Positions 1 through 64,000 of a stretch of 64,000 nt of DNA are shown piece by piece. Position numbers and translations under genes: made by a program. The notes under the pieces were generated by a model that was not told where the DNA came from, searched no databases, and saw nothing but the letters and a program-made list of their open reading frames with translations. How positions within the stretch are numbered: position 1 is the stretch's first letter; every line of letters starts with the position of its first letter. Source of the DNA: Candidatus Thalassarchaeaceae archaeon (lineage in GTDB: Archaea; Thermoplasmatota; Poseidoniia; Poseidoniales; Thalassarchaeaceae); contig JASLKP010000006.1 of assembly GCA_030747485.1 (NCBI GenBank), positions 1 to 64,000 on the forward strand, given 5' to 3'.

Positions 1-113
1 GAATCATCTTCAAACTCAAATTCGTTATTGCAATGCGGGCAATCAAATAATCCAAAGACTTCGTCTTCTAATTCAATACCTTCCTCACAATGACGGCATT
101 GAATTTCGACCAT
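1..113 (-). CDS. Zinc-ribbon-like small protein, truncated by window start (MVEIQCRHCEEGIELEDEVFGLFDCPHCNNEFEFEDD...)
   Basis: Manual reverse-complement translation gives ATG at 113..111, open to the window edge, with CxxC...CxxC. Confidence 0.6.
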   Translation of the reverse strand, partial: MVEIQCRHCEEGIELEDEVFGLFDCPHCNNEFEFEDD

Positions 114-162
114 GGTAGTTCCAGTCATTGCGGTTGAATAAGGGTTGAGCCGGTTTCCGATT

Positions 163-239
163 CAAAGGGGGGCCCTTTGTACTGTATACGATACATAGGG
201 TACCGTTTGAAACGCCCGCGTTTCAGAGGGGACCCCTTT
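163..239. repeat. Cluster of small palindromes downstream of the AT-rich 183-aa gene
   Basis: CAAAGGG-GGG-CCCTTTG (163-179); TGAAACG-CCCG-CGTTTCA (208-225); AAAGGGG (164-170) pairs with CCCCTTT (233-239). Confidence 0.8.
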
Positions 240-242
240 CAA

Positions 243-794
243 CTATGTGTGAATCTCGAGGCTATTTAGCACCGATTCCAGTGCAATATTGATGCCTGAA
301 ATTTTGTAACGGGCATATTTGTCTCCAAAAAATTCCCAATCATTCGGCATCTTAGATTTCAGGCCATTATCATTGAGAATTTTATCTTCTTCTTTGGTAA
401 TCATAACCACCTCCAAATGATAATCGAGAAAACGTTCTATCTCATCTCGAGAAAATGTAGAATTTTGCTTTTCATTAACCAGATAGGAAAAAATTGAATT
501 TAGAGGCACACTATGATCCCCCACGAGTCCCTGATTTTTTTCAATATCTCTTAATTCCCATGCATCGTCACTATATTTGTAGGTTTTTTGACTCCTTTTG
601 GGATTTTGATAAAGGTACTTGTTATTTCCACAATAATCAGTAATTGCTCTCATCATATCAGTAATTTTTGACTTCGTAAGAGAAATCGTATTTGCATCAT
701 TATGCTCAATAATCGATAGGATAACTTGCATGTATGCCTCTCTTTTGACCCCAAACCCATATGCATGTCTTCCCACCTTTATTCCTCTCGCCAT
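243..794 (-). CDS. Hypothetical protein, 183 aa, AT-rich; contains GDHSVPLN...ITKEEDKILNDNGLKSKMP
   Basis: Long ORF with base composition visibly more AT-rich than its neighbours; no confident family. Confidence 0.6.
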   Translation of the reverse strand: MARGIKVGRHAYGFGVKREAYMQVILSIIEHNDANTISLTKSKITDMMRAITDYCGNNKYLYQNPKRSQKTYKYSDDAWELRDIEKNQGLVGDHSVPLNSIFSYLVNEKQNSTFSRDEIERFLDYHLEVVMITKEEDKILNDNGLKSKMPNDWEFFGDKYARYKISGINIALESVLNSLEIHT

Positions 795-916
795 AGTTGC
801 TCGAACAAGTGGTGATGCTCAAGCATTTCGTAATTGTAAGGGTCTATCCGAATACCCATTGAAACGGATATTGAATTTCAAAGGGCTTTCAGTGCGTCCT
901 TCGATAGGCTACCCCT

Positions 917-1537
917 TCACACACAATTCCGTGCAATGATGGCCAACGTCCCTGCCCAATCTTCACGTGGTGAGGCTCTGAACATCCGTAAGATCTCAAA
1001 GCCCGCTCCTTCAACCATATCGCGCCATTCAGATTCACTGTGCATGGCCATGCGTACACCGACTTTTTCAGACCAATCGTGGCATGCTTCATTCTCTTGA
1101 TAGTGATCTATGCCAAATGCGAAAATACCGTCATCACGTAACCATTTCGAGCGAACCGAATCAAGGAAGCCCGGAATATCGTTGAGATAGTATAGAACCT
1201 CCATAGAATGAACAAGGTCGACCGGTTGGTTGGGCACCCAAGTTTCCAAATCCGCTTCGTAGTATTCTCCAGCAGTATCTATTTCGCGTGCGCGAGCAAT
1301 CATCGATTCAGCACCATCTACACCAAACGCTGATTTGCAATCACTTCTAGATGACAGCAGCCGTACAACCCAACCGTTTCCACATCCAGCATCTACTGCA
1401 TCAAACTCGAAATTTTCATCCATCTGCTCAAATGCAGCTGCCAATATCTCCTGTACTGCTGGAGCGTGACCGCTTTCCATTCCGGCATCTTTCCCCATGT
1501 CTGCCCACTCGGAGAATACATCGGTTGGAGGTCTCAT
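917..1537 (-). CDS. SAM-dependent class I methyltransferase
   Basis: Motif I VDAGCGNGWVVRLL and motif VDLVHSMEVLYYL. Internal ATG at 1537 preferred because the longer ORF overlaps the upstream gene. Confidence 0.8.
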   Translation of the reverse strand: MRPPTDVFSEWADMGKDAGMESGHAPAVQEILAAAFEQMDENFEFDAVDAGCGNGWVVRLLSSRSDCKSAFGVDGAESMIARAREIDTAGEYYEADLETWVPNQPVDLVHSMEVLYYLNDIPGFLDSVRSKWLRDDGIFAFGIDHYQENEACHDWSEKVGVRMAMHSESEWRDMVEGAGFEILRMFRASPREDWAGTLAIIARNCV

Positions 1538-1583
1538 GGTTGTCTGCCTGCAAAGGCACGCTATCGGGTTTCCCTTCGATTGG

Positions 1584-3323
1584 TCAAACTCGCCTTCGAA
1601 GTTTCTCCATGATTTCATCGGCCTGACCCAAGGAGGAAAGACAGCCCTCAAGTTCACCTTTCTCATGGGCATCAGCCGCAGCAGCAACTGCTTTCTCGCA
1701 GGCTGCACGCTCTCCATCTATCGCCTTGATTCCACGTGACTCCAATTTCTTCCTTAGCGCAGACCACTCATCCTGCACATAGGTTAGCAATTCATTGGCA
1801 TCTCCACTGGCAGATGCAAGTACATCCAAATCTGAGGTCATTCGATCTAACAGTGTTGCAGCGTGTGACCATGATTTTCGCTTGGAGGCTGCTTCAACTG
1901 CTGACAATCGCTCTTCCCATTCATCAGCATCTGAGCGACCCTTCCATTGCTTCTTGATGACTTTCTTTTGTCGTAATGCACGTTGGACATCACCCATCGC
2001 TTCACGCTCTTTGCGCACTTCACGAATGATACCATCTGACATCCCTCGTGCAAGGCTAAACTCTCCTGCATCGAGATGGGCTTTAGCCTGACCAAGGCGG
2101 TCTTGCCAAAGTTTGAGGTCGAGGCCCTCGGATTCTTCCATCACCATGGCCGCTTCTTCGTAAGCCTCGTCAGCACCTTCAGAGGCCTGGCCAAGATTAG
2201 AGACATGTTCTGGAATCGCCTCAGCGATTTCCAATGCCAGTAAACAATCCTCATTGGCTAGAGCCTCCTTGGCTTGTCTCAACAAATCGTGTAATTGTTC
2301 GTGTTGGCTACCCTGAAGTTCAGCAATCATCTTGCTTGACTCAGCGATTTGATTCTCAGCAGCCACCCAATTCTCGATGATGTTGATGGCGAGTTTCTTC
2401 GCGCGTCGAAACAATTGTTCTGCCTCGCGTAGACTTCCGAGATTCTGCTCTCGATCACCTTGATCCATACTCCGCTGTGGCTTCTTTGCAGTGGGTGCAA
2501 TCTCTGTAGCTTCAGCAACTACGGCTGCACACACATCGCGAATTTCACTGATGTCTTCGGCTAAAGCCAGAGTTCGTTCAACATCTTCTTCTGCCTCTTC
2601 TAGTATCTTGAAACCTAGTTCTGGGTCTTTGTAACCAACATCCGCTGCATTTCGACATAGAGAAGAGGCTTGGTCAAGACCAACGCCTTTGGCCTGTAGT
2701 TCCAAAATTCGCATTTCAAGGGCATCGAGTGTTTTGCCAAATCGCTTGCGTTCTGCTTTGTCCTCATCACCACTGAACAAATCATATCCCGAAGAGGCAA
2801 GGGCCAGAGTTAGGAATACACCCCCCAAAACCAAACTCTCATCAGCAGGTGGATTCGATAACAAAATGGCGCCACCAATTGTGAATCCTCCAAGTGTCAT
2901 GATTCCCCGGAAGCGATGTGCGACCAAACTCCCACGTAACATCTCTCTGGAGCCGTACAAACACACTCCAGCAACAATGAACATCAATCCATGTCCAATC
3001 TGAACTGAACCTGTCGTCGACAATACGTTGACACCTAGAATCGCAAATGCTGGCCAAGCGAGTGAACTACTTGCGCCCAATCTCCCGCGTGCCTGAGGAT
3101 TGGCATCTGCTAAATCCTGCAATAGTAGAGCTGCAGCAAGCAATACGCCAACGGCTCCCAATCGATCAAACAAAATCGCATCACCCTCAAGAGCGGGCCA
3201 CATGTACCAGGCAGTGGATGCAATGATGGCAAGAGCACAAATTAGGGCCAACGTAGTCACTCGTTCACGCTGATTTGCAATCTCTGCGTCAATCAACGCA
3301 GGTAGTGAATTCGATGACTCCAT
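1584..3323 (-). CDS. Membrane-anchored coiled-coil protein, 579 aa
   Basis: N-terminal hydrophobic segments followed by a long Glu/Ala/Lys-rich helical region. Confidence 0.75.
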   Translation of the reverse strand: MESSNSLPALIDAEIANQRERVTTLALICALAIIASTAWYMWPALEGDAILFDRLGAVGVLLAAALLLQDLADANPQARGRLGASSSLAWPAFAILGVNVLSTTGSVQIGHGLMFIVAGVCLYGSREMLRGSLVAHRFRGIMTLGGFTIGGAILLSNPPADESLVLGGVFLTLALASSGYDLFSGDEDKAERKRFGKTLDALEMRILELQAKGVGLDQASSLCRNAADVGYKDPELGFKILEEAEEDVERTLALAEDISEIRDVCAAVVAEATEIAPTAKKPQRSMDQGDREQNLGSLREAEQLFRRAKKLAINIIENWVAAENQIAESSKMIAELQGSQHEQLHDLLRQAKEALANEDCLLALEIAEAIPEHVSNLGQASEGADEAYEEAAMVMEESEGLDLKLWQDRLGQAKAHLDAGEFSLARGMSDGIIREVRKEREAMGDVQRALRQKKVIKKQWKGRSDADEWEERLSAVEAASKRKSWSHAATLLDRMTSDLDVLASASGDANELLTYVQDEWSALRKKLESRGIKAIDGERAACEKAVAAAADAHEKGELEGCLSSLGQADEIMEKLRRRV

Positions 3324-3337
3324 CGCCTACGGCGATG
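3321..3337 (-). repeat. Hairpin CATCGCC-GTA-GGCGATG (minus strand); ATG of the 579-aa gene is the end of the 3' arm
   Basis: Perfect 7-bp stem read directly. Confidence 0.9.
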
Positions 3338-3364
3338 CTCAGCCCCTCTAAGAGTCGTCCGCCT

Positions 3365-5659
3365 TCATGCGTTCTTGTCATCCAGTTCTTGTCGACGTTG
3401 CTTTGAACCATAATACCAGAGGACTCCAAGGCCAACAATGACTGGCAGTACCAACATGAACCAAAGGAATACCGTCATTTCTGGTTCAATCATAATTCCT
3501 GAAGAATGTTCGATGACTGTGCCATCTTGAATTTCAAGTCGGATGACAACTTCACCTGAACTCCATTCTTCGACAGGAATGCGATGAGTCATGTTGGCTG
3601 GGCCATCCACTGTAGCTTCTACCCCCACGAGAGTGGCGGTACAGGTTTCCACGTAACAGAGTTGGAATTCAAATTGTCCTTGTCCAGCATTTTCGATGGT
3701 GACGTCCAATGCCCCTGAATCACCAGGTGCTCCATCTCCCACTTTGACAACATCGACAATTGAATAGAGTGGCCCCACTCGAGGCTCAACGACGAATGCT
3801 GATGAATGCGAACCAATATTTCCGGATGAATCCGTGGCATTCACGACGAGAACATGTCGTCCACTAAGCAATGCAGGCAATTGGAAATGCTCGACTTCGG
3901 CCCATGTTTGGCCAATTTCCAATGGGATTCCATTGAGGGATACCTCCCACGTAAGAGATGTGATTCCATCGATATCATCCCATGATTCTGAGAGGTCAAT
4001 TTCGACATTTTCACCACCCTCAATCGGGTGATTGAGATCACCATAATACTGCCCATTGACATTCAATGCTGGCCTTGGCATTGGAGCAGTACGATCTGTG
4101 ACTGTCACGTCCCACATCTGGATGCTAGGATTACCTGCAGCATCTGTCAAATTCAATTGAAGATGGTATGCTGTCAATGGTTTTGGTTGATGGCGATCTT
4201 CAACAGTTAGATGTTGTCCATTGACTTGAGGGCCCTGATGGAATATGTCATTCCAAGCCATACTATCTGTGGCTGTGTGAATCCAACCAAACGTCTTGTT
4301 TGATGTCCATTCAATGGCAACTGGTGAGAATGATTGGTCTGCGGCTTGAACCGCACCACTGATAATTGAACCAGATGGGATGCTGAATGCATTTTGTCCG
4401 TATTCAATGTCAATTGGAGACTCATCATCAGGATGTAGATATTGCATATTTAGAATTCGTGTAGGTGGTGTACCATCCATATACAAGTCAACTGAATAAT
4501 TGGATGTCAAGCCCTGTGAATCAGTACAGAATACAGTCAAGTTCAACCAAGTGTTTGGAGTTAAACCAAGGAACATTGGATCGATGGGGAGCATTTCTGT
4601 AGATTCATTTAGTAGAACAGATTCACCCTGTCGAAGGATGAATCGTGAGGTTGGATCAGTAATCGTATTATCGTCACAATGTGCGTACATGTAGGATGGT
4701 TGGCCCGCAGGAAGGTATGGGATTTGACGGCCAGGTGCATCGAAATAAGCGCTAGGAGCAACGTTATTTCCAAGTGCAACTGTCAAATTTCCTGTGACTG
4801 AAATATCACCTCGATGAATTGTAAAATCATCAGGTACACCTGAGATGAATTCCTCTTGCGGTGAAAATCGAATTTCAAATGGAGAGGGCAATGTGATTCG
4901 TAAATCTGTACGATCTGATAAATCTCCAGTGATGGGGATCCAAAGTAATCGAGTACTACGGCCATCTCCTTGTCCAGTGAGGTTTGATGTAACTGACCAT
5001 CCCCAACTTTCATTGAGTAATGAAGAGGGTAAAATCGGTGTGATGATTGAATTGCTGTTTACCATCTCAGTACGATCATAAATACAGCATCCAATCTCAG
5101 TGTTCTGAATCAACCAATTTGAGAATGCGGTACTATTACCATTGAATTGACTGTCAATTTGAGCCATTATTCCAAGGTGTGAATCTGGCAAATCAGGATG
5201 ACCCAAAGTGTTTGGAATACTTGTGGTAGAATTCCATGTTGCATTCATCTCAGTGACTTGTGCTATGGGCCCCAGTATATCGAAATGGGCTACACCTCCA
5301 ATCGCGAGGGGGGACTGAATGGTTGTATTCAGGAACGTGGTGACATTGAGATTGTCGTTGAAGGTGATTCGTTCAAGTTGTGGCACCCCTGATATCATGC
5401 GCACCAATGTCCAATTTCCAGATGGAAGTTGAAGATTTAGAGGTGTGCTGGAATCAACATTTGTCAGAGTACCATTCTCATCGTAGAGAATGACTGCACC
5501 AGGTGCATTGAGAGATGTCAAATTAATCATACCTGAAACAGTCGTAGAATATTCGAGATGTTGGAGACGATTATCAGTCTCTATTGCAAGTCCCACATTG
5601 GAATTGAATGGTACCATTGAGGTGAGTAACAATGCGATTACAAGCAGTGCCTTGCGCAT
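3365..5659 (-). CDS. Secreted/surface protein with Ig-like domains and C-terminal TM anchor, 764 aa
   Basis: N-terminal signal sequence, Asn/Thr/Ser-rich ectodomain, C-terminal TM (MTVFLWFMLVLPVIVGLGVLWYYGSKQRR). Confidence 0.8.
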   Translation of the reverse strand: MRKALLVIALLLTSMVPFNSNVGLAIETDNRLQHLEYSTTVSGMINLTSLNAPGAVILYDENGTLTNVDSSTPLNLQLPSGNWTLVRMISGVPQLERITFNDNLNVTTFLNTTIQSPLAIGGVAHFDILGPIAQVTEMNATWNSTTSIPNTLGHPDLPDSHLGIMAQIDSQFNGNSTAFSNWLIQNTEIGCCIYDRTEMVNSNSIITPILPSSLLNESWGWSVTSNLTGQGDGRSTRLLWIPITGDLSDRTDLRITLPSPFEIRFSPQEEFISGVPDDFTIHRGDISVTGNLTVALGNNVAPSAYFDAPGRQIPYLPAGQPSYMYAHCDDNTITDPTSRFILRQGESVLLNESTEMLPIDPMFLGLTPNTWLNLTVFCTDSQGLTSNYSVDLYMDGTPPTRILNMQYLHPDDESPIDIEYGQNAFSIPSGSIISGAVQAADQSFSPVAIEWTSNKTFGWIHTATDSMAWNDIFHQGPQVNGQHLTVEDRHQPKPLTAYHLQLNLTDAAGNPSIQMWDVTVTDRTAPMPRPALNVNGQYYGDLNHPIEGGENVEIDLSESWDDIDGITSLTWEVSLNGIPLEIGQTWAEVEHFQLPALLSGRHVLVVNATDSSGNIGSHSSAFVVEPRVGPLYSIVDVVKVGDGAPGDSGALDVTIENAGQGQFEFQLCYVETCTATLVGVEATVDGPANMTHRIPVEEWSSGEVVIRLEIQDGTVIEHSSGIMIEPEMTVFLWFMLVLPVIVGLGVLWYYGSKQRRQELDDKNA

Positions 5660-5668
5660 GATTTCACC

Positions 5669-6661
5669 TCACTGACGTGAACCGTCATCAAAGATGATTG
5701 TTGTCCCAGTTTTATCGATATTCAGTGGAATGATTCGATGAATGGGATCAAGTGACTGCTCAATCTTTTGGCGGACACCTGAAGGGGCATGGAAAAGGAA
5801 GAAACCCCCGCCACCAGCACCAAGCAATTTACCTCCAGTTGCACCCATCTCAATGACTGAATCATACAATGTATCGAGCGTTGCTGCAGTGATGCCATCA
5901 ACGAGATTTCGTTTGATTTCCCAAGAGGCAGCCAATAGATGACCGACAGATTCGTGATCGCCTGATTCCAAAGCATTTCGTACCATCATTGCTTGTTCTC
6001 GAAGCGTATCTAATTCAGCCCGTCGATCATCACTAGATGCGGACTGACGTGCGAGAATGTCCGTGGCTTTTCGAGTCACACCCGTATAGACAAGGAAGTA
6101 AGATTCGGAAAGTTCGGAAAGTTGAGATTCATCCATTGAAAGAGGATTGACAACGACCTCATCATCTGGCATGAATGCCAGTGAATTGGCTCCACCCAGA
6201 GCAGCGGCCCACTGGTCCTGCCGACCGATTGGTTGTCCCAATATTTCAATTTCAATCTGACAAGCCTGAGAAGCTAATTCTGCAGCTGACATCGTACGTC
6301 CAGCATAGGTGTGTAAAGCATTCAAAAGACCCACGGTGAGACTAGAAGATGAACCCAATCCGGTCCCTCTTGAGGGGATGTCGGCGATGGTTGTAATCTC
6401 GATCCCAGATGTGACTCCAGACATTCTCATCGCCTCTCGAACCAATTCGTGCTCTAAATCCTCAAAATCATCAACAATTTCCGTCCTAGAATAGCCAACA
6501 CGAATGCTGTCATCGAAGCGTTTATTGACAGTTACATGAATGTGTTTTGACAGTGCAAAAGAGGTGACTAAGCCCCCATTTTCACTTCCACGGTAGTAGG
6601 CAGGGAGATCGGTTCCACCACCACAAAATGAGACGCGAACCGGCGTGCGGCTGATAATCAT
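5669..6661 (-). CDS. GHMP family sugar kinase (heptose-7-phosphate kinase-like)
   Basis: RTPVRVSFCGGGTDLPAYY N-terminus and GTGLGSSSSLTVGLLNAL GHMP motif; C-terminal GGKLLGAGGGGFFLF. Confidence 0.88.
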   Translation of the reverse strand: MIISRTPVRVSFCGGGTDLPAYYRGSENGGLVTSFALSKHIHVTVNKRFDDSIRVGYSRTEIVDDFEDLEHELVREAMRMSGVTSGIEITTIADIPSRGTGLGSSSSLTVGLLNALHTYAGRTMSAAELASQACQIEIEILGQPIGRQDQWAAALGGANSLAFMPDDEVVVNPLSMDESQLSELSESYFLVYTGVTRKATDILARQSASSDDRRAELDTLREQAMMVRNALESGDHESVGHLLAASWEIKRNLVDGITAATLDTLYDSVIEMGATGGKLLGAGGGGFFLFHAPSGVRQKIEQSLDPIHRIIPLNIDKTGTTIIFDDGSRQ

Positions 6662-6705
6662 CGAATGCGCCGACCCACCGTACCCTCTTCAAGACCTTCG
6701 GCTTC

Positions 6706-6722
6706 CGATTCCATAGGAATCG
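6706..6722 (+). repeat. Hairpin CGATTCC-ATA-GGAATCG upstream of pyrB
   Basis: Perfect 7-bp stem. Confidence 0.9.
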
Positions 6723-6783
6723 CCCTCTGGCACCACCCCAATGAATAAGTCCGAGAGTCGAGCGGCAGATATTGGAGAGGCAG

Positions 6784-7719
6784 ATGAACAAGGACCTCAT
6801 CACAATGGATGACCTGACAAACGAAGAGATTTCTTCCCTGCTTGATGATGCAGATCGACTCCTACCTGCAGCCCGCGGAGAAGAGTACCTGCCACTGTTG
6901 CAGGGCAAACTTCTCGCAAACATGTTTTTTGAGCCAAGTACACGTACTCGAATGTCATTTGAAACTGCAATGAAGAGACTTGGTGGTGATGTTGTCAATC
7001 TAGGTGATGTCAAGTCTAGCAGTGCGGTCAAAGGTGAGACATTGTACGATACAATGCGAATGGTAGATGGATACTGTGACATTGCTGCATTACGCCACCC
7101 GAGACAGGGAGCAGCACAATACGCAGGTGATGCTTGTTCAATTTCCATCATGAACGGAGGAGATGGGGCAGGACACCACCCCACTCAGACTCTACTCGAC
7201 CTATTCACAATCCGTCAGGCGTTTGGACGTCTCGATGGACTCAAGGTCGCAATGGTAGGCGATTTACGGTATGGTCGCACAGTACACAGTTTGTCTCATG
7301 CTTTGGCTAGGTTCGATTGCGAACTCACTTTCATCTCACCTTCACAACTTTCGATGCCTGAGGAAATAATCGAAGACCTAACAGCCAATGGGGCCAAAAT
7401 CACAGTGACTGAAGATTTGTTGGGTGCAATACCCGACGCTGATGTCATTTACATGACTCGAATTCAAAAAGAACGATTCCCTGATGAGGATGAATACACC
7501 AAGGTTGCAGGGATCTACAAGTTATCTGCTGATGATTTGGCAGGCGCCAAAGGTGAGATGATTATCCTGCATCCACTCCCTAGAGTCGATGAAATTCATC
7601 CTGATGTCGATGTAACTAGACACGCCCGCTATTTCGAACAAGCATTCAATGGCGTCGTCGCTCGAATGGCCCTGATGTGCAAACTCCTAGGTGTAGGAAT
7701 TCCAGGAGGTGACGATTAA
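6784..7719 (+). CDS. pyrB: Aspartate carbamoyltransferase catalytic subunit
   Basis: FFEPSTRTRMSFETAMKRLGG and HPTQTLLDLFTI motifs; followed directly by pyrI. Confidence 0.97.
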   Translation: MNKDLITMDDLTNEEISSLLDDADRLLPAARGEEYLPLLQGKLLANMFFEPSTRTRMSFETAMKRLGGDVVNLGDVKSSSAVKGETLYDTMRMVDGYCDIAALRHPRQGAAQYAGDACSISIMNGGDGAGHHPTQTLLDLFTIRQAFGRLDGLKVAMVGDLRYGRTVHSLSHALARFDCELTFISPSQLSMPEEIIEDLTANGAKITVTEDLLGAIPDADVIYMTRIQKERFPDEDEYTKVAGIYKLSADDLAGAKGEMIILHPLPRVDEIHPDVDVTRHARYFEQAFNGVVARMALMCKLLGVGIPGGDD

Positions 7720-8186
7720 TGTCTGAGATGCGACGTGTTACTGCAATCAACAATGGTACTGTAATTGATCACATCCCGGCAGGGGGAGCGATGAATGTGA
7801 TCCAAATGCTAGGACTTGATGGTGGTCGTTCAAGTCCAATCAGCCTCGTCATGAATGTTCCATCATCCAAGCATGGAAGGAAGGACATCATCAAAGTTGA
7901 AGATCGTGAACTGACACAAGATGAATTGGATCGCCTAGCATTGATTGCACCAAACGCGAGTGTTGCCATCATTCGCTCATATGCTGTCGCTGAGAAGAGA
8001 GAAGTATCACTCGGTGAAGAATTGGTAAACATTGCTCGTTGTACCTTTTCCAATTGTATTACTGTCAACCATCGAGAACCTCAAGACCATCGACTCAAAG
8101 TCGTCTCTGCAAATCCCCTTGAAGTTCGATGTCGATACTGTGGTCGGCCACAGGACATGGATGCTCTTGTGGAAAACTTGCTTTGA
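7719..8186 (+). CDS. pyrI: Aspartate carbamoyltransferase regulatory subunit
   Basis: GTVIDHIPAG, C-terminal zinc site (CTFSNC...CRYCGRPQD), 1-nt overlap with pyrB. Confidence 0.97.
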   Translation: MSEMRRVTAINNGTVIDHIPAGGAMNVIQMLGLDGGRSSPISLVMNVPSSKHGRKDIIKVEDRELTQDELDRLALIAPNASVAIIRSYAVAEKREVSLGEELVNIARCTFSNCITVNHREPQDHRLKVVSANPLEVRCRYCGRPQDMDALVENLL

Positions 8187-9200
8187 TCAGACTACTTCTG
8201 CTAGCCATGACTTGAATTGACAAGCCTGGCAAATGGTTTGACTTGCAGGCTCGCCACATTCACTACATGATTGAATTTGTCCTTGTTTCCAAGATTCTGG
8301 TGGTTTTTCAGATGAGGCCCATAGTGCACGTATTGCATCCATTGAATGTAATAATCCGTGCATTGTACCTGGATTCATCGCTTCCATCTCGGCAATATGT
8401 CCTCGATGTTTCTGCCGTAGGGCACCTGGGGCATGTGGACAATCATCATGATGAATTGGTAATCCTGCACCGATGGCATAAGCGTGAATCTCACGCTCTG
8501 GTACCCAACGCAATGGCACGATTCGAGGCGTTAACTCATCTAGTTGCACATCGGTATGTGGAGCCAGTCTGATGATTCTCTCCATCTCTCCTTTTTGGAG
8601 ATTCATGAGAATAGATTGAGCTGTATCATCTAGGTTGTGACCCAATGCCATCCAACGTGCACCAATACGTTCAGCAAGTGCATTTAACCCCTGACGACGA
8701 AATACACCACAATATGAACAAGGTTTCATTCCCTTGGCTTCAGAGTGATTTTCACCCATCAAAGGCATTGCATTCACAACTGCATCCATCTTCTCAAATC
8801 CTAGTTCTGGATAAGCAATCGTCTCAAAGCGTAAACCGTGAGACTCAGCCAATTCACGGGCACATTCCATAGATGGTGATCGATATCCCTCTATTCCCTC
8901 ATCGACACAACCACAGACGAGTTCAACATCACGACGTGCACCGATGATATTCACCATCATGTCAAGAAGAACTGCAGAATCTTTACCTCCAGATATACAA
9001 ACCAGAATAACCGATGGATTTCCATCCTCATCGTTAGCATTACTTGGTAACACGAGTTGTCGGCGTAGCGCCTTCGAAACTCTTCTTCGGATTGATTTTG
9101 AGAGGTGATGATGACATAGGTGTTGACCACTGTAAATTTGGTGAATGACTGCCAGATGATCACATCGGCTGCAAGTCTGAACCGATATGGCCCCAGTCAT
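8187..9200 (-). CDS. PP-loop ATPase, tRNA 2-thiolation (Ncs6/TtuA/TtcA-like), with N- and C-terminal zinc-finger motifs
   Basis: SGGKDSAVLLDMM PP-loop, GHNLDDTAQSILMN, CSRCDHL and CSECGEPASQTICQAC. ATG at 9200 preferred over TTG at 9260. Confidence 0.85.
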   Translation of the reverse strand: MTGAISVQTCSRCDHLAVIHQIYSGQHLCHHHLSKSIRRRVSKALRRQLVLPSNANDEDGNPSVILVCISGGKDSAVLLDMMVNIIGARRDVELVCGCVDEGIEGYRSPSMECARELAESHGLRFETIAYPELGFEKMDAVVNAMPLMGENHSEAKGMKPCSYCGVFRRQGLNALAERIGARWMALGHNLDDTAQSILMNLQKGEMERIIRLAPHTDVQLDELTPRIVPLRWVPEREIHAYAIGAGLPIHHDDCPHAPGALRQKHRGHIAEMEAMNPGTMHGLLHSMDAIRALWASSEKPPESWKQGQIQSCSECGEPASQTICQACQFKSWLAEVV

Positions 9201-9245
9201 ATGGGGCGCGAAGTGATACACCCCTTCAAATCGACCACTCAAACT

Positions 9246-9295
9246 TGGAAAAATATCCAATTGAAGTTTTCATTTTTCAATTGGATATTTTTCCA
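9246..9295. repeat. Perfect 20-bp inverted repeat (TGGAAAAATATCCAATTGAA / TTCAATTGGATATTTTTCCA), 10-nt spacer
   Basis: Arms 9246-9265 and 9276-9295 are exact reverse complements; lies between divergent genes. Confidence 0.95.
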
Positions 9296-9491
9296 TTATT
9301 GAATTAATTCCAAATGATCAGGATTAATCAATCAGAATGAATGAAAAAACGAAAAATTCACCCCTAATGTACTCAAATTCGTCATTTTTCAGTTGGCGAT
9401 TTAATTTTACCATGTAAACGGCCCCCTAAGGGGCCGGTCTAGGACAAGTTCTTGAAGTCGGATTCTGCCTCGATGAAGTTTGAGGGGTCCT

Positions 9492-9833
9492 ATGCTCGTT
9501 CGATTACTCTCTAATCTAAGCCAGATTGATGGCGTAAATGGAGCATCGGTATTACATAGCGACGGTACAGCTGTTGCTATCACTGGTGAAGGGCCACCAG
9601 TTGGTGCACTCTATGCAGAATTATTGCACGATGCAGCCCGCATGGCAACAACACTTGATCTTGGAACCATCCAACAATTGTGGTTGGAATCCGCCGACAA
9701 ACGACGCGTTGTCAGTACTCTTCGAGGAGGAGGTAGCCTATGGGTTGCTTCCTCAATAGCCACGCCGATTGGGAGATTACGCCATGAAGCACAGACCCTG
9801 AAACCCGTAATCGAAGATTTAATTGAGGTGTAA
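9492..9833 (+). CDS. Roadblock/LC7-like domain protein
   Basis: About 113 aa, pattern IDGVNGASVLHSDGTAVAITG...LRGGGSLWVASS...IGRLRHEAQTLKPVIEDLI resembles the Roadblock fold. ATG at 9492 chosen over TTG at 9480. Confidence 0.6.
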   Translation: MLVRLLSNLSQIDGVNGASVLHSDGTAVAITGEGPPVGALYAELLHDAARMATTLDLGTIQQLWLESADKRRVVSTLRGGGSLWVASSIATPIGRLRHEAQTLKPVIEDLIEV

Positions 9834-9835
9834 GA

Positions 9836-12800
9836 ATGTTTAACCTACCACCCGGAAATGCCGTTGACCCTGAAGCTGACTTGAGTGAAAGCCTGACCCA
9901 AATGCCCTTTGAAGCGGGCGTAGTATCTCATTACAAACCACGTGCGAAAACCCCGTGCGCCCATCGTTTAGTTTACGGTGGCCGAGTCGTAGGATGGTTG
10001 GCTGAAGCGGAAGCAAAACAATCGTTTGTCGTTGGAGAAGCAGCTAAAGTCAGATTGTTGGAACTCTCTGATTCACACGAATTGAAGGCACGGGGTGCAG
10101 AATGGAGTTCTGCACAATTTACTGAAGTCGCTCAAAGAATTCCTGAAGCGTTTCCAGACCCATCTGATGTTGCTGCACTACTAGCACAAGGTGCAGCTGC
10201 ACTACCTGTCGAAGCGAAGGACCTAGCATTACTTGTTGATCGACTTGTAGATTCTGACGAAGTCAGGGGTGCACTCGCCTTTGAGGATGGAGTGCTCATT
10301 CACAATTCAGGAGATTTACCTAGCACTGCTGAATCACTTGCAGAATTGGGACACGAACGAATGGTTGGATTGTCATCAATGGCATCTGAATTCGGACAAG
10401 AAGATGCTTTATCCGCAACAATCAGACTTGATGGAGGACTACTCACATTCTCCGAAGCGGGTCAAGCCATGGTGGGCATTTGGTCCCGACATTCTGCAGA
10501 TGCTCAAGCAGTATTGTCCAATGCAGCCAGCATGATTAGTAGTGTACCAGAGGCAGTATTAACAGAAGGTGGTGAATTGCCTGAAGGCTTCATTGTCAAA
10601 GAAAGCAAAAGTGGAATTGATCAGTTAATCTCATCATTACGTGAGGCCCATGAAGGGAATGTAACGGGTCACCTTGAATCAATGAGTGATGCGGATGATT
10701 CAATCTCAATTGTTCTAATCGATGGTGTGCCAGTTGGCATAAGAGAATCAAATGATACCACCCTCACCGATGCAGTTCATTCAATGACTGTATCTTCACG
10801 TCGTCTCCGCTTGCATCGATTGGATCGAGGATCACGACTAGAACTAGCAGGTTCAACTGTAGAAGATTGGTCGTTGGCCCACCTGGTAGAAGCCATTGCG
10901 AATTGTCGAACTCGTTCTGAAGACAGGAAGCGATTACTCTCAGGGCGCCTTGATGCACTATTCGATTTCAATCTAGGAATTGAAGCGATGGAATCAGGTC
11001 GTTCAACATGGAAGATGGTCGAAGGTGGTGGCGGAACTGCAACACTAATGCCTGTATCCAGTGGCAAGGTCCTCACTCCTGCAGGAGGAGAAGTGAAGCA
11101 ACGACTAGAACAATTGGAACACGATAGAATCTCACTTGAGAGAGAAAAAGGACGACTTGAACGCGAAGTCAATGATGCACGTGCATCCCGTGACGAAGCA
11201 CGTGAATCGATGCATGATTTGGAAGCAACTCTAAGCGAAGCGAGAGAAGAACGTAGTGCATTACACAGAGAAATCGATGATCTTTCAGCAAAAATGAGAA
11301 TCAATGCAGAAGAGGCGGATGAAGCCAGTGCACTCTCTGATCGATTGGCAAAACGCGTTGCAGAACTTGAACACATGGTTGAGAAACGTGCTGAAGAATT
11401 GGCTAGCGCACTAGGCGAATTTGATTCACGTGAAACCCTGTTGGGGGACCTTAGAGATCTTTCAACTGAAGAGGCTCGAGTGAAATCTGAACTATCTGCG
11501 GCTGATACTCGACTGGATGAAGTTCGCAAAGCATTGGACCATGATGAGAGGCTACAGCGTGTCCTAACTGAACAAGTTGGTGCCCAAAGAGATCGCCACC
11601 GACTTGGCCAAGGAGAACTAGACGAAGTTGAACGACGCATTGAATCTCAAAGAGCCGAATTATCAGAACTTGAAGCAGAAGCACATGCTCATCGTCGATT
11701 AATGGAAGAGGAACGGGGACGTTTGTCTGATTCAGAACGAAAATCAACTATTATGCAATCTGAACTCCGTGAAATGATGGAAGAAAGAAGAATGCTACTT
11801 CGTGAATTAGGAGATTTAGATGCCCGAAAGGCCCAATCTGAGACCGAACTTCGAATGCTACTTGAACAGGCCGAAGATTTGCAAGAAGCACATGAAATGG
11901 CCCTCTTAGACTTACAAGAAGCAGACCGGATTCGTGCCAGACTTGCAGAGGAGCCCCTAGCTCAAGCACTGTTGGGCGACGATCGTGGGCTCTCCAGCCT
12001 TGAACCAGTATTGGACCGTATGGCAAATGCACGTAGTCGCGGTTACAGTATCGTCCTATTGGATCGCGCAGTCGAACGTGCGCTTTCCATTATCCAGCAC
12101 AGCGTAGATGAAGTTGCACGAACGCCCCGATATCTTCTGTCTACAGAAGTTATGGAATTATTGGAACGTCAAGCACCAGAAACCGCTGGAACGGTACGAG
12201 GACTTACACGTTGGTCGGTCCAATCAAGGCTTGAACATCAATTGGCTGAAACTGTACAACATGTTGTCATCGACCTTGAGGGCCTGTTGGAGGAATACGA
12301 ACAATCAGTGACCATGCTTGCACAACTACAGGATGTACTCAGAGGATTGGTAGACCTCGGCCTTCCTGCTGAAGAAATCAAACCACTCGAAAGGTTCAGC
12401 CATATGCCTGAGGCATTGCCTCATCTATCGATTGAAGTCCGTCGAATGATACAGAAGTCATTGGATGAAATCTATCTTGATGCTGACCGTAGAACTGCAG
12501 GTGACGCTGTTGGATTAGCTGAAACTGTTGAAGTCCTAGAACAATTACTGCGACGACTAGATGTTGCAGGATTGACGGGAGAAGATCCTGCTGGAATATT
12601 GTGGTCTTTCCAACGTACAGGGAGTCTTCCATTCGAAGCTGATGGGCTCGCACGACATGAAAGACCCAACATCAACAACGAGGCAGTAATTCACATGAAT
12701 CCAGTAGACATCAGTCCAACGGTTGCTGATGTCACACCAGTTGTTGCTCCAAGCGCTCCGACAGCAGCACCGACACCAGAGGCAAGCGCAGCCCCCGCAT

Positions 12801-13072
12801 CAAATTCAACTTGGGAGCCAATCGAAGAGGCTGCAGAAGAAGATGGGATTGATATTTCAACCCGCATTTCTGCTGGACTCATTCCTTCAGAAACACCTGG
12901 TACACCTGAAGAAGTTGCACTCATGGCAAAAATCGATGTTGAATTGGCAAATGTAGATGCCTCGGCAGAAGTACGTGATGGAACTGAAAATGGTGTACCG
13001 CCACCAGCAGATCCTGCTCACCGCGACGCTCTGGATGATTTAGAACGCGAACTATCTGACCTTGATTTCTGA
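9836..13072 (+). CDS. 1078-aa protein: N-terminal Roadblock-like region(s), long central coiled coil, globular helical region, Pro/Ala-rich linker, acidic C-terminus
   Basis: Central segment VKQRLEQLEHDRISLEREKGRLEREV... (about 11090-11950) shows clear heptad-like charge/hydrophobic pattern; N-terminal segment VRGALAFEDGVLIHNSGDLP...LSATIRLDGGLLTFSEAGQAMVGIWSR resembles Roadblock. Confidence 0.8.
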   Translation: MFNLPPGNAVDPEADLSESLTQMPFEAGVVSHYKPRAKTPCAHRLVYGGRVVGWLAEAEAKQSFVVGEAAKVRLLELSDSHELKARGAEWSSAQFTEVAQRIPEAFPDPSDVAALLAQGAAALPVEAKDLALLVDRLVDSDEVRGALAFEDGVLIHNSGDLPSTAESLAELGHERMVGLSSMASEFGQEDALSATIRLDGGLLTFSEAGQAMVGIWSRHSADAQAVLSNAASMISSVPEAVLTEGGELPEGFIVKESKSGIDQLISSLREAHEGNVTGHLESMSDADDSISIVLIDGVPVGIRESNDTTLTDAVHSMTVSSRRLRLHRLDRGSRLELAGSTVEDWSLAHLVEAIANCRTRSEDRKRLLSGRLDALFDFNLGIEAMESGRSTWKMVEGGGGTATLMPVSSGKVLTPAGGEVKQRLEQLEHDRISLEREKGRLEREVNDARASRDEARESMHDLEATLSEAREERSALHREIDDLSAKMRINAEEADEASALSDRLAKRVAELEHMVEKRAEELASALGEFDSRETLLGDLRDLSTEEARVKSELSAADTRLDEVRKALDHDERLQRVLTEQVGAQRDRHRLGQGELDEVERRIESQRAELSELEAEAHAHRRLMEEERGRLSDSERKSTIMQSELREMMEERRMLLRELGDLDARKAQSETELRMLLEQAEDLQEAHEMALLDLQEADRIRARLAEEPLAQALLGDDRGLSSLEPVLDRMANARSRGYSIVLLDRAVERALSIIQHSVDEVARTPRYLLSTEVMELLERQAPETAGTVRGLTRWSVQSRLEHQLAETVQHVVIDLEGLLEEYEQSVTMLAQLQDVLRGLVDLGLPAEEIKPLERFSHMPEALPHLSIEVRRMIQKSLDEIYLDADRRTAGDAVGLAETVEVLEQLLRRLDVAGLTGEDPAGILWSFQRTGSLPFEADGLARHERPNINNEAVIHMNPVDISPTVADVTPVVAPSAPTAAPTPEASAAPASNSTWEPIEEAAEEDGIDISTRISAGLIPSETPGTPEEVALMAKIDVELANVDASAEVRDGTENGVPPPADPAHRDALDDLERELSDLDF

Positions 13073-13082
13073 GGTGGAAAAG

Positions 13083-13367
13083 ATGGAAGAGGTACCCGCC
13101 TCACCAATGGACTCTGCTCAAGGCGATGGGACGCTCATGGGTAGAACGGAGACACATGGCCGCCCATACCCACATTTGGGTGAAAAATTCGGTGTCTTAC
13201 TTTCAATTGTGATCGTTGTCTATCTTGGTTGTTGGATGTGGAGTGATTCAGGATGGGCAAATCCAATTCTGTGGATTACCTCAATCTGTGGACTTCCATT
13301 GCTTACGATGTTCCTAGCAGAAATGTTTGGTAAAATCGTCCACACGTTGCATCAACGGAGTGAATAA
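13083..13367 (+). CDS. Small two-TM membrane protein, about 94 aa
   Basis: Two hydrophobic segments (FGVLLSIVIVVYLGCWMW; NPILWITSICGLPLLTMFLAEMF); overlaps nothing, follows the coiled-coil gene. Confidence 0.7.
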   Translation: MEEVPASPMDSAQGDGTLMGRTETHGRPYPHLGEKFGVLLSIVIVVYLGCWMWSDSGWANPILWITSICGLPLLTMFLAEMFGKIVHTLHQRSE

Positions 13368-14627
13368 TCAAGGGTTTGTACGACCCTTTGCCTTCTGAAT
13401 GGCAGTTTCAACCCATCCGGAGATTCTTTGCCACGGTACAATGTATCTCAACGCAGCAACGAATGTCAAAAACAGCATCGCAGAGATTACCTTGCCATAG
13501 GTGAGTCTCAATTCTAGAGATTCACGAACTTGGCCACTCCATTGTCCAGAACCTGCCCAACCCACAACGTCGATTATGAGGTCGTCAAACTTCAGAGCCA
13601 ACATTGTGACCAATGTCATCGCAAACACAATCACCACTGACTGTAGCATGTGACTGTTCATCAAATTCTGGAATTGACGAACATATTCAGGGTCCTTCTT
13701 ACATGACTCTGGGAGCCTGAATGCGTATTCCAAGAAGCGAATTGTGGCATGGGCTGTTTCTGAATATACCATCAACAGTATGGCGACCAATAACAAACTC
13801 CAGACATCACTTGAGATGAGTCCGCCCAACGAATCAGCTTCTCCAATTTGAGTGGGGAGCGGATTCAAACCAGGAGAATAAGGATCTGAACTAGATGCGA
13901 GTTGGTTGACCACTCCTTCGTAAGACAATAACGCATACAATCCAAGGAAGATGAGCATAATTGCAATTGACCAGTTGACCATTCGTTTCGATAAACCCCA
14001 GATACCAATCAAACCAAACAGAACAGGTGAGACAATGAGGATGACGATGAGTGCTTGGATATACACAGCCAATGGCCAAACCAAATGATTTGCATGATTT
14101 AGAGATGAATCCGCATCATGCCCAAAGGGCAAGTATAGATCAAAACTGGTAATCATTCCAAACGTCCAAGTCAGAAGGAACATTCCTGCAAGGAATAAAA
14201 TCAGGGCACCCAACAAACCGAGGGTGATTTTCCGACGTCGCTGAGGTGGCTGGAAATTTAGGGCAACCCATGCACCAGATACCATGGCCATGAGTAGAAT
14301 TGGCATGAAATAACGACCATCACCTTCGTTTCCTTGACCAGTCATCCAATCCGGTATTGGCAATTCATCAAATCCACTATCGCTTCCTGCGAAATACTCC
14401 TCAATTGCATCCAATGTGAGTGTATGATCAAGAGCGGGGCACCAAGCATCCTGTTCCACATAGGTAGGGTGACAATGGCCGAAAACTCGAGTCATTGTCA
14501 AGAAGAGCCAGATTAATGCGAGGCTAGCAACCATCTGGAGACCGACCACTCTCCAATCCTTCCGAAGTACGCGTAGATGGAGGCTTGTGAGGCCCTCTTC
14601 TTGCTGTTCTACATCTCCTGCCATCAT
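13368..14627 (-). CDS. Polytopic membrane protein, 419 aa
   Basis: Multiple TM segments; 9 nt downstream of the DUF58 gene. Confidence 0.75.
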   Translation of the reverse strand: MMAGDVEQQEEGLTSLHLRVLRKDWRVVGLQMVASLALIWLFLTMTRVFGHCHPTYVEQDAWCPALDHTLTLDAIEEYFAGSDSGFDELPIPDWMTGQGNEGDGRYFMPILLMAMVSGAWVALNFQPPQRRRKITLGLLGALILFLAGMFLLTWTFGMITSFDLYLPFGHDADSSLNHANHLVWPLAVYIQALIVILIVSPVLFGLIGIWGLSKRMVNWSIAIMLIFLGLYALLSYEGVVNQLASSSDPYSPGLNPLPTQIGEADSLGGLISSDVWSLLLVAILLMVYSETAHATIRFLEYAFRLPESCKKDPEYVRQFQNLMNSHMLQSVVIVFAMTLVTMLALKFDDLIIDVVGWAGSGQWSGQVRESLELRLTYGKVISAMLFLTFVAALRYIVPWQRISGWVETAIQKAKGRTNP

Positions 14628-14636
14628 CTCACCTCC

Positions 14637-15887
14637 TTACATTTTCACCTGTAGCAGTGCTTGTGAAAGTTCTACATCTGGCATCCAATCAATGACTCTC
14701 GCACCGTAACCTGCGACTGCAGACAATCGGTTCTGTCTCTCAAGTTTCATGACTTCGTAAGACATGCGTGGGATACGACTGACGAGGCGTTCGTAATCGA
14801 TACTACTTGGTGAAAGTACGACGACTTCGTGACCTCTACCAGCCAAGTCGCGAATGGCATTGGATACTGTCCCGTCACCCTCTAGACTACTGATGATGAA
14901 TACGGGGCTACCTCGGCTAAATCGAGGGGCGAGTGCATTCGTAACTGCTTGTAATGGCATATTCCCTTTTGGAGCAACACCAGCCAAACTACTGAGGATT
15001 TTGAAATATTGTTTGTCTCCACCATCTGCTGGTAGATATGACAACTGATCATCGAATACTGCTAAGGCCACTGAGTCTCTGCGCTTCAAGAAGTAAGAAG
15101 CAAGACTTGCTGCGGCGATGGTACCCATTTCAAGGGGGTTTTTCAAGACCGTTCCAATCCTAGATATATCTCTTGAATCGAGCAAGAGGAACACGTCAGT
15201 CACTGCATCTCGACACTTCTCATTGACCATCATGATACCAGTACGAGCAAATGCCTTCCAATTGATAATCTTGAATGGGTCGCCTGGAACATACTCTCTG
15301 AGTGAATAAAATTCGGTACCGGGACCGGGTGTGCGTAGAGTCGTTGCACCTGTGTACATCTTTGGAGTACGTGAACGAATCATTGCTTCTTCGACATCAC
15401 GTACTTGTGGAAATACGATGATACCTGAACGGTGATCGATGTACATTTCTTGACTGAAGAGATTGAAGGTGTTTCGGTATCTAATCGAGACTGGGCCAAA
15501 AGAAAAGTGCCCACGTAATGGACACCGGAGAACATAGCGGATTCGAGTGGTTTCTCCTGGGCCTAAGTTCACGCGCATGTAATTGAGTCCACTTCGTAAT
15601 TTCATTTCGTGCGGTACGTTGTCGAATATTTCCAATTGTTGCGTCCTTCTGGTAGAACTGTTGGTAATTGCCAATTCAACATACAAATCATCGCCTTTGT
15701 AGAGATTGTCAGCAGATAGGGTTCTGACGATTTCAAGATTACCGTGACCGGAAACCCAACTGTTAATTGCGAGGAATGCACAGAACATCAATCCCAAAAT
15801 CATCAATTGGAAATTTGAAATCATCATACCGATGAGAACTAGAGATATACCTGATGCGAGCATCAATGCAGCCTTACGTGTCCACAT
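14637..15887 (-). CDS. DUF58 domain membrane protein
   Basis: EFYSLREYVPGDPFKIINWKAFARTGIMMVNEK DUF58 signature after two N-terminal TMs. Confidence 0.9.
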   Translation of the reverse strand: MWTRKAALMLASGISLVLIGMMISNFQLMILGLMFCAFLAINSWVSGHGNLEIVRTLSADNLYKGDDLYVELAITNSSTRRTQQLEIFDNVPHEMKLRSGLNYMRVNLGPGETTRIRYVLRCPLRGHFSFGPVSIRYRNTFNLFSQEMYIDHRSGIIVFPQVRDVEEAMIRSRTPKMYTGATTLRTPGPGTEFYSLREYVPGDPFKIINWKAFARTGIMMVNEKCRDAVTDVFLLLDSRDISRIGTVLKNPLEMGTIAAASLASYFLKRRDSVALAVFDDQLSYLPADGGDKQYFKILSSLAGVAPKGNMPLQAVTNALAPRFSRGSPVFIISSLEGDGTVSNAIRDLAGRGHEVVVLSPSSIDYERLVSRIPRMSYEVMKLERQNRLSAVAGYGARVIDWMPDVELSQALLQVKM

Positions 15888-15902
15888 GATTCGTCACCTC
15901 GC

Positions 15903-17570
15903 TTACTTGCGCCCCCACATTTTCACTCGCTTAACAACTGCAACCAGCTGCTCAAGACTATATTTGCGATCTTCAAAGACGAATTTGACCAATACTGGAT
16001 CTGCAATCATTCTCTGTAATTCACGCGCAGGGAGTGCATCAAATTCGTCTCTTGTTAACGAATTGAGATTCCGCACTCGAGATAACAACACCTGTTTTAC
16101 TTTGTTAGCACGACCATAGTATCCATATCGTCTAGCATCACCAAATCCATAGTAAATGATACTGAATACGTGACGCCAAGGTTCGGGATCTACCTTCTTG
16201 ATGATGACTGCCTCAAAGGTAACGAATAATGCTAAGAAAAGGAATAACATGGCCATCCAATCATTTGTGAAATAGACAAGGATGTAGTAAATCAAATTGT
16301 AAGTGTCCCCCATAGCGCTGGGCTGCTGGTGGCGACTTTCGTCGAAAATAACTTGCTTGCCAGAACCGGAAGTACCCGTTGGTTGACCTGCTGAATTTGT
16401 AGCATTGTCATGACTCAATAAAGCCTCGGCAACCATATCTAAAATCCACTTTCGGTTATCATTATCTGGGACTGACTTTCCATTGAGGTCACCATAATCT
16501 CCACCATTTGCATCATCGTGGTCATAGACGACATTGATCAGTGCAGAACCATCGGTCACAAAGATTGCACGACCCATTGGGCTTGCCCCTGGATCTTCAT
16601 CACAATCTCTGTTCAAGCATACTTTGACTGCTAGGGTGAATGGGCCTTGTTCATCACTTTCAACACCGCCACCCTCAAAACCGACTGTCAGATTTCCATC
16701 ATCATTCGTATCCAAATACGAATCCTGACTTGAACGGCCGATTGCATAACGGTTCTCCGCTTGGAACTCTGCAGCATTCTTGTCAAATGCTGAGGGACTA
16801 TTCAGCAGAACGTTGTAATCAGTTGAGAAATTCCAACTACCAGATTCTAAGTGATGAGAACATAGACCTGCATCGTCACTGGTCAATTGTTGTAGATTAG
16901 TGGGATTATTTGGAGAATCATCTAGTCGATCGATGATACCATCGCCATCGCCATCAGAAAAACACGGATGTTGTGACGACATGTCTGTTCCAGTGTAATC
17001 GTAAGCATCAGTCACATTCATCCAGATGTAATTGTGATCCAATTCACGAGCCCATGATTCGCCGTCGTATAATCGGTGGCCACTGTATTCCAGACCAAAG
17101 ACGGAAGCCAATCCTCGAGCCCAACCAAAATCATCCATCACGATGATTGTGCCACCTCTTTCGACGTAACCAATGATTGCCTCAATCTCAGTAGTCGTGT
17201 ATCCTTCATTCTCACTGAATTGAACAACGTTAGACTCGCCAGTAAAACGTGGTAACGAAATTGTATCTTGTTCAACTCCAGTCACGATAAAGACCGTATC
17301 TTCAGGATTGTCAATCTCTTCAAGAAGTACTGGAGACGAGACGAGACTTCTAGTATCAACACCCATGTCTTTCAAATCACTTCTTAGTGTAGACAAATCA
17401 TCCCAATCATCGTCATATGCCGATAGATGTGGGTCACCCTCAACGAGGTACGCACTGACAATACTGTACAGCAATAAAGCAAGGACGACATAGAAAGCCA
17501 ACATGAGGCCACCTCGCCTCACCTTCTTGGACCGTAACGCGGTCTTGATGTCGATTTTTGGGAGATTCAT
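15903..17570 (-). CDS. DUF4350-like membrane protein with inserted TSP3-like Asp-rich repeat
   Basis: GGTIIVMDDFGWARGLASVFGLEYSG and next to DUF58; DGDGDGIIDRLDDSPNNPTN resembles thrombospondin type-3 repeat. Confidence 0.7.
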   Translation of the reverse strand: MNLPKIDIKTALRSKKVRRGGLMLAFYVVLALLLYSIVSAYLVEGDPHLSAYDDDWDDLSTLRSDLKDMGVDTRSLVSSPVLLEEIDNPEDTVFIVTGVEQDTISLPRFTGESNVVQFSENEGYTTTEIEAIIGYVERGGTIIVMDDFGWARGLASVFGLEYSGHRLYDGESWARELDHNYIWMNVTDAYDYTGTDMSSQHPCFSDGDGDGIIDRLDDSPNNPTNLQQLTSDDAGLCSHHLESGSWNFSTDYNVLLNSPSAFDKNAAEFQAENRYAIGRSSQDSYLDTNDDGNLTVGFEGGGVESDEQGPFTLAVKVCLNRDCDEDPGASPMGRAIFVTDGSALINVVYDHDDANGGDYGDLNGKSVPDNDNRKWILDMVAEALLSHDNATNSAGQPTGTSGSGKQVIFDESRHQQPSAMGDTYNLIYYILVYFTNDWMAMLFLFLALFVTFEAVIIKKVDPEPWRHVFSIIYYGFGDARRYGYYGRANKVKQVLLSRVRNLNSLTRDEFDALPARELQRMIADPVLVKFVFEDRKYSLEQLVAVVKRVKMWGRK

Positions 17571-17663
17571 ACGAAATACCTCACCACATCAGCCCGGACG
17601 TGTATGCTGAGACGCCGAAGTGGGACTTAAGACCGTTGCGCGATGTTGGAAGGCTAGTGCTTC

Positions 17664-17680
17664 CCCGCCCGTAGGGCGGG
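17664..17680 (+). repeat. Hairpin CCCGCCC-GTA-GGGCGGG abutting stop of PRC-barrel gene
   Basis: Perfect 7-bp stem. Confidence 0.9.
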
Positions 17681-17923
17681 TCAACGACTCAAATGGATGT
17701 CCTCGTCCACTTTCTCAACCTCTTCTGTGGGGACCAATAGATGATCACCATATGTTGGCCAAGGCAGTAAATTTGGATCCAATCCCGAATCTAATTCTAG
17801 CAACATGCCAAGGACATTGCCTGTTGCTTCATCCACGACTAAATCAGCAATGATTCCAAGCAAGTCACCTCGGCTATCAACGACTCTACGTCCAGTTAAT
17901 TCTGAACTGAAAGCCGCTGGCAA
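17681..17923 (-). CDS. PRC-barrel domain protein, TTG start
   Basis: LTGRRVVDSRGDLLGIIADLVVDEATGNVLGMLLELD PRC-barrel pattern; GAGGTGAT Shine-Dalgarno upstream of TTG and overlapping the cdc48 stop region. Confidence 0.85.
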   Translation of the reverse strand: MPAAFSSELTGRRVVDSRGDLLGIIADLVVDEATGNVLGMLLELDSGLDPNLLPWPTYGDHLLVPTEEVEKVDEDIHLSR

Positions 17924-17932
17924 AATATCACC

Positions 17933-20158
17933 TCAAACGCTTTCGATTCCCATCAAACTGTCAGGTTTTCGGCGAATACTATCAAGGCCACTCGTGAGCA
18001 TGGCTTCAAGTTTTGAATAATATTCGAGCATATCTGGAGTGACGGTTGGCCTTACTCTACCAATTGCCTCCTCAAAGTGCTTCTTGGAAATAGATTTCTT
18101 GCCAACCCGCATTGAGATTAGAGCGGCTTCACGACATACGGCTTCAACATCTGCACCTGTGAAATTATCCATTTGATCAGTTAGGCTCTCAAGATTGAAT
18201 TTTCCAAGAGGCATGTCTCGAGTGTGTATTTTCAGAATTTCTCGTAAACTGCCCTTATCGGGAGGCGGAATGTGAAGTACACGTTCAAAGCGACCACTTC
18301 GCAATAATGCAGGATCAATCATCTCGGGTCGATTGGTCGCTGCAATTACAATTACACCCTCCATTGATTCAACACCATCCATACTTGATAACATCTGATT
18401 TACAACTCGATTAGCAACGTCTGAACCTTCACCACTTGTGGAGTGACGAATCCCTGCAATTGACTCAAATTCATCAAAGAAAATGATTGACGGGCTTGCC
18501 TGTTTTGCTTTCTTGAAAACCTCGCGTACTGCCTTCTCAGATTCACCCACCCATTTGGAGATCAGTTCGGGGCCTTTGACTGAGATGAAATTGGCCTTTG
18601 CCTCATTTGCAATTGCCTTAGCAATGAGGGTTTTTCCAGTACCAGGTGCACCGAAAAGCACGATTCCACGAGGTGGTTTAATTCCGAAATGTTCGAACCG
18701 ATCAGGCATTGTTAATGGCCATTCTACAGATTCTTTGAGTCGCTCTTTGACATCCTCTAAACCACCAACGTCAGTCCATGATACCTCGGGAATTTCAATG
18801 TAAATTTCTCGTAACGCACTCGGTTCAATTTCACGGATTGCTAGACGGAAATCATTCATCAGCACCTCCATCTTTTCAAGGACTTCAGGCGGGATTTCAT
18901 CTAAATCTAAGTCTATTTCAGGCAAATAACGTCGCAGAGCCTTCATCGCTGCTTCACGAGTTAATGAAGAAATATCTGCACCTACGAATCCATAAGAATT
19001 CTCAAGAATCCATTCCATATCGAAATCATCTGAAATCGGCATGCCACGTGTATGAATGTTGACAATCTCCCGACGTCCATTCTTATCGGGTACACCAATC
19101 TCTAACTCTCTGTCAAAGCGACCGGGGCGACGAAGGGCCTGATCAATGGCATCTGGTCGATTGGTAGCACCAATGACTACGACATTGTCTCGTCCGTGCA
19201 TGCCATCCATCAAAGTTAGAAGTTGAGCGACTACTCTTCGCTCCACTTCACCGGATACGTCTTCACGCTTGGGGGCGATACTATCGAGTTCGTCAATGAA
19301 AATAATCGCTGGAGCATTACTTGCAGCTTCATCAAATATTTCGCGTAATTGTTTTTCAGATTCACCATAATATTTTGAAATAATTTCTGGTCCATTAATG
19401 CTAGTGAAATGAGCATTGGTCTCATTCGCTACAGCCTTTGCAATCATTGTTTTTCCAGTACCTGGTGGACCATGTAAAAGAACGCCTTTCGGAGGATCGA
19501 TACCAAGTCTTCGGAAGAGAATCGGGTGTTTCAAAGGTAATTCAATCATCTCGCGTACCTTGTGTAATTGGTCACCCAACCCTCCAATGTCCTCGTACAT
19601 GATGGAAGAGACTTCGCCCCCATGTTCTTCATTCGTTGGATCTTCCTTAATGACAATCTCAGTATCAGGTAAAACCTGTACGATTCCCTTGGGGTTGGTC
19701 GAAACAATAGCGAAAGGAAGGGCTTCCGCAAATAGGGTCATTCCTGGAATGAAAATACGGTCGCCGGCAACAATTGGGCGCTTATTGAGGCCACGACGAG
19801 CAAACCCTTCGATTCCCGGCCCAAAGCGTACCTTTTGCTGTTTAGCCATGACTGGACTGAGGACCAAGCGCGTACACGGTTTTGTTTCAACCTTCTTGAT
19901 GGTGACGCGATCACCAAGACTGACACCTGCATTCTTTCTAATGATACCATCAATCCTAATGACACCCAAATTGGCATCTTCAGGTCGACAGCGCCAAACA
20001 ATGGCCGCAGTGCTGCTTTCACCTTTAATTTCAATTACGTCGCCTGGCTTGAGATTTAACTCATTGTCAAATGGAACTCTTGCACGCCCGTGCCCTACAT
20101 CACTTGGTATAGCCTTCGCAACTCGCAAAGATAGTGTCTTGTCATCATCATCTGCCAT
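17933..20158 (-). CDS. Cdc48/VAT-type AAA ATPase (two AAA domains)
   Basis: [17 protein letters not shown] and [17 protein letters not shown] Walker [13 protein letters not shown] and [12 protein letters not shown] Walker B, N-terminal double-psi barrel region. Confidence 0.96.
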
Positions 20159-20301
20159 GGTCCTGCCTCCAGACAAGTTGCCGATTCTACTGACCCCCTA
20201 AAACCCCTTCATTCGTAATTCTCCATCAAATGCTAGTCTAGATGTGTCTTTTCAGGTGCCAAAAAGGGAGGATTGATGATGGGGAGGTGGGTCGACGCAG
20301 T

Positions 20302-21930
20302 ATGGCACATGTCTTGGAGACCGGACTAGAGTATCTTGAACACAATAACCCAAATGGTAGTCCTTGTGTGAAAGGCTACAACATCATCAATGGACAATTG
20401 AAGCAAGCGAGTGATGGAGGATCTTTCAAATCAACGAACCCCGCATGGTTGGATGATTGCTTAGGTGAATTCCCACTATCAACTGAACAAGATGTTCACG
20501 ATGCACTCCGAGCGGCTAAAGATGCATTTCCAGGTTGGTCCGCTACGCCCGCGCCCACGCGAGGGCAAATAATTGGCAACATGGGTCGATTGTTAATGGA
20601 ACACAAGGATGCAATTGTCGCAATTGAAACAAGAGAAATTGGGAAGACATTGAAAGAATCTGCTGGTTCAGTCCAAGAAGCGATTGACACTTGCCTATTC
20701 TTCCAATCAGAAGGGAGACGATTGTATGGTCAAACTGTCAACAGCGAATTACCTGACAAAGAATTGTTCACCTATCGACGACCACTAGGAGTTTGTGGAA
20801 TCATCAATGCCTGCAATTTCCCCGCAGCAGTACCATTCTGGAAAATGATTCCAGCAATTATGTGTGGCAATACGTGTGTATGGAAATCACCACAGGATGC
20901 GCCGTTACTATCATTTGCACTTGCTAGAATTATGCACGAATCAGGCTTGCCAAATGGTGTCATCAACCTTGTTCATGGCAAAGGAAGTGGGGCAGGACAA
21001 CATCTAGTCGATGCAGTCGACAAAGGAATGGTGAACAAAATTTCATTCACAGGAAGTACTGCTGTAGGCAAAATGATTGGCGAAGTATGTGGCCGCAACC
21101 TCGTTTCCGCCAGTCTTGAATTGGGAGGGAAGAATCCACTAGTAATTATGCCAAGTGCAAACATGGACAACGCTGTTGAAGGAGCATACTGGGCGGGATT
21201 CGGGACCGCAGGTCAACGCTGTACAAGCCTAGGAAACCTGATTATCCATCAAGACATCTATGACGAATTCATGGCCAAACTCATGGCTAAAGTTGAGAGC
21301 ACAACCATCGGTGATTCATTACGTCATGAAGATGTACTGTATGGCCCAATGCTATCAGAAAAATATGCAGTTGATTTCCTAAAAGGATTGGAAATGTGTG
21401 AAGCAAGTGGTGCCACTAAGATTTACGGTAACGGTCGAATCACCAATGAAAACAAGCCATCTGGGTTCCTTGGCGATGCTTCGGAAGGAGTATACATGTG
21501 GCCGCATGTATATGTCGATGTCACTGAAGAAATGGAATGCTTCCATGAAGAAATCTTTGGACCAGTGATTACAATTGTTAAGGCGAAGGATTTCAAACAC
21601 GCACTACATCTTGCAAACGCTTCACCGTATGGTTTGTCTAGTGCGATATACACAAACGATCGCCTCGAAGCTTATCGATACAAAACGGGAATCAAAGCAG
21701 GTATGACTGGAATCAACAACTCGACCACAGGAGCAGAGGCCCATCTACCGTTCGGGGGCGTAAAGGGATCAGGAAATGGTACCAGAGAATCTGGTATTTG
21801 GGTCATAGAAGCATATTCCTATTGGCATGCCGTAAATGATGAATTGTCGGGTAAATTACAACTTGCACAGATGGATGTTGATGAGATTGAAATCGAAGAA
21901 GCTGAAGTTGATTATTCTTCACTCGCGTGA
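20302..21930 (+). CDS. NAD(P)-dependent aldehyde dehydrogenase
   Basis: FTGSTAVGKMIGE, LELGGKNPLVIM, GTAGQRCTSLGNLI, EEIFGPVITIVKAKD motifs. Confidence 0.93.
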   Translation: MAHVLETGLEYLEHNNPNGSPCVKGYNIINGQLKQASDGGSFKSTNPAWLDDCLGEFPLSTEQDVHDALRAAKDAFPGWSATPAPTRGQIIGNMGRLLMEHKDAIVAIETREIGKTLKESAGSVQEAIDTCLFFQSEGRRLYGQTVNSELPDKELFTYRRPLGVCGIINACNFPAAVPFWKMIPAIMCGNTCVWKSPQDAPLLSFALARIMHESGLPNGVINLVHGKGSGAGQHLVDAVDKGMVNKISFTGSTAVGKMIGEVCGRNLVSASLELGGKNPLVIMPSANMDNAVEGAYWAGFGTAGQRCTSLGNLIIHQDIYDEFMAKLMAKVESTTIGDSLRHEDVLYGPMLSEKYAVDFLKGLEMCEASGATKIYGNGRITNENKPSGFLGDASEGVYMWPHVYVDVTEEMECFHEEIFGPVITIVKAKDFKHALHLANASPYGLSSAIYTNDRLEAYRYKTGIKAGMTGINNSTTGAEAHLPFGGVKGSGNGTRESGIWVIEAYSYWHAVNDELSGKLQLAQMDVDEIEIEEAEVDYSSLA

Positions 21931-21939
21931 GGCCTAATC

Positions 21940-22494
21940 ATGGAAGTAACTCGATCCATGGTCCGATTGGCTGTGTACATTCTTGGGCCACTCATCTTGA
22001 TTTCATATGTAGTTGGAATATCTCGTATGGAAAGTCCCAATGATTTGTGGGGAGGGATTCCTGAATCATGGCGACCATTGAATGTAACCTGCATGTTCAT
22101 TTCTGCAGGCGGTTTCCTCATCATGTGGTGGTTCTTCCTATATCGTTGGGATGCTTCAGTTGTTGAAACAATTCAATGGCCATGGGATCAGGGTGACAGT
22201 GGAGGACATGCTCGCTTACTACTCGCATTTCTATTGCTCATGATTCCTTCAGCACTTTGGTTAGAATTGACAGCATTTCATATCCGTACCGATTACAATT
22301 GGACACAATGGGTGGTCATCGGTAATCTCTTGCTAGTTTGTTTAGGCAATATTCTCCTCGGATTATTAGCATGGAATGCACATCAACAATCGATTGCTAG
22401 TGGAACAATTTGGGTTTTCATTGGATCAATATTACTAGCAATACAAGTCATCATCAATGATGGAATTCTTTGGAACCTGAAATATCCGTGGTAA
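21940..22494 (+). CDS. Polytopic membrane protein, 184 aa
   Basis: Several TM segments; in tandem between the ALDH and CrtI-like genes. Confidence 0.7.
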   Translation: MEVTRSMVRLAVYILGPLILISYVVGISRMESPNDLWGGIPESWRPLNVTCMFISAGGFLIMWWFFLYRWDASVVETIQWPWDQGDSGGHARLLLAFLLLMIPSALWLELTAFHIRTDYNWTQWVVIGNLLLVCLGNILLGLLAWNAHQQSIASGTIWVFIGSILLAIQVIINDGILWNLKYPW

Positions 22495-22507
22495 GGGGAA
22501 AACGAGT

Positions 22508-24061
22508 ATGAGTGACGAACAGCCAGATGTAATCATCATCGGAGCTGGGCCCGGTGGATTGGCGTGTTCATTACTACTGGCTAAAGCCGGTATCAGTGTA
22601 CGTATTCTTGAGAAATCTGACGACGTGGGTGGAAGAACAAAACTGTTTCAAAAAGACGGGTATACGTTTGATACAGGTCCCACATTTTTTCATTATCCAG
22701 AAGTCACAGAGGAAATTTTCCAAGCGATTGGGCTTGATGCACATGAAGAACTTGATCTCATCCGACTTGACCCAAACTATCGATTGGTATTCGGGCAAGG
22801 TGGTCAGATCGATGCAACGACTGATGTCGAACACATGGTAGAACAAATTCACCAACTGTGTGGTCCAAAAGACGCTGAAGGGTTTCGACGGTATATTGTC
22901 GACAATCGTCGAAAATTGGCGATGTCAAAAAAGTGTTTAAACACCCCATGGAAAGGTGTGACTGATATCATCAGTAAACGGGCCCTTCGAGTCTCACGAG
23001 TACTCCGACCATGGCGTTCTGTCGCATCTGATCTAGGCCGTATCTTCAAAGATGAACGAATGAAATTAGCAATGTCATTCCAAACTAAATATCTGGGAAT
23101 GAGTCCATTCCATGCCCCAAGTCTTTTCACCATTCTCGCATATCTAGAATATGAATACGGAATTTTCCACCCAAGAGGAGGATTAGGCCAAATTACCCAA
23201 AAAATGGCAGCCATTGCTAGAGAAATGGGTGTAGATATTCGATTATCTGAACCGGTTGAGGGAATTTTGTTTGATGGGCGAAAAGCCACCGGCGTAAGAA
23301 CAACAAAAGAGGTACATCATGCTGAAAAAATTGTGATGAATGTTGATTTTGCTACGGGAATGAAAGGGTTAGTACCCAATGAAATTCGTCGAAAATGGTC
23401 TGATAAAAAATTGGAAGAAAAGTCGTATTCATGTTCCACATTCATGCTGTATCTGGGAGTGAATCGAACATATGATACACCACATCATCAAATCTACGCG
23501 TCTTCTGAATATCAACAAAATTTGCAAGATATTGTCGAACATCAAGTGACTTGGGAAGACCCCTCACTTTACGTTCAAAATGCGTGTGTTACAGATCCAG
23601 AATTAGCCCCAGATGGGTGTTCAACATTGTACATTCTGGTTCCTGTAACGCATACACACGATTCTGTGAAGTGGGATGATTTCAAAGAAGAATACAGAGA
23701 TTTGATTATCTCACAATTGCCCAAATTGGGATTTGATAACGTCGAGGAACATATTGTCTCAGAGACCATGATTACACCTGATGACTGGGGGGCTAACGAC
23801 ATATACAGAGGAGCTGTATTCAATCTTGCACATGGATTAGATCAAATGTTGTGGAGGCGCCCTCAAAATCAGTTTGAAGAAACTGAAGGCCTCTATTTAG
23901 TCGGGGGGGGGACACACCCGGGTAGTGGATTGCCAACAATCATGGAGAGTGGTAGAATCACGAGTAAACTAATCTGTGCCGATATGGGAATTGACCCCGA
24001 TTGGAACGGAATGGACACGTGGTTCGATGAGGTCCGGAAACCTCGTGTGAAATCACGATAA
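22508..24061 (+). CDS. Phytoene desaturase/CrtI-family FAD oxidoreductase
   Basis: VIIIGAGPGGLACSLLLAKAGISVRILEKSDDVGGRT dinucleotide-binding motif and C-terminal LYLVGGGTHPGSGLPTIMESGRI. Confidence 0.9.
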   Translation: MSDEQPDVIIIGAGPGGLACSLLLAKAGISVRILEKSDDVGGRTKLFQKDGYTFDTGPTFFHYPEVTEEIFQAIGLDAHEELDLIRLDPNYRLVFGQGGQIDATTDVEHMVEQIHQLCGPKDAEGFRRYIVDNRRKLAMSKKCLNTPWKGVTDIISKRALRVSRVLRPWRSVASDLGRIFKDERMKLAMSFQTKYLGMSPFHAPSLFTILAYLEYEYGIFHPRGGLGQITQKMAAIAREMGVDIRLSEPVEGILFDGRKATGVRTTKEVHHAEKIVMNVDFATGMKGLVPNEIRRKWSDKKLEEKSYSCSTFMLYLGVNRTYDTPHHQIYASSEYQQNLQDIVEHQVTWEDPSLYVQNACVTDPELAPDGCSTLYILVPVTHTHDSVKWDDFKEEYRDLIISQLPKLGFDNVEEHIVSETMITPDDWGANDIYRGAVFNLAHGLDQMLWRRPQNQFEETEGLYLVGGGTHPGSGLPTIMESGRITSKLICADMGIDPDWNGMDTWFDEVRKPRVKSR

Positions 24062-26077
24062 TTCAACAGCATCTGCATCTGGATCGAATAGACAAGTACC
24101 GTCGCAGGTATCGTTGATGATACCTGTACTCAAGAATCCTTCAACCTGTTCATTGACTTGAATAATGGGCAGAATCCCGTTGTGTGCTAAACCAGCATCC
24201 GCCATTGGAGGGGGAGCGTTGGAGTCAGGCATTGCATCATATCCTCCATCCCAGTATACGATTGCAGAACCGGTAATCGGTCCAGAAGCCGTAGTCACAC
24301 CCCAAGGGAGTCTTGCTGAAGTATCCAGTGCTGGAATATCTGCAATTCGTGCTGCACGGTCCGAAGAAATACCTGGAACTTGAGCATCATTGACAGAAAT
24401 AATGTAGAGTACGGAATAAGCATCGACATTCTCGTTAGAGTCGCCATCCACATAACGCAGCCACATCTCTGGATCTGATCGGTCCCAAAGATGCTGACAA
24501 AGTGCAATCAATAGTGCTCGATCATTTCGCTTGGGATAATTATTATCCAAACTAAATTGGTCTCCAAAACTCGCATAATTTGTTGAGCGCTCAATGAATG
24601 TTGAGAAGCCAGAACCCCCTACCCAAAGGGCTGCTCGATCAATGTCTGGAGAGAATGCAGTAATGCTGGCGCCATAGATTCCACCCAACGAAATGCCCAT
24701 GTAATTTACATCAGAGGTGTCGACCAAGTTTGTGTTGTTGTGATACATTTGAGACATATCTGAGCAAACTCCCTTGAATGTGCGAGCCATGGCCATCTGA
24801 TTGACCAACATTTGTTGTAATCTATCTGATTGATGCTCAAAATAACCTGGATCAGACAATCCCAACGCGATTAATCCCACATCAGGGGTTGACCATCCAG
24901 AGATATCCGTGGCAAGAAGTACAATCTCGTAGGCTTGAGCATAATCCAAGATGCCACTATTTTCGAGGTATGCCTCACCAGTCCCTAGGAAGCCGTGACC
25001 AAATACTGTGAGCTTTCCTGTTGTGTTGTTATCCACAAGAACCTGTGGGATTGCCATGGAGAATGGAATCTCTGCGTAATCAACAAATTGAGGGATTCCA
25101 GCTGCATCTCTAAGCATTGTACTCGGATTATCCTCATCTTGAGATTGGAGATAGTATGGTACGGTGTATGTGCCTTTGATAAGACGGAAATCATGATCTG
25201 CGTCGTCTCCGAGCCAATTGTCTTCAACGCTGGTAACTGTACAATTAATTCCATCATCACCAAGTTTGTCGAGAGCATCTGCGCGCATGGATAACATTCC
25301 ACCTAGAATCGAATCCATCGAAGCAGTGCGGAATGACCATGCCGAAACCAATTGACTTTTGTTCATACCTTGTGATTCAAGGGCTGCAAACAGTTCATTC
25401 ATTGAATCGCGTCGAGATTCAAGAGTTGCATCGTTGGTCGCCACACCCTCAATCATTGCCTGCATGGCGGTAGATGGATTGACGCCTAGGTCAGCCATTC
25501 CAATTCCATAAGCAGTATTTGTATCCAAAGATTGCATGGTCCGAATAAAGACAATCGTACGAGTAGAATCTGTCTGGCGAGCGTCAACTTCAACCCAGTG
25601 AGGTAATCGTTCACCCGTATCTAAATTCAACAACATTGTCGCGTGACCATCTTGTAGTGATGACTCTACGGTATACTGATCTGCTACACCAGTGAGATTC
25701 GGTACGGTGGAGAATGCAGTCATGATTTGTGTTGAAGGGCTCATTCCATCTAGGATATTGAGACTTGGAAGATTCACATTATCCATCGAACCAGAATCTG
25801 GAAGAGTGCTCTCTGCATAGTTCACTCGTACCCCCGTTACTGTAGTATTGTCCTCGACCAAGAAGGCATCAGAGGGAAAGGGTAGCATACAGTGAATCGG
25901 ATTGAGATTATCACATCCTGATGTCTGTGGTATTGTGACAATTTGAGGCTCAGGCTCAGGATTCGGTTGGTCAATAGGAACTACTTCTTCTTCTACATCG
26001 CCACCGATACAACCGGGTAAAAGCATGGCCAAAACAAGGCACAGAGCAATGGTTTTCTTTCTTGAAGACATGAGCAT
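24053..26077 (-). CDS. Lipoprotein, alpha/beta-hydrolase (lipase)-like
   Basis: Lipobox LAMLLPGC; nucleophile elbow NYMGISLGGIYGA; FGHGFLGTGEAY oxyanion-like region. Start (26071/26077) uncertain. Confidence 0.75.
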   Translation of the reverse strand: MLMSSRKKTIALCLVLAMLLPGCIGGDVEEEVVPIDQPNPEPEPQIVTIPQTSGCDNLNPIHCMLPFPSDAFLVEDNTTVTGVRVNYAESTLPDSGSMDNVNLPSLNILDGMSPSTQIMTAFSTVPNLTGVADQYTVESSLQDGHATMLLNLDTGERLPHWVEVDARQTDSTRTIVFIRTMQSLDTNTAYGIGMADLGVNPSTAMQAMIEGVATNDATLESRRDSMNELFAALESQGMNKSQLVSAWSFRTASMDSILGGMLSMRADALDKLGDDGINCTVTSVEDNWLGDDADHDFRLIKGTYTVPYYLQSQDEDNPSTMLRDAAGIPQFVDYAEIPFSMAIPQVLVDNNTTGKLTVFGHGFLGTGEAYLENSGILDYAQAYEIVLLATDISGWSTPDVGLIALGLSDPGYFEHQSDRLQQMLVNQMAMARTFKGVCSDMSQMYHNNTNLVDTSDVNYMGISLGGIYGASITAFSPDIDRAALWVGGSGFSTFIERSTNYASFGDQFSLDNNYPKRNDRALLIALCQHLWDRSDPEMWLRYVDGDSNENVDAYSVLYIISVNDAQVPGISSDRAARIADIPALDTSARLPWGVTTASGPITGSAIVYWDGGYDAMPDSNAPPPMADAGLAHNGILPIIQVNEQVEGFLSTGIINDTCDGTCLFDPDADAVELS

Positions 26078-26114
26078 GAATCGTCCGTGGTGGCGGTGGT
26101 TATCAAACACTCTG

Positions 26115-26225
26115 TCAAAGGATTGTGGCACCACATTCGGGACATTTCATTCCCGGAAAGAATGCACCTGGCATAAACCCACAGACCAAACAGATGCTCA
26201 ATACATCGTCAATGAAGTCGTCCAT
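26115..26225 (-). CDS. Microprotein, 36 aa with two CxxC motifs: MDDFIDDVLSICLVCGFMPGAFFPGMKCPECGATIL
   Basis: Manual translation of the intergenic region, below the ORF-track length cutoff; ATG at 26225..26223, TGA at 26117..26115. Confidence 0.5.
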   Translation of the reverse strand: MDDFIDDVLSICLVCGFMPGAFFPGMKCPECGATIL

Positions 26226-26251
26226 GTAATAACCGTACCATTCCAGTTTTA

Positions 26252-26270
26252 TGAACCCCTATGGGGTTCA
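26252..26270 (-). repeat. Hairpin TGAACCCC-ATA-GGGGTTCA (minus strand)
   Basis: Perfect 8-bp stem. Confidence 0.9.
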
Positions 26271-26317
26271 GCGAACCTATATGGATGGTGGGCGGAGACC
26301 GGCACTTGAGTGGACCC

Positions 26318-27178
26318 ATGGGCGCGAACATTCCTCTTCCAATGAAGAAAGGATTCGGTGCAACCGATCGTATTGATGCTTGGTGGAAGGGACCAACCGC
26401 CATGGCTGCCTATCTTGGAATCATGATTATCTACGCAACATGGCGCGGATTCATGGAAGCCGATTTCTGGATTTTTGCGGAGTATGGATTGTCCGGGGGA
26501 CAAGGGGGGCATGCAGGAACAATGGCAATTGAAAGTGAAGGTAGCCATGTCTTGAGTCCTCTCTTTAGCCCATTGATTCTTCCAGGAGAGGGAGCACTTG
26601 GAGGACCAATTCCAAAGTGGCTTTGGTGGATGTCTCCTGCAATGTTTATTCTGGTCTTCCCAGCAGGATTCAGAGGTACCTGTTACTATTATCGAAAGGC
26701 ATACTACAGAGCATTTTTCCAACAACCTACCGCTTGTGCGGTTAGTAAACCATGGAATACATACAAAGGTGAAACTGGAATTCTAGTCGCTCAAAATCTT
26801 CATCGATATTTCATGTACGCAGCACTTGCATACCTTCCAATCCTATCATGGGATGTCTATCTTTCAACTCAATTTACAGGAGGGGGTTTGGGTGTATCAG
26901 TGGGTACACTCGTGCTTGCGCTAAACGTTGCATTGTTGGGCGGATATACACTTGGATGTCACGCATTTAGACACATTGTAGGTGGTGGAGCCAACGATTG
27001 GACGTCTTCACCACTTGCACGACTGAAATACAAATTATGGAAATTCAGTACGGTACTGAATGAACGCCACAAAGATTGGGCATTGTACTCTCTCTTTTGG
27101 GTCATGTTCGCTGATTTCTACATCTATGCTTGCACCATGGGTTGGTGGACAGATATTGTCATCTGGGGGGGATTGTGA
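26318..27178 (+). CDS. Succinate dehydrogenase/fumarate reductase membrane anchor (cytochrome b-like) subunit
   Basis: Polytopic, His-rich TMs ([23 protein letters not shown]), immediately upstream of the flavoprotein gene. Start uncertain. Confidence 0.8.
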
Positions 27179-27179
27179 A

Positions 27180-29015
27180 ATGACTGAGGAATACTCATCA
27201 CACGAATATGATGTTGTCATCATCGGAGCAGGTGGTGCTGGCTTACGGGCAGCAATCGAAGCAACAAGATTGGGTGCATCTGTCGCTGTCATCTGTAAAT
27301 CGATGCTAGGCAAGGCACACACCGTGATGGCTGAAGGTGGAGCAGCAGCAGCTTTGGCAAACAAAGACCCTCGTGATTCGTGGGAAACGCACTTCCGAGA
27401 CACGATGAAAGGTGGGAAGTATCTCAATGATTGGAGAATGGCTGAAATTCATGCAAAGGAATCTCCTGATAGGATTCGTGAACTTGAACAATGGGGTGCA
27501 ATCTTTGATCGAACACCTGAGGGGTTAACCAACCAACGAAATTTCGGTGGCCACACATATCCCCGACTTGCACATATTGGAGACGCAACTGGTCTTGAAC
27601 TCATTCGCACCCTCCAAGAACGCGGAATCCACACTGGAATGGAAGTGTACATGGAATATACTGTGCGCCATATCTTCACTACGGATGGAAGGGCATCTGG
27701 TTGCTTCGCTTACAATCGAGTGGATGGGGCATTACATCTATTCAAAGCCAAGACAATCATACTGGCTACTGGTGGTATCACTCGCTGCTGGGCTGTTTGC
27801 TCAGGATCATGGGAGTATACAGGCGAAGGGCATGCACTCGCATACTGGGCAGGTGCAGAAATGGGTGACATGGAATTTGTACAATTCCATCCGACTGGGA
27901 TGATTTGGCCACCATCAGTCAAAGGTATTCTCGTGACAGAAGGTGTTCGAGGTGAAGGCGGTATGCTTACCAATTCGGAAGGTGAACGATTCATGTTCAA
28001 TTACGTCCCAGAAATGTATCGTGACGAATTCGCTGATACAAAAGAGGAAGCCATGGATTGGGTCAATTCAATTGTTGCTGATGAAACGCCTACTGCACGA
28101 CGCCCCCCTGAGTTGCTTACCAGAGATGTTGTCGCGAAGGCCATCAACTCTGAACGAGAAGCGGGGCGAGCCTCCAAACATGGTGGAGCCTATCTCAACA
28201 TCTCTTGGAGACCAGAGGAACAAGTGAAGAAAAAGTTACCAGGTATGTATCATCAATTCAAGGAACTGGCGGCTGTTGACATTACCAAAGAACCGATGGA
28301 AGTTGGTCCTACTGCACATTATGTCATGGGTGGAGTCAAGGTAGACCCTGTCACTCAAGAGTCCACGGTTTCAGGCTTGTACGCTGCTGGAGAAGCGGCC
28401 ACAGGTTTGCATGGTGCAAACCGGTTGGGAGGAAATTCACTCTCTGACTTGATTACCTTCGGAAAAAGAGCAGGACAATATGCAGCTGAAACATCTGCAG
28501 AAATAGATGACTTTGCTGACATTGATCAAGACGAAATTAATCGTGTGATTGCAGAGACACTTGCACCGTTATCTCGCGATGGTGGTGAAAATCCAGCGAA
28601 AGTAGTCGAGGACCTCCGAGATATGATGCAAGAGAAAGTTGGGATTATTCGACAGGGGCATCAATTAGAGGAGGCACTCAATGAACTGGAAGCATTCCGT
28701 GCACGGGAAGCAACAACCTCTCCAGGTGGCACCCGAATTTACAATCCAGGTTGGCATCAAGCATTGGAAATCGGTGCCATGATTGACATCAGTAAAATGT
28801 GCACATTGGCCGCACTTGCAAGAGAAGAGAGTCGTGGTGGTCACACTCGTTTGGATTACCCCACACCAGATTATTCACATTGGGGTAAAATCAACAGCGT
28901 CATCATGATGGATTCATCAGGAGACATGGAACTGACTCATATCAAGTATCCACCCATTCCAGACCATCTGAAAGAATTACTCGATGCAGATGACTTACAT
29001 GAGGAGGAGGAATGA
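27180..29015 (+). CDS. sdhA: Succinate dehydrogenase/fumarate reductase flavoprotein subunit
   Basis: [49 protein letters not shown] motifs. Internal ATG at 27180. Confidence 0.96.
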
Positions 29016-29017
29016 AT

Positions 29018-29782
29018 ATGGGTGAAGATGTAACATTCCGAGTATTCAGGGGAGAAGCCAATGAAGAAGGGACACCCTCTGGAGAGATGGTTGACTATAC
29101 TGTCGAAATGGATGAGGGAATGGTTGTTCTCGATGTCATCCATAGTATTCAGGCAGAACATGCTCCTGACTTGTCTTGCCGTTGGAACTGTAAAGCAGGG
29201 AAGTGCGGTTCATGTGGTGCAGAAGTGAATGGTAAATCACGTCTCATGTGTATGACCAGAATGGAGGATATCATCGAAGAGACTCCAGAAAATACACCGA
29301 TTGTAGTCAAACCGATGCAAGCGTTCCCGTTGACAAAAGATCTTGTCACCGATGTACAATGGGCGTATGACTTGAACAAAACCATCCCACCACTCAAGGG
29401 TCCAGAGGAAATGGATTGGAAATTCGATCAAAACGAAGCAGATCGTGTTCAAGAATTCCGAGCCTGCATCGAATGCATGCTTTGCGTGAATACTTGCCAC
29501 GTCATGCGTGAGCACCAACTCTTCGACGAATTTGCTGGACCGAGATTCTTCGTTCGATTGGCGAACCTAGAGATGCATCCAATGGATGAAGATGATCGCC
29601 TTGCAATGATTAAGGATGATTTCGGTTTGGGATATTGTAACATTACACGATGTTGTACAGAAGTCTGTCCAGCTGGCATTAATATCACAGATAACGCCAT
29701 CATTCCATTGAAGGAAAGAGTCGTGACAGAGTACTACGACCCAATCACAATCATTGCAAAGAAGGTCGGACTTCGGAAGTGA
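29018..29782 (+). CDS. sdhB: Succinate dehydrogenase/fumarate reductase iron-sulfur subunit
   Basis: CRWNCKAGKCGSCG...C, CIECMLCVNTC, CCTEVCPAGI cluster motifs; SD GAGGAGGAGGA upstream. Confidence 0.95.
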   Translation: MGEDVTFRVFRGEANEEGTPSGEMVDYTVEMDEGMVVLDVIHSIQAEHAPDLSCRWNCKAGKCGSCGAEVNGKSRLMCMTRMEDIIEETPENTPIVVKPMQAFPLTKDLVTDVQWAYDLNKTIPPLKGPEEMDWKFDQNEADRVQEFRACIECMLCVNTCHVMREHQLFDEFAGPRFFVRLANLEMHPMDEDDRLAMIKDDFGLGYCNITRCCTEVCPAGINITDNAIIPLKERVVTEYYDPITIIAKKVGLRK

Positions 29783-29790
29783 TTCGAAAT

Positions 29791-29832
29791 AAAAAAAGGG
29801 CGACTCGGGGGCAGCGAAGCCGCCCCCGAATC
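29791..29832 (-). terminator. Intrinsic-type terminator for the MC1-like gene
   Basis: On minus strand: GATTCGGGGGC - 9 nt - GCCCCCGAGTC (one G-T wobble) followed by GCCC and seven T; lies between convergent sdhB and MC1-like genes. Confidence 0.65.
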
Positions 29833-29880
29833 ACCCGTGTGTCATCGTTGTTGGATCAGGTCAATTCGTTGTGAATTTAA

Positions 29881-30150
29881 TCAAAGATGATCAACGCGAA
29901 TCTTCTTCACGTTGGCCTTCTTAATCTTACCCTTACCCTTCAGCCACGCTGGTGCAGATGCTGGGGGGTCAACCATTGAGATTGAACCCGTAAACACGTG
30001 CACGCGCTTGGTTCCGCGCTCGCGTAGGTGTATGTCAGTTGCGCCACGAGTGGCTGCCTTCAAAGCCGCGCCACGAGGCTGGCGGCTTGCGAAGACCTGG
30101 CTTGTGTCTTTTCCGCCCTTCATCAGAACGAAGTATTTCTTTTCTCCCAT
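29881..30150 (-). CDS. MC1-family non-histone chromosomal protein
   Basis: FVLMKGGKDTSQVFASRQPRGAALKAATRGATDIHLRERGTKRVHVF closely matches the remembered Methanosarcina MC1 pattern (FTGKQPRQAALKAANRG...RLRERGTKKVHVF). Confidence 0.9.
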   Translation of the reverse strand: MGEKKYFVLMKGGKDTSQVFASRQPRGAALKAATRGATDIHLRERGTKRVHVFTGSISMVDPPASAPAWLKGKGKIKKANVKKIRVDHL

Positions 30151-30278
30151 AGAGTATCACCTCTGAAACCCACGCACTTACAAGGCACTTTAATGGTTCC
30201 GCCTAAAAAACGCACTACTGCGCCCCAATTGGGGGTTTTTTCGATTTTCCGAGTGGCGAGAAAACAGGGCTTCAGTGC

Positions 30279-30344
30279 CTTGATTTTCCAATTTTTATTG
30301 AAATTCAAACGTGATGTTCAACAAATTTCAGATGGAAAATCAAG
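30279..30344. repeat. 12-bp perfect inverted repeat (CTTGATTTTCCA...TGGAAAATCAAG) with nested 7-bp stem (TGAAATT/AATTTCA)
   Basis: Arms 30279-30290 and 30333-30344; intergenic between MC1-like gene and Lrp-like gene. Confidence 0.85.
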
Positions 30345-30379
30345 ATAGGGGCACAGTGCATTGATTACAAAAAATTGGT

Positions 30380-30613
30380 TCAAATTTCAGCGCCTGCAAG
30401 AGTCTTGGTATCTGTGACACCATCAATTTGACGAATGTGTTCAACCACAACTGCAGCGATTCCACTCAAATTTTCTGCTTCCATTTTGAGGATGAGATCA
30501 TAGTCTCCAAACAGTAAGGTTGCATCAATGACAGCATCCAATTCCTTGGCCTGTTGATAGACGTCAAATTCCTTTCCTGGACTCACATTGATGAGAACAT
30601 ATCCAACTGCCAT
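30380..30613 (-). CDS. Stand-alone Lrp/AsnC ligand-binding (RAM) domain protein
   Basis: 77 aa; AVGYVLINVSPGKE...LLFGDYDLILKMEAENLSGIAAVVVEHIRQIDGVTDTKTL; no HTH. Confidence 0.88.
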   Translation of the reverse strand: MAVGYVLINVSPGKEFDVYQQAKELDAVIDATLLFGDYDLILKMEAENLSGIAAVVVEHIRQIDGVTDTKTLAGAEI

Positions 30614-30659
30614 CTGAATCAGTTCTGTCTAAGGGGTACGGTTCTTCAAACGTTCGCAA

Positions 30660-33600
30660 TTACTCTTCTTCTCGATATGCATCAATTTGTTCCTGAGACC
30701 AACCAGCCTCAATCAATTGTTCATCGGTCCAATCTGTAATTTCAGTCATTTCAGACAATGATGTAGGCGATAACCCCGCCATTTCCAACAAAATCTCATC
30801 ACTTTCCTCTCCTGCTGTTTTGGACCATGCATCATCTGGTAGAACTTCTTCTTCAATTGGAAGGTCATCAGAGCGGTTGGAGACGAATATACCAGAGATA
30901 AGCAAGAGTAGAAGCAAGAAAAGTCCAACCACTCCAATCACAATTCCAGTCAGTGCAGAAGGAGGACCCTTTGAGGTCTCATCTGTGGTTTCATTTACTG
31001 TAGCGGACTGGTTTGCCTCGCGCGCGCGTAGGAGAATCTCACGATTGACAGACAATCCACTCTCATCTAAACAAGCGATTTGGAAGGTGTAATTGGTCTC
31101 TGAATCACCAGTAGGGGTCCATGCATGAATCCAATCTCCACCAGCATCAGGATGGAATAATTCAGAGATTACAGTGATTCCATTGGGTTCAGTCATTAGA
31201 ATTGAGCACTCAGTGCCATCATTACCATCTGCATCAATAATATTGAACTTCAGAGTAGATTCTTTTCCTGAAGTTAAATCAGTCGGCATCTCTGAGAAAT
31301 CCAATTGTGGTGTTGCACCTCGGAAATCAACCATCAATGGATTTGAAAATCCGTTCAAACCATCAATATCTCGTAGGTATACAATCATCTCAATGGAACC
31401 AAGAGGAAATGAATTCAGATACGAATCTAAGACCAGAATTCGGTAATATCGATTCTCTTCTCCTGTCCCTGGTGTACATGCCGCAGGTGGGACCATCTCA
31501 ATCATGGTCTCGATTGGAGCATTCATTTCGTGGCCGGGTTCTGCTGAGAATTGGATTCCACCTAATTCAATTGGTCTTCCTTCAGGTATTCCAATCCAAA
31601 CGTATACTCCAGTGACACCACGCGTCAAATAATCAACAGAAACACTGCCCTCACAGATGATTGGAGCCGATAATATGGGAGGCGTCAAGAAAACAGGGCG
31701 TGTCCATTCCCATGAAAGATTCGTCCAAGTCCCGTTGGTAATTGTAGCAGTGATAATGCCCTCACCTTGTTCAAGACCTGCAGGGGCTGTGACCGTCGGT
31801 GATGTTACGAGTTGAGAGCCAGAACCTGGCCACTCGATTTCGATTGAGAGTTCAAATTCAACAAACGGGTCATCCTCATCTGTAATTTGAAGATCAATTA
31901 CATCGGACGCACCACTGAGATAATTCACGTTAAGGAGTTCTGCTGTTGGTGCGAGGTCAATTGGAATCAACGTACGATTTGCCCATTCAACCCCCTCGGC
32001 ATAGAGACTCATTTGGATGGGCTCTAGGGACCCACCTGCAGGTGGTTGCCAATTGATTTGGTAACATGTCTGACTACCGGAAGTACTGGAAATTTGAAGT
32101 TGTGGTAAATCGATTCCATCAATTTGAATTCTTGGTGAATCAGGATGATATTGATGATCCAAATCGATGACACACGCGGTGATAATATGCTGCTGGCCTC
32201 GAATCCAACCTGAGGCATTTGGAGATAATGTGTCTGCTCCAGTCCATGGTGAAGCATCAACACCTTCGACGTGTGGACCATACCAAGTAGATGGGGCATC
32301 GACAATGGTGAAGGCATCATCCCATTGCATGCTATCTGAGAGATTTGATGCGTCGACAACAAACCAATGTAAATCAACTGAGGTCAGAGGTATATCGGCT
32401 GGTAATGTGATACTAGCAACCCACCGAGATGGTGAGGATATACTACCTGCGCTGATGTTAGCCCACGAACCATTCCACCAATCCAAACGCCATGAAAGGG
32501 TAGCAGCGACCACACCAAAATCGTCGTCAACTTGAACTTCACAAGTTACAATTCCTCCACGAGCAGCTTCAGTGGTAGAACAAATTGAACCCGTGATTTC
32601 AGGACCTTCGTTAATCTGAGTATTCAGTGTTGCTAGATTGTTATCGATGACTCGCTCTGGGTGTGAATTCGCAGGAATCCATCGAACAATGAACTCGATG
32701 TATCCAGTTCTAACCGGTGTTATATTCACAGGTAAGATTAGGCGACTTCCCTGATCATTGCCACCTGGAATTGTCATTGAAATATTGGCCAATAATATAC
32801 TACCTTGACGATCTCGAACCTCAAGGTAACCTACGGCTTCAGCAGGTGCAAGATTTTCCATGAGTACCTCCAAGGTACCATTCACATCCTTGCTCAACAT
32901 GACGGGGGTGCGTACATCGGAGATATTCACATCATGTAATCGATTAGAATAGGCTGCCATCTTCGGGTCACCAACCACAACACCCATCCATGATAGGAGA
33001 ACGTTGGAAGCCGCATAGCATTCCGCAAGGGTGAAACCTTGAGCATAACATTCGAAGAGTTGTTCTGGATTGGAAATTGCTGATAGATAAGGTTCGTAGA
33101 CATAGCCTTTGACGCCTGAAACGCCATCCTCTAGTAAATCTGCTACGAGGCTTTGTCCATAATCTGTACCTAGAGTGAATGTACGCCCCCCCGTACTCAC
33201 CGCAGTTTCCGCAATGCTTCCATCAAGCCAAGTAAAATGAGGGCGTATTGGATACAACTTGAGAGTATCAAAGAAAATAGATCCATTGTATGTTCCAGAA
33301 TCAAATTCAGCGACCTGGCGAATAGCAATGCTGGTCGCATTAATGTGAGGGCGGAAGCGTAGAACTCGAGATTGCCAATCATCGGAGAATGCTCGACTGT
33401 CTGACTGATTCGTGGAGAGTGATGTCCCGTTGGAATCTAAGGATTCGACCTCTAACCACCAATCGCCTTCGACCCATCCCTCTCTCATTGAATAACCATC
33501 GAGAACCCAAGCATGTTCTTGCAAATCTGATTCGATTGACCAAACCTGTTCTACAAATGCGGTTGAATTTGATGTTGTATTGAATGATGGGCAAATCCAT

Positions 33601-35804
33601 ACAATTTCATCGTGAACGTCTGCAACCTCCTCTTCACTCAATGCAGTTTCCCAAATTTGCACCTCGTCAATGACACCAGTAAAATGAGTGCTACCTGCTC
33701 GATTCACCCCAAATTTGTATAGTTCAATGCTATTGATTGTACCATTGGGAACACTTTGATTGAGAACCTCAACACCATCGATGTAGAGTGTGACATTGTC
33801 GTTTTCAAATGTCGCAACTAGGTGTTGCCATACAGTTGGATCTACGGTTCCAAAACTGTATGAATTATTGTGATATAATTCCCAATTTCCAGGATTTCCA
33901 CCACTGGCCATAATCTGAAATGACTCGTCATCCCCTGCAACATCATTGACCGCAATTGCCGAAGAGTATCGGGGCTGACCAGAATGATTGGCCTGTACCC
34001 AAAGACTGACGGTGAAATCAGTAACCATATCGTCAACATCGACGCGAGCTTCATCGTCAACACCATCAAAGAAAGCACAGTTGCCCAAAACACAAGTTCG
34101 CCATTGGCTACCATTTGTTCCTGTGAAATTGAGGTGGGCTGAGCCAACAGAGTCGTTGGCAACATCGCCGCTGTTCTCATCAAATTCCCAATGATGGATG
34201 AGTTCCGATTCGCGAACGGGATGACTGCTACCACGTGTAAGAACATTTGTTGGAACGGTTTGCTTAGAGATTCCGGGGCCTTCCCATTTGAGTTCTAACC
34301 CTGCATAACCACCATGCTCAAAGAACTCTGTTCGCAACTCGTGCTCACCAGTTTCAAGCCATACTATTCCTGACTGCTCCTGCATGGAGTGGTGTCCTTG
34401 ATTATCTACAATTTCAACATCATCAATCCAAAGTTTGGACCCATCATCACTGCGCAAATAGAATGTCCAATTCCCAGTTGTTGGAATATGAATTACGCCC
34501 GTATGCCTAGCGCTCCAATATTCAAGGAAGCGACTGTCTAATCCAGTCCAAGCATGCTGTGTTGATGGCCAGTCGATGTTTGGTTCATGTCGAACGAAAT
34601 CCGGTGTTCGTCCTGATAAGTTAACCATGGTACTAACATTGTATGTCACACCATTGTTATCGAAGTATTCAGCCAACAATCCATTGGTAGTGGATGCATC
34701 GTTAGCACCACATGGGGCATCCTCAAGTCGGCCCTCCATAGCAGCATTCCCATTTCTCTTGGTCTCTGTCTGCCGGGCCCACCACCATTGTTCACCTGGA
34801 GACAGTGAAGGACCTACGCCGTCCCAATATCTTGAGCCAGTTGACCATGAACCATCCGATGTATCATATCCTGAATTTGACAATTCATTGTTCGCCCAAA
34901 CCCCATCGTTACTACCCCAAGAGGTGTACATCGAGACATTCTCCATGTCGGTGACGAATGTATTGTTTTGATTGAAATGTATAGGGAAGCCCATGCTTGA
35001 AATGGTCGCATCAGTCGTGTAGAGGAGATCATTCCACCACTTGTAACCTGAACCATTTCGATTTGTTGCCAAATCCAACACGGTTAGTCCATGTTGTCCA
35101 AAACTATTGTTGGTCTTTTCAATGAGATTTAGTGCGGTATCCAAATCATAACCAGTCAATCGAGTGACAAGATAGTAGCCTTGTTCTAATCGGTTAAATT
35201 CACTCATCTCATTTCCAGCGGCTAAACCATAGTTTGAGGTTGCATACCAATCTGCATGAATGCTACTGGCAAATGGACCACCTATCAATGCAATTTCAGA
35301 ATCAAAAGAGGCCCGAGAGTTGGTCCCACCATTCACTCGGAGAGGTACGCCTTTCGTCGTCACCAGAACATTGAGTTCAGTGAGATTTCGATTCTGAATC
35401 ATTTCTTGAATTGGTGTAACGAAGAATGTGTCGAATTGATCATTGTTGATTGTCTCCCCCGTAGGAGTGCTCTCATTGGTCAATAAGAAGATCCGTTCAG
35501 AAGGGATGCCTCTAGCATCTGCAAATGCATATCCAATGACTCTGCTGACTTCACTTTCGTTATTGATAATAATCGCGACATCACTGTAATCTGCCATCGA
35601 CATATGATTGAATGGAGTCGAAACTGCAACGTCTCTAAACGGTGTTTCATTCCAAGAATCAACATGCACCCCTCCTTCGGAGGGAAGGTTCTCAATCGCT
35701 TGAATCGGAGTGAAAGATGCCCAAGATTGCAGCAAAATTAGCAAGACCAGAGCATAGGCCTGACGGGAACGCACGGCTTCGCACGCCCTACATCGACATT
35801 TCAC
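30660..35804 (-). CDS. Giant surface protein, 1714 aa: TIGR03790-like N-terminus, PA14-like and LamG-like domains, C-terminal TM and acidic cytoplasmic tail
   Basis: SDVAIIINNESEVSRVIGYAFADARGIPSERIFLL; GNWTFYLRSDDGSKLWIDDVEIVDNQGHH (PA14); HWEFDENSGDVANDSVGSAHLNFTGTNGSQW (LamG). Confidence 0.85.
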   Translation of the reverse strand: MKCRCRACEAVRSRQAYALVLLILLQSWASFTPIQAIENLPSEGGVHVDSWNETPFRDVAVSTPFNHMSMADYSDVAIIINNESEVSRVIGYAFADARGIPSERIFLLTNESTPTGETINNDQFDTFFVTPIQEMIQNRNLTELNVLVTTKGVPLRVNGGTNSRASFDSEIALIGGPFASSIHADWYATSNYGLAAGNEMSEFNRLEQGYYLVTRLTGYDLDTALNLIEKTNNSFGQHGLTVLDLATNRNGSGYKWWNDLLYTTDATISSMGFPIHFNQNNTFVTDMENVSMYTSWGSNDGVWANNELSNSGYDTSDGSWSTGSRYWDGVGPSLSPGEQWWWARQTETKRNGNAAMEGRLEDAPCGANDASTTNGLLAEYFDNNGVTYNVSTMVNLSGRTPDFVRHEPNIDWPSTQHAWTGLDSRFLEYWSARHTGVIHIPTTGNWTFYLRSDDGSKLWIDDVEIVDNQGHHSMQEQSGIVWLETGEHELRTEFFEHGGYAGLELKWEGPGISKQTVPTNVLTRGSSHPVRESELIHHWEFDENSGDVANDSVGSAHLNFTGTNGSQWRTCVLGNCAFFDGVDDEARVDVDDMVTDFTVSLWVQANHSGQPRYSSAIAVNDVAGDDESFQIMASGGNPGNWELYHNNSYSFGTVDPTVWQHLVATFENDNVTLYIDGVEVLNQSVPNGTINSIELYKFGVNRAGSTHFTGVIDEVQIWETALSEEEVADVHDEIVWICPSFNTTSNSTAFVEQVWSIESDLQEHAWVLDGYSMREGWVEGDWWLEVESLDSNGTSLSTNQSDSRAFSDDWQSRVLRFRPHINATSIAIRQVAEFDSGTYNGSIFFDTLKLYPIRPHFTWLDGSIAETAVSTGGRTFTLGTDYGQSLVADLLEDGVSGVKGYVYEPYLSAISNPEQLFECYAQGFTLAECYAASNVLLSWMGVVVGDPKMAAYSNRLHDVNISDVRTPVMLSKDVNGTLEVLMENLAPAEAVGYLEVRDRQGSILLANISMTIPGGNDQGSRLILPVNITPVRTGYIEFIVRWIPANSHPERVIDNNLATLNTQINEGPEITGSICSTTEAARGGIVTCEVQVDDDFGVVAATLSWRLDWWNGSWANISAGSISSPSRWVASITLPADIPLTSVDLHWFVVDASNLSDSMQWDDAFTIVDAPSTWYGPHVEGVDASPWTGADTLSPNASGWIRGQQHIITACVIDLDHQYHPDSPRIQIDGIDLPQLQISSTSGSQTCYQINWQPPAGGSLEPIQMSLYAEGVEWANRTLIPIDLAPTAELLNVNYLSGASDVIDLQITDEDDPFVEFELSIEIEWPGSGSQLVTSPTVTAPAGLEQGEGIITATITNGTWTNLSWEWTRPVFLTPPILSAPIICEGSVSVDYLTRGVTGVYVWIGIPEGRPIELGGIQFSAEPGHEMNAPIETMIEMVPPAACTPGTGEENRYYRILVLDSYLNSFPLGSIEMIVYLRDIDGLNGFSNPLMVDFRGATPQLDFSEMPTDLTSGKESTLKFNIIDADGNDGTECSILMTEPNGITVISELFHPDAGGDWIHAWTPTGDSETNYTFQIACLDESGLSVNREILLRAREANQSATVNETTDETSKGPPSALTGIVIGVVGLFLLLLLLISGIFVSNRSDDLPIEEEVLPDDAWSKTAGEESDEILLEMAGLSPTSLSEMTEITDWTDEQLIEAGWSQEQIDAYREEE

Positions 35805-35823
35805 GGTGTCGGGCAGATGTCAA

Positions 35824-35840
35824 CGGCACCTATGGTGCCG
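35824..35840 (-). repeat. Hairpin CGGCACC-ATA-GGTGCCG (minus strand), 19 nt upstream of the 1714-aa gene
   Basis: Perfect 7-bp stem. Confidence 0.9.
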
Positions 35841-35903
35841 AGTCAAACAATCCGGACCTCTTCGACGATTGACATAAAGCCCACCGGCCCCTCTCGCGAA
35901 AAT

Positions 35904-36542
35904 ATGGCCGACGTTATCATTGCACGAGAATGCCGCCATTCTCGATTGCGAGTCATTGCTGGTGACTTGACAAAATATGAAGCCGATATCAGTGTGACAA
36001 CGGCCAATAATCGCCTTGCTGGCCGAGAAGGTCTGGACGCAAAGATGCATGCGGCTGCAGGAGAAGAACTTCGAGAAGCTTGCATGGAGATTGCAAAGGA
36101 ACAGCGAGCACAGAATTTGCAACCATGTCCTGTTGGAAATGCAGTGACTACCCCTGGATTCAATTTACCATGTAAACACTTGATTCATGTTGTTGGACCT
36201 GATTGCCGTAGACCCAGTCAAGATGAAGGCCGTCGAGAGATGATTGCCGATGCTTATGCCGCTCTGTTTGAACAGGTCAAGGCCATCGGAGGTGCAGAAA
36301 CAATGGTCTGCCCACCCATTTCAATGGGCATTTTTGCATATCCTAATCGCGAAGGTGCTCGTATGACAATGGAAATAGTTCTCGGATGGTTGGATGGTGA
36401 AGAAGAACCTGGAATTCAGGACTTTGTTCTACTCGTCAACGATGAAAACTTCGTGAAGAATCTCAAGACCGTTTACCGTGAATCAGAAGACCAATTTCCA
36501 GGTACTGATTGTACGCGAGAATATCGCAAGCGTCGGTTCTGA
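35904..36542 (+). CDS. Macro domain (ADP-ribose-binding) protein
   Basis: LRVIAGDLTKYEADISVTTANNRLAGREGLDAKMHAAAGEELREAC...PCPVGNAVTTPGFNLPCKHLIHVVGPD...PPISMGIFAYP. Confidence 0.85.
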   Translation: MADVIIARECRHSRLRVIAGDLTKYEADISVTTANNRLAGREGLDAKMHAAAGEELREACMEIAKEQRAQNLQPCPVGNAVTTPGFNLPCKHLIHVVGPDCRRPSQDEGRREMIADAYAALFEQVKAIGGAETMVCPPISMGIFAYPNREGARMTMEIVLGWLDGEEEPGIQDFVLLVNDENFVKNLKTVYRESEDQFPGTDCTREYRKRRF

Positions 36543-36546
36543 ACAA

Positions 36547-36618
36547 GCGCACGTGATCTAGCGGTTATGATGTATGGTTCCCAACCATGCCACCCGAGTT
36601 CAAATCTCGGCGTGCGCA
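36547..36618 (+). tRNA. tRNA-Gly (CCC anticodon), no encoded CCA
   Basis: GCGCACG acceptor pairs with CGTGCGC, TATGG-TTCCCAA-CCATG anticodon arm, CCGAG-TTCAAAT-CTCGG T-arm, discriminator A. Confidence 0.93.
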
Positions 36619-36663
36619 CCTGTGCATTCACCACAATCAGTCATCATCAATTGAACAATTCGG

Positions 36664-37419
36664 TCAATACGTCGGACGATTGAGTTGACGTTGTATGGCC
36701 TCTTCCATTGATAGCCGACCTACCGCAACAGCCTGTGCAAGTCTTTGCGAAATGGTGACGCGCCCACCAGAATAGCGACGGCTAAGTCGTTGTATTTCTT
36801 TGATTTCACCAGGGGTCGGATTCACAGGTAGTTTACCATGAATGGGGTGGCCCTCTAACTGTGCAATTCTTGCTGCTGAAGCATGATGTTGATGTCTAGG
36901 CAGCCCAGCAGACGTTCTTCTTTCATCAACCCGTTCAACTGTCAAGCCACGTACCAAACAAATATTGGCTAATCGATTTGAAATGGTTCGAGAACCATCA
37001 CCAATTCGAACAGTCATGTCAACGTGTTCGATTTCTGCGGTTAACGAACAAATGTAATCTACAGTCATGTCAACTGATTCGACTTGAGTCGTGCCCAGAA
37101 CACGGCCATCGCCGACCCATGCTAGGCCAGGTCGTGGACCGGGATCGACGCCGAAGGTAAGGTTTCGAACTGCTCCGATTTTTGCGACCGCACGCAAGGC
37201 CCGATCAACAGAGGATTCAATCGACTCAAGAGTGGCACCAATGCCCAACGGGTCCGCTGCTGCTGCGACTTCTTCATGAGTGGCCAACCATACGCGAGTA
37301 GACGGTGGGAGATCTGCGTTCTGATTCAGATGCGTACAACGTACATTTCGCTGCTTCAAGCAAGCCAACAAGCGATATGCCAGACGGAAATCTCCTGTTC
37401 GAACAACTACCTTACCCAC
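36664..37419 (-). CDS. Putative RNase H-fold (RuvC/YqgF-like) protein
   Basis: FGVDPGPRPGLAWVGDGRVLGTTQVE resembles RuvC-fold strand 1; later VERVDERRTS and HHASAARIA. Confidence 0.5.
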   Translation of the reverse strand: MGKVVVRTGDFRLAYRLLACLKQRNVRCTHLNQNADLPPSTRVWLATHEEVAAAADPLGIGATLESIESSVDRALRAVAKIGAVRNLTFGVDPGPRPGLAWVGDGRVLGTTQVESVDMTVDYICSLTAEIEHVDMTVRIGDGSRTISNRLANICLVRGLTVERVDERRTSAGLPRHQHHASAARIAQLEGHPIHGKLPVNPTPGEIKEIQRLSRRYSGGRVTISQRLAQAVAVGRLSMEEAIQRQLNRPTY

Positions 37420-37491
37420 GTTACTCGGTAACCATGAGGATAGTCAAACCTTCGCCTTTCATGGGTTGGAACATCTCAATTCACTAGATGA

Positions 37492-38193
37492 ATGGGTATC
37501 ACTATTGGACTTCCAACCGCGACAGTCTTAGCGAAAGGGATGCGCGCATCTTGCGTGGCCTCATCATACGAGAGAGAATTGCGGGCGGTTCTCGCAGGTT
37601 CTCCACGTGGAGTTCGTGCTGTCACGCGCTCTTGCACTGAATTGCAACGCGCGCGTGCAATGCAAGTTGTTGAACGCCCATTTTTGGTCGTGCGCGCAGC
37701 AGGTAGTGGAATGGATGGAAGTGGTGATCTTCTGGCATTGCGTGGAGACATTTGCTTCCCAATCGAAGTCAAAACAAGAGCCGATCGGAAAGTCTACCTT
37801 TCAGGTCAGATGCTTGAACAATATGAGGCGATGAAAGATATTGGCGAAAAGTGTGGGCTGATGCCCTTGTATGCACATCGTTTGAAAGGAGTGAGAGGAG
37901 ATTCATGGAGAATCTTTAGAATCGAAACGACCACACTTACTGGACCACTAGCTGCACTTGCAAGAAGAATACCTGCATTGCCACTTACCAGAACTGGGAA
38001 ACCACATTTGGATTGGGATCAGGGACTTCCATTACACCAATTCCTAGGAGTCGTTTGTAGGAAATCTGAGGATAGTGGACTTTCACGTTTGGTGCAAGAC
38101 GCATTGTCTACGCCGATTCCTGAAACTGAAAGGAAATCGGTTGTTGTCCAGCACGAACCATTGCCTGCATGGATGGATCGATTCAAAGTCTGA
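37492..38193 (+). CDS. Holliday junction resolvase Hjc-like protein
   Basis: SYERELRAVL...FLVVRAAGSGMDGSGDLLALRGDICFPIEVKTRADRKVYLS matches the Hjc nuclease core; start may be 37540. Confidence 0.85.
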   Translation: MGITIGLPTATVLAKGMRASCVASSYERELRAVLAGSPRGVRAVTRSCTELQRARAMQVVERPFLVVRAAGSGMDGSGDLLALRGDICFPIEVKTRADRKVYLSGQMLEQYEAMKDIGEKCGLMPLYAHRLKGVRGDSWRIFRIETTTLTGPLAALARRIPALPLTRTGKPHLDWDQGLPLHQFLGVVCRKSEDSGLSRLVQDALSTPIPETERKSVVVQHEPLPAWMDRFKV

Positions 38194-38373
38194 TTAGACA
38201 TCTTCGCCTGATAGGTTGGTTTCGATTCGCTCAATGGCAACGGCCTGACGTCCAATATCACGAGCAACTCGCTTGAAATCGGCTTGCTCAAGCATCCTAC
38301 GAATTGCGTCTCGATCCCGTAGTAATGTGTTGACTCGCCGTTGCGTTCGACGGGTCTCCTCGGAATCGGCCAT
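38194..38373 (-). CDS. Small protein, 59 aa: MADSEETRRTQRRVNTLLRDRDAIRRMLEQADFKRVARDIGRQAVAIERIETNLSGEDV
   Basis: Manual translation; one residue below the apparent 60-aa cutoff; stop abuts the hjc-like stop. Confidence 0.6.
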   Translation of the reverse strand: MADSEETRRTQRRVNTLLRDRDAIRRMLEQADFKRVARDIGRQAVAIERIETNLSGEDV

Positions 38374-38446
38374 GACCGTCGCAGAGGGTCGTCTGACTTC
38401 AGCACTCCCCCCTATCCTTCAAGAGGAACCGCCTTGAGGGGAGGGG

Positions 38447-39943
38447 GTGAGCGATGCACGACGAGCCCGTGATCGGAGAGGATTCATCCTACTGTTCATC
38501 AGTGGATTCCTAGCCATTCAATTCCATTGGGGCTTCGCAATTCTGGGAATTTGGATCATCATATTGAGACAACTTGAGGAAAGGGGCGTATTGGATCGAT
38601 GGGATGCGACGAGGGTACTCGGTGGAATCCTAATGATTCGAACAAAACGCGGGCAGGTTGCATTGGAAAAATTAGCCAAACCTAGGAAATTTTGGAGATA
38701 TTTTGGTGAACTATCTCTGTGGACGTGTTATCTCTCGATGTTTCTCATTACTGCCATGATGATTCTCATCATTGTTTCAGCAATCATCAATGGTGTTCCA
38801 AATAGTGACACACCTCCAAGTCAAATGGTTTTGATTCCTGGCGTGAATCCAATCATTCCATTTTGGTGGCCTGCTCTTGCGATTATTGGCGCTCTTGTAA
38901 TACATGAATACGGACATGCCCTACAGGCAAGAGCACATGGAATGAGAGTGCGTTCCTTTGGTCTCTTACTACTCGGCCCATTGCCATTGGGGGCTTTTGC
39001 AGAACCTGAGGCTGAGGAACTGTTCAAAGCACCACGTCGAGAAAGAGTACGAATGTTTGCTGCTGGCCCATCAGTGAACCTGTACACAGCGTTGTTGACT
39101 TGGTTAATCATTGGAGCACTAGCGACTCAATTCGCAGCCATTGATTCTGGCGTTCATGCATCGGGAATTGTTGAAGGCGCACCAGCAGATGAAGCCGGAT
39201 TGGAACCATGGGAAATCATCACCCATTTCAATGGGGTTGAAATCGAAACAGCAACAGATCTCAGAGACGAAATTGAACAATATGATGCTGGAGATGATGT
39301 AGAATTAACCGTTCTTGGGGCAATCGAAGATGACGGGACAAGAACGCAACGAGAATTCAACATTACACTCGCTGATCGATACCAGTATTACCTCGATGAA
39401 AATCTAAGCGCTGCAGAAATCGAATCCTATGGAATTGAACCAGGTGATGCATTCCTAGGCGTTTCAGGAATGTCAGGAGGGACGGTTGGAATCGACCGAA
39501 TTGCTGGTCCATTGTCGATTCATTACGATCAACCATGGTATATCGATGGAATTGCAATTGCTGTACATCCACTGACATTAATCGGAATCCCAATACAATT
39601 TGATGGTCAAATTATGGGATCCCAAGAAATGGAATATCTAGAAGCTGATGGCATGATTGGAGAGTTACTTGGAAAGAAAATTATCCTCGCTTTGATGACT
39701 GGATTATTTTGGTTTGTTTGGATGAACATTGCATTAGGTTTTGCAAACCTGATTCCAATCATTCCATTCGATGGCGGTCATCTGATGAAAGACCTGATAC
39801 ATTCGATTGCTGAGAAACTCAATCGATTGACAAAAAATCCACACCCATTGAAGGTAGACCCCATTGTGAGAAGGATTTCATCAGTGACCAGTATGTTCCT
39901 ATTCATCGCCTTGGCGATGATTATTTTTGGACAGTACGTCTAG
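38447..39943 (+). CDS. Site-2 protease (M50) with PDZ domain, GTG start
   Basis: LVIHEYGHALQARAHGM, PDZ-like ASGIVEGAPADEAGLEPWEIITHFNGVEIETATDLRDEI, NLIPIIPFDGGHLMKD. Confidence 0.92.
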   Translation: MSDARRARDRRGFILLFISGFLAIQFHWGFAILGIWIIILRQLEERGVLDRWDATRVLGGILMIRTKRGQVALEKLAKPRKFWRYFGELSLWTCYLSMFLITAMMILIIVSAIINGVPNSDTPPSQMVLIPGVNPIIPFWWPALAIIGALVIHEYGHALQARAHGMRVRSFGLLLLGPLPLGAFAEPEAEELFKAPRRERVRMFAAGPSVNLYTALLTWLIIGALATQFAAIDSGVHASGIVEGAPADEAGLEPWEIITHFNGVEIETATDLRDEIEQYDAGDDVELTVLGAIEDDGTRTQREFNITLADRYQYYLDENLSAAEIESYGIEPGDAFLGVSGMSGGTVGIDRIAGPLSIHYDQPWYIDGIAIAVHPLTLIGIPIQFDGQIMGSQEMEYLEADGMIGELLGKKIILALMTGLFWFVWMNIALGFANLIPIIPFDGGHLMKDLIHSIAEKLNRLTKNPHPLKVDPIVRRISSVTSMFLFIALAMIIFGQYV

Positions 39944-39945
39944 AT

Positions 39946-40920
39946 TCATTCCTCTTCTTGAAGAGGGGGCATGAGTGCCTCTATTCGTGCTTGATCTACT
40001 TCTGGTGCTGTCGCCATTGCTTTGTTTGCAACACGCTCCCAGATTGCTGGAATTGCGAGCAATATGATGGCAGTGAAAATGAGTTTCGTCCAAGATGCAT
40101 TTGGCACTTGATCGCTATTGTTGGACAAACCCAACTTGACTGCACCCACCCATGGAATCTCTCCACCAGCAACGCCAACAATCCAATCGTCTCGAACTGC
40201 AGTCACTGGCAAACCAGTCTCTTCATCGATTAGACCTTGGCGAGGAGCAAAGTGATTGCCCGAATATCCTATTGCAGCGTATTGGTCAACATTACAACCA
40301 TTTGTGACGACATTGTCACCCGTTGTAAGATAGCCCGCATGACCTGGATCCCAATCAGTAATCTGTAACGATGAGCCGTTTTTACAAGTATAATCAATTG
40401 TGACTGTAATCTCTTCTACATCAAAAACATCTGTTCCAGGTACTGTCCAAGTGAGGACACAAGTACCTGCTGTTCCATCTTCATCAATTGAAATTGGGTC
40501 CCAACTACCATCAGTTCCATCACAAGGATTCTCAGAATTACGGTCGATTGGTGTCACAGTATCTTCTGCAACCGCTTGAAGAATTGCGCGATGAATAACA
40601 GGGGTGGTACTGCCCCCATTCTTGGCATAAATAATCACATCTCCTGCCATTCCATGTGTCTCATAACCTTCAGCGGAATTACCTGGCTGCACCGCTTCTG
40701 CAAAAGTCACTACAGATTTTTTATCTGTAGACATCACGAGTACAAGATCTCCCGGATCAATGGCTCCAACATTTCCGTTATCTTCATGCATCATTGAACC
40801 TGACTCAATGACAACCATCGGAGGCCATGATCCAGTCATCAAAACCAATGTAGCAATGAGTGTCGAGATTAGACCTCCTGCCAAGATGGCTTCGCGAACC
40901 CACGTCCACGACTCGCCCAT
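39946..40920 (-). CDS. Signal peptidase I (S26B-like)
   Basis: VVIESGSMMHEDNG (Ser), GDVIIYAKNG, TPVIHRAI (His) motifs; N- and C-terminal TMs. Confidence 0.85.
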   Translation of the reverse strand: MGESWTWVREAILAGGLISTLIATLVLMTGSWPPMVVIESGSMMHEDNGNVGAIDPGDLVLVMSTDKKSVVTFAEAVQPGNSAEGYETHGMAGDVIIYAKNGGSTTPVIHRAILQAVAEDTVTPIDRNSENPCDGTDGSWDPISIDEDGTAGTCVLTWTVPGTDVFDVEEITVTIDYTCKNGSSLQITDWDPGHAGYLTTGDNVVTNGCNVDQYAAIGYSGNHFAPRQGLIDEETGLPVTAVRDDWIVGVAGGEIPWVGAVKLGLSNNSDQVPNASWTKLIFTAIILLAIPAIWERVANKAMATAPEVDQARIEALMPPLQEEE

Positions 40921-40926
40921 TAGGAT

Positions 40927-41745
40927 TCACTCCTCTTCTTCGGGTAACTCAGGCCGCACGCCAGATGCAGGGAATGTTGCCCAGAAGACGAAAATCGAAG
41001 TGAGCAATACGAACCATCCAGAAAGATCATCAAAATACGGAGCCGGATATGAATCGATTCGAGTATCATTCAACCATTCCCAAATGTTGAGTGTGTTTGT
41101 TCGTTCTCCAGCAGCATTTCGTACCAAACCAAAAGACATGTTGAACAATTGAAGAACAGAGGTGATTAAGCTTAGAATCCCAATCGTCCGATTGATAATA
41201 GTACTGCGCAATATATCGATTGTAATCCAACGAGATAGACGTGAATCATCAGTTCCCCACCAATCGATTAGAAGGTCTTCGGCCACTTTCTGTGCAGCCT
41301 CAGTTGGAACATCTCTTGCTCTGACCAATCCCTGTTCAATATAGTGCGACTTGAGGCGTGCTGTCCAGACACTGCCAAGCAATGCTGCGGCTTCCTCCGA
41401 TTCTTTTCGCTGGCGACCCAAATCTGCACGTGAGGTTGTTCTCAGAGTGTCCATCAAAATTGACCATTGTCCATGATAGTGGATGTATTCTGGTGCTGCG
41501 AATACGAGTATTGTCACCCCAACGAGTAAGCCAATCCATGTCCAACTTACAATGTTTACATAATTCGGATCGGATGCACCATTCAAGAAAAAGAAGAAAA
41601 TAATGGACCACATTAACATGCAGAACCCAAGCATTGTCAGAGAGCCCAAGATGACCAAATGTCGGTTCCTCTGACCCTCCCACCATCGTGAAACTGGTCC
41701 AAGAAAACCTGTTTTTGATTGACGTGATTTTTTCCCTGCTGCCAT
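40927..41745 (-). CDS. Membrane protein, 272 aa
   Basis: Multiple TMs; 6 nt upstream of signal peptidase gene on same strand. Confidence 0.75.
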   Translation of the reverse strand: MAAGKKSRQSKTGFLGPVSRWWEGQRNRHLVILGSLTMLGFCMLMWSIIFFFFLNGASDPNYVNIVSWTWIGLLVGVTILVFAAPEYIHYHGQWSILMDTLRTTSRADLGRQRKESEEAAALLGSVWTARLKSHYIEQGLVRARDVPTEAAQKVAEDLLIDWWGTDDSRLSRWITIDILRSTIINRTIGILSLITSVLQLFNMSFGLVRNAAGERTNTLNIWEWLNDTRIDSYPAPYFDDLSGWFVLLTSIFVFWATFPASGVRPELPEEEE

Positions 41746-41842
41746 AGCAATCCCAAACCGCGGAACATCACTTGGATGTTGAGGGTTCGCCTTCTTCGAT
41801 TAATGACAGGGTCGGAATAGGTTGATATCAGGTATTGCCGGG

Positions 41843-41859
41843 TGTCGGCGTAGCCGACA
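41843..41859 (+). repeat. Hairpin TGTCGGC-GTA-GCCGACA, 20 nt upstream of the 1681-aa gene
   Basis: Perfect 7-bp stem. Confidence 0.9.
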
Positions 41860-41879
41860 GGCGCACGTGAGGGGGAAAT

Positions 41880-44800
41880 ATGCGGAAAATAGCGATTCTA
41901 CTCCTTGCAACCCTGCTTTTCTCCTATACTCTGCCATTTGCTTCGGCCGTCACCGAAACACAGTACTCTGACGGTACGACTACCTTCACCCATGTCTTCA
42001 GTCAATCTGGAGATGCGGCAACACCTGGGGTAACATTGCCATATGGTGCAAATGTAGAAGATGTGGAATTTGTAATCGAAGGTGAAGCATCACAGCAGAA
42101 TTGGATTAACCTCTCTGTCGATAGGGACTTCAATGGTCCAGGAACCACGAATACAAACTTCAATCCAACTTGGTTTAACGGTGGCTATCGAACAAACCTC
42201 GCTTCGGAAAATGATGAATTGCAACTCAATACTCAAGAGACCACTTCGTATTGGTCATTGACATCCAGCAATGATGTGGCCAGTAGTTCAGGAGGAGTTC
42301 TCAACACCACTGGCGGCCATTTCTCGATGTCTGAGAATGGAATGATGGGAATCACGACAGAACGAACGGAAACATTGACTGGAGGGAATTGGAATTATGT
42401 CGGACCAGTCATCAAGCAATATGATGAAATCCATGTCACCAAATGGACATCTACAAGCCTTTACAATACACCCTCTATGTATCGATACAACGCAACAACT
42501 GGAACATATATTGGAATCACGAACTTGAATATCGGATCGTGCACATCTTCTGCTTCGGCATATGTCTATGATGTAACAAGTGACGGAAATGGCACCGTTT
42601 GGATGGTGTCATATTCCTATCGATACATCTCTCGTTGGACATATAATCCGACTGCAAATCCACCAACCTATACCTGCCAGCAGAGTTGGTCGGTACCAAC
42701 CTCTGGTTCCACGCGATACCCATACGGGATTGCCTTTGATCCAACAGATAATGAAATGTATTTCCTAACAGGAACATATCAAAGTCCATCATATATCGTC
42801 GAGTTGTGGAAGGTGAATCGTTCATCACCTACCACATCTCAGGCTAGTTGGACTCTTGGGACGATTCAGAGTGGCCACGGAATACCATCTGGACTAGACG
42901 TCCAAATGCCTCGAATAACCTACAATGTCTTTTGCTCATCTTCCACTACAATATCAACAAATTGCAAAGCAAGATCTTACCTGAGTGTATACCATACCAC
43001 TGGAACGTGGCCAGAACATCAAGGCGACATTCTCTACGATATGCCAATTTATGGTCTTGAACGAATAGATGATGAACTCGCTTTCACTTGTTATTATTCT
43101 TCAGTCTGTCCATCGGGCCAAACTCGGAAAGTGAATATCATAGGCACTAGTACTCCGTCATGGACTGGTACGCCCAGTAGCACTGCAGCAATCATTACAT
43201 CTAGCGTGAAAACACTGTCTAGTCCAGTCACCCAAGTCAAGTTAGGGGCTGCTGTGACTTGGGAACCCACTGGGACATCAGTTGATTTCATGGTTACAAA
43301 TGATGGGGGCACCACTTGGAAGAGAGCAACCACAGGAAATACTGTGACTTTTGCCAATGGAGGTACTCAAATTGCTTGGAAGGCTTGGCTCAATGGTACC
43401 ACTACCGACGCTCCCATTCTAGATTCTGTAGGACTATCCTACACTGCGTCCTATTCCCCAACTGGTCAAGTTCGGATGTATTATTATGCCTTCCAAACAG
43501 GCAATACGATGCCTGTGGCGTCAACGATTTGGTGGAATGCGTCAACACCAGGTGGTAGTTCACTTGATTTCTATTGGTACACTGGTTCATCAGCTTGTAA
43601 CGGGAAAACGCATAATATTGCTAGTTCTGGATCTACGGTAACGTTCTCTGGAACAACAAGTTATCTCACCCTCTGCATTGATTTCGATGCTGGAACAAAT
43701 AACGAATACACGCCAACACTTTACGATTTTAATGTTGTAACTTACACCAATGCTCCGCAAAATGTCAAACTCGACATTGGAGATGACAACACATTCGAAT
43801 GGAGTCATACAGGAAACCTTCTGAGTCGAATAACTGTCTCAAACAGTGAAATGATTGACAGTTTCAACGATTTGGTGCCACAAACGGGTACTGGAACCAT
43901 TGTGATTCCAATCAATCTGCACTCCGGTTCTGCAGGAAAAGTGAACATCCTATCAATGAGTATTGAGTATACAATGGTGACTGTAAATCTCGATTTGCAA
44001 TATGATGAGAACATGGTATTGCACGAACGTTCAGAACCATATGAAATCATCACAAGGCATGTGATTGGTGACAACTCATTGAGTATCACAAATGCCGAAT
44101 TAACCTTCCTTGCATCCCCTAGTTCAGATGCTCCGAAACTATCATGGACAAATGATGGAACATTAGTGGATGATGATCCTGAAGATTGGATTATTCCTGA
44201 TCAAAGTACAACATGGACATCTACAACAAACGGAATCTTTGAGATTCATTGGATGTTCAGAGTCACCGATGATTTCCCAGAACAGAATAATGTTGGTTTC
44301 CGAGTGAGTTGTACTGATGACAATGGTTTCACTCCTGAAACACTGGCAACAGTTTCTACTGGAATTTATGTCAACCAATCCTATGGATTGGGATGGTTAA
44401 ATTTGCATGATGTCGAAGGAGAAGTAACTGAGAATGATGTACAAGATGGACATTGGATTGTTGCCGGAGAAACGGTGCACTTCCAAGGACAAATTTGGTT
44501 CTCAGGAACACAAGATGCCCCACTGAATTCTGTCTTTGATGTTAGAGTCGTGAGAAAAGACAGCCAGGGTGATTTTACTGCCGCGTCGTGGAAGGATACC
44601 TCGAATGCAAATGGTTCCTTCTTCATCTCTGTCGAAATTCCTTCTATGGATATTCCCGATGGAGTAACATTTGAAATTCAAATCTACAATGAACGTGACC
44701 CTACAAAGGTCCTAGCGACTGAAAATTCGTGGCGACGAACGGTTCGGGTGGACAATTCACCGCCAGCAATCAGTGCTAATTGGCCTGCTGATGATGATTA

Positions 44801-46925
44801 CGAAGCCTCGAGTGAAGCACAGCAAATTGCCATCACCATTGATGACGCTATTGGGCAGCCAACGAATCTAACGCTGCACTATTGGGTTGAAGCGGATCAT
44901 GATACAAATCGAAATGGTGTCGCTGATGAAGAAGAATACGTGAATCAAACGTTAACAAATGTCACTGAAGATGCTGAGAAGGTGTTCTTTGGTATCATTG
45001 ATGACTCAAGGAATCCAAACATGGCTCGTGTTTCCTACTATGTGTCTGGAACGGATGTCGCTGGAAATCAATTGGTATCACCAGATGGTCCAGGGTTTGG
45101 ATATGATCTCGCCACTTATCGTACTCGAAAAGATATGGCATCCGTATTCACTGGTCTTGACTGGGTTGGCCACTCAGATGGGAATGATGTATTCAGTGGT
45201 ACTGAACAATCAATCTCTGTAGGATTGGTAGATGCAAATGGAATTATCGATTTTGAATACATTGCACTCATCTTTGATTTTGAAGGGCCAGACCCTGAAA
45301 GAGATCAGCAGCGAATGTGGTACGATGGAAGAGAAGATTCGTGGTTCTACGATGAAGCATATCTTGAATTATTATCGAGCAGTTCAACGACTGTTACAAC
45401 CAACAACTCTGGACTCCCATGGATTTTCATTGACTTTGATTTCAAGTTCTCATGGGATTGGCCAGATGAAGACATTTCTGATTTGGCCTTAGAATACAAG
45501 GAACTTGGTTCACCGACTCCAACTAGAATCGAATTTAGCGAACATACATTCAGTGTAGAGAACGATTTGGTGTTGAATGCGAATTCATACTCTGTTGAAG
45601 ATGTGGCTGAACCAAGAGTTGGGCCACTTGACGATGCGACACCCGTCAGACCTGACGACAGACTCCGATGGTCAGGTCATGTCGTTTACGAAGATAGCAA
45701 TGTGCCAGCACCCAATGATTTGGGAATTACTGTTGAAGTCTTTGATGGCGTTCAATACTGGTCAGATGGAAGCCTTGCAGATGATGGTAGCTTCAGTATT
45801 GAAGTTCCATTGTCTGCAGCCACCTCATTGCAGAGTGCCGAAAGTCGAACATTCCTCACAGGCGTGCGAAATGTGCCTGGTCGTGGAGAAGACATGACCA
45901 GAGATACTGTTGCAACCACCTTGCAATTACAGGTGGATCACACACCCCCACGTGTTCATCATCGAATGGAACCAATCGATGTAATCGACATCTCTACAGA
46001 CAGCGATTTGACCTCTGTCCCTGTCAGGTTTGTCGGTTGGGAAGAATGTCTGTTAGCAGACGAAAATGACCGTTGTGCAGCCTTTGGACAAAGTCCACAA
46101 TGGGTGAACTGGGTCATGCGTGACGATGTTCGAACAATTGCAGCTGGACAATCGCCTCTTGCCATGCAAGTACTCGATGGAAGTATCGAATGGATTGGAG
46201 AAGTAGACCTAACCAGTGATGGTGTCGTTACGCCTCGTTCTGGCTATCGTGTTGGGTTCTGGATTACTGGGCACGACGCAGCAGGAAATGAATTCCCAAT
46301 GACTGCAAATACAGAGAGCGACCCTGTGCGTGAACGCACTGAAGATGATGGTGACTTCGATCTCGCTTGGGTGAGATTAGGAGCAACTGTACCAGAATTA
46401 ATTGTGCAAAGTGTGACACTTGAGGAAGACACAGTTAGTGAAGGTTCAGAGATTAAGGTCGTTGCAATCATTGCCAATGTTGGAGGCGTGAATGCCTCAT
46501 CATTTACAGTGAAGTTCTTCGCTGGAGACAAAGAGATTACCACGGAGAGAATCGCAGGACTACCTGAGGATACTGATCATCGGATTGAAACCACCTGGAA
46601 AGCCAAAAAAGGTGTTGACAGAATTACTGTAATCGTTGATGCTGACAATGAAGTTGTCGAAGTTGATGAAGAAGGGAACAGCATGTCAGTGGGTATTTCG
46701 GTTGAATATTCATGGGGAATGGGCTGGATTGATAGTTGGCGAAAGAATCCACTCACTGTGATTGGAGTCATTTTCGCATTCATCTTGTTACCAGTCATTG
46801 CAGTAATTACCTGGAAGACATCATTGTCTGGTGCTCAGGACCTCTATGCTGAGGAACTACACTACGAAGACGAAGATGACGACGAATGGGAATACGAAGA
46901 CGAAGATGACGATGGATGGGAGTGA
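41880..46925 (+). CDS. Giant surface protein, 1681 aa, with CARDB-like domain, TM and duplicated acidic tail
   Basis: Signal peptide; CARDB-like PELIVQSVTLEEDTVSEGSEIKVVAIIANVGGVNASSFTVKFF; TM; tail YEDEDDDEWEYEDEDDDGWE. Confidence 0.85.
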   Translation: MRKIAILLLATLLFSYTLPFASAVTETQYSDGTTTFTHVFSQSGDAATPGVTLPYGANVEDVEFVIEGEASQQNWINLSVDRDFNGPGTTNTNFNPTWFNGGYRTNLASENDELQLNTQETTSYWSLTSSNDVASSSGGVLNTTGGHFSMSENGMMGITTERTETLTGGNWNYVGPVIKQYDEIHVTKWTSTSLYNTPSMYRYNATTGTYIGITNLNIGSCTSSASAYVYDVTSDGNGTVWMVSYSYRYISRWTYNPTANPPTYTCQQSWSVPTSGSTRYPYGIAFDPTDNEMYFLTGTYQSPSYIVELWKVNRSSPTTSQASWTLGTIQSGHGIPSGLDVQMPRITYNVFCSSSTTISTNCKARSYLSVYHTTGTWPEHQGDILYDMPIYGLERIDDELAFTCYYSSVCPSGQTRKVNIIGTSTPSWTGTPSSTAAIITSSVKTLSSPVTQVKLGAAVTWEPTGTSVDFMVTNDGGTTWKRATTGNTVTFANGGTQIAWKAWLNGTTTDAPILDSVGLSYTASYSPTGQVRMYYYAFQTGNTMPVASTIWWNASTPGGSSLDFYWYTGSSACNGKTHNIASSGSTVTFSGTTSYLTLCIDFDAGTNNEYTPTLYDFNVVTYTNAPQNVKLDIGDDNTFEWSHTGNLLSRITVSNSEMIDSFNDLVPQTGTGTIVIPINLHSGSAGKVNILSMSIEYTMVTVNLDLQYDENMVLHERSEPYEIITRHVIGDNSLSITNAELTFLASPSSDAPKLSWTNDGTLVDDDPEDWIIPDQSTTWTSTTNGIFEIHWMFRVTDDFPEQNNVGFRVSCTDDNGFTPETLATVSTGIYVNQSYGLGWLNLHDVEGEVTENDVQDGHWIVAGETVHFQGQIWFSGTQDAPLNSVFDVRVVRKDSQGDFTAASWKDTSNANGSFFISVEIPSMDIPDGVTFEIQIYNERDPTKVLATENSWRRTVRVDNSPPAISANWPADDDYEASSEAQQIAITIDDAIGQPTNLTLHYWVEADHDTNRNGVADEEEYVNQTLTNVTEDAEKVFFGIIDDSRNPNMARVSYYVSGTDVAGNQLVSPDGPGFGYDLATYRTRKDMASVFTGLDWVGHSDGNDVFSGTEQSISVGLVDANGIIDFEYIALIFDFEGPDPERDQQRMWYDGREDSWFYDEAYLELLSSSSTTVTTNNSGLPWIFIDFDFKFSWDWPDEDISDLALEYKELGSPTPTRIEFSEHTFSVENDLVLNANSYSVEDVAEPRVGPLDDATPVRPDDRLRWSGHVVYEDSNVPAPNDLGITVEVFDGVQYWSDGSLADDGSFSIEVPLSAATSLQSAESRTFLTGVRNVPGRGEDMTRDTVATTLQLQVDHTPPRVHHRMEPIDVIDISTDSDLTSVPVRFVGWEECLLADENDRCAAFGQSPQWVNWVMRDDVRTIAAGQSPLAMQVLDGSIEWIGEVDLTSDGVVTPRSGYRVGFWITGHDAAGNEFPMTANTESDPVRERTEDDGDFDLAWVRLGATVPELIVQSVTLEEDTVSEGSEIKVVAIIANVGGVNASSFTVKFFAGDKEITTERIAGLPEDTDHRIETTWKAKKGVDRITVIVDADNEVVEVDEEGNSMSVGISVEYSWGMGWIDSWRKNPLTVIGVIFAFILLPVIAVITWKTSLSGAQDLYAEELHYEDEDDDEWEYEDEDDDGWE
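46863..46922 (+). repeat. Tandem 30-bp coding duplication encoding YEDEDDDEWE-YEDEDDDGWE
   Basis: TACGAAGACGAAGATGACGA... at 46863-46892 and 46893-46922, in frame. Confidence 0.9.
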
Positions 46926-46986
46926 TTCCCCCCGAACGGCGGATTCAATACCCACGCACGCACGCATGCGCGTACGAGGGGGGAAT
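46925..46986. repeat. 9-bp inverted repeat ATTCCCCCC...GGGGGGAAT enclosing an alternating purine-pyrimidine core
   Basis: Arms 46925-46933 and 46978-46986; core contains CGCACGCACGCATGCGCGTACG. Confidence 0.85.
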
Positions 46987-46990
46987 TTGA

Positions 46991-49900
46991 ATGGCTGGAT
47001 TTGATACACTTTGTGACCCTCTTCGCAATTATCTAGAGAAACAACATTGGGAACCCACTCCCATCCAAAATGTTGCAATTGAACCACTCCTTTCTGGAGA
47101 TGACCGCCTATTGATTGCACCCACTGGATCGGGAAAAACAGAAGCTGCAATTCTACCGATTATGAGTCGAATATTCACCCACGGGTGGGGTCCAATGTCA
47201 GTCCTCTATGTTACACCTCTAAGGGCATTGAATAGAGACATCAACCGACGATTGGAAGAATGGTCATTATTGGCTGGAATCTCAATTGGTTTACGCCATG
47301 GAGATACGTCTCAAGCAGAGAGGAATAGGCAATCAAAGAATCCACCGGATTTACTGGTCACAACACCAGAGACTCTGCAAATCATGTTGACAGGTAAGAG
47401 ACTGCGAGAACATCTGAAGAATGTTCGAGTTGTCATCGTTGACGAAGTTCACGAATTGGCCGCTTCCGAAAGAGGAGGACAATTACTGGTAGGGTTGTCT
47501 CGAGTGGAAGAACTTGCTCGGAGACGGATTCAGCGAGTCGGACTCTCTGCAACAGTTGGAAACCCAACCGAAGTTGCACATTGGCTCTCACCAAATGCAG
47601 GAAAGCCAATCATCGCACCGGCACCACGTTCCACAGAGATCCGAATTACATGTTCACAACCTGAAGATTCAGATGTAGCAATCGCATTGGATTACAATAC
47701 TTCACCTAAAGCAATGGCATCACTTCGAATGCTTGCGGGTCGTCTGAAAGATGATGCGCCTGCACTCATCTTTGTCAACAGTAGAAACGCTGCAGAAACC
47801 GTTGCATCTAGACTGAAGACATTTGATGAAACATTGGATATTGGAGTACATCATGGTTCGTTATCCAGTGATTTACGTGAAGAAATGGAGAATAGACTCC
47901 AGAGTGGTGATATCCATGCATTGGTCTGTACAAGTAGTTTAGAATTAGGCATCGATGTAGGTGCCATCAGACATGTACACCAAATTCAATCCCCAAGAGC
48001 TGTCGATCGTTTGCTACAAAGAGTTGGGCGAGCAGATCACGTCCTAGGGGGTACTGGTCGTGGAGATCTTGTTGCATGGGAAGTTGATGATATTGCTGAA
48101 GCTGCAGTCATTGCAAGGCGTGCAGTACAAGGAGAAATTGAAGGCGTCAGATGGAGGACAATGCCACGTACCGTCGCTGCGAATCAAATGGTGATGATGA
48201 CATTAGCAGAAGGCATCACGCCGTTATCAGCAACGACTACACTATTGCAGCGCACTTCCATTTTCTCTGAATGGTGTCACGATGACACGTTGGCACTTGC
48301 AAGAATTCTAGCAGATCGATGGTTGATTCGTTTGGTTGAAAACCCAAGCGAATCGGATCCACTAGAATGGGCTCCTTCACTTTGGAGAGCACTTGCAGTG
48401 GGACTTGCAATTCCAGCAGAAAGACCGAAACCGATGGATATTGAGGCAACTGAAGATTCTGAATTAAATCGATGGAGGAAAGAAATTCGCTCAAGATTGC
48501 CACAACATCTCAAGGAGGGTTGGACGTCTGCAAGTTCTCGTTCACGTCAATACATGCTTTCTCACCTTTCGATGATTCCTGATGAGCAACGATACACTGT
48601 CAGAGATGCCGTCACTAGGAAGGGCATCGGTTCAGTCGACGAGGCTTTCGTCCTCTCATTGGATGATTCTGGTCAGGAGACTGATGGAGCACCTCGACGT
48701 TTCGTCATGGTCGGACGTACGTGGGAGATTGTTGAAGCCAACCCTGAGAAATCCGAATTATTGGTTTCACCAGCCAGAGTGAGTGGTCCTGTGCCCATTT
48801 GGAGTGGCGAATTGCCTCCAGTTCCGGCTGAAATTGCACGTGAAGTTGGAGCCCTTCGTCGTAGAATTAGGGGCCTCGCCAGTGGAATCCAAGAGGAGGA
48901 GATGGAGGGTGCCGAGAGACTCGATTGGATTGGTGGAGCGATGCCAGATGTCGACATAGAGGACTACCCCCTTGCTCCAGATGCAATGGACATTCTCATG
49001 AATACCATTAGCGAGCATGTAGATGCTACCTCAAATCTACCTGATGAACGACATCTAGATATTGAAACAAGAAAAGATGCAATCGTAGTAAATTCATGTC
49101 ATGGAAGCAGGATAAATGAAACCTTAGCACACTTCCTACAAGCGATGGCGTCGACAATTGAAGGAAAGATGGGGCGGGTCATTGTCGACCCATACAGAAT
49201 CAGTTTACAGGTGCCGGGATTACGTGCATCACATGTCATTGATTGGCTCACTGAAACCCAACCTGAAGGGCTACTCAGTATCATGAGAGTTACAATTCCT
49301 AAAGGTCGTCAATTACGTTGGAGGTTGGTACAAGTTTGCAAGGTATTTGGAGTACTTCGTTCAGGCATAGATCCTCGCAAGGTCAATCTCGCAGGAATTG
49401 CGAATCGATACAAGGGGACCCCACTGATGGATGATGCATTGGACAAACTGTTCAGTGAGCGAATGGATATTGATGGAACTGTTGATTTGTTACGAGCAAT
49501 TCAAGATGGGATTGTGAAAGTAGAACACCGTAGCCCTGGACCACTTGGTTTATCTCCACGTTCTGAACGAGATATGCAACTACCTGAATGGTCGAATATC
49601 GAAGTTCGTGAACGACTTGAAGGACGCTTGATGAATGAGCGGGCGATTACAATTTGTTTACGTTGTAAAGCCTCGACTCGATTCCGAGTTGCACGTTATC
49701 CAGAAATTGATGCAAAGTGTACAATATGCAATGCCACAATGCGAGCAGTTGCTCGTGAAGCACAGGCTGAGGACTTGAAAAAATGGGTCAAGACTGACGA
49801 TGATGATAAGATTCGTAATCGAATGATGCGTAACGCAGAGATGGTACAGAACAGAGGAATTGATGCAATTCTCTGCCTCATGGCACGTGGAGTTGGTGAG

Positions 49901-50017
49901 GACACTGCAACTCGAATTTTACGAACAAATCCAATCGGTGGTACGAGGGACTCATTGCTAAAATCAATCCATGATGCTGAAATCCAGTATGCACGTACAC
50001 GGCGCTTTTGGGGTTAG
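46991..50017 (+). CDS. Lhr-type DEAD/DEAH helicase
   Basis: PTPIQNVAIEPLLSGDDRLLIAPTGSGKTEAAILP, VIVDEVHELAASERGGQL, VGLSATVGNP, ALVCTSSLELGIDVG, QRVGRADHVLGG; C-terminal zinc motif. Confidence 0.93.
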   Translation: MAGFDTLCDPLRNYLEKQHWEPTPIQNVAIEPLLSGDDRLLIAPTGSGKTEAAILPIMSRIFTHGWGPMSVLYVTPLRALNRDINRRLEEWSLLAGISIGLRHGDTSQAERNRQSKNPPDLLVTTPETLQIMLTGKRLREHLKNVRVVIVDEVHELAASERGGQLLVGLSRVEELARRRIQRVGLSATVGNPTEVAHWLSPNAGKPIIAPAPRSTEIRITCSQPEDSDVAIALDYNTSPKAMASLRMLAGRLKDDAPALIFVNSRNAAETVASRLKTFDETLDIGVHHGSLSSDLREEMENRLQSGDIHALVCTSSLELGIDVGAIRHVHQIQSPRAVDRLLQRVGRADHVLGGTGRGDLVAWEVDDIAEAAVIARRAVQGEIEGVRWRTMPRTVAANQMVMMTLAEGITPLSATTTLLQRTSIFSEWCHDDTLALARILADRWLIRLVENPSESDPLEWAPSLWRALAVGLAIPAERPKPMDIEATEDSELNRWRKEIRSRLPQHLKEGWTSASSRSRQYMLSHLSMIPDEQRYTVRDAVTRKGIGSVDEAFVLSLDDSGQETDGAPRRFVMVGRTWEIVEANPEKSELLVSPARVSGPVPIWSGELPPVPAEIAREVGALRRRIRGLASGIQEEEMEGAERLDWIGGAMPDVDIEDYPLAPDAMDILMNTISEHVDATSNLPDERHLDIETRKDAIVVNSCHGSRINETLAHFLQAMASTIEGKMGRVIVDPYRISLQVPGLRASHVIDWLTETQPEGLLSIMRVTIPKGRQLRWRLVQVCKVFGVLRSGIDPRKVNLAGIANRYKGTPLMDDALDKLFSERMDIDGTVDLLRAIQDGIVKVEHRSPGPLGLSPRSERDMQLPEWSNIEVRERLEGRLMNERAITICLRCKASTRFRVARYPEIDAKCTICNATMRAVAREAQAEDLKKWVKTDDDDKIRNRMMRNAEMVQNRGIDAILCLMARGVGEDTATRILRTNPIGGTRDSLLKSIHDAEIQYARTRRFWG

Positions 50018-50045
50018 TAATCATCATGAACGGGGATGCAAACGC

Positions 50046-50600
50046 ATGTCTATGTGGTTTGGTCTGACCGGTCGGAATGCATCTGGAAAAACGACTGTTG
50101 TCGAATGGTTTGTCTCCAATGGATTTACCGCAACCTCTTGTTCAGATTCAATTCGAAATTGGTTGCGCGAGCAGCAAACCGAAATCACTCGAGAAAATCT
50201 AATCCAAGGGGGACGGACACTACGTTCAGAAGGTGGCCCAGGTATTCTTGCTGAAATGCTGAGAGATGAACATGCAGATGTAAGCAATCTCGTCATTGAT
50301 TCAATTAGAACACCTGCTGAGGTCGAGGCGCTCCGTCAGAGACCGGATTTTCGTCTCATTGAAATCAGAGCAAGTTTGGAAGGGCGATGGAATCGATTAC
50401 TAGCACGCGGAAGACCGGGTGATCCCGAACATTACGAGAAATTTGTCGAGCAAGAAGAAGCGGAATTGATTGCAGCGGATGAAAGTGGACAAGCACTGAA
50501 AGCAACTGCTGAAATGGCTGATGTTGTCATCAACAATGATGGAAATCTGGATGAATTAATCGCCGCTCTTGAGGCGTTGATTACACCTGGCGGACAGTAA
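50046..50600 (+). CDS. P-loop nucleoside/dephospho-CoA-kinase-like protein
   Basis: WFGLTGRNASGKTTVVEWF Walker A and dephospho-CoA-kinase-like layout; start uncertain. Confidence 0.7.
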   Translation: MSMWFGLTGRNASGKTTVVEWFVSNGFTATSCSDSIRNWLREQQTEITRENLIQGGRTLRSEGGPGILAEMLRDEHADVSNLVIDSIRTPAEVEALRQRPDFRLIEIRASLEGRWNRLLARGRPGDPEHYEKFVEQEEAELIAADESGQALKATAEMADVVINNDGNLDELIAALEALITPGGQ

Positions 50601-51018
50601 TGCCCGCCTCACTCATCATCTTCATCGATGTGTCGAAGTCAGAATGCCATCGCTCAGGTATTTCACTGTCTGATGGATATACAACCTCAGTCACACCTGC
50701 TTGGATGAGCGAGCGGGCACAACGTGTACATGGAGGCCATGTCACGTATGCAGTACTGTCTTTGAGAGAAAGACCAATGCGAGCGGCGTGCATAATCGCA
50801 TTCTCTTCAGCATGACAAATGAGAGGGTACTTTTGCTCACGGTCTGACAACCTCTCCGGATCATCATCAATACCTCGAGGAAATCCATTGAATCCAGTAC
50901 TACGAATTTCACGATCTTCGCCTACAACGACGCAACCCACCTTGGTGGAGGGGTCTTTGGACCAAGTGGAAATGTGGTCAGCGAGAGCCAAGAATCGACG
51001 GTCCCACTTCTCGCTCAT
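50581..51018 (-). CDS. Deoxycytidylate (dCMP) deaminase
   Basis: CHAEENAIMHAAR and TWPPCTRCARSLIQAGV zinc-dependent deaminase motifs. Confidence 0.93.
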   Translation of the reverse strand: MSEKWDRRFLALADHISTWSKDPSTKVGCVVVGEDREIRSTGFNGFPRGIDDDPERLSDREQKYPLICHAEENAIMHAARIGLSLKDSTAYVTWPPCTRCARSLIQAGVTEVVYPSDSEIPERWHSDFDTSMKMMSEAGITVRQV

Positions 51019-51062
51019 CTTCTCACCCTTCCTTCGCTACCTGACCATTCCTTTGAGGTTTC

Positions 51063-52436
51063 TCACGCGATGGGGTCAGTCCCATCCTCACCTTGGATTG
51101 GAATGAGTGTGTTCATTGCATCTAACGAATCCTCTTTTACAATTTTCAAAATGTCACCGATAAGATACAAACTGCCAATACAAAGTAAGGGAACTGGTGT
51201 ACTGGAATCCAACTTGAGAATCTGATTGTGAGCTTCAATAAATGCATCTTTAGAATCCTCTACAGTTCTAAGATTGATCTGGAGACCGTGTTCTGCAATC
51301 GCTTCTGCCAATTCATTACTATCCACTGGTGCTCGGCGTCCTTGACTGGGTTGAGTGACAAAAATATGTTCGATTCGACCATCTACAATCATTTCAGCCA
51401 ATGGATGCAAGAAATCATGCATTTCGTTCTGTTGAGTACATCCAATTAGAATCGCGCCAGGCATGGGGCTCTCATCTCTTGATTTTTGGAGTCTAATTTG
51501 TTCACATGTACGAGCCATTCCACTAGGATTGTGTGCTGCATCGAGTAATATTGGTACCCCTTCATAATCCAACCATTGCATTCGTCCAGGCCAATGCGTA
51601 TGGTTAACCGCCAATTCAATCGCTTCGTAAACAGAGTACTCATTCATTGCCATAGCAGCGGTTCTAGCTAACATTGCTGCCTCCTTCTTGTATGGAATCC
51701 ATCCATCAAAATCTACCACTGGTGGCAATGGTCGGAATGGTTGATTGGATTCTGCAAAGCGAATTGCAACGGAGCGATCTGCCCGCCACCACCACGCATT
51801 GTTATGGTCACGAACGGCAGACTCAATGACGCTACGAGCTTCTGCATCGTATGTCCACGATGCGATAAACGGACGACCCTGCCGAACAATGGCAACTTTT
51901 TCACCTGCGATTTCAGCCAATGTGTTTCCAAGATACTCTGTGTGTTCCAATGCTAATTCGGTAAGGATGGTGCAATCTGCATCTACCAATCGAGTTGCAT
52001 CTAAACGACCCCCCAAACCAGTTTCAATAATTGCTCTCTCGACACCTAGCGATGAGAACGCTAGCATGGCAACCAAGAATGTCGCCTCATAGTAGGTAGG
52101 AGTGGTTTTTGGAGATTGGGATGATACTTGGATAATTTTGGAAAGACAATCATCGAATAATTCGTCACTAATCGGAACGCCATCAACTCGGACACGCTCG
52201 TTCTCACTACAAAGATGAGGTGAGGAAAATAATCCTGTACAGGTTCCTGTCAACGTGAATGCATTGGCTAAGATTGCACAACAGGAACCCTTGCCGTTAC
52301 TGCCAGCGACATGAACCGAAGGGAAATTCTGTTGGGGCATCTTGAGACGCGCCAAGAGAGTTGCTGTTCTCTCTAATCCGGGCTGCATACCCATTTCTTT
52401 CAGTGAAGCAAGCCACGCTCTAGGTTCACCTGACAT
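51063..52436 (-). CDS. folC: Folylpolyglutamate synthase/dihydrofolate synthase
   Basis: VHVAGSNGKGSCCAILANAF, FSSPHL, IIETGLGGRLDATRLVD, LLDAAHNPSG. ATG at 52436 avoids overlap with the divergent gene. Confidence 0.92.
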   Translation of the reverse strand: MSGEPRAWLASLKEMGMQPGLERTATLLARLKMPQQNFPSVHVAGSNGKGSCCAILANAFTLTGTCTGLFSSPHLCSENERVRVDGVPISDELFDDCLSKIIQVSSQSPKTTPTYYEATFLVAMLAFSSLGVERAIIETGLGGRLDATRLVDADCTILTELALEHTEYLGNTLAEIAGEKVAIVRQGRPFIASWTYDAEARSVIESAVRDHNNAWWWRADRSVAIRFAESNQPFRPLPPVVDFDGWIPYKKEAAMLARTAAMAMNEYSVYEAIELAVNHTHWPGRMQWLDYEGVPILLDAAHNPSGMARTCEQIRLQKSRDESPMPGAILIGCTQQNEMHDFLHPLAEMIVDGRIEHIFVTQPSQGRRAPVDSNELAEAIAEHGLQINLRTVEDSKDAFIEAHNQILKLDSSTPVPLLCIGSLYLIGDILKIVKEDSLDAMNTLIPIQGEDGTDPIA

Positions 52437-52498
52437 CCGTACGCCCCGAACCGCGGTGAACGGTCGCCTTGAAATGGGCTTTGAGAGTCCCACGAGCC

Positions 52499-54727
52499 AT
52501 GTCGGGGGAAGGATTCGCCGCGAAACGGCGGGCAGAGAAGGATACTGCGAGCGTAGTGCAATCAGACCCCCCCTTGATTGACGCGCTCAAAGAACAGGCT
52601 CCTGCGATGACTGGCATGGCAGGGATGTTCATCGGAACTATTCTTCTCGCAATGTCGATTCAAGAGTTCTATGACAGGGATGAACTACGAGCATTTGGTG
52701 ATGCAGGAACGACCAAAGCAGGGTTCATCTTCATGGAATTAATCTTCATCTTCATCTTTACTGCGGCAATCATTTGGCTTGCTCGAAAGGGATTGCAAAA
52801 TTTCATTCGTTGGGGAGTATTATTCGTCCTTTGGATTGCAATGCTCTACACTCTAGTGCCACTTAGTCACATGATCATCGGTGAAAATGAACCACCTCTA
52901 TCGAGTATTGAAGAAGATGTGGATGATGCATACATCCTCGCTGTCAACGAAGATGGGGCGAGCTTCTACGTATTCGATCCTAGTGTTGGAGAGCATGGTG
53001 CCATTCATCACATGGATGATGCTGGCGGAGGAAATGGATCATTTGCTGGAGCGAATGTGTTATGGACACATCAAATCACACCGGAGGATGTAGCCCCTTC
53101 TGACTTGCCTAGTTTGACATTCAGTGATGATGGGATTGTAATGTGTGAAGGTACTCGTTGGGTATTACTTGATTATGATACAGGAAATGAAATTGATTCA
53201 CATTCACGGAATTGCGACATTGGATTCCGATACGAACCAACTGACAGCAATTGGGAAACGTGCGATGGAGCGGATGATGAACCTCAAGATTGGGTGATTG
53301 AATACTCTCGGCGATTTACACCCATTCCATTCGTCATGGATGGGGAAGCGCCCCCTGGTGGTACTGGAGACTGTACTGGCGAACAAGGTGATTGGCGCAG
53401 AAATTTCCCAGAAAATTTTGATGGAAAAAATATTCTATTTTCTCGAGATGTGGGTGATGATCACTTCCTCATCGTCTCACCGCAATGGGCTGGAATGGTT
53501 GTTTATCCCACTGGACCCGCACCTGGTATGAATCCAGGAGATGAACCAATTGAAACCACTTGGAATATGTCACTTTCAGGCAATGAGAGATTTACTGGTG
53601 TGACTTACGGAGTCGCACCTGGTCTTGATGTGAGCAGTGAAGAGTTAACACTCGTTCTAGGAACAAATGATGGAGATGTTACGGGTTGGTCTGTCAATCA
53701 ATCAGGAACTGTAGAACATCAATTCAATATGCCCCTAGATAATCCGATTCGGGGATTACTACTCGCAGACTGTTGTGCGGGTGGAAGTAATGATTTGTGG
53801 ATTGTCGAAGGTGATTCTCTCAGGATTTTCATGGGTACATCCCTCAATGAACAATCCAGAAGTCTGGAAGTAGATGGAGAAAATCGTGTCTTGATGGCGT
53901 TACACAATGTGGATAATGGAAACGAACCATTGGATGACGGAGTGCTCTTGATTGAACATGATGGGGATTGGTCGAGTTCGACATACACTGTATTCATTCC
54001 AAATTATGCGGTTGTCATCGGAGGCATTGGGGTTCAATGGTCAGAGATTCTTTCACTCGGCATTTCGATTGGATTGATGGTTGCTCTTCTTCGACATCCA
54101 GAGTGGTACGTGGTGAATACGACTGGGATCTTGGTCGGGGCTGGCGTAATCACGATTCTCGGTGTGTCCTTTGTACCGATTCTCATTATGCTCTTCATGG
54201 TCCTAGCAGCCGGTTATGATGCATGGGCAGTTTACAAATCAAAACATATGCTTGAACTAGCAGATACGATGATTGGACTGAAACTACCCATTCTATTGGT
54301 TGCACCTCAAGACAAGGAGTATTCATTCATTGGAGAAGGGGATTCTGTGATGCATGATAAGGGCAATGAAATCGCACCAATGCAACAACACCCAGAAAAG
54401 AAAATCCGTCCAATCAAAAAGGAAGGCGGTGAGGCGATGTTCATGGGATTAGGTGACGTAATCTTCCCAGGTATGCTATGTATCTCAGCAATGTCATTCC
54501 TACCGACTGTAAGTGGGCCAATGGGATGGGAGGGGTCAACGTGGGTAGCCCTAGGCACAATGATGGGTGGATTGGTAGGCTATTTCGCCCTCATGACATA
54601 TGTCGCCCGTGGCAGACCACAAGCAGGACTTCCATTACTCAATGGAGGCGCGATTCTTGGATACGTAATCTCGGCAGCAATCTTCGTGGGTAGTATTGCC
54701 TTCGAAATGAACGTTAGTCTGTTTTGA
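52499..54727 (+). CDS. Presenilin/SPP-like (A22-type) intramembrane aspartyl protease with large soluble insertion, about 742 aa
   Basis: AAGYDAWAVYKSK (YD motif, 54212-54220), FMGLGDVIFPG (GxGD, 54446-54457), AGLPLLNGGAILGY (PAL-position); nine predicted TMs with insertion between TM3 and TM4. Confidence 0.85.
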   Translation: MSGEGFAAKRRAEKDTASVVQSDPPLIDALKEQAPAMTGMAGMFIGTILLAMSIQEFYDRDELRAFGDAGTTKAGFIFMELIFIFIFTAAIIWLARKGLQNFIRWGVLFVLWIAMLYTLVPLSHMIIGENEPPLSSIEEDVDDAYILAVNEDGASFYVFDPSVGEHGAIHHMDDAGGGNGSFAGANVLWTHQITPEDVAPSDLPSLTFSDDGIVMCEGTRWVLLDYDTGNEIDSHSRNCDIGFRYEPTDSNWETCDGADDEPQDWVIEYSRRFTPIPFVMDGEAPPGGTGDCTGEQGDWRRNFPENFDGKNILFSRDVGDDHFLIVSPQWAGMVVYPTGPAPGMNPGDEPIETTWNMSLSGNERFTGVTYGVAPGLDVSSEELTLVLGTNDGDVTGWSVNQSGTVEHQFNMPLDNPIRGLLLADCCAGGSNDLWIVEGDSLRIFMGTSLNEQSRSLEVDGENRVLMALHNVDNGNEPLDDGVLLIEHDGDWSSSTYTVFIPNYAVVIGGIGVQWSEILSLGISIGLMVALLRHPEWYVVNTTGILVGAGVITILGVSFVPILIMLFMVLAAGYDAWAVYKSKHMLELADTMIGLKLPILLVAPQDKEYSFIGEGDSVMHDKGNEIAPMQQHPEKKIRPIKKEGGEAMFMGLGDVIFPGMLCISAMSFLPTVSGPMGWEGSTWVALGTMMGGLVGYFALMTYVARGRPQAGLPLLNGGAILGYVISAAIFVGSIAFEMNVSLF

Positions 54728-54754
54728 TTGTCCGTCGCCTTCAAGCCTAAAGAG

Positions 54755-54771
54755 CGGTTCCGTAGGAACCG
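54755..54771 (+). repeat. Hairpin CGGTTCC-GTA-GGAACCG, 9 nt upstream of serS
   Basis: Perfect 7-bp stem. Confidence 0.9.
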
Positions 54772-54780
54772 GAGAACCCT

Positions 54781-56064
54781 ATGTTGGATATTCGAATGTT
54801 CCGTGAACACGCGGATGTTATTCGTGCAGACCACGATAAGAGGGGGCTGTCTCATGATTCCATTGATGATGTCATTCGCCTAGATGAAGAATGGCGAAAA
54901 TCGCAGTATGATGCTGATCAATTGCGTCGTAAACGCAACGAAGCTGCAAGAGGTATTGCGGCAGCAAAGAAGGCTGGTGATGATGCTACATTTGCCCAAA
55001 TCAAAGCTGAAGTTGATGCAATAGCATCGGAAATTGAAGCATTGGGCATACAGGCTGATTCACAACAAGCAGAGCGTGATCTCATTCGAATGAGTATTCC
55101 AAATATCCTCCATGCAAGCGTACCAAAAGGAGAGGATGATGGTGGAAATACACAGCATAGTATGCACGGAAGCAAACCGAATTTCGATTTTGAACCAAGA
55201 ACCCACAATGATCTCATCGAGGCAAACAAGTGGGTCGATTTACCCCGCGCAGCAAAAATCGCCGGTAGTCGTTTCTTCTTCCTCAAAGGGGACTTGGCTC
55301 GAATGGAACTTGCGCTCCAACAGTATGCCGTTGATTTCATCGCATCTCGTGGCTATACCTTCGTTCAACCACCTGTCATGATGAATCGACAAGCATACGA
55401 AGGTGTCACGGATCTTGAGGACTTTGAATCCGTGATGTACAATGTTCAACCTGATGGCTTGTATACCATTGCTACCAGTGAACACCCATTGACGGCGATG
55501 TTCATGGATGAAGTCATTGAACCAAGTCAATTGCCAATCAAAATCGTTGGTGTATCTCCTTGCTTCCGTAGAGAAGTTGGTGCACATGGACAAGGTGACA
55601 AGGGAATTTGGCGAGTTCATCAATTCACTAAGATTGAACAGATTATCATCAGTCACCCCGATGAATCATGGGATTTCCATGAAGAATTACTCACAAATTG
55701 TGTGGAATTATGGGATTCACTTGGAATCCACTATGAAGTCGTGAACATCTGTACTGGTGACATGGGGACTGTTGCAGCCAAGAAATACGATCTTGAAGCT
55801 TGGCTGCCTGCTCGTGAAGAATACAAAGAAATCGTATCCTGTTCAAATTGTACAGATTATCAGGCAAATCGCCTAAGGATGCGTTATCGCACAGCAGAAG
55901 GAAATTCCGCAGTCCACACATTGAATTCAACCGCAGTAGCAACATCTCGTGCTCTTGTAGCAATCATGGAACAAAATCAACTTGCAGATGGAAGAGTACG
56001 CGTTCCTGACGTACTTCAATCCTATATGGGTGATACTGAAACCCTTGAACCTTGCAATTGGTAA
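54781..56064 (+). CDS. serS: Seryl-tRNA synthetase
   Basis: MLDIRMFREHADVIRADH, TSEHPLTAMF, FRREVGAHGQGDKGIWRVHQFTKIE, SCSNCTDYQANRLRMRYR. Confidence 0.97.
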   Translation: MLDIRMFREHADVIRADHDKRGLSHDSIDDVIRLDEEWRKSQYDADQLRRKRNEAARGIAAAKKAGDDATFAQIKAEVDAIASEIEALGIQADSQQAERDLIRMSIPNILHASVPKGEDDGGNTQHSMHGSKPNFDFEPRTHNDLIEANKWVDLPRAAKIAGSRFFFLKGDLARMELALQQYAVDFIASRGYTFVQPPVMMNRQAYEGVTDLEDFESVMYNVQPDGLYTIATSEHPLTAMFMDEVIEPSQLPIKIVGVSPCFRREVGAHGQGDKGIWRVHQFTKIEQIIISHPDESWDFHEELLTNCVELWDSLGIHYEVVNICTGDMGTVAAKKYDLEAWLPAREEYKEIVSCSNCTDYQANRLRMRYRTAEGNSAVHTLNSTAVATSRALVAIMEQNQLADGRVRVPDVLQSYMGDTETLEPCNW

Positions 56065-56074
56065 ATTGATTTTA

Positions 56075-56560
56075 TCAATTGGAATCATCCCCAGATTCTA
56101 ACTCTACTAGAATCGCACCAGCCTCGACTTGTTCTCCCGCTACAAAGTGAATTGCTGAAATCGTACCAGAAGTCATTGCATTGATTCGATGCTCCATCTT
56201 CATCGCCTCCATCACAATCAATGGATCCCCTTCGTCAACTTCATCACCAACGCTACAGATTACCTCGAGAATCTTACCTGGCATCGGTGCACTCATTCCG
56301 CCTTCTGACGCAGCGCCCCCAATCCCTTGTTCAGAGATTGACATCACATGTACGCGACCCGCAATATGGACCCACCAATTGTCACCAACCTTGGAGATAT
56401 GAGCCAATCGATGGTTTATCCAAATACGCCCTGCACGCGCATCTGTTTCGATGACGAGTGAGGTGTCGACTTCTTCGTCATCACACTTTGCTTCAATCAA
56501 TTCCAATCCACTAAACTGAATATGCCAATGACGACCATTTGAATCGAGAATATCTATCAT
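56075..56560 (-). CDS. Biotin carboxyl carrier protein of acyl-CoA carboxylase
   Basis: MSAPMPGKILEV...VMEAMKMEHRINAMTSG biotinylation motif. Confidence 0.92.
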   Translation of the reverse strand: MIDILDSNGRHWHIQFSGLELIEAKCDDEEVDTSLVIETDARAGRIWINHRLAHISKVGDNWWVHIAGRVHVMSISEQGIGGAASEGGMSAPMPGKILEVICSVGDEVDEGDPLIVMEAMKMEHRINAMTSGTISAIHFVAGEQVEAGAILVELESGDDSN

Positions 56561-56568
56561 CAAATCAC

Positions 56569-58110
56569 CTATGGGAAACTCCTACGCAACGATAAGAATG
56601 GATTGTAGGGGCTGCCTCGACCTTCGTCTGCTTCGACTGCAATCGCTTTTCGAGCTAGGCCCATGTGTTCTGCCGCTGCAGCAGCAAACACGGCATCGCT
56701 GGGAGGGGTTGAAACCCACCCCTCTGGCCAATGTATGTCAATAAAATCAGTCGTCGTCGCTCCGGACAAATATGCATCATGATTCATGATATCTGTGAGA
56801 AAGCCAAGATTGGTTGTTGCACCCAAAATGATGAAATCTTCGCATGCCCGTTTCATTCTGCGAATCGCTGAGGGGCGATCTGGTGCGTGTACGATGAGTT
56901 TCGCGAGCATTGGATCAAAATCAATTCGTGCCTCATCACCTTCCCTGACACCTGTATCCAAACGGATGCCAGGCCCCTCAGGGGGACGGAACATCACCAA
57001 TGGCCCTGTAGCAGGTAGGAAATTATTCGCTGGGTCTTCTGCATATATTCTGACTTCAATTGCATGACCACGAATCGTGAGGTCGTCCTGTGTGAATTCG
57101 AGTGGCAATCCTGCTGCAACACGTAATTGTTCTACGACTAAATCAACACCACTAATCGATTCTGTGACCGGATGTTCAACCTGTAAACGCGTGTTCATTT
57201 CTAGAAAATGGAATTCGCCATCTTCAGCCATCAGAAATTCTACTGTCCCGGCCCCTTCGTAATTCACTGCCTTCGCAGCATTGACGGCCGCAGCCCCCAT
57301 TGCCAAGCGATTTTCAGGCGTTAAAACAGGGGATGGGGCTTCCTCAACCACCTTCTGATGACGGCGTTGGATGCTACATTCTCTTTCAAATAGATGCACA
57401 ACATTGCCGTGTGAATCTGCTAAGACCTGGACCTCAATGTGCCTTGATTTCTCTAGAAGTCGTTCCACATAAACAGTCCCGTCACCGAATGCTGTTGTCG
57501 CTTCTCGACTAGCAGCAGCGTATTCACGTTGGAGATTTCTTGGCTCCCGTACAACACGCATTCCTTTACCACCACCACCTGCACTAGCCTTCAAGAGTAA
57601 TGGATAGCCCACGCGAGTAGCTGCCCGAACCAGTTCCTCAACGAGGTCTTCGGGATTATCCAAAGGCAATTCTTCACCAGGAATGACGGGGACGTTTGCC
57701 TCAATCATTGCTCTGCGGGCTCTAACCTTGTCTCCCATTTCATCAATTGCATGAGAGGGTGGACCGATCCAAACCAAATTGGCTGAAAGGACGGCCTCTG
57801 CAAATGCTGATCGCTCGGAAAGAAAACCATAACCTGGATGAATTGCATCAGAACCGGTAGATTCCGCTGCTTCGATGATGGCTCTAATATTGAGATATGT
57901 TTCAGATAGTTCTGTCCCCTCTAAGAATACGGCTTCATCTGCCATCTGCATATGCATTGAACCTCGATCTGCCTCAGAAAAAACTGCAACAGATGAAATG
58001 CCTAATTCAGCACACGCTCTGAAAACTCGACAAGCAATCTCACCTCGATTGGCAACCAAGACCTTGGTGATGGGGCGTGAAGCACCCACCATCCAGTCAG
58101 GGCCCGTCAT
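56569..58110 (-). CDS. Biotin carboxylase subunit of acyl-CoA carboxylase
   Basis: VLVANRGEIACRVFRAC, GYGFLSE, KASAGGGGKGMRVV, EMNTRLQVEHPVTE. Confidence 0.95.
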   Translation of the reverse strand: MTGPDWMVGASRPITKVLVANRGEIACRVFRACAELGISSVAVFSEADRGSMHMQMADEAVFLEGTELSETYLNIRAIIEAAESTGSDAIHPGYGFLSERSAFAEAVLSANLVWIGPPSHAIDEMGDKVRARRAMIEANVPVIPGEELPLDNPEDLVEELVRAATRVGYPLLLKASAGGGGKGMRVVREPRNLQREYAAASREATTAFGDGTVYVERLLEKSRHIEVQVLADSHGNVVHLFERECSIQRRHQKVVEEAPSPVLTPENRLAMGAAAVNAAKAVNYEGAGTVEFLMAEDGEFHFLEMNTRLQVEHPVTESISGVDLVVEQLRVAAGLPLEFTQDDLTIRGHAIEVRIYAEDPANNFLPATGPLVMFRPPEGPGIRLDTGVREGDEARIDFDPMLAKLIVHAPDRPSAIRRMKRACEDFIILGATTNLGFLTDIMNHDAYLSGATTTDFIDIHWPEGWVSTPPSDAVFAAAAAEHMGLARKAIAVEADEGRGSPYNPFLSLRRSFP

Positions 58111-58117
58111 GGTGTAT

Positions 58118-58975
58118 TCACTCCTGCTTCCAATTGGGAGGTCTCTTCTCTAGGAATGAGGCAAGGCCCTCTTGGCCTTCTGCAGAGCCTCGCATTTCAC
58201 TGGTCTTGTCAAGAGTCCATGTTCTCAATTCCTCGTCATTGCCTGTCCAGCGATCAAAGGTCAAGGTCAGTTTCTTTGATTCGGCAACAGCCATCGGGCC
58301 AGTGCTCAGTACCTCATCTATGACCGAAGACTCAGCACCATCAAGGGATTCAGATAGTTGATTTACCAATCCAATTCTAAGGGCTTCTTCAGAATCAATC
58401 CTTCCGGCTAACATAGAGAGTCTGCGGAATTCAGCACTACCCACTTTACGATATACGTACGGTCCAATGACTGCAGGTAATATTCCCAATTTCCCTTCCG
58501 ATAAGGCAATGCGCGCATTCGGATTAACGATGACGTGGTCAAGACAAGCGATGAGACCCGCACCACCACCAAGAGCAACACCCTGAACCTTACCAATTGT
58601 GAAGCACGGATGGGCCCAGAGGCTGTTGAAGAGAAGATCTAAGCGTTCAGAATCTGCTCGATTCTCTTCAGGACTTTTGGCACCAGCATCTCGCATCATA
58701 TTGATATCTGCACCTGCGCAGAAATGCTTTCCAGTACCTGAAAGTACAATCACACGAAGATATGGTGCACCTGCACCATCATTGAGCGTTCCTCGTTCAC
58801 CAACCGAGCGTTCACGTGTCCAATCCAGTAATGAGATGATTTCTGTGATTAGAGGAATGTTCAGAGCATTGTACACATCTTCTCTAGCGAGAGTAAGATG
58901 AGCGATTGCTCCGTCAAGTTCAAGCGAACATAGACTAGTTTCTGGCTTTAAATCTCCAATTGCATAATTCAACAT
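58118..58975 (-). CDS. Enoyl-CoA hydratase/isomerase (methylglutaconyl-CoA-hydratase-like by context)
   Basis: FCAGADINMM, VQGVALGGGAGLIACLDHVI crotonase motifs. ATG at 58975 with GGAG upstream preferred. Confidence 0.85.
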   Translation of the reverse strand: MLNYAIGDLKPETSLCSLELDGAIAHLTLAREDVYNALNIPLITEIISLLDWTRERSVGERGTLNDGAGAPYLRVIVLSGTGKHFCAGADINMMRDAGAKSPEENRADSERLDLLFNSLWAHPCFTIGKVQGVALGGGAGLIACLDHVIVNPNARIALSEGKLGILPAVIGPYVYRKVGSAEFRRLSMLAGRIDSEEALRIGLVNQLSESLDGAESSVIDEVLSTGPMAVAESKKLTLTFDRWTGNDEELRTWTLDKTSEMRGSAEGQEGLASFLEKRPPNWKQE

Positions 58976-58989
58976 TTCAATTGCTCCTT

Positions 58990-60600
58990 TCACATTCTGA
59001 ATATCCCATAATCTTGATCTGGCATGGGGGCGTTAAGACTTGCAGAAATCGCAAGTCCTAGCACATCTCTCGTATCTCGTGGATCAATGATACCATCATC
59101 CCATAGTCGAGCCGTAGAGTAGTAAGGGGAACCCTCGACATCGTATTTTTCAAGAATTGGGGCTTGGAACGCATTCCATTCCTCATCAGTCATTGGGTCG
59201 AGGCCCTCGCGTTCTCGTTGATCTTGTTTGACAGTAGCAAGCACATCTGCTGCTTGAGGACCACCCATGACAGAGATTCGACTATTTGGCCACATGAAGA
59301 GGAAACGTGGGTCGTAAGCACGCCCACACATTCCATAGTTTCCAGCACCATGACTTCCTCCGATGATTACAGTGAATTTGGGGACCGGGACACAAGATAC
59401 TGCTGTGACTAGTTTAGCGCCATCTTTAGCAATACCACCCGATTCATACTTCTGACCCACCATGAATCCAGTGATATTTTGTAAGAATACCAGTGGAATC
59501 CCTCGTTGGCCACAAAGTTCGACGAAGTGGGCCCCCTTGAGGGATGATTCAGAGAACAAAATTCCATTGTTGGCAACAATGCCCACCGGATATCCATGAA
59601 TCCTAGCGAAACCACACACGAGTGTCGGCCCATAGCGTGCCTTGAATTCGTGGAAGCGACTACCATCTACAATCCGAGCAATGATCTCTCGAACATCAAA
59701 CGGCGTACGATTGTCTTCGGGAATGATACCGAGTATTTCATCGGGACTATGTGCTGGATCTTCGGGCGGTTGGACATCCAATTTGACCTTGTGCTTTGGA
59801 TTGAGATTTTCGACAATGTTTCGAACCATCCGAAGTGCCGTTGGTTCATCCTCTGCGTAATGGTCTGCAACACCTGATTGGGCAGTATGCACATCGGCTC
59901 CACCGAGATCCTCTGCAGATACCTCTTCGCCAGTCGCTGCTTTCACCAACGGTGGACCAGCAAGAAAAATTGTACCATTTCCTTTGACGATGATTGATTC
60001 ATCCGACATTGCTGGTACATAAGCGCCTCCAGCCGTACATGAACCACACACAGCTGCAATTTGTGGAATGCCCTTACCACTCATGATTGCTTGATTTCTA
60101 AAGATGCGTCCAAAGTGTCCTTTGTCTGGAAATACTTCGTCTTGCATTGGGAGGAAAGCACCGCCTGAATCAACCAGATAGATACAGGGTAGGTGATTGG
60201 TATCAGCAACCTCCTGAGCCCGAACATGTTTCTTCACAGTCAATGGATAATACGAACCACCCTTGACTGTTGCATCATTGGCTACGAACAAGCACTCCTG
60301 TCCATGTACAACACCAATTCCAGTAATCAAACCAGCCGCTGCTGCATTGCCATCATACAACTCAAATGCAGCTAGTGGAGAGAGTTCAAGGAATGGTGTA
60401 CCTGGGTCACAAATGGCTGCAATTCGTTCCCTCGGTAGGGCCTTGCCTCGACTACGGTGTTTCTCGACATACTTTCCACCCCCACCATCTTTCACAGCAT
60501 CCAATCTCTCCCGAAGTGTATCAAGGAGTGAACTGTTGTGGGCATGATTAGATTGAAACTGGCCATCACCAGTGTTCACCTGACTCTGAAGTCGTTCCAT
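58990..60600 (-). CDS. Acyl-CoA carboxylase carboxyltransferase subunit (methylcrotonyl-CoA-carboxylase-beta-like)
   Basis: [61 protein letters not shown] at 60600. Confidence 0.9.
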
Positions 60601-60622
60601 TCGCACCCCCCTAGGGGTGCGA
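60601..60622 (-). repeat. Hairpin TCGCACCCC-TAGG-GGGGTGCGA immediately upstream of the carboxyltransferase ATG
   Basis: Perfect 9-bp stem, 4-nt loop. Confidence 0.9.
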
Positions 60623-60652
60623 TAGGTCATCGACCCTTGAACACTCTGTCAA

Positions 60653-61963
60653 TCAAATACCAAGCGTTAGACGTAAAATGTCACGTAACCCTGGTGCCAA
60701 ACCCACAGTAAGCAAGCAGAGAATCACCAACAATCGTAGGTGCCGATGACGCTGTTCAAATCGGGCTGATGCAAACAAGAACCAAACCACTCCTGCAAGT
60801 ACAAATTTTAGGGCAGCGAAACCCCAAGCAGCACCACTCAATTCAATCACTTTTTGAGAAAGTACATGTTTCTCAGAATAACCAAAATGATCTACGCCCA
60901 AATATGTCGCTAGACCATCCACCATTTGACCGTACATGGCCAACAATACAACTGGAACAGATAGCATAGCCATTGGAGATAGTGATTCCATTCGCTCAAA
61001 GGTTGATGAACGCTGATTTTCCCAATCATCAATCGTGATTCCCAAAGGTATGATTCCGGGCTCCAACCCCATGTGGTGTAATGCAATTCTAGAATGCCTA
61101 CCAATTGACCAACATGTAAGGCAAATGAAGAGAGGTAACAAGATCACCACAGCCATCGGCCACAGAGGTTCTGTTTGATTATTTTCAAGTGGTTGAACAT
61201 ACATCGAAAACCAAGCTGAAAGATGTAGGAAACTGCCTCCAATTCCAACCTGCATTAGTCCCTGTTCGATTGGAGTCAAGAATTCAACAAGTATCGGATG
61301 TAAGGCAATGATGAGAATGATACCAGAAAGAGGGAACCACAAGAGAGGAGAGGTGATATTAACATCCCAATGATATAGAAATTGAGGCCAGAAACAGACG
61401 ATTTGTAGCAACACGAGAATGACGGATAATTGAGTGACAGATTGGCGACCCTCAACTCCCTCGCTTAGGTACACTCGATGACTCATGAATGCAGTAATTA
61501 CCACCCATAGAGCAACATGGAAATGCACCAATGGCGATACGAATAATGCACCAATACCATCTCTGAATAATGCCCCATCTTCATTGACTTCCCCCAAGGC
61601 AGCCCAAAGTACCCAAGGCAGAAGGGCAATCAATGATTGATCCCGTGGTGGAAAACCCATTTTTCGCAACCATGCTGATATGACTACAACGAATGATACC
61701 AGTAAGACCGAATAGGCGACTGTATCTACTGGATTGTAACCCGCGTCGCCTTGAGTTGAGTCTTGATTGAGTGGATCTAGAAAATTTGTCTGTACTGTTT
61801 CTGATAGAGTATTTCCTGGTACAAGGTCGTTCCCAACAACTGCTCCAATGAAAAGAATCAGAGCGCTCAAGATAATCCAAGCAGCAAAACGTTCCATTAG
61901 AGAAAGGTGAGCATCTGGAATCGGTTTGACCGAAATCAAGGGACTCGGTTCATCAGCCATCAA
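60653..61963 (-). CDS. DUF63-like archaeal polytopic membrane protein
   Basis: Multiple TMs, VNPVDTVAYSVLL-type and PWVLWAALGEVNEDGALF region resembling DUF63. Confidence 0.65.
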   Translation of the reverse strand: MMADEPSPLISVKPIPDAHLSLMERFAAWIILSALILFIGAVVGNDLVPGNTLSETVQTNFLDPLNQDSTQGDAGYNPVDTVAYSVLLVSFVVVISAWLRKMGFPPRDQSLIALLPWVLWAALGEVNEDGALFRDGIGALFVSPLVHFHVALWVVITAFMSHRVYLSEGVEGRQSVTQLSVILVLLQIVCFWPQFLYHWDVNITSPLLWFPLSGIILIIALHPILVEFLTPIEQGLMQVGIGGSFLHLSAWFSMYVQPLENNQTEPLWPMAVVILLPLFICLTCWSIGRHSRIALHHMGLEPGIIPLGITIDDWENQRSSTFERMESLSPMAMLSVPVVLLAMYGQMVDGLATYLGVDHFGYSEKHVLSQKVIELSGAAWGFAALKFVLAGVVWFLFASARFEQRHRHLRLLVILCLLTVGLAPGLRDILRLTLGI

Positions 61964-62015
61964 AGCACCCCAAGGTAGACCACTCTAAGCGGTTTCCCGA
62001 AAGAGATTCTGAATA

Positions 62016-62729
62016 TCATTCCTCTTCGGAAGCCTCGGGAATTTCACGTGCCTCGTGAACTTCACGGAAGACGATTGTCCCAACGCCGACATGCTCTCGC
62101 AGAGTACTAATCAAACTGAACTTTGTATATGCCCAATTTTGATCGTAAGAGACGAACTCAGGCAATGTGATTGTAACATCATCACCATCGAACTCAACTT
62201 CAAAACCATCGCGGCCGCTGTTTGTTTCTAGTAGAGTAGTTACCTTATCAGCACGATCTTCAATGACCTTGACAATACGGTAATTATAGCGCAGTGTACG
62301 ACCTGCCAATGGATGATTAAAATCGATACGAGCTCGTCCTGCACGGAACATTTGGAGGACCCCTTGCTTACCTCCAATTTCTACGGGACCACCGACAGAA
62401 AGACTCTCTGGATCGCGAACTGAACGAGCAAGAACATCCATCGACATTGTTTCTACAGAACCTGGGTCCCTTTCACCATAAGCATCCTCTGGAGCGATAT
62501 CAAACGAATAATCTGTATCGGGCTCTGCCTCTGCAAGATGAGACTCAAATCCTGCAATTAGACGACCGTCACCAATGACTGCAATGAGGGGTTTGTATGT
62601 TCGATTTTCATCAAACTTGTCAGACTCCTTTGCAATCTCTTCGCGAGTCGTTTCGATGAGAGTATCATCATCGGCATTGTACAAGTCATAGTCGATGTGT
62701 ACGATTGAACCATTCTCCATAGGGGTCAC
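62016..62729 (-). CDS. FKBP-type peptidyl-prolyl isomerase, SlyD-like
   Basis: MENGSIVHIDYDLYNADDDTLIETT, IAGFESHLAEAEPDTDYSFDIAPEDAYGERDP, VRIDFNHPLAGRTLRY-type motif. Confidence 0.92.
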   Translation of the reverse strand: MTPMENGSIVHIDYDLYNADDDTLIETTREEIAKESDKFDENRTYKPLIAVIGDGRLIAGFESHLAEAEPDTDYSFDIAPEDAYGERDPGSVETMSMDVLARSVRDPESLSVGGPVEIGGKQGVLQMFRAGRARIDFNHPLAGRTLRYNYRIVKVIEDRADKVTTLLETNSGRDGFEVEFDGDDVTITLPEFVSYDQNWAYTKFSLISTLREHVGVGTIVFREVHEAREIPEASEEE

Positions 62730-62795
62730 CTACCCAGTGTTGGGCGGCTCGGCGACCGACTCCCCCTTTATGAGCGGTCCGGCTGCATCATGAGC

Positions 62796-62810
62796 GAGCC
62801 CGTAGGGCTC
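62796..62810 (+). repeat. Hairpin GAGCCC-GTA-GGGCTC overlapping stop of CcmF-like gene
   Basis: Perfect 6-bp stem. Confidence 0.85.
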
Positions 62811-64000
62811 ATTCTTCTTCGTCGGCACCGCGAGAGGGTATCATGATCCAATTCAATCCAGTTCCAATCAGGAGAAGACTCCAACCAAACCATACCAAAT
62901 GGCTACCAGTCAAATCGTACACCGTAAGTCGAATACTACCAACATCTTCACCAGTCTGCATCCAAGATACAATGCCCAACTCCTGTGCCTGATTAACGTC
63001 GAAGATTACAATCAAATCACCCTGTAAACGATGCCAAGTATCAGTTTCGGACCTCGCTGGGATACCACCTTCATCAAATCGAAGCATTCCAGGAGATAAT
63101 GTTGTCAATATTGGACCATTTTGTGTACCTCTTACTTCTATGGTCACTTCGATTAAGCCATCGCCAACATTACTCTCCCAATCATCATCTCCAGGTTGTG
63201 TAGATGTCAGATTAGTAAAGGTGTACCAATATCCTCGATGTTCAATTGGAGCATCATGAGGTAGAACGACAACATGACTTGAATCACCTCTTTGGACAAG
63301 TGTTGTTGTGAATACATGACCTAGCAATAACAAGATGATACCCAAATGGGCAACATGCATTGAAATGCGACGCACATTCAATGGATTTGAGCGTTGTTCA
63401 AAAGAACCCCATCTAATCCAAATCAACCTAACTAGAGGGGGGATCGAGACAATAAGAAGAGGCATGGCAAAGCCTGCTACCATTCCGCGTGTGAGATAAT
63501 CAGAGAAGTAATGATCCGAATCACCAGGGAGGGTATCACCCCACAGTTTGGCAAAAACCAGTGAAAATAATAGCACCCCTGAAAGAATCCACGGGATTTG
63601 TGAAGGGGGTACGACTTTGCGCCATGCGTATACAGTCAAACCAAGTGCACCTAAGCACAAAATCGGTAAGCCAAACATCTCGTGAGATGCTAGATTTTCT
63701 CCATCGACTTCTGAAATTAGTAACAACCAAGTTAGCAAGAGGAACGGCCCAACGATGGCTAACGGCGTCCACATAATCAATCGTTGTTGCCACTTTCCAT
63801 CACTCCAATTCATTGGTACATCTTCGCTATCACGATCCAACAACCAAGGTAAAAGGAATATCAACATGCCAATGAATGCATAGAACCGAGGTAACAAAAA
63901 TGCCCAGGAACTGAATAACATTAGCATTACACCCGATGCCATCCAAATTGTTCTCTCTCGCGAGTCTCTATGGCTCCACAATAAGAATAAGAAAAGGCCA
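62809..64000 (-). CDS. CcmF/ResB-like cytochrome c biogenesis membrane protein, 5' truncated by window end
   Basis: C-terminal half with TMs and large extracytoplasmic loop; frame stays open from 63981 to 64000 (GLFLFLL upstream), so the annotated TTG is not the true start. Confidence 0.6.
   Translation of the reverse strand, partial: GLFLFLLWSHRDSRERTIWMASGVMLMLFSSWAFLLPRFYAFIGMLIFLLPWLLDRDSEDVPMNWSDGKWQQRLIMWTPLAIVGPFLLLTWLLLISEVDGENLASHEMFGLPILCLGALGLTVYAWRKVVPPSQIPWILSGVLLFSLVFAKLWGDTLPGDSDHYFSDYLTRGMVAGFAMPLLIVSIPPLVRLIWIRWGSFEQRSNPLNVRRISMHVAHLGIILLLLGHVFTTTLVQRGDSSHVVVLPHDAPIEHRGYWYTFTNLTSTQPGDDDWESNVGDGLIEVTIEVRGTQNGPILTTLSPGMLRFDEGGIPARSETDTWHRLQGDLIVIFDVNQAQELGIVSWMQTGEDVGSIRLTVYDLTGSHLVWFGWSLLLIGTGLNWIMIPSRGADEEE

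Follow-up and report, generated by a model that had tools for sequence, protein, structure and literature searches.

We analysed a stretch of 64,000 nucleotides (hereafter the window) from a Candidatus Thalassarchaeaceae MAG of 1.41 Mb, which comprises 69 contigs and is 72% complete. Three genes, here called A, B and C, follow one another closely on the + strand. Gene A (9492–9833, +) encodes a stand-alone Roadblock/LC7-fold protein of 113 aa, assigned by profile evidence, gene B (9836–13072, +) a multidomain Roadblock/coiled-coil protein of 1078 aa and gene C (13083–13367, +) a protein of 94 aa. These are the co-directional reading frames that a first-pass annotation of the window had proposed, and they were confirmed at exactly the same positions. 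A and B are separated by 2 nt and B and C by 10 nt; at both junctions a Shine-Dalgarno-like GAGGTG precedes the start codon. Comparison between species gave dN/dS values of 0.05–0.12 for A, 0.03–0.04 for B (from two pairs, with synonymous sites near saturation) and 0.09–0.20 for C. With values of about 0.03–0.20, all three are thus under purifying selection and are real genes. Across genera A and C change fast (roughly 18–55% identity), whereas B evolves more slowly (35–79%). Other genes in the window include two that likely encode surface proteins, a 1714-aa protein with PA14 and Laminin_G_3 domains (30660–35804, -) and a 1681-aa protein with CARDB (41880–46925, +), as well as an Lhr-like DEAD/DEAH helicase with a DEAD_assoc domain (46991–50017, +).

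The window copy of A matches Pfam Robl_LC7 with E=4e-4 and 20.5 bits, which is under the curated cut-off of 23. The same model is matched by 22 of the 47 A-family members, with a best value of 9e-8. When the family profile was searched against the PDB, solely Roadblock-type chains were matched, among them 7f8m (2.8e-10), 7yh1 (6e-8), MglC (3e-5) and, weakly, MglB. By sequence profile A therefore belongs to the Roadblock/LC7 superfamily, and its earlier description as Roadblock-like is borne out.

The N-terminal part of B was modelled with AlphaFold2 on 57 homologues (pLDDT 82) and contains three globular domains followed by a long helix at residues 362–389. The first-pass annotation had regarded residues ~110–360 as Roadblock-like. 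One Roadblock domain does lie in this region (domain II, residues 129–235, 10220–10540, +), while the remainder is a second, unrelated alpha/beta domain. Domain II shows the Roadblock arrangement a-b-b-a-b-b-b-a in the model, and Foldseek assigned its predicted structure to the Roadblock fold with an E value of 2.5e-6 and a TM score to the target of up to 0.79; the best 50 matches are nearly all Roadblock-family structures, LAMTOR chains among them. The B profile additionally matches 3leq at residues 142–234 (E 1e-3), and domain II can be aligned colinearly with A by profile comparison (E 8e-4, valid for one comparison).

Domain I (residues ~20–120, 9893–10195, +) and domain III (residues ~252–356, 10589–10903, +) are both alpha/beta in the model and show no mutual resemblance by profile. 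In domain I the strands span residues 27–89, helices reach up to residue 119, and a conserved RRKTPxGHRLVRAGRxVGWLAE motif is present. Searches with this domain returned no convincing match, and searches with domain III gave no family and only chance-level matches. An identity of either domain with DUF4388/PATAN was rejected, as PF14332 remained silent at the B locus in seven carrier genomes even at E<=10. VMAP was likewise rejected for domain III, since the best VMAP-C match among 57 members was 0.007 and hence at chance level.

Downstream of these domains B continues with a coiled coil of about 270 aa (residues ~421–690, 11096–11905, +), recognizable by a 3.5-residue hydrophobic periodicity. 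The heptad pattern is sustained over this region and absent elsewhere in B. NCBIfam SMC models match the coil with E 1e-11, and B might on this basis be read as a chromosome-associated SMC-like protein. The match is, however, confined to the coil and reaches 43 bits against a cut-off of 729, no ABC ATPase head of the SMC/Rad50 type is visible in B and the operon partner is a membrane protein, so that we consider such a role highly improbable. A defence role was rejected as well, because the sole PADLOC match, to LmuB (0.003), was confined to the coil.

The coil is followed by an all-helical domain (residues ~691–937, 11906–12646, +). With a mean column identity of 73% over residues 691–937 it ranks with the best-conserved regions of B. 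Its model (pLDDT 82) is all-helical, the domain itself lying at ~718–938, and has no known fold: the fold search matched no solved structure, the best E value being 0.5. FliS-like profile matches (E 0.01) were absent from the fold search and were taken as chance. B ends in a low-complexity acidic tail (residues 938–1078, 12647–13069, +) with a net charge of -23 in 143 residues. Tandem short motifs of the form LExELAxLDA and the conserved C-terminal LxxLExxLxxLD in this tail resemble docking motifs. Two carrier genomes deserve mention with respect to B. In a single-contig genome (locus L038, G002) apparent frameshifts, which probably stem from errors in long-read assembly, split both B and the neighbouring gene TM419, and the MAG of isolate SAT218 (G030) holds two full copies of B on different contigs (L157 and L159), reflecting either mixed strains or a duplication.

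C carries a conserved N-terminal tail (TLxGRxExxGxxYP) and two hydrophobic segments predicted to span the membrane; by the positive-inside rule both of its termini would be cytosolic. Its two segments support the membrane-protein partner proposed in the first-pass annotation, and the Roadblock folds of A and B, the coiled coil and the TM protein C together support a scaffold-type architecture of this archaeal gene set.

We then determined the distribution of the three genes. B is present in 120 of 195 genomes of the order Poseidoniales, and among 341 genomes of the class and 392 of the phylum no match was reported outside the order. A-B-C occupies one syntenic site across the two families of Ca. 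Poseidoniales (Marine Group II), and the conserved three-gene order supports the first-pass annotation in this respect. Close kin of the host are recorded as Ca. Thalassarchaeaceae / MGII MED-G33; Ca. Poseidonia alphae is a member of the second carrier family. The order at the site is ncsA (-), then A, B and C, then TM419, DUF58, DUF4350 and CDC48 (-). A matches either directly precede B or lie next to it at the end of a contig. C lies immediately downstream of B wherever the contig extends and was not identified at one locus, L042. The gene order kept across Poseidoniales and the purifying selection on each of the three genes show that the arrangement is not due to chance.

At 11 sampled loci from seven Thalassarchaeaceae genera the three genes are missing. 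Here ncsA is joined to TM419, 87–366 bp apart from match to match, and these 11 junctions show no trace of the three genes. The seven non-carrier genera form one clade in a six-gene tree (UFBoot 94), so A, B and C were lost once and together. This joint loss is the best evidence that the three genes work as a unit. We regard the three-gene unit and its folds as well supported; the three proteins may form a physical complex.

Small GTPases are the usual targets of Roadblock proteins (PMC4316618, PMC10933270), and A matches MglC and weakly MglB. A and B could accordingly form an MglA/MglB-type module regulating a Ras-like GTPase encoded elsewhere, as the first-pass annotation had considered. The genome searches did not bear this out: Arf (PF00025) was above the cut-off in 0 of 18 carrier genomes, although 12 of 14 control genomes scored above it, and Roc (PF08477) was above the cut-off in 1 of 17 carriers. 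The carriers searched include a single-contig, 96% complete genome. The one exception (locus L078, G066) is the sole tested carrier with clear Roc-type small GTPases above the cut-off, possibly through contamination or lateral gain. No GTPase gene was identified beside the operon either, and the first-pass annotation had seen no Ras-like GTPase in the window. Because nearly all carriers are without a Ras/Arf/Roc-type match, an MglA-MglB-like module is unsupported and we consider it quite unlikely. A and one domain of B are accordingly filed as Roadblock proteins and not as an MglA-MglB system, small GTPases of the Roc type having passed the cut-off in G066 only.

We also considered whether A-B-C forms a polar-cap-like cytoplasmic scaffold for the archaellum or for some other type IV filament. 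Rinke et al. (PMC6461757) reported that archaellum genes occur in half of the Thalassarchaeaceae genera and that chemotaxis genes could not be identified. Poseidoniaceae have A-B-C and, according to that study and our archaellin search, archaellum genes as well. The phyletic patterns nevertheless disagree in four genera: the carriers g6 and g11 gave no archaellin match, whereas the non-carriers g4 and g10 have archaellin. The distribution of archaellins thus does not track A-B-C; a link to motility was rejected and the filament scaffold appears very unlikely. The polarity or cytoskeletal role that the first-pass annotation had considered is conceivable.

The best lead to the function of A-B-C comes from neighbours that the first-pass annotation had left out. 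Convergent to C lies a cluster encoding a 419-aa multi-TM protein (TM419, 13368–14627, -), a vWA-type DUF58 membrane protein (14637–15887, -) and a DUF4350-like membrane protein (15903–17570, -). This cluster (13368–17570, -) adjoins CDC48 and is kept order-wide, with MoxR genes located elsewhere; MoxR-type AAA+ genes were present in 17 of 17 tested genomes, with or without A-B-C. MoxR proteins commonly partner vWA proteins as remodelling chaperones (PMC9976466). TM419 and DUF58 persist where A-B-C is lost, and A-B-C is therefore not required for them.

For each gene we calculated the patristic distance to Poseidoniaceae of non-carriers over that of carriers, with 5–95% bootstrap ranges, and used CDC48, Aldedh, NcsA, pyrB, pyrI and GHMP from the same neighbourhood as controls. 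Divergence was most raised in DUF58, with a ratio of 1.83 (1.57–2.07), followed by TM419 with 1.44 (1.32–1.52). The controls ranged from 1.00 to 1.31 and DUF4350, at 1.22, stayed inside this range. The highest control, pyrI (1.31), reaches 1.42 in the bootstrap and so overlaps the range of TM419. In DUF58, 13 columns invariant in 16 carriers are altered in 11 of 11 non-carriers, compared to 0–3 such columns in CDC48, Aldedh and NcsA.

The raised divergence of both genes and the 13 changed DUF58 positions after the loss, seen against the background of MoxR-vWA pairing, led us to propose that DUF58 and TM419 were adapted to a membrane scaffold made by A-B-C, and that its loss may have altered the selection acting on them. 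As only one loss event is available, coupling of A-B-C to DUF58/TM419 is suggestive only. The shift could also be coincidental, caused by genome streamlining or changed selection in the non-carrier clade, and A-B-C a self-contained membrane scaffold or cytoskeletal linker unlinked to these neighbours. The loss was seen once, the non-carrier genomes among those listed are smaller (1.2–1.6 Mb) and some control genes rise slightly too; on the other hand, the two most shifted genes are those adjoining the deletion site, and CDC48 and NcsA did not shift. We rate such an independent scaffold as rather unlikely.

Our preferred reading, held tentatively and at somewhat less than an even chance, is that A, B and C assemble into a single complex. 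It would be a membrane-anchored Roadblock scaffold, specific to Ca. Poseidoniales and apparently independent of a GTPase, that serves the DUF58(vWA)/TM419 module. Pairing of A with domain II of B, of A with itself, or both would create a dimeric platform. The coiled coil would form an extended dimer that holds the N-terminal head apart from the helical domain and acidic tail, and C, through its conserved cytosolic tail and two TM segments, would keep B tethered on the cytosolic side of the membrane. The scaffold could help to place, assemble or regulate the adjoining envelope module, the direction of action being itself conjectural. It is conceivable, if on the whole doubtful, that a Roadblock scaffold without a GTPase client, whether this was lost or absent from the start, organises the vWA/DUF58 membrane module, with the helical domain and acidic tail of B binding the client.

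The usual view takes Roadblock proteins to regulate small GTPases and to belong to what eukaryotic membrane traffic inherited from archaea. A-B-C is an order-wide, vertically inherited Roadblock module of uncultured, globally abundant archaea, the most common ones of the surface ocean, and in nearly all carriers no such GTPase was found. The non-carrier clade provides a natural knockout, by which the role of orphan Roadblock proteins becomes testable, and the suggested coupling offers a candidate function for genes without an assigned role. A scaffold organising vWA/DUF58 proteins would, if true, represent a new mode of use for the Roadblock fold. The literature searched contained no description of the A-B-C module; within it, Roadblock and Poseidoniales were mentioned together only in an Asgard review, each named once. 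The module thus consists of ordinary parts, Roadblock domains and a coiled coil, in an arrangement that we did not find described and that is kept through most of one order.

Among known systems, the Roadblock proteins of Asgard archaea (7f8m, 7yh1, 9jue; PMC10933270) are the nearest relatives of known structure, judged both by profile and by fold. Unlike B, they are short single-domain homodimers without a coiled-coil fusion and are accompanied by many small GTPases (PMC10933270). The Streptomyces conservons (CvnA-D) also place a Roadblock protein in a conserved operon, and the CvnB-type structure 3leq matches both A and B; conservons, however, have a histidine kinase and the GTPase CvnD (PMC4316618), neither of which occurs in the A-B-C unit. 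MoxR-vWA (DUF58) modules resemble the locus in that the adjoining cluster encodes DUF58 and DUF4350-like proteins, whereas A, B and C are not homologous to their known parts and gave no significant VMAP-C match. With the MglB/MglC-MglA polarity module of Myxococcus and Thermus A-B-C shares Roadblock proteins and the possible heterodimer of two Roadblock partners. It differs in that no Ras-like GTPase was found, in the dedicated membrane protein C and in what B adds, namely two extra domains, the coiled coil and the new helical domain. In Ragulator/LAMTOR, lipidated p18 is the anchor of Roadblock heterodimers and Rag GTPases are the clients. B and C show no such relation in sequence; the likeness, with LAMTOR chains among the fold matches, is one of architecture, that of a membrane-anchored Roadblock scaffold.
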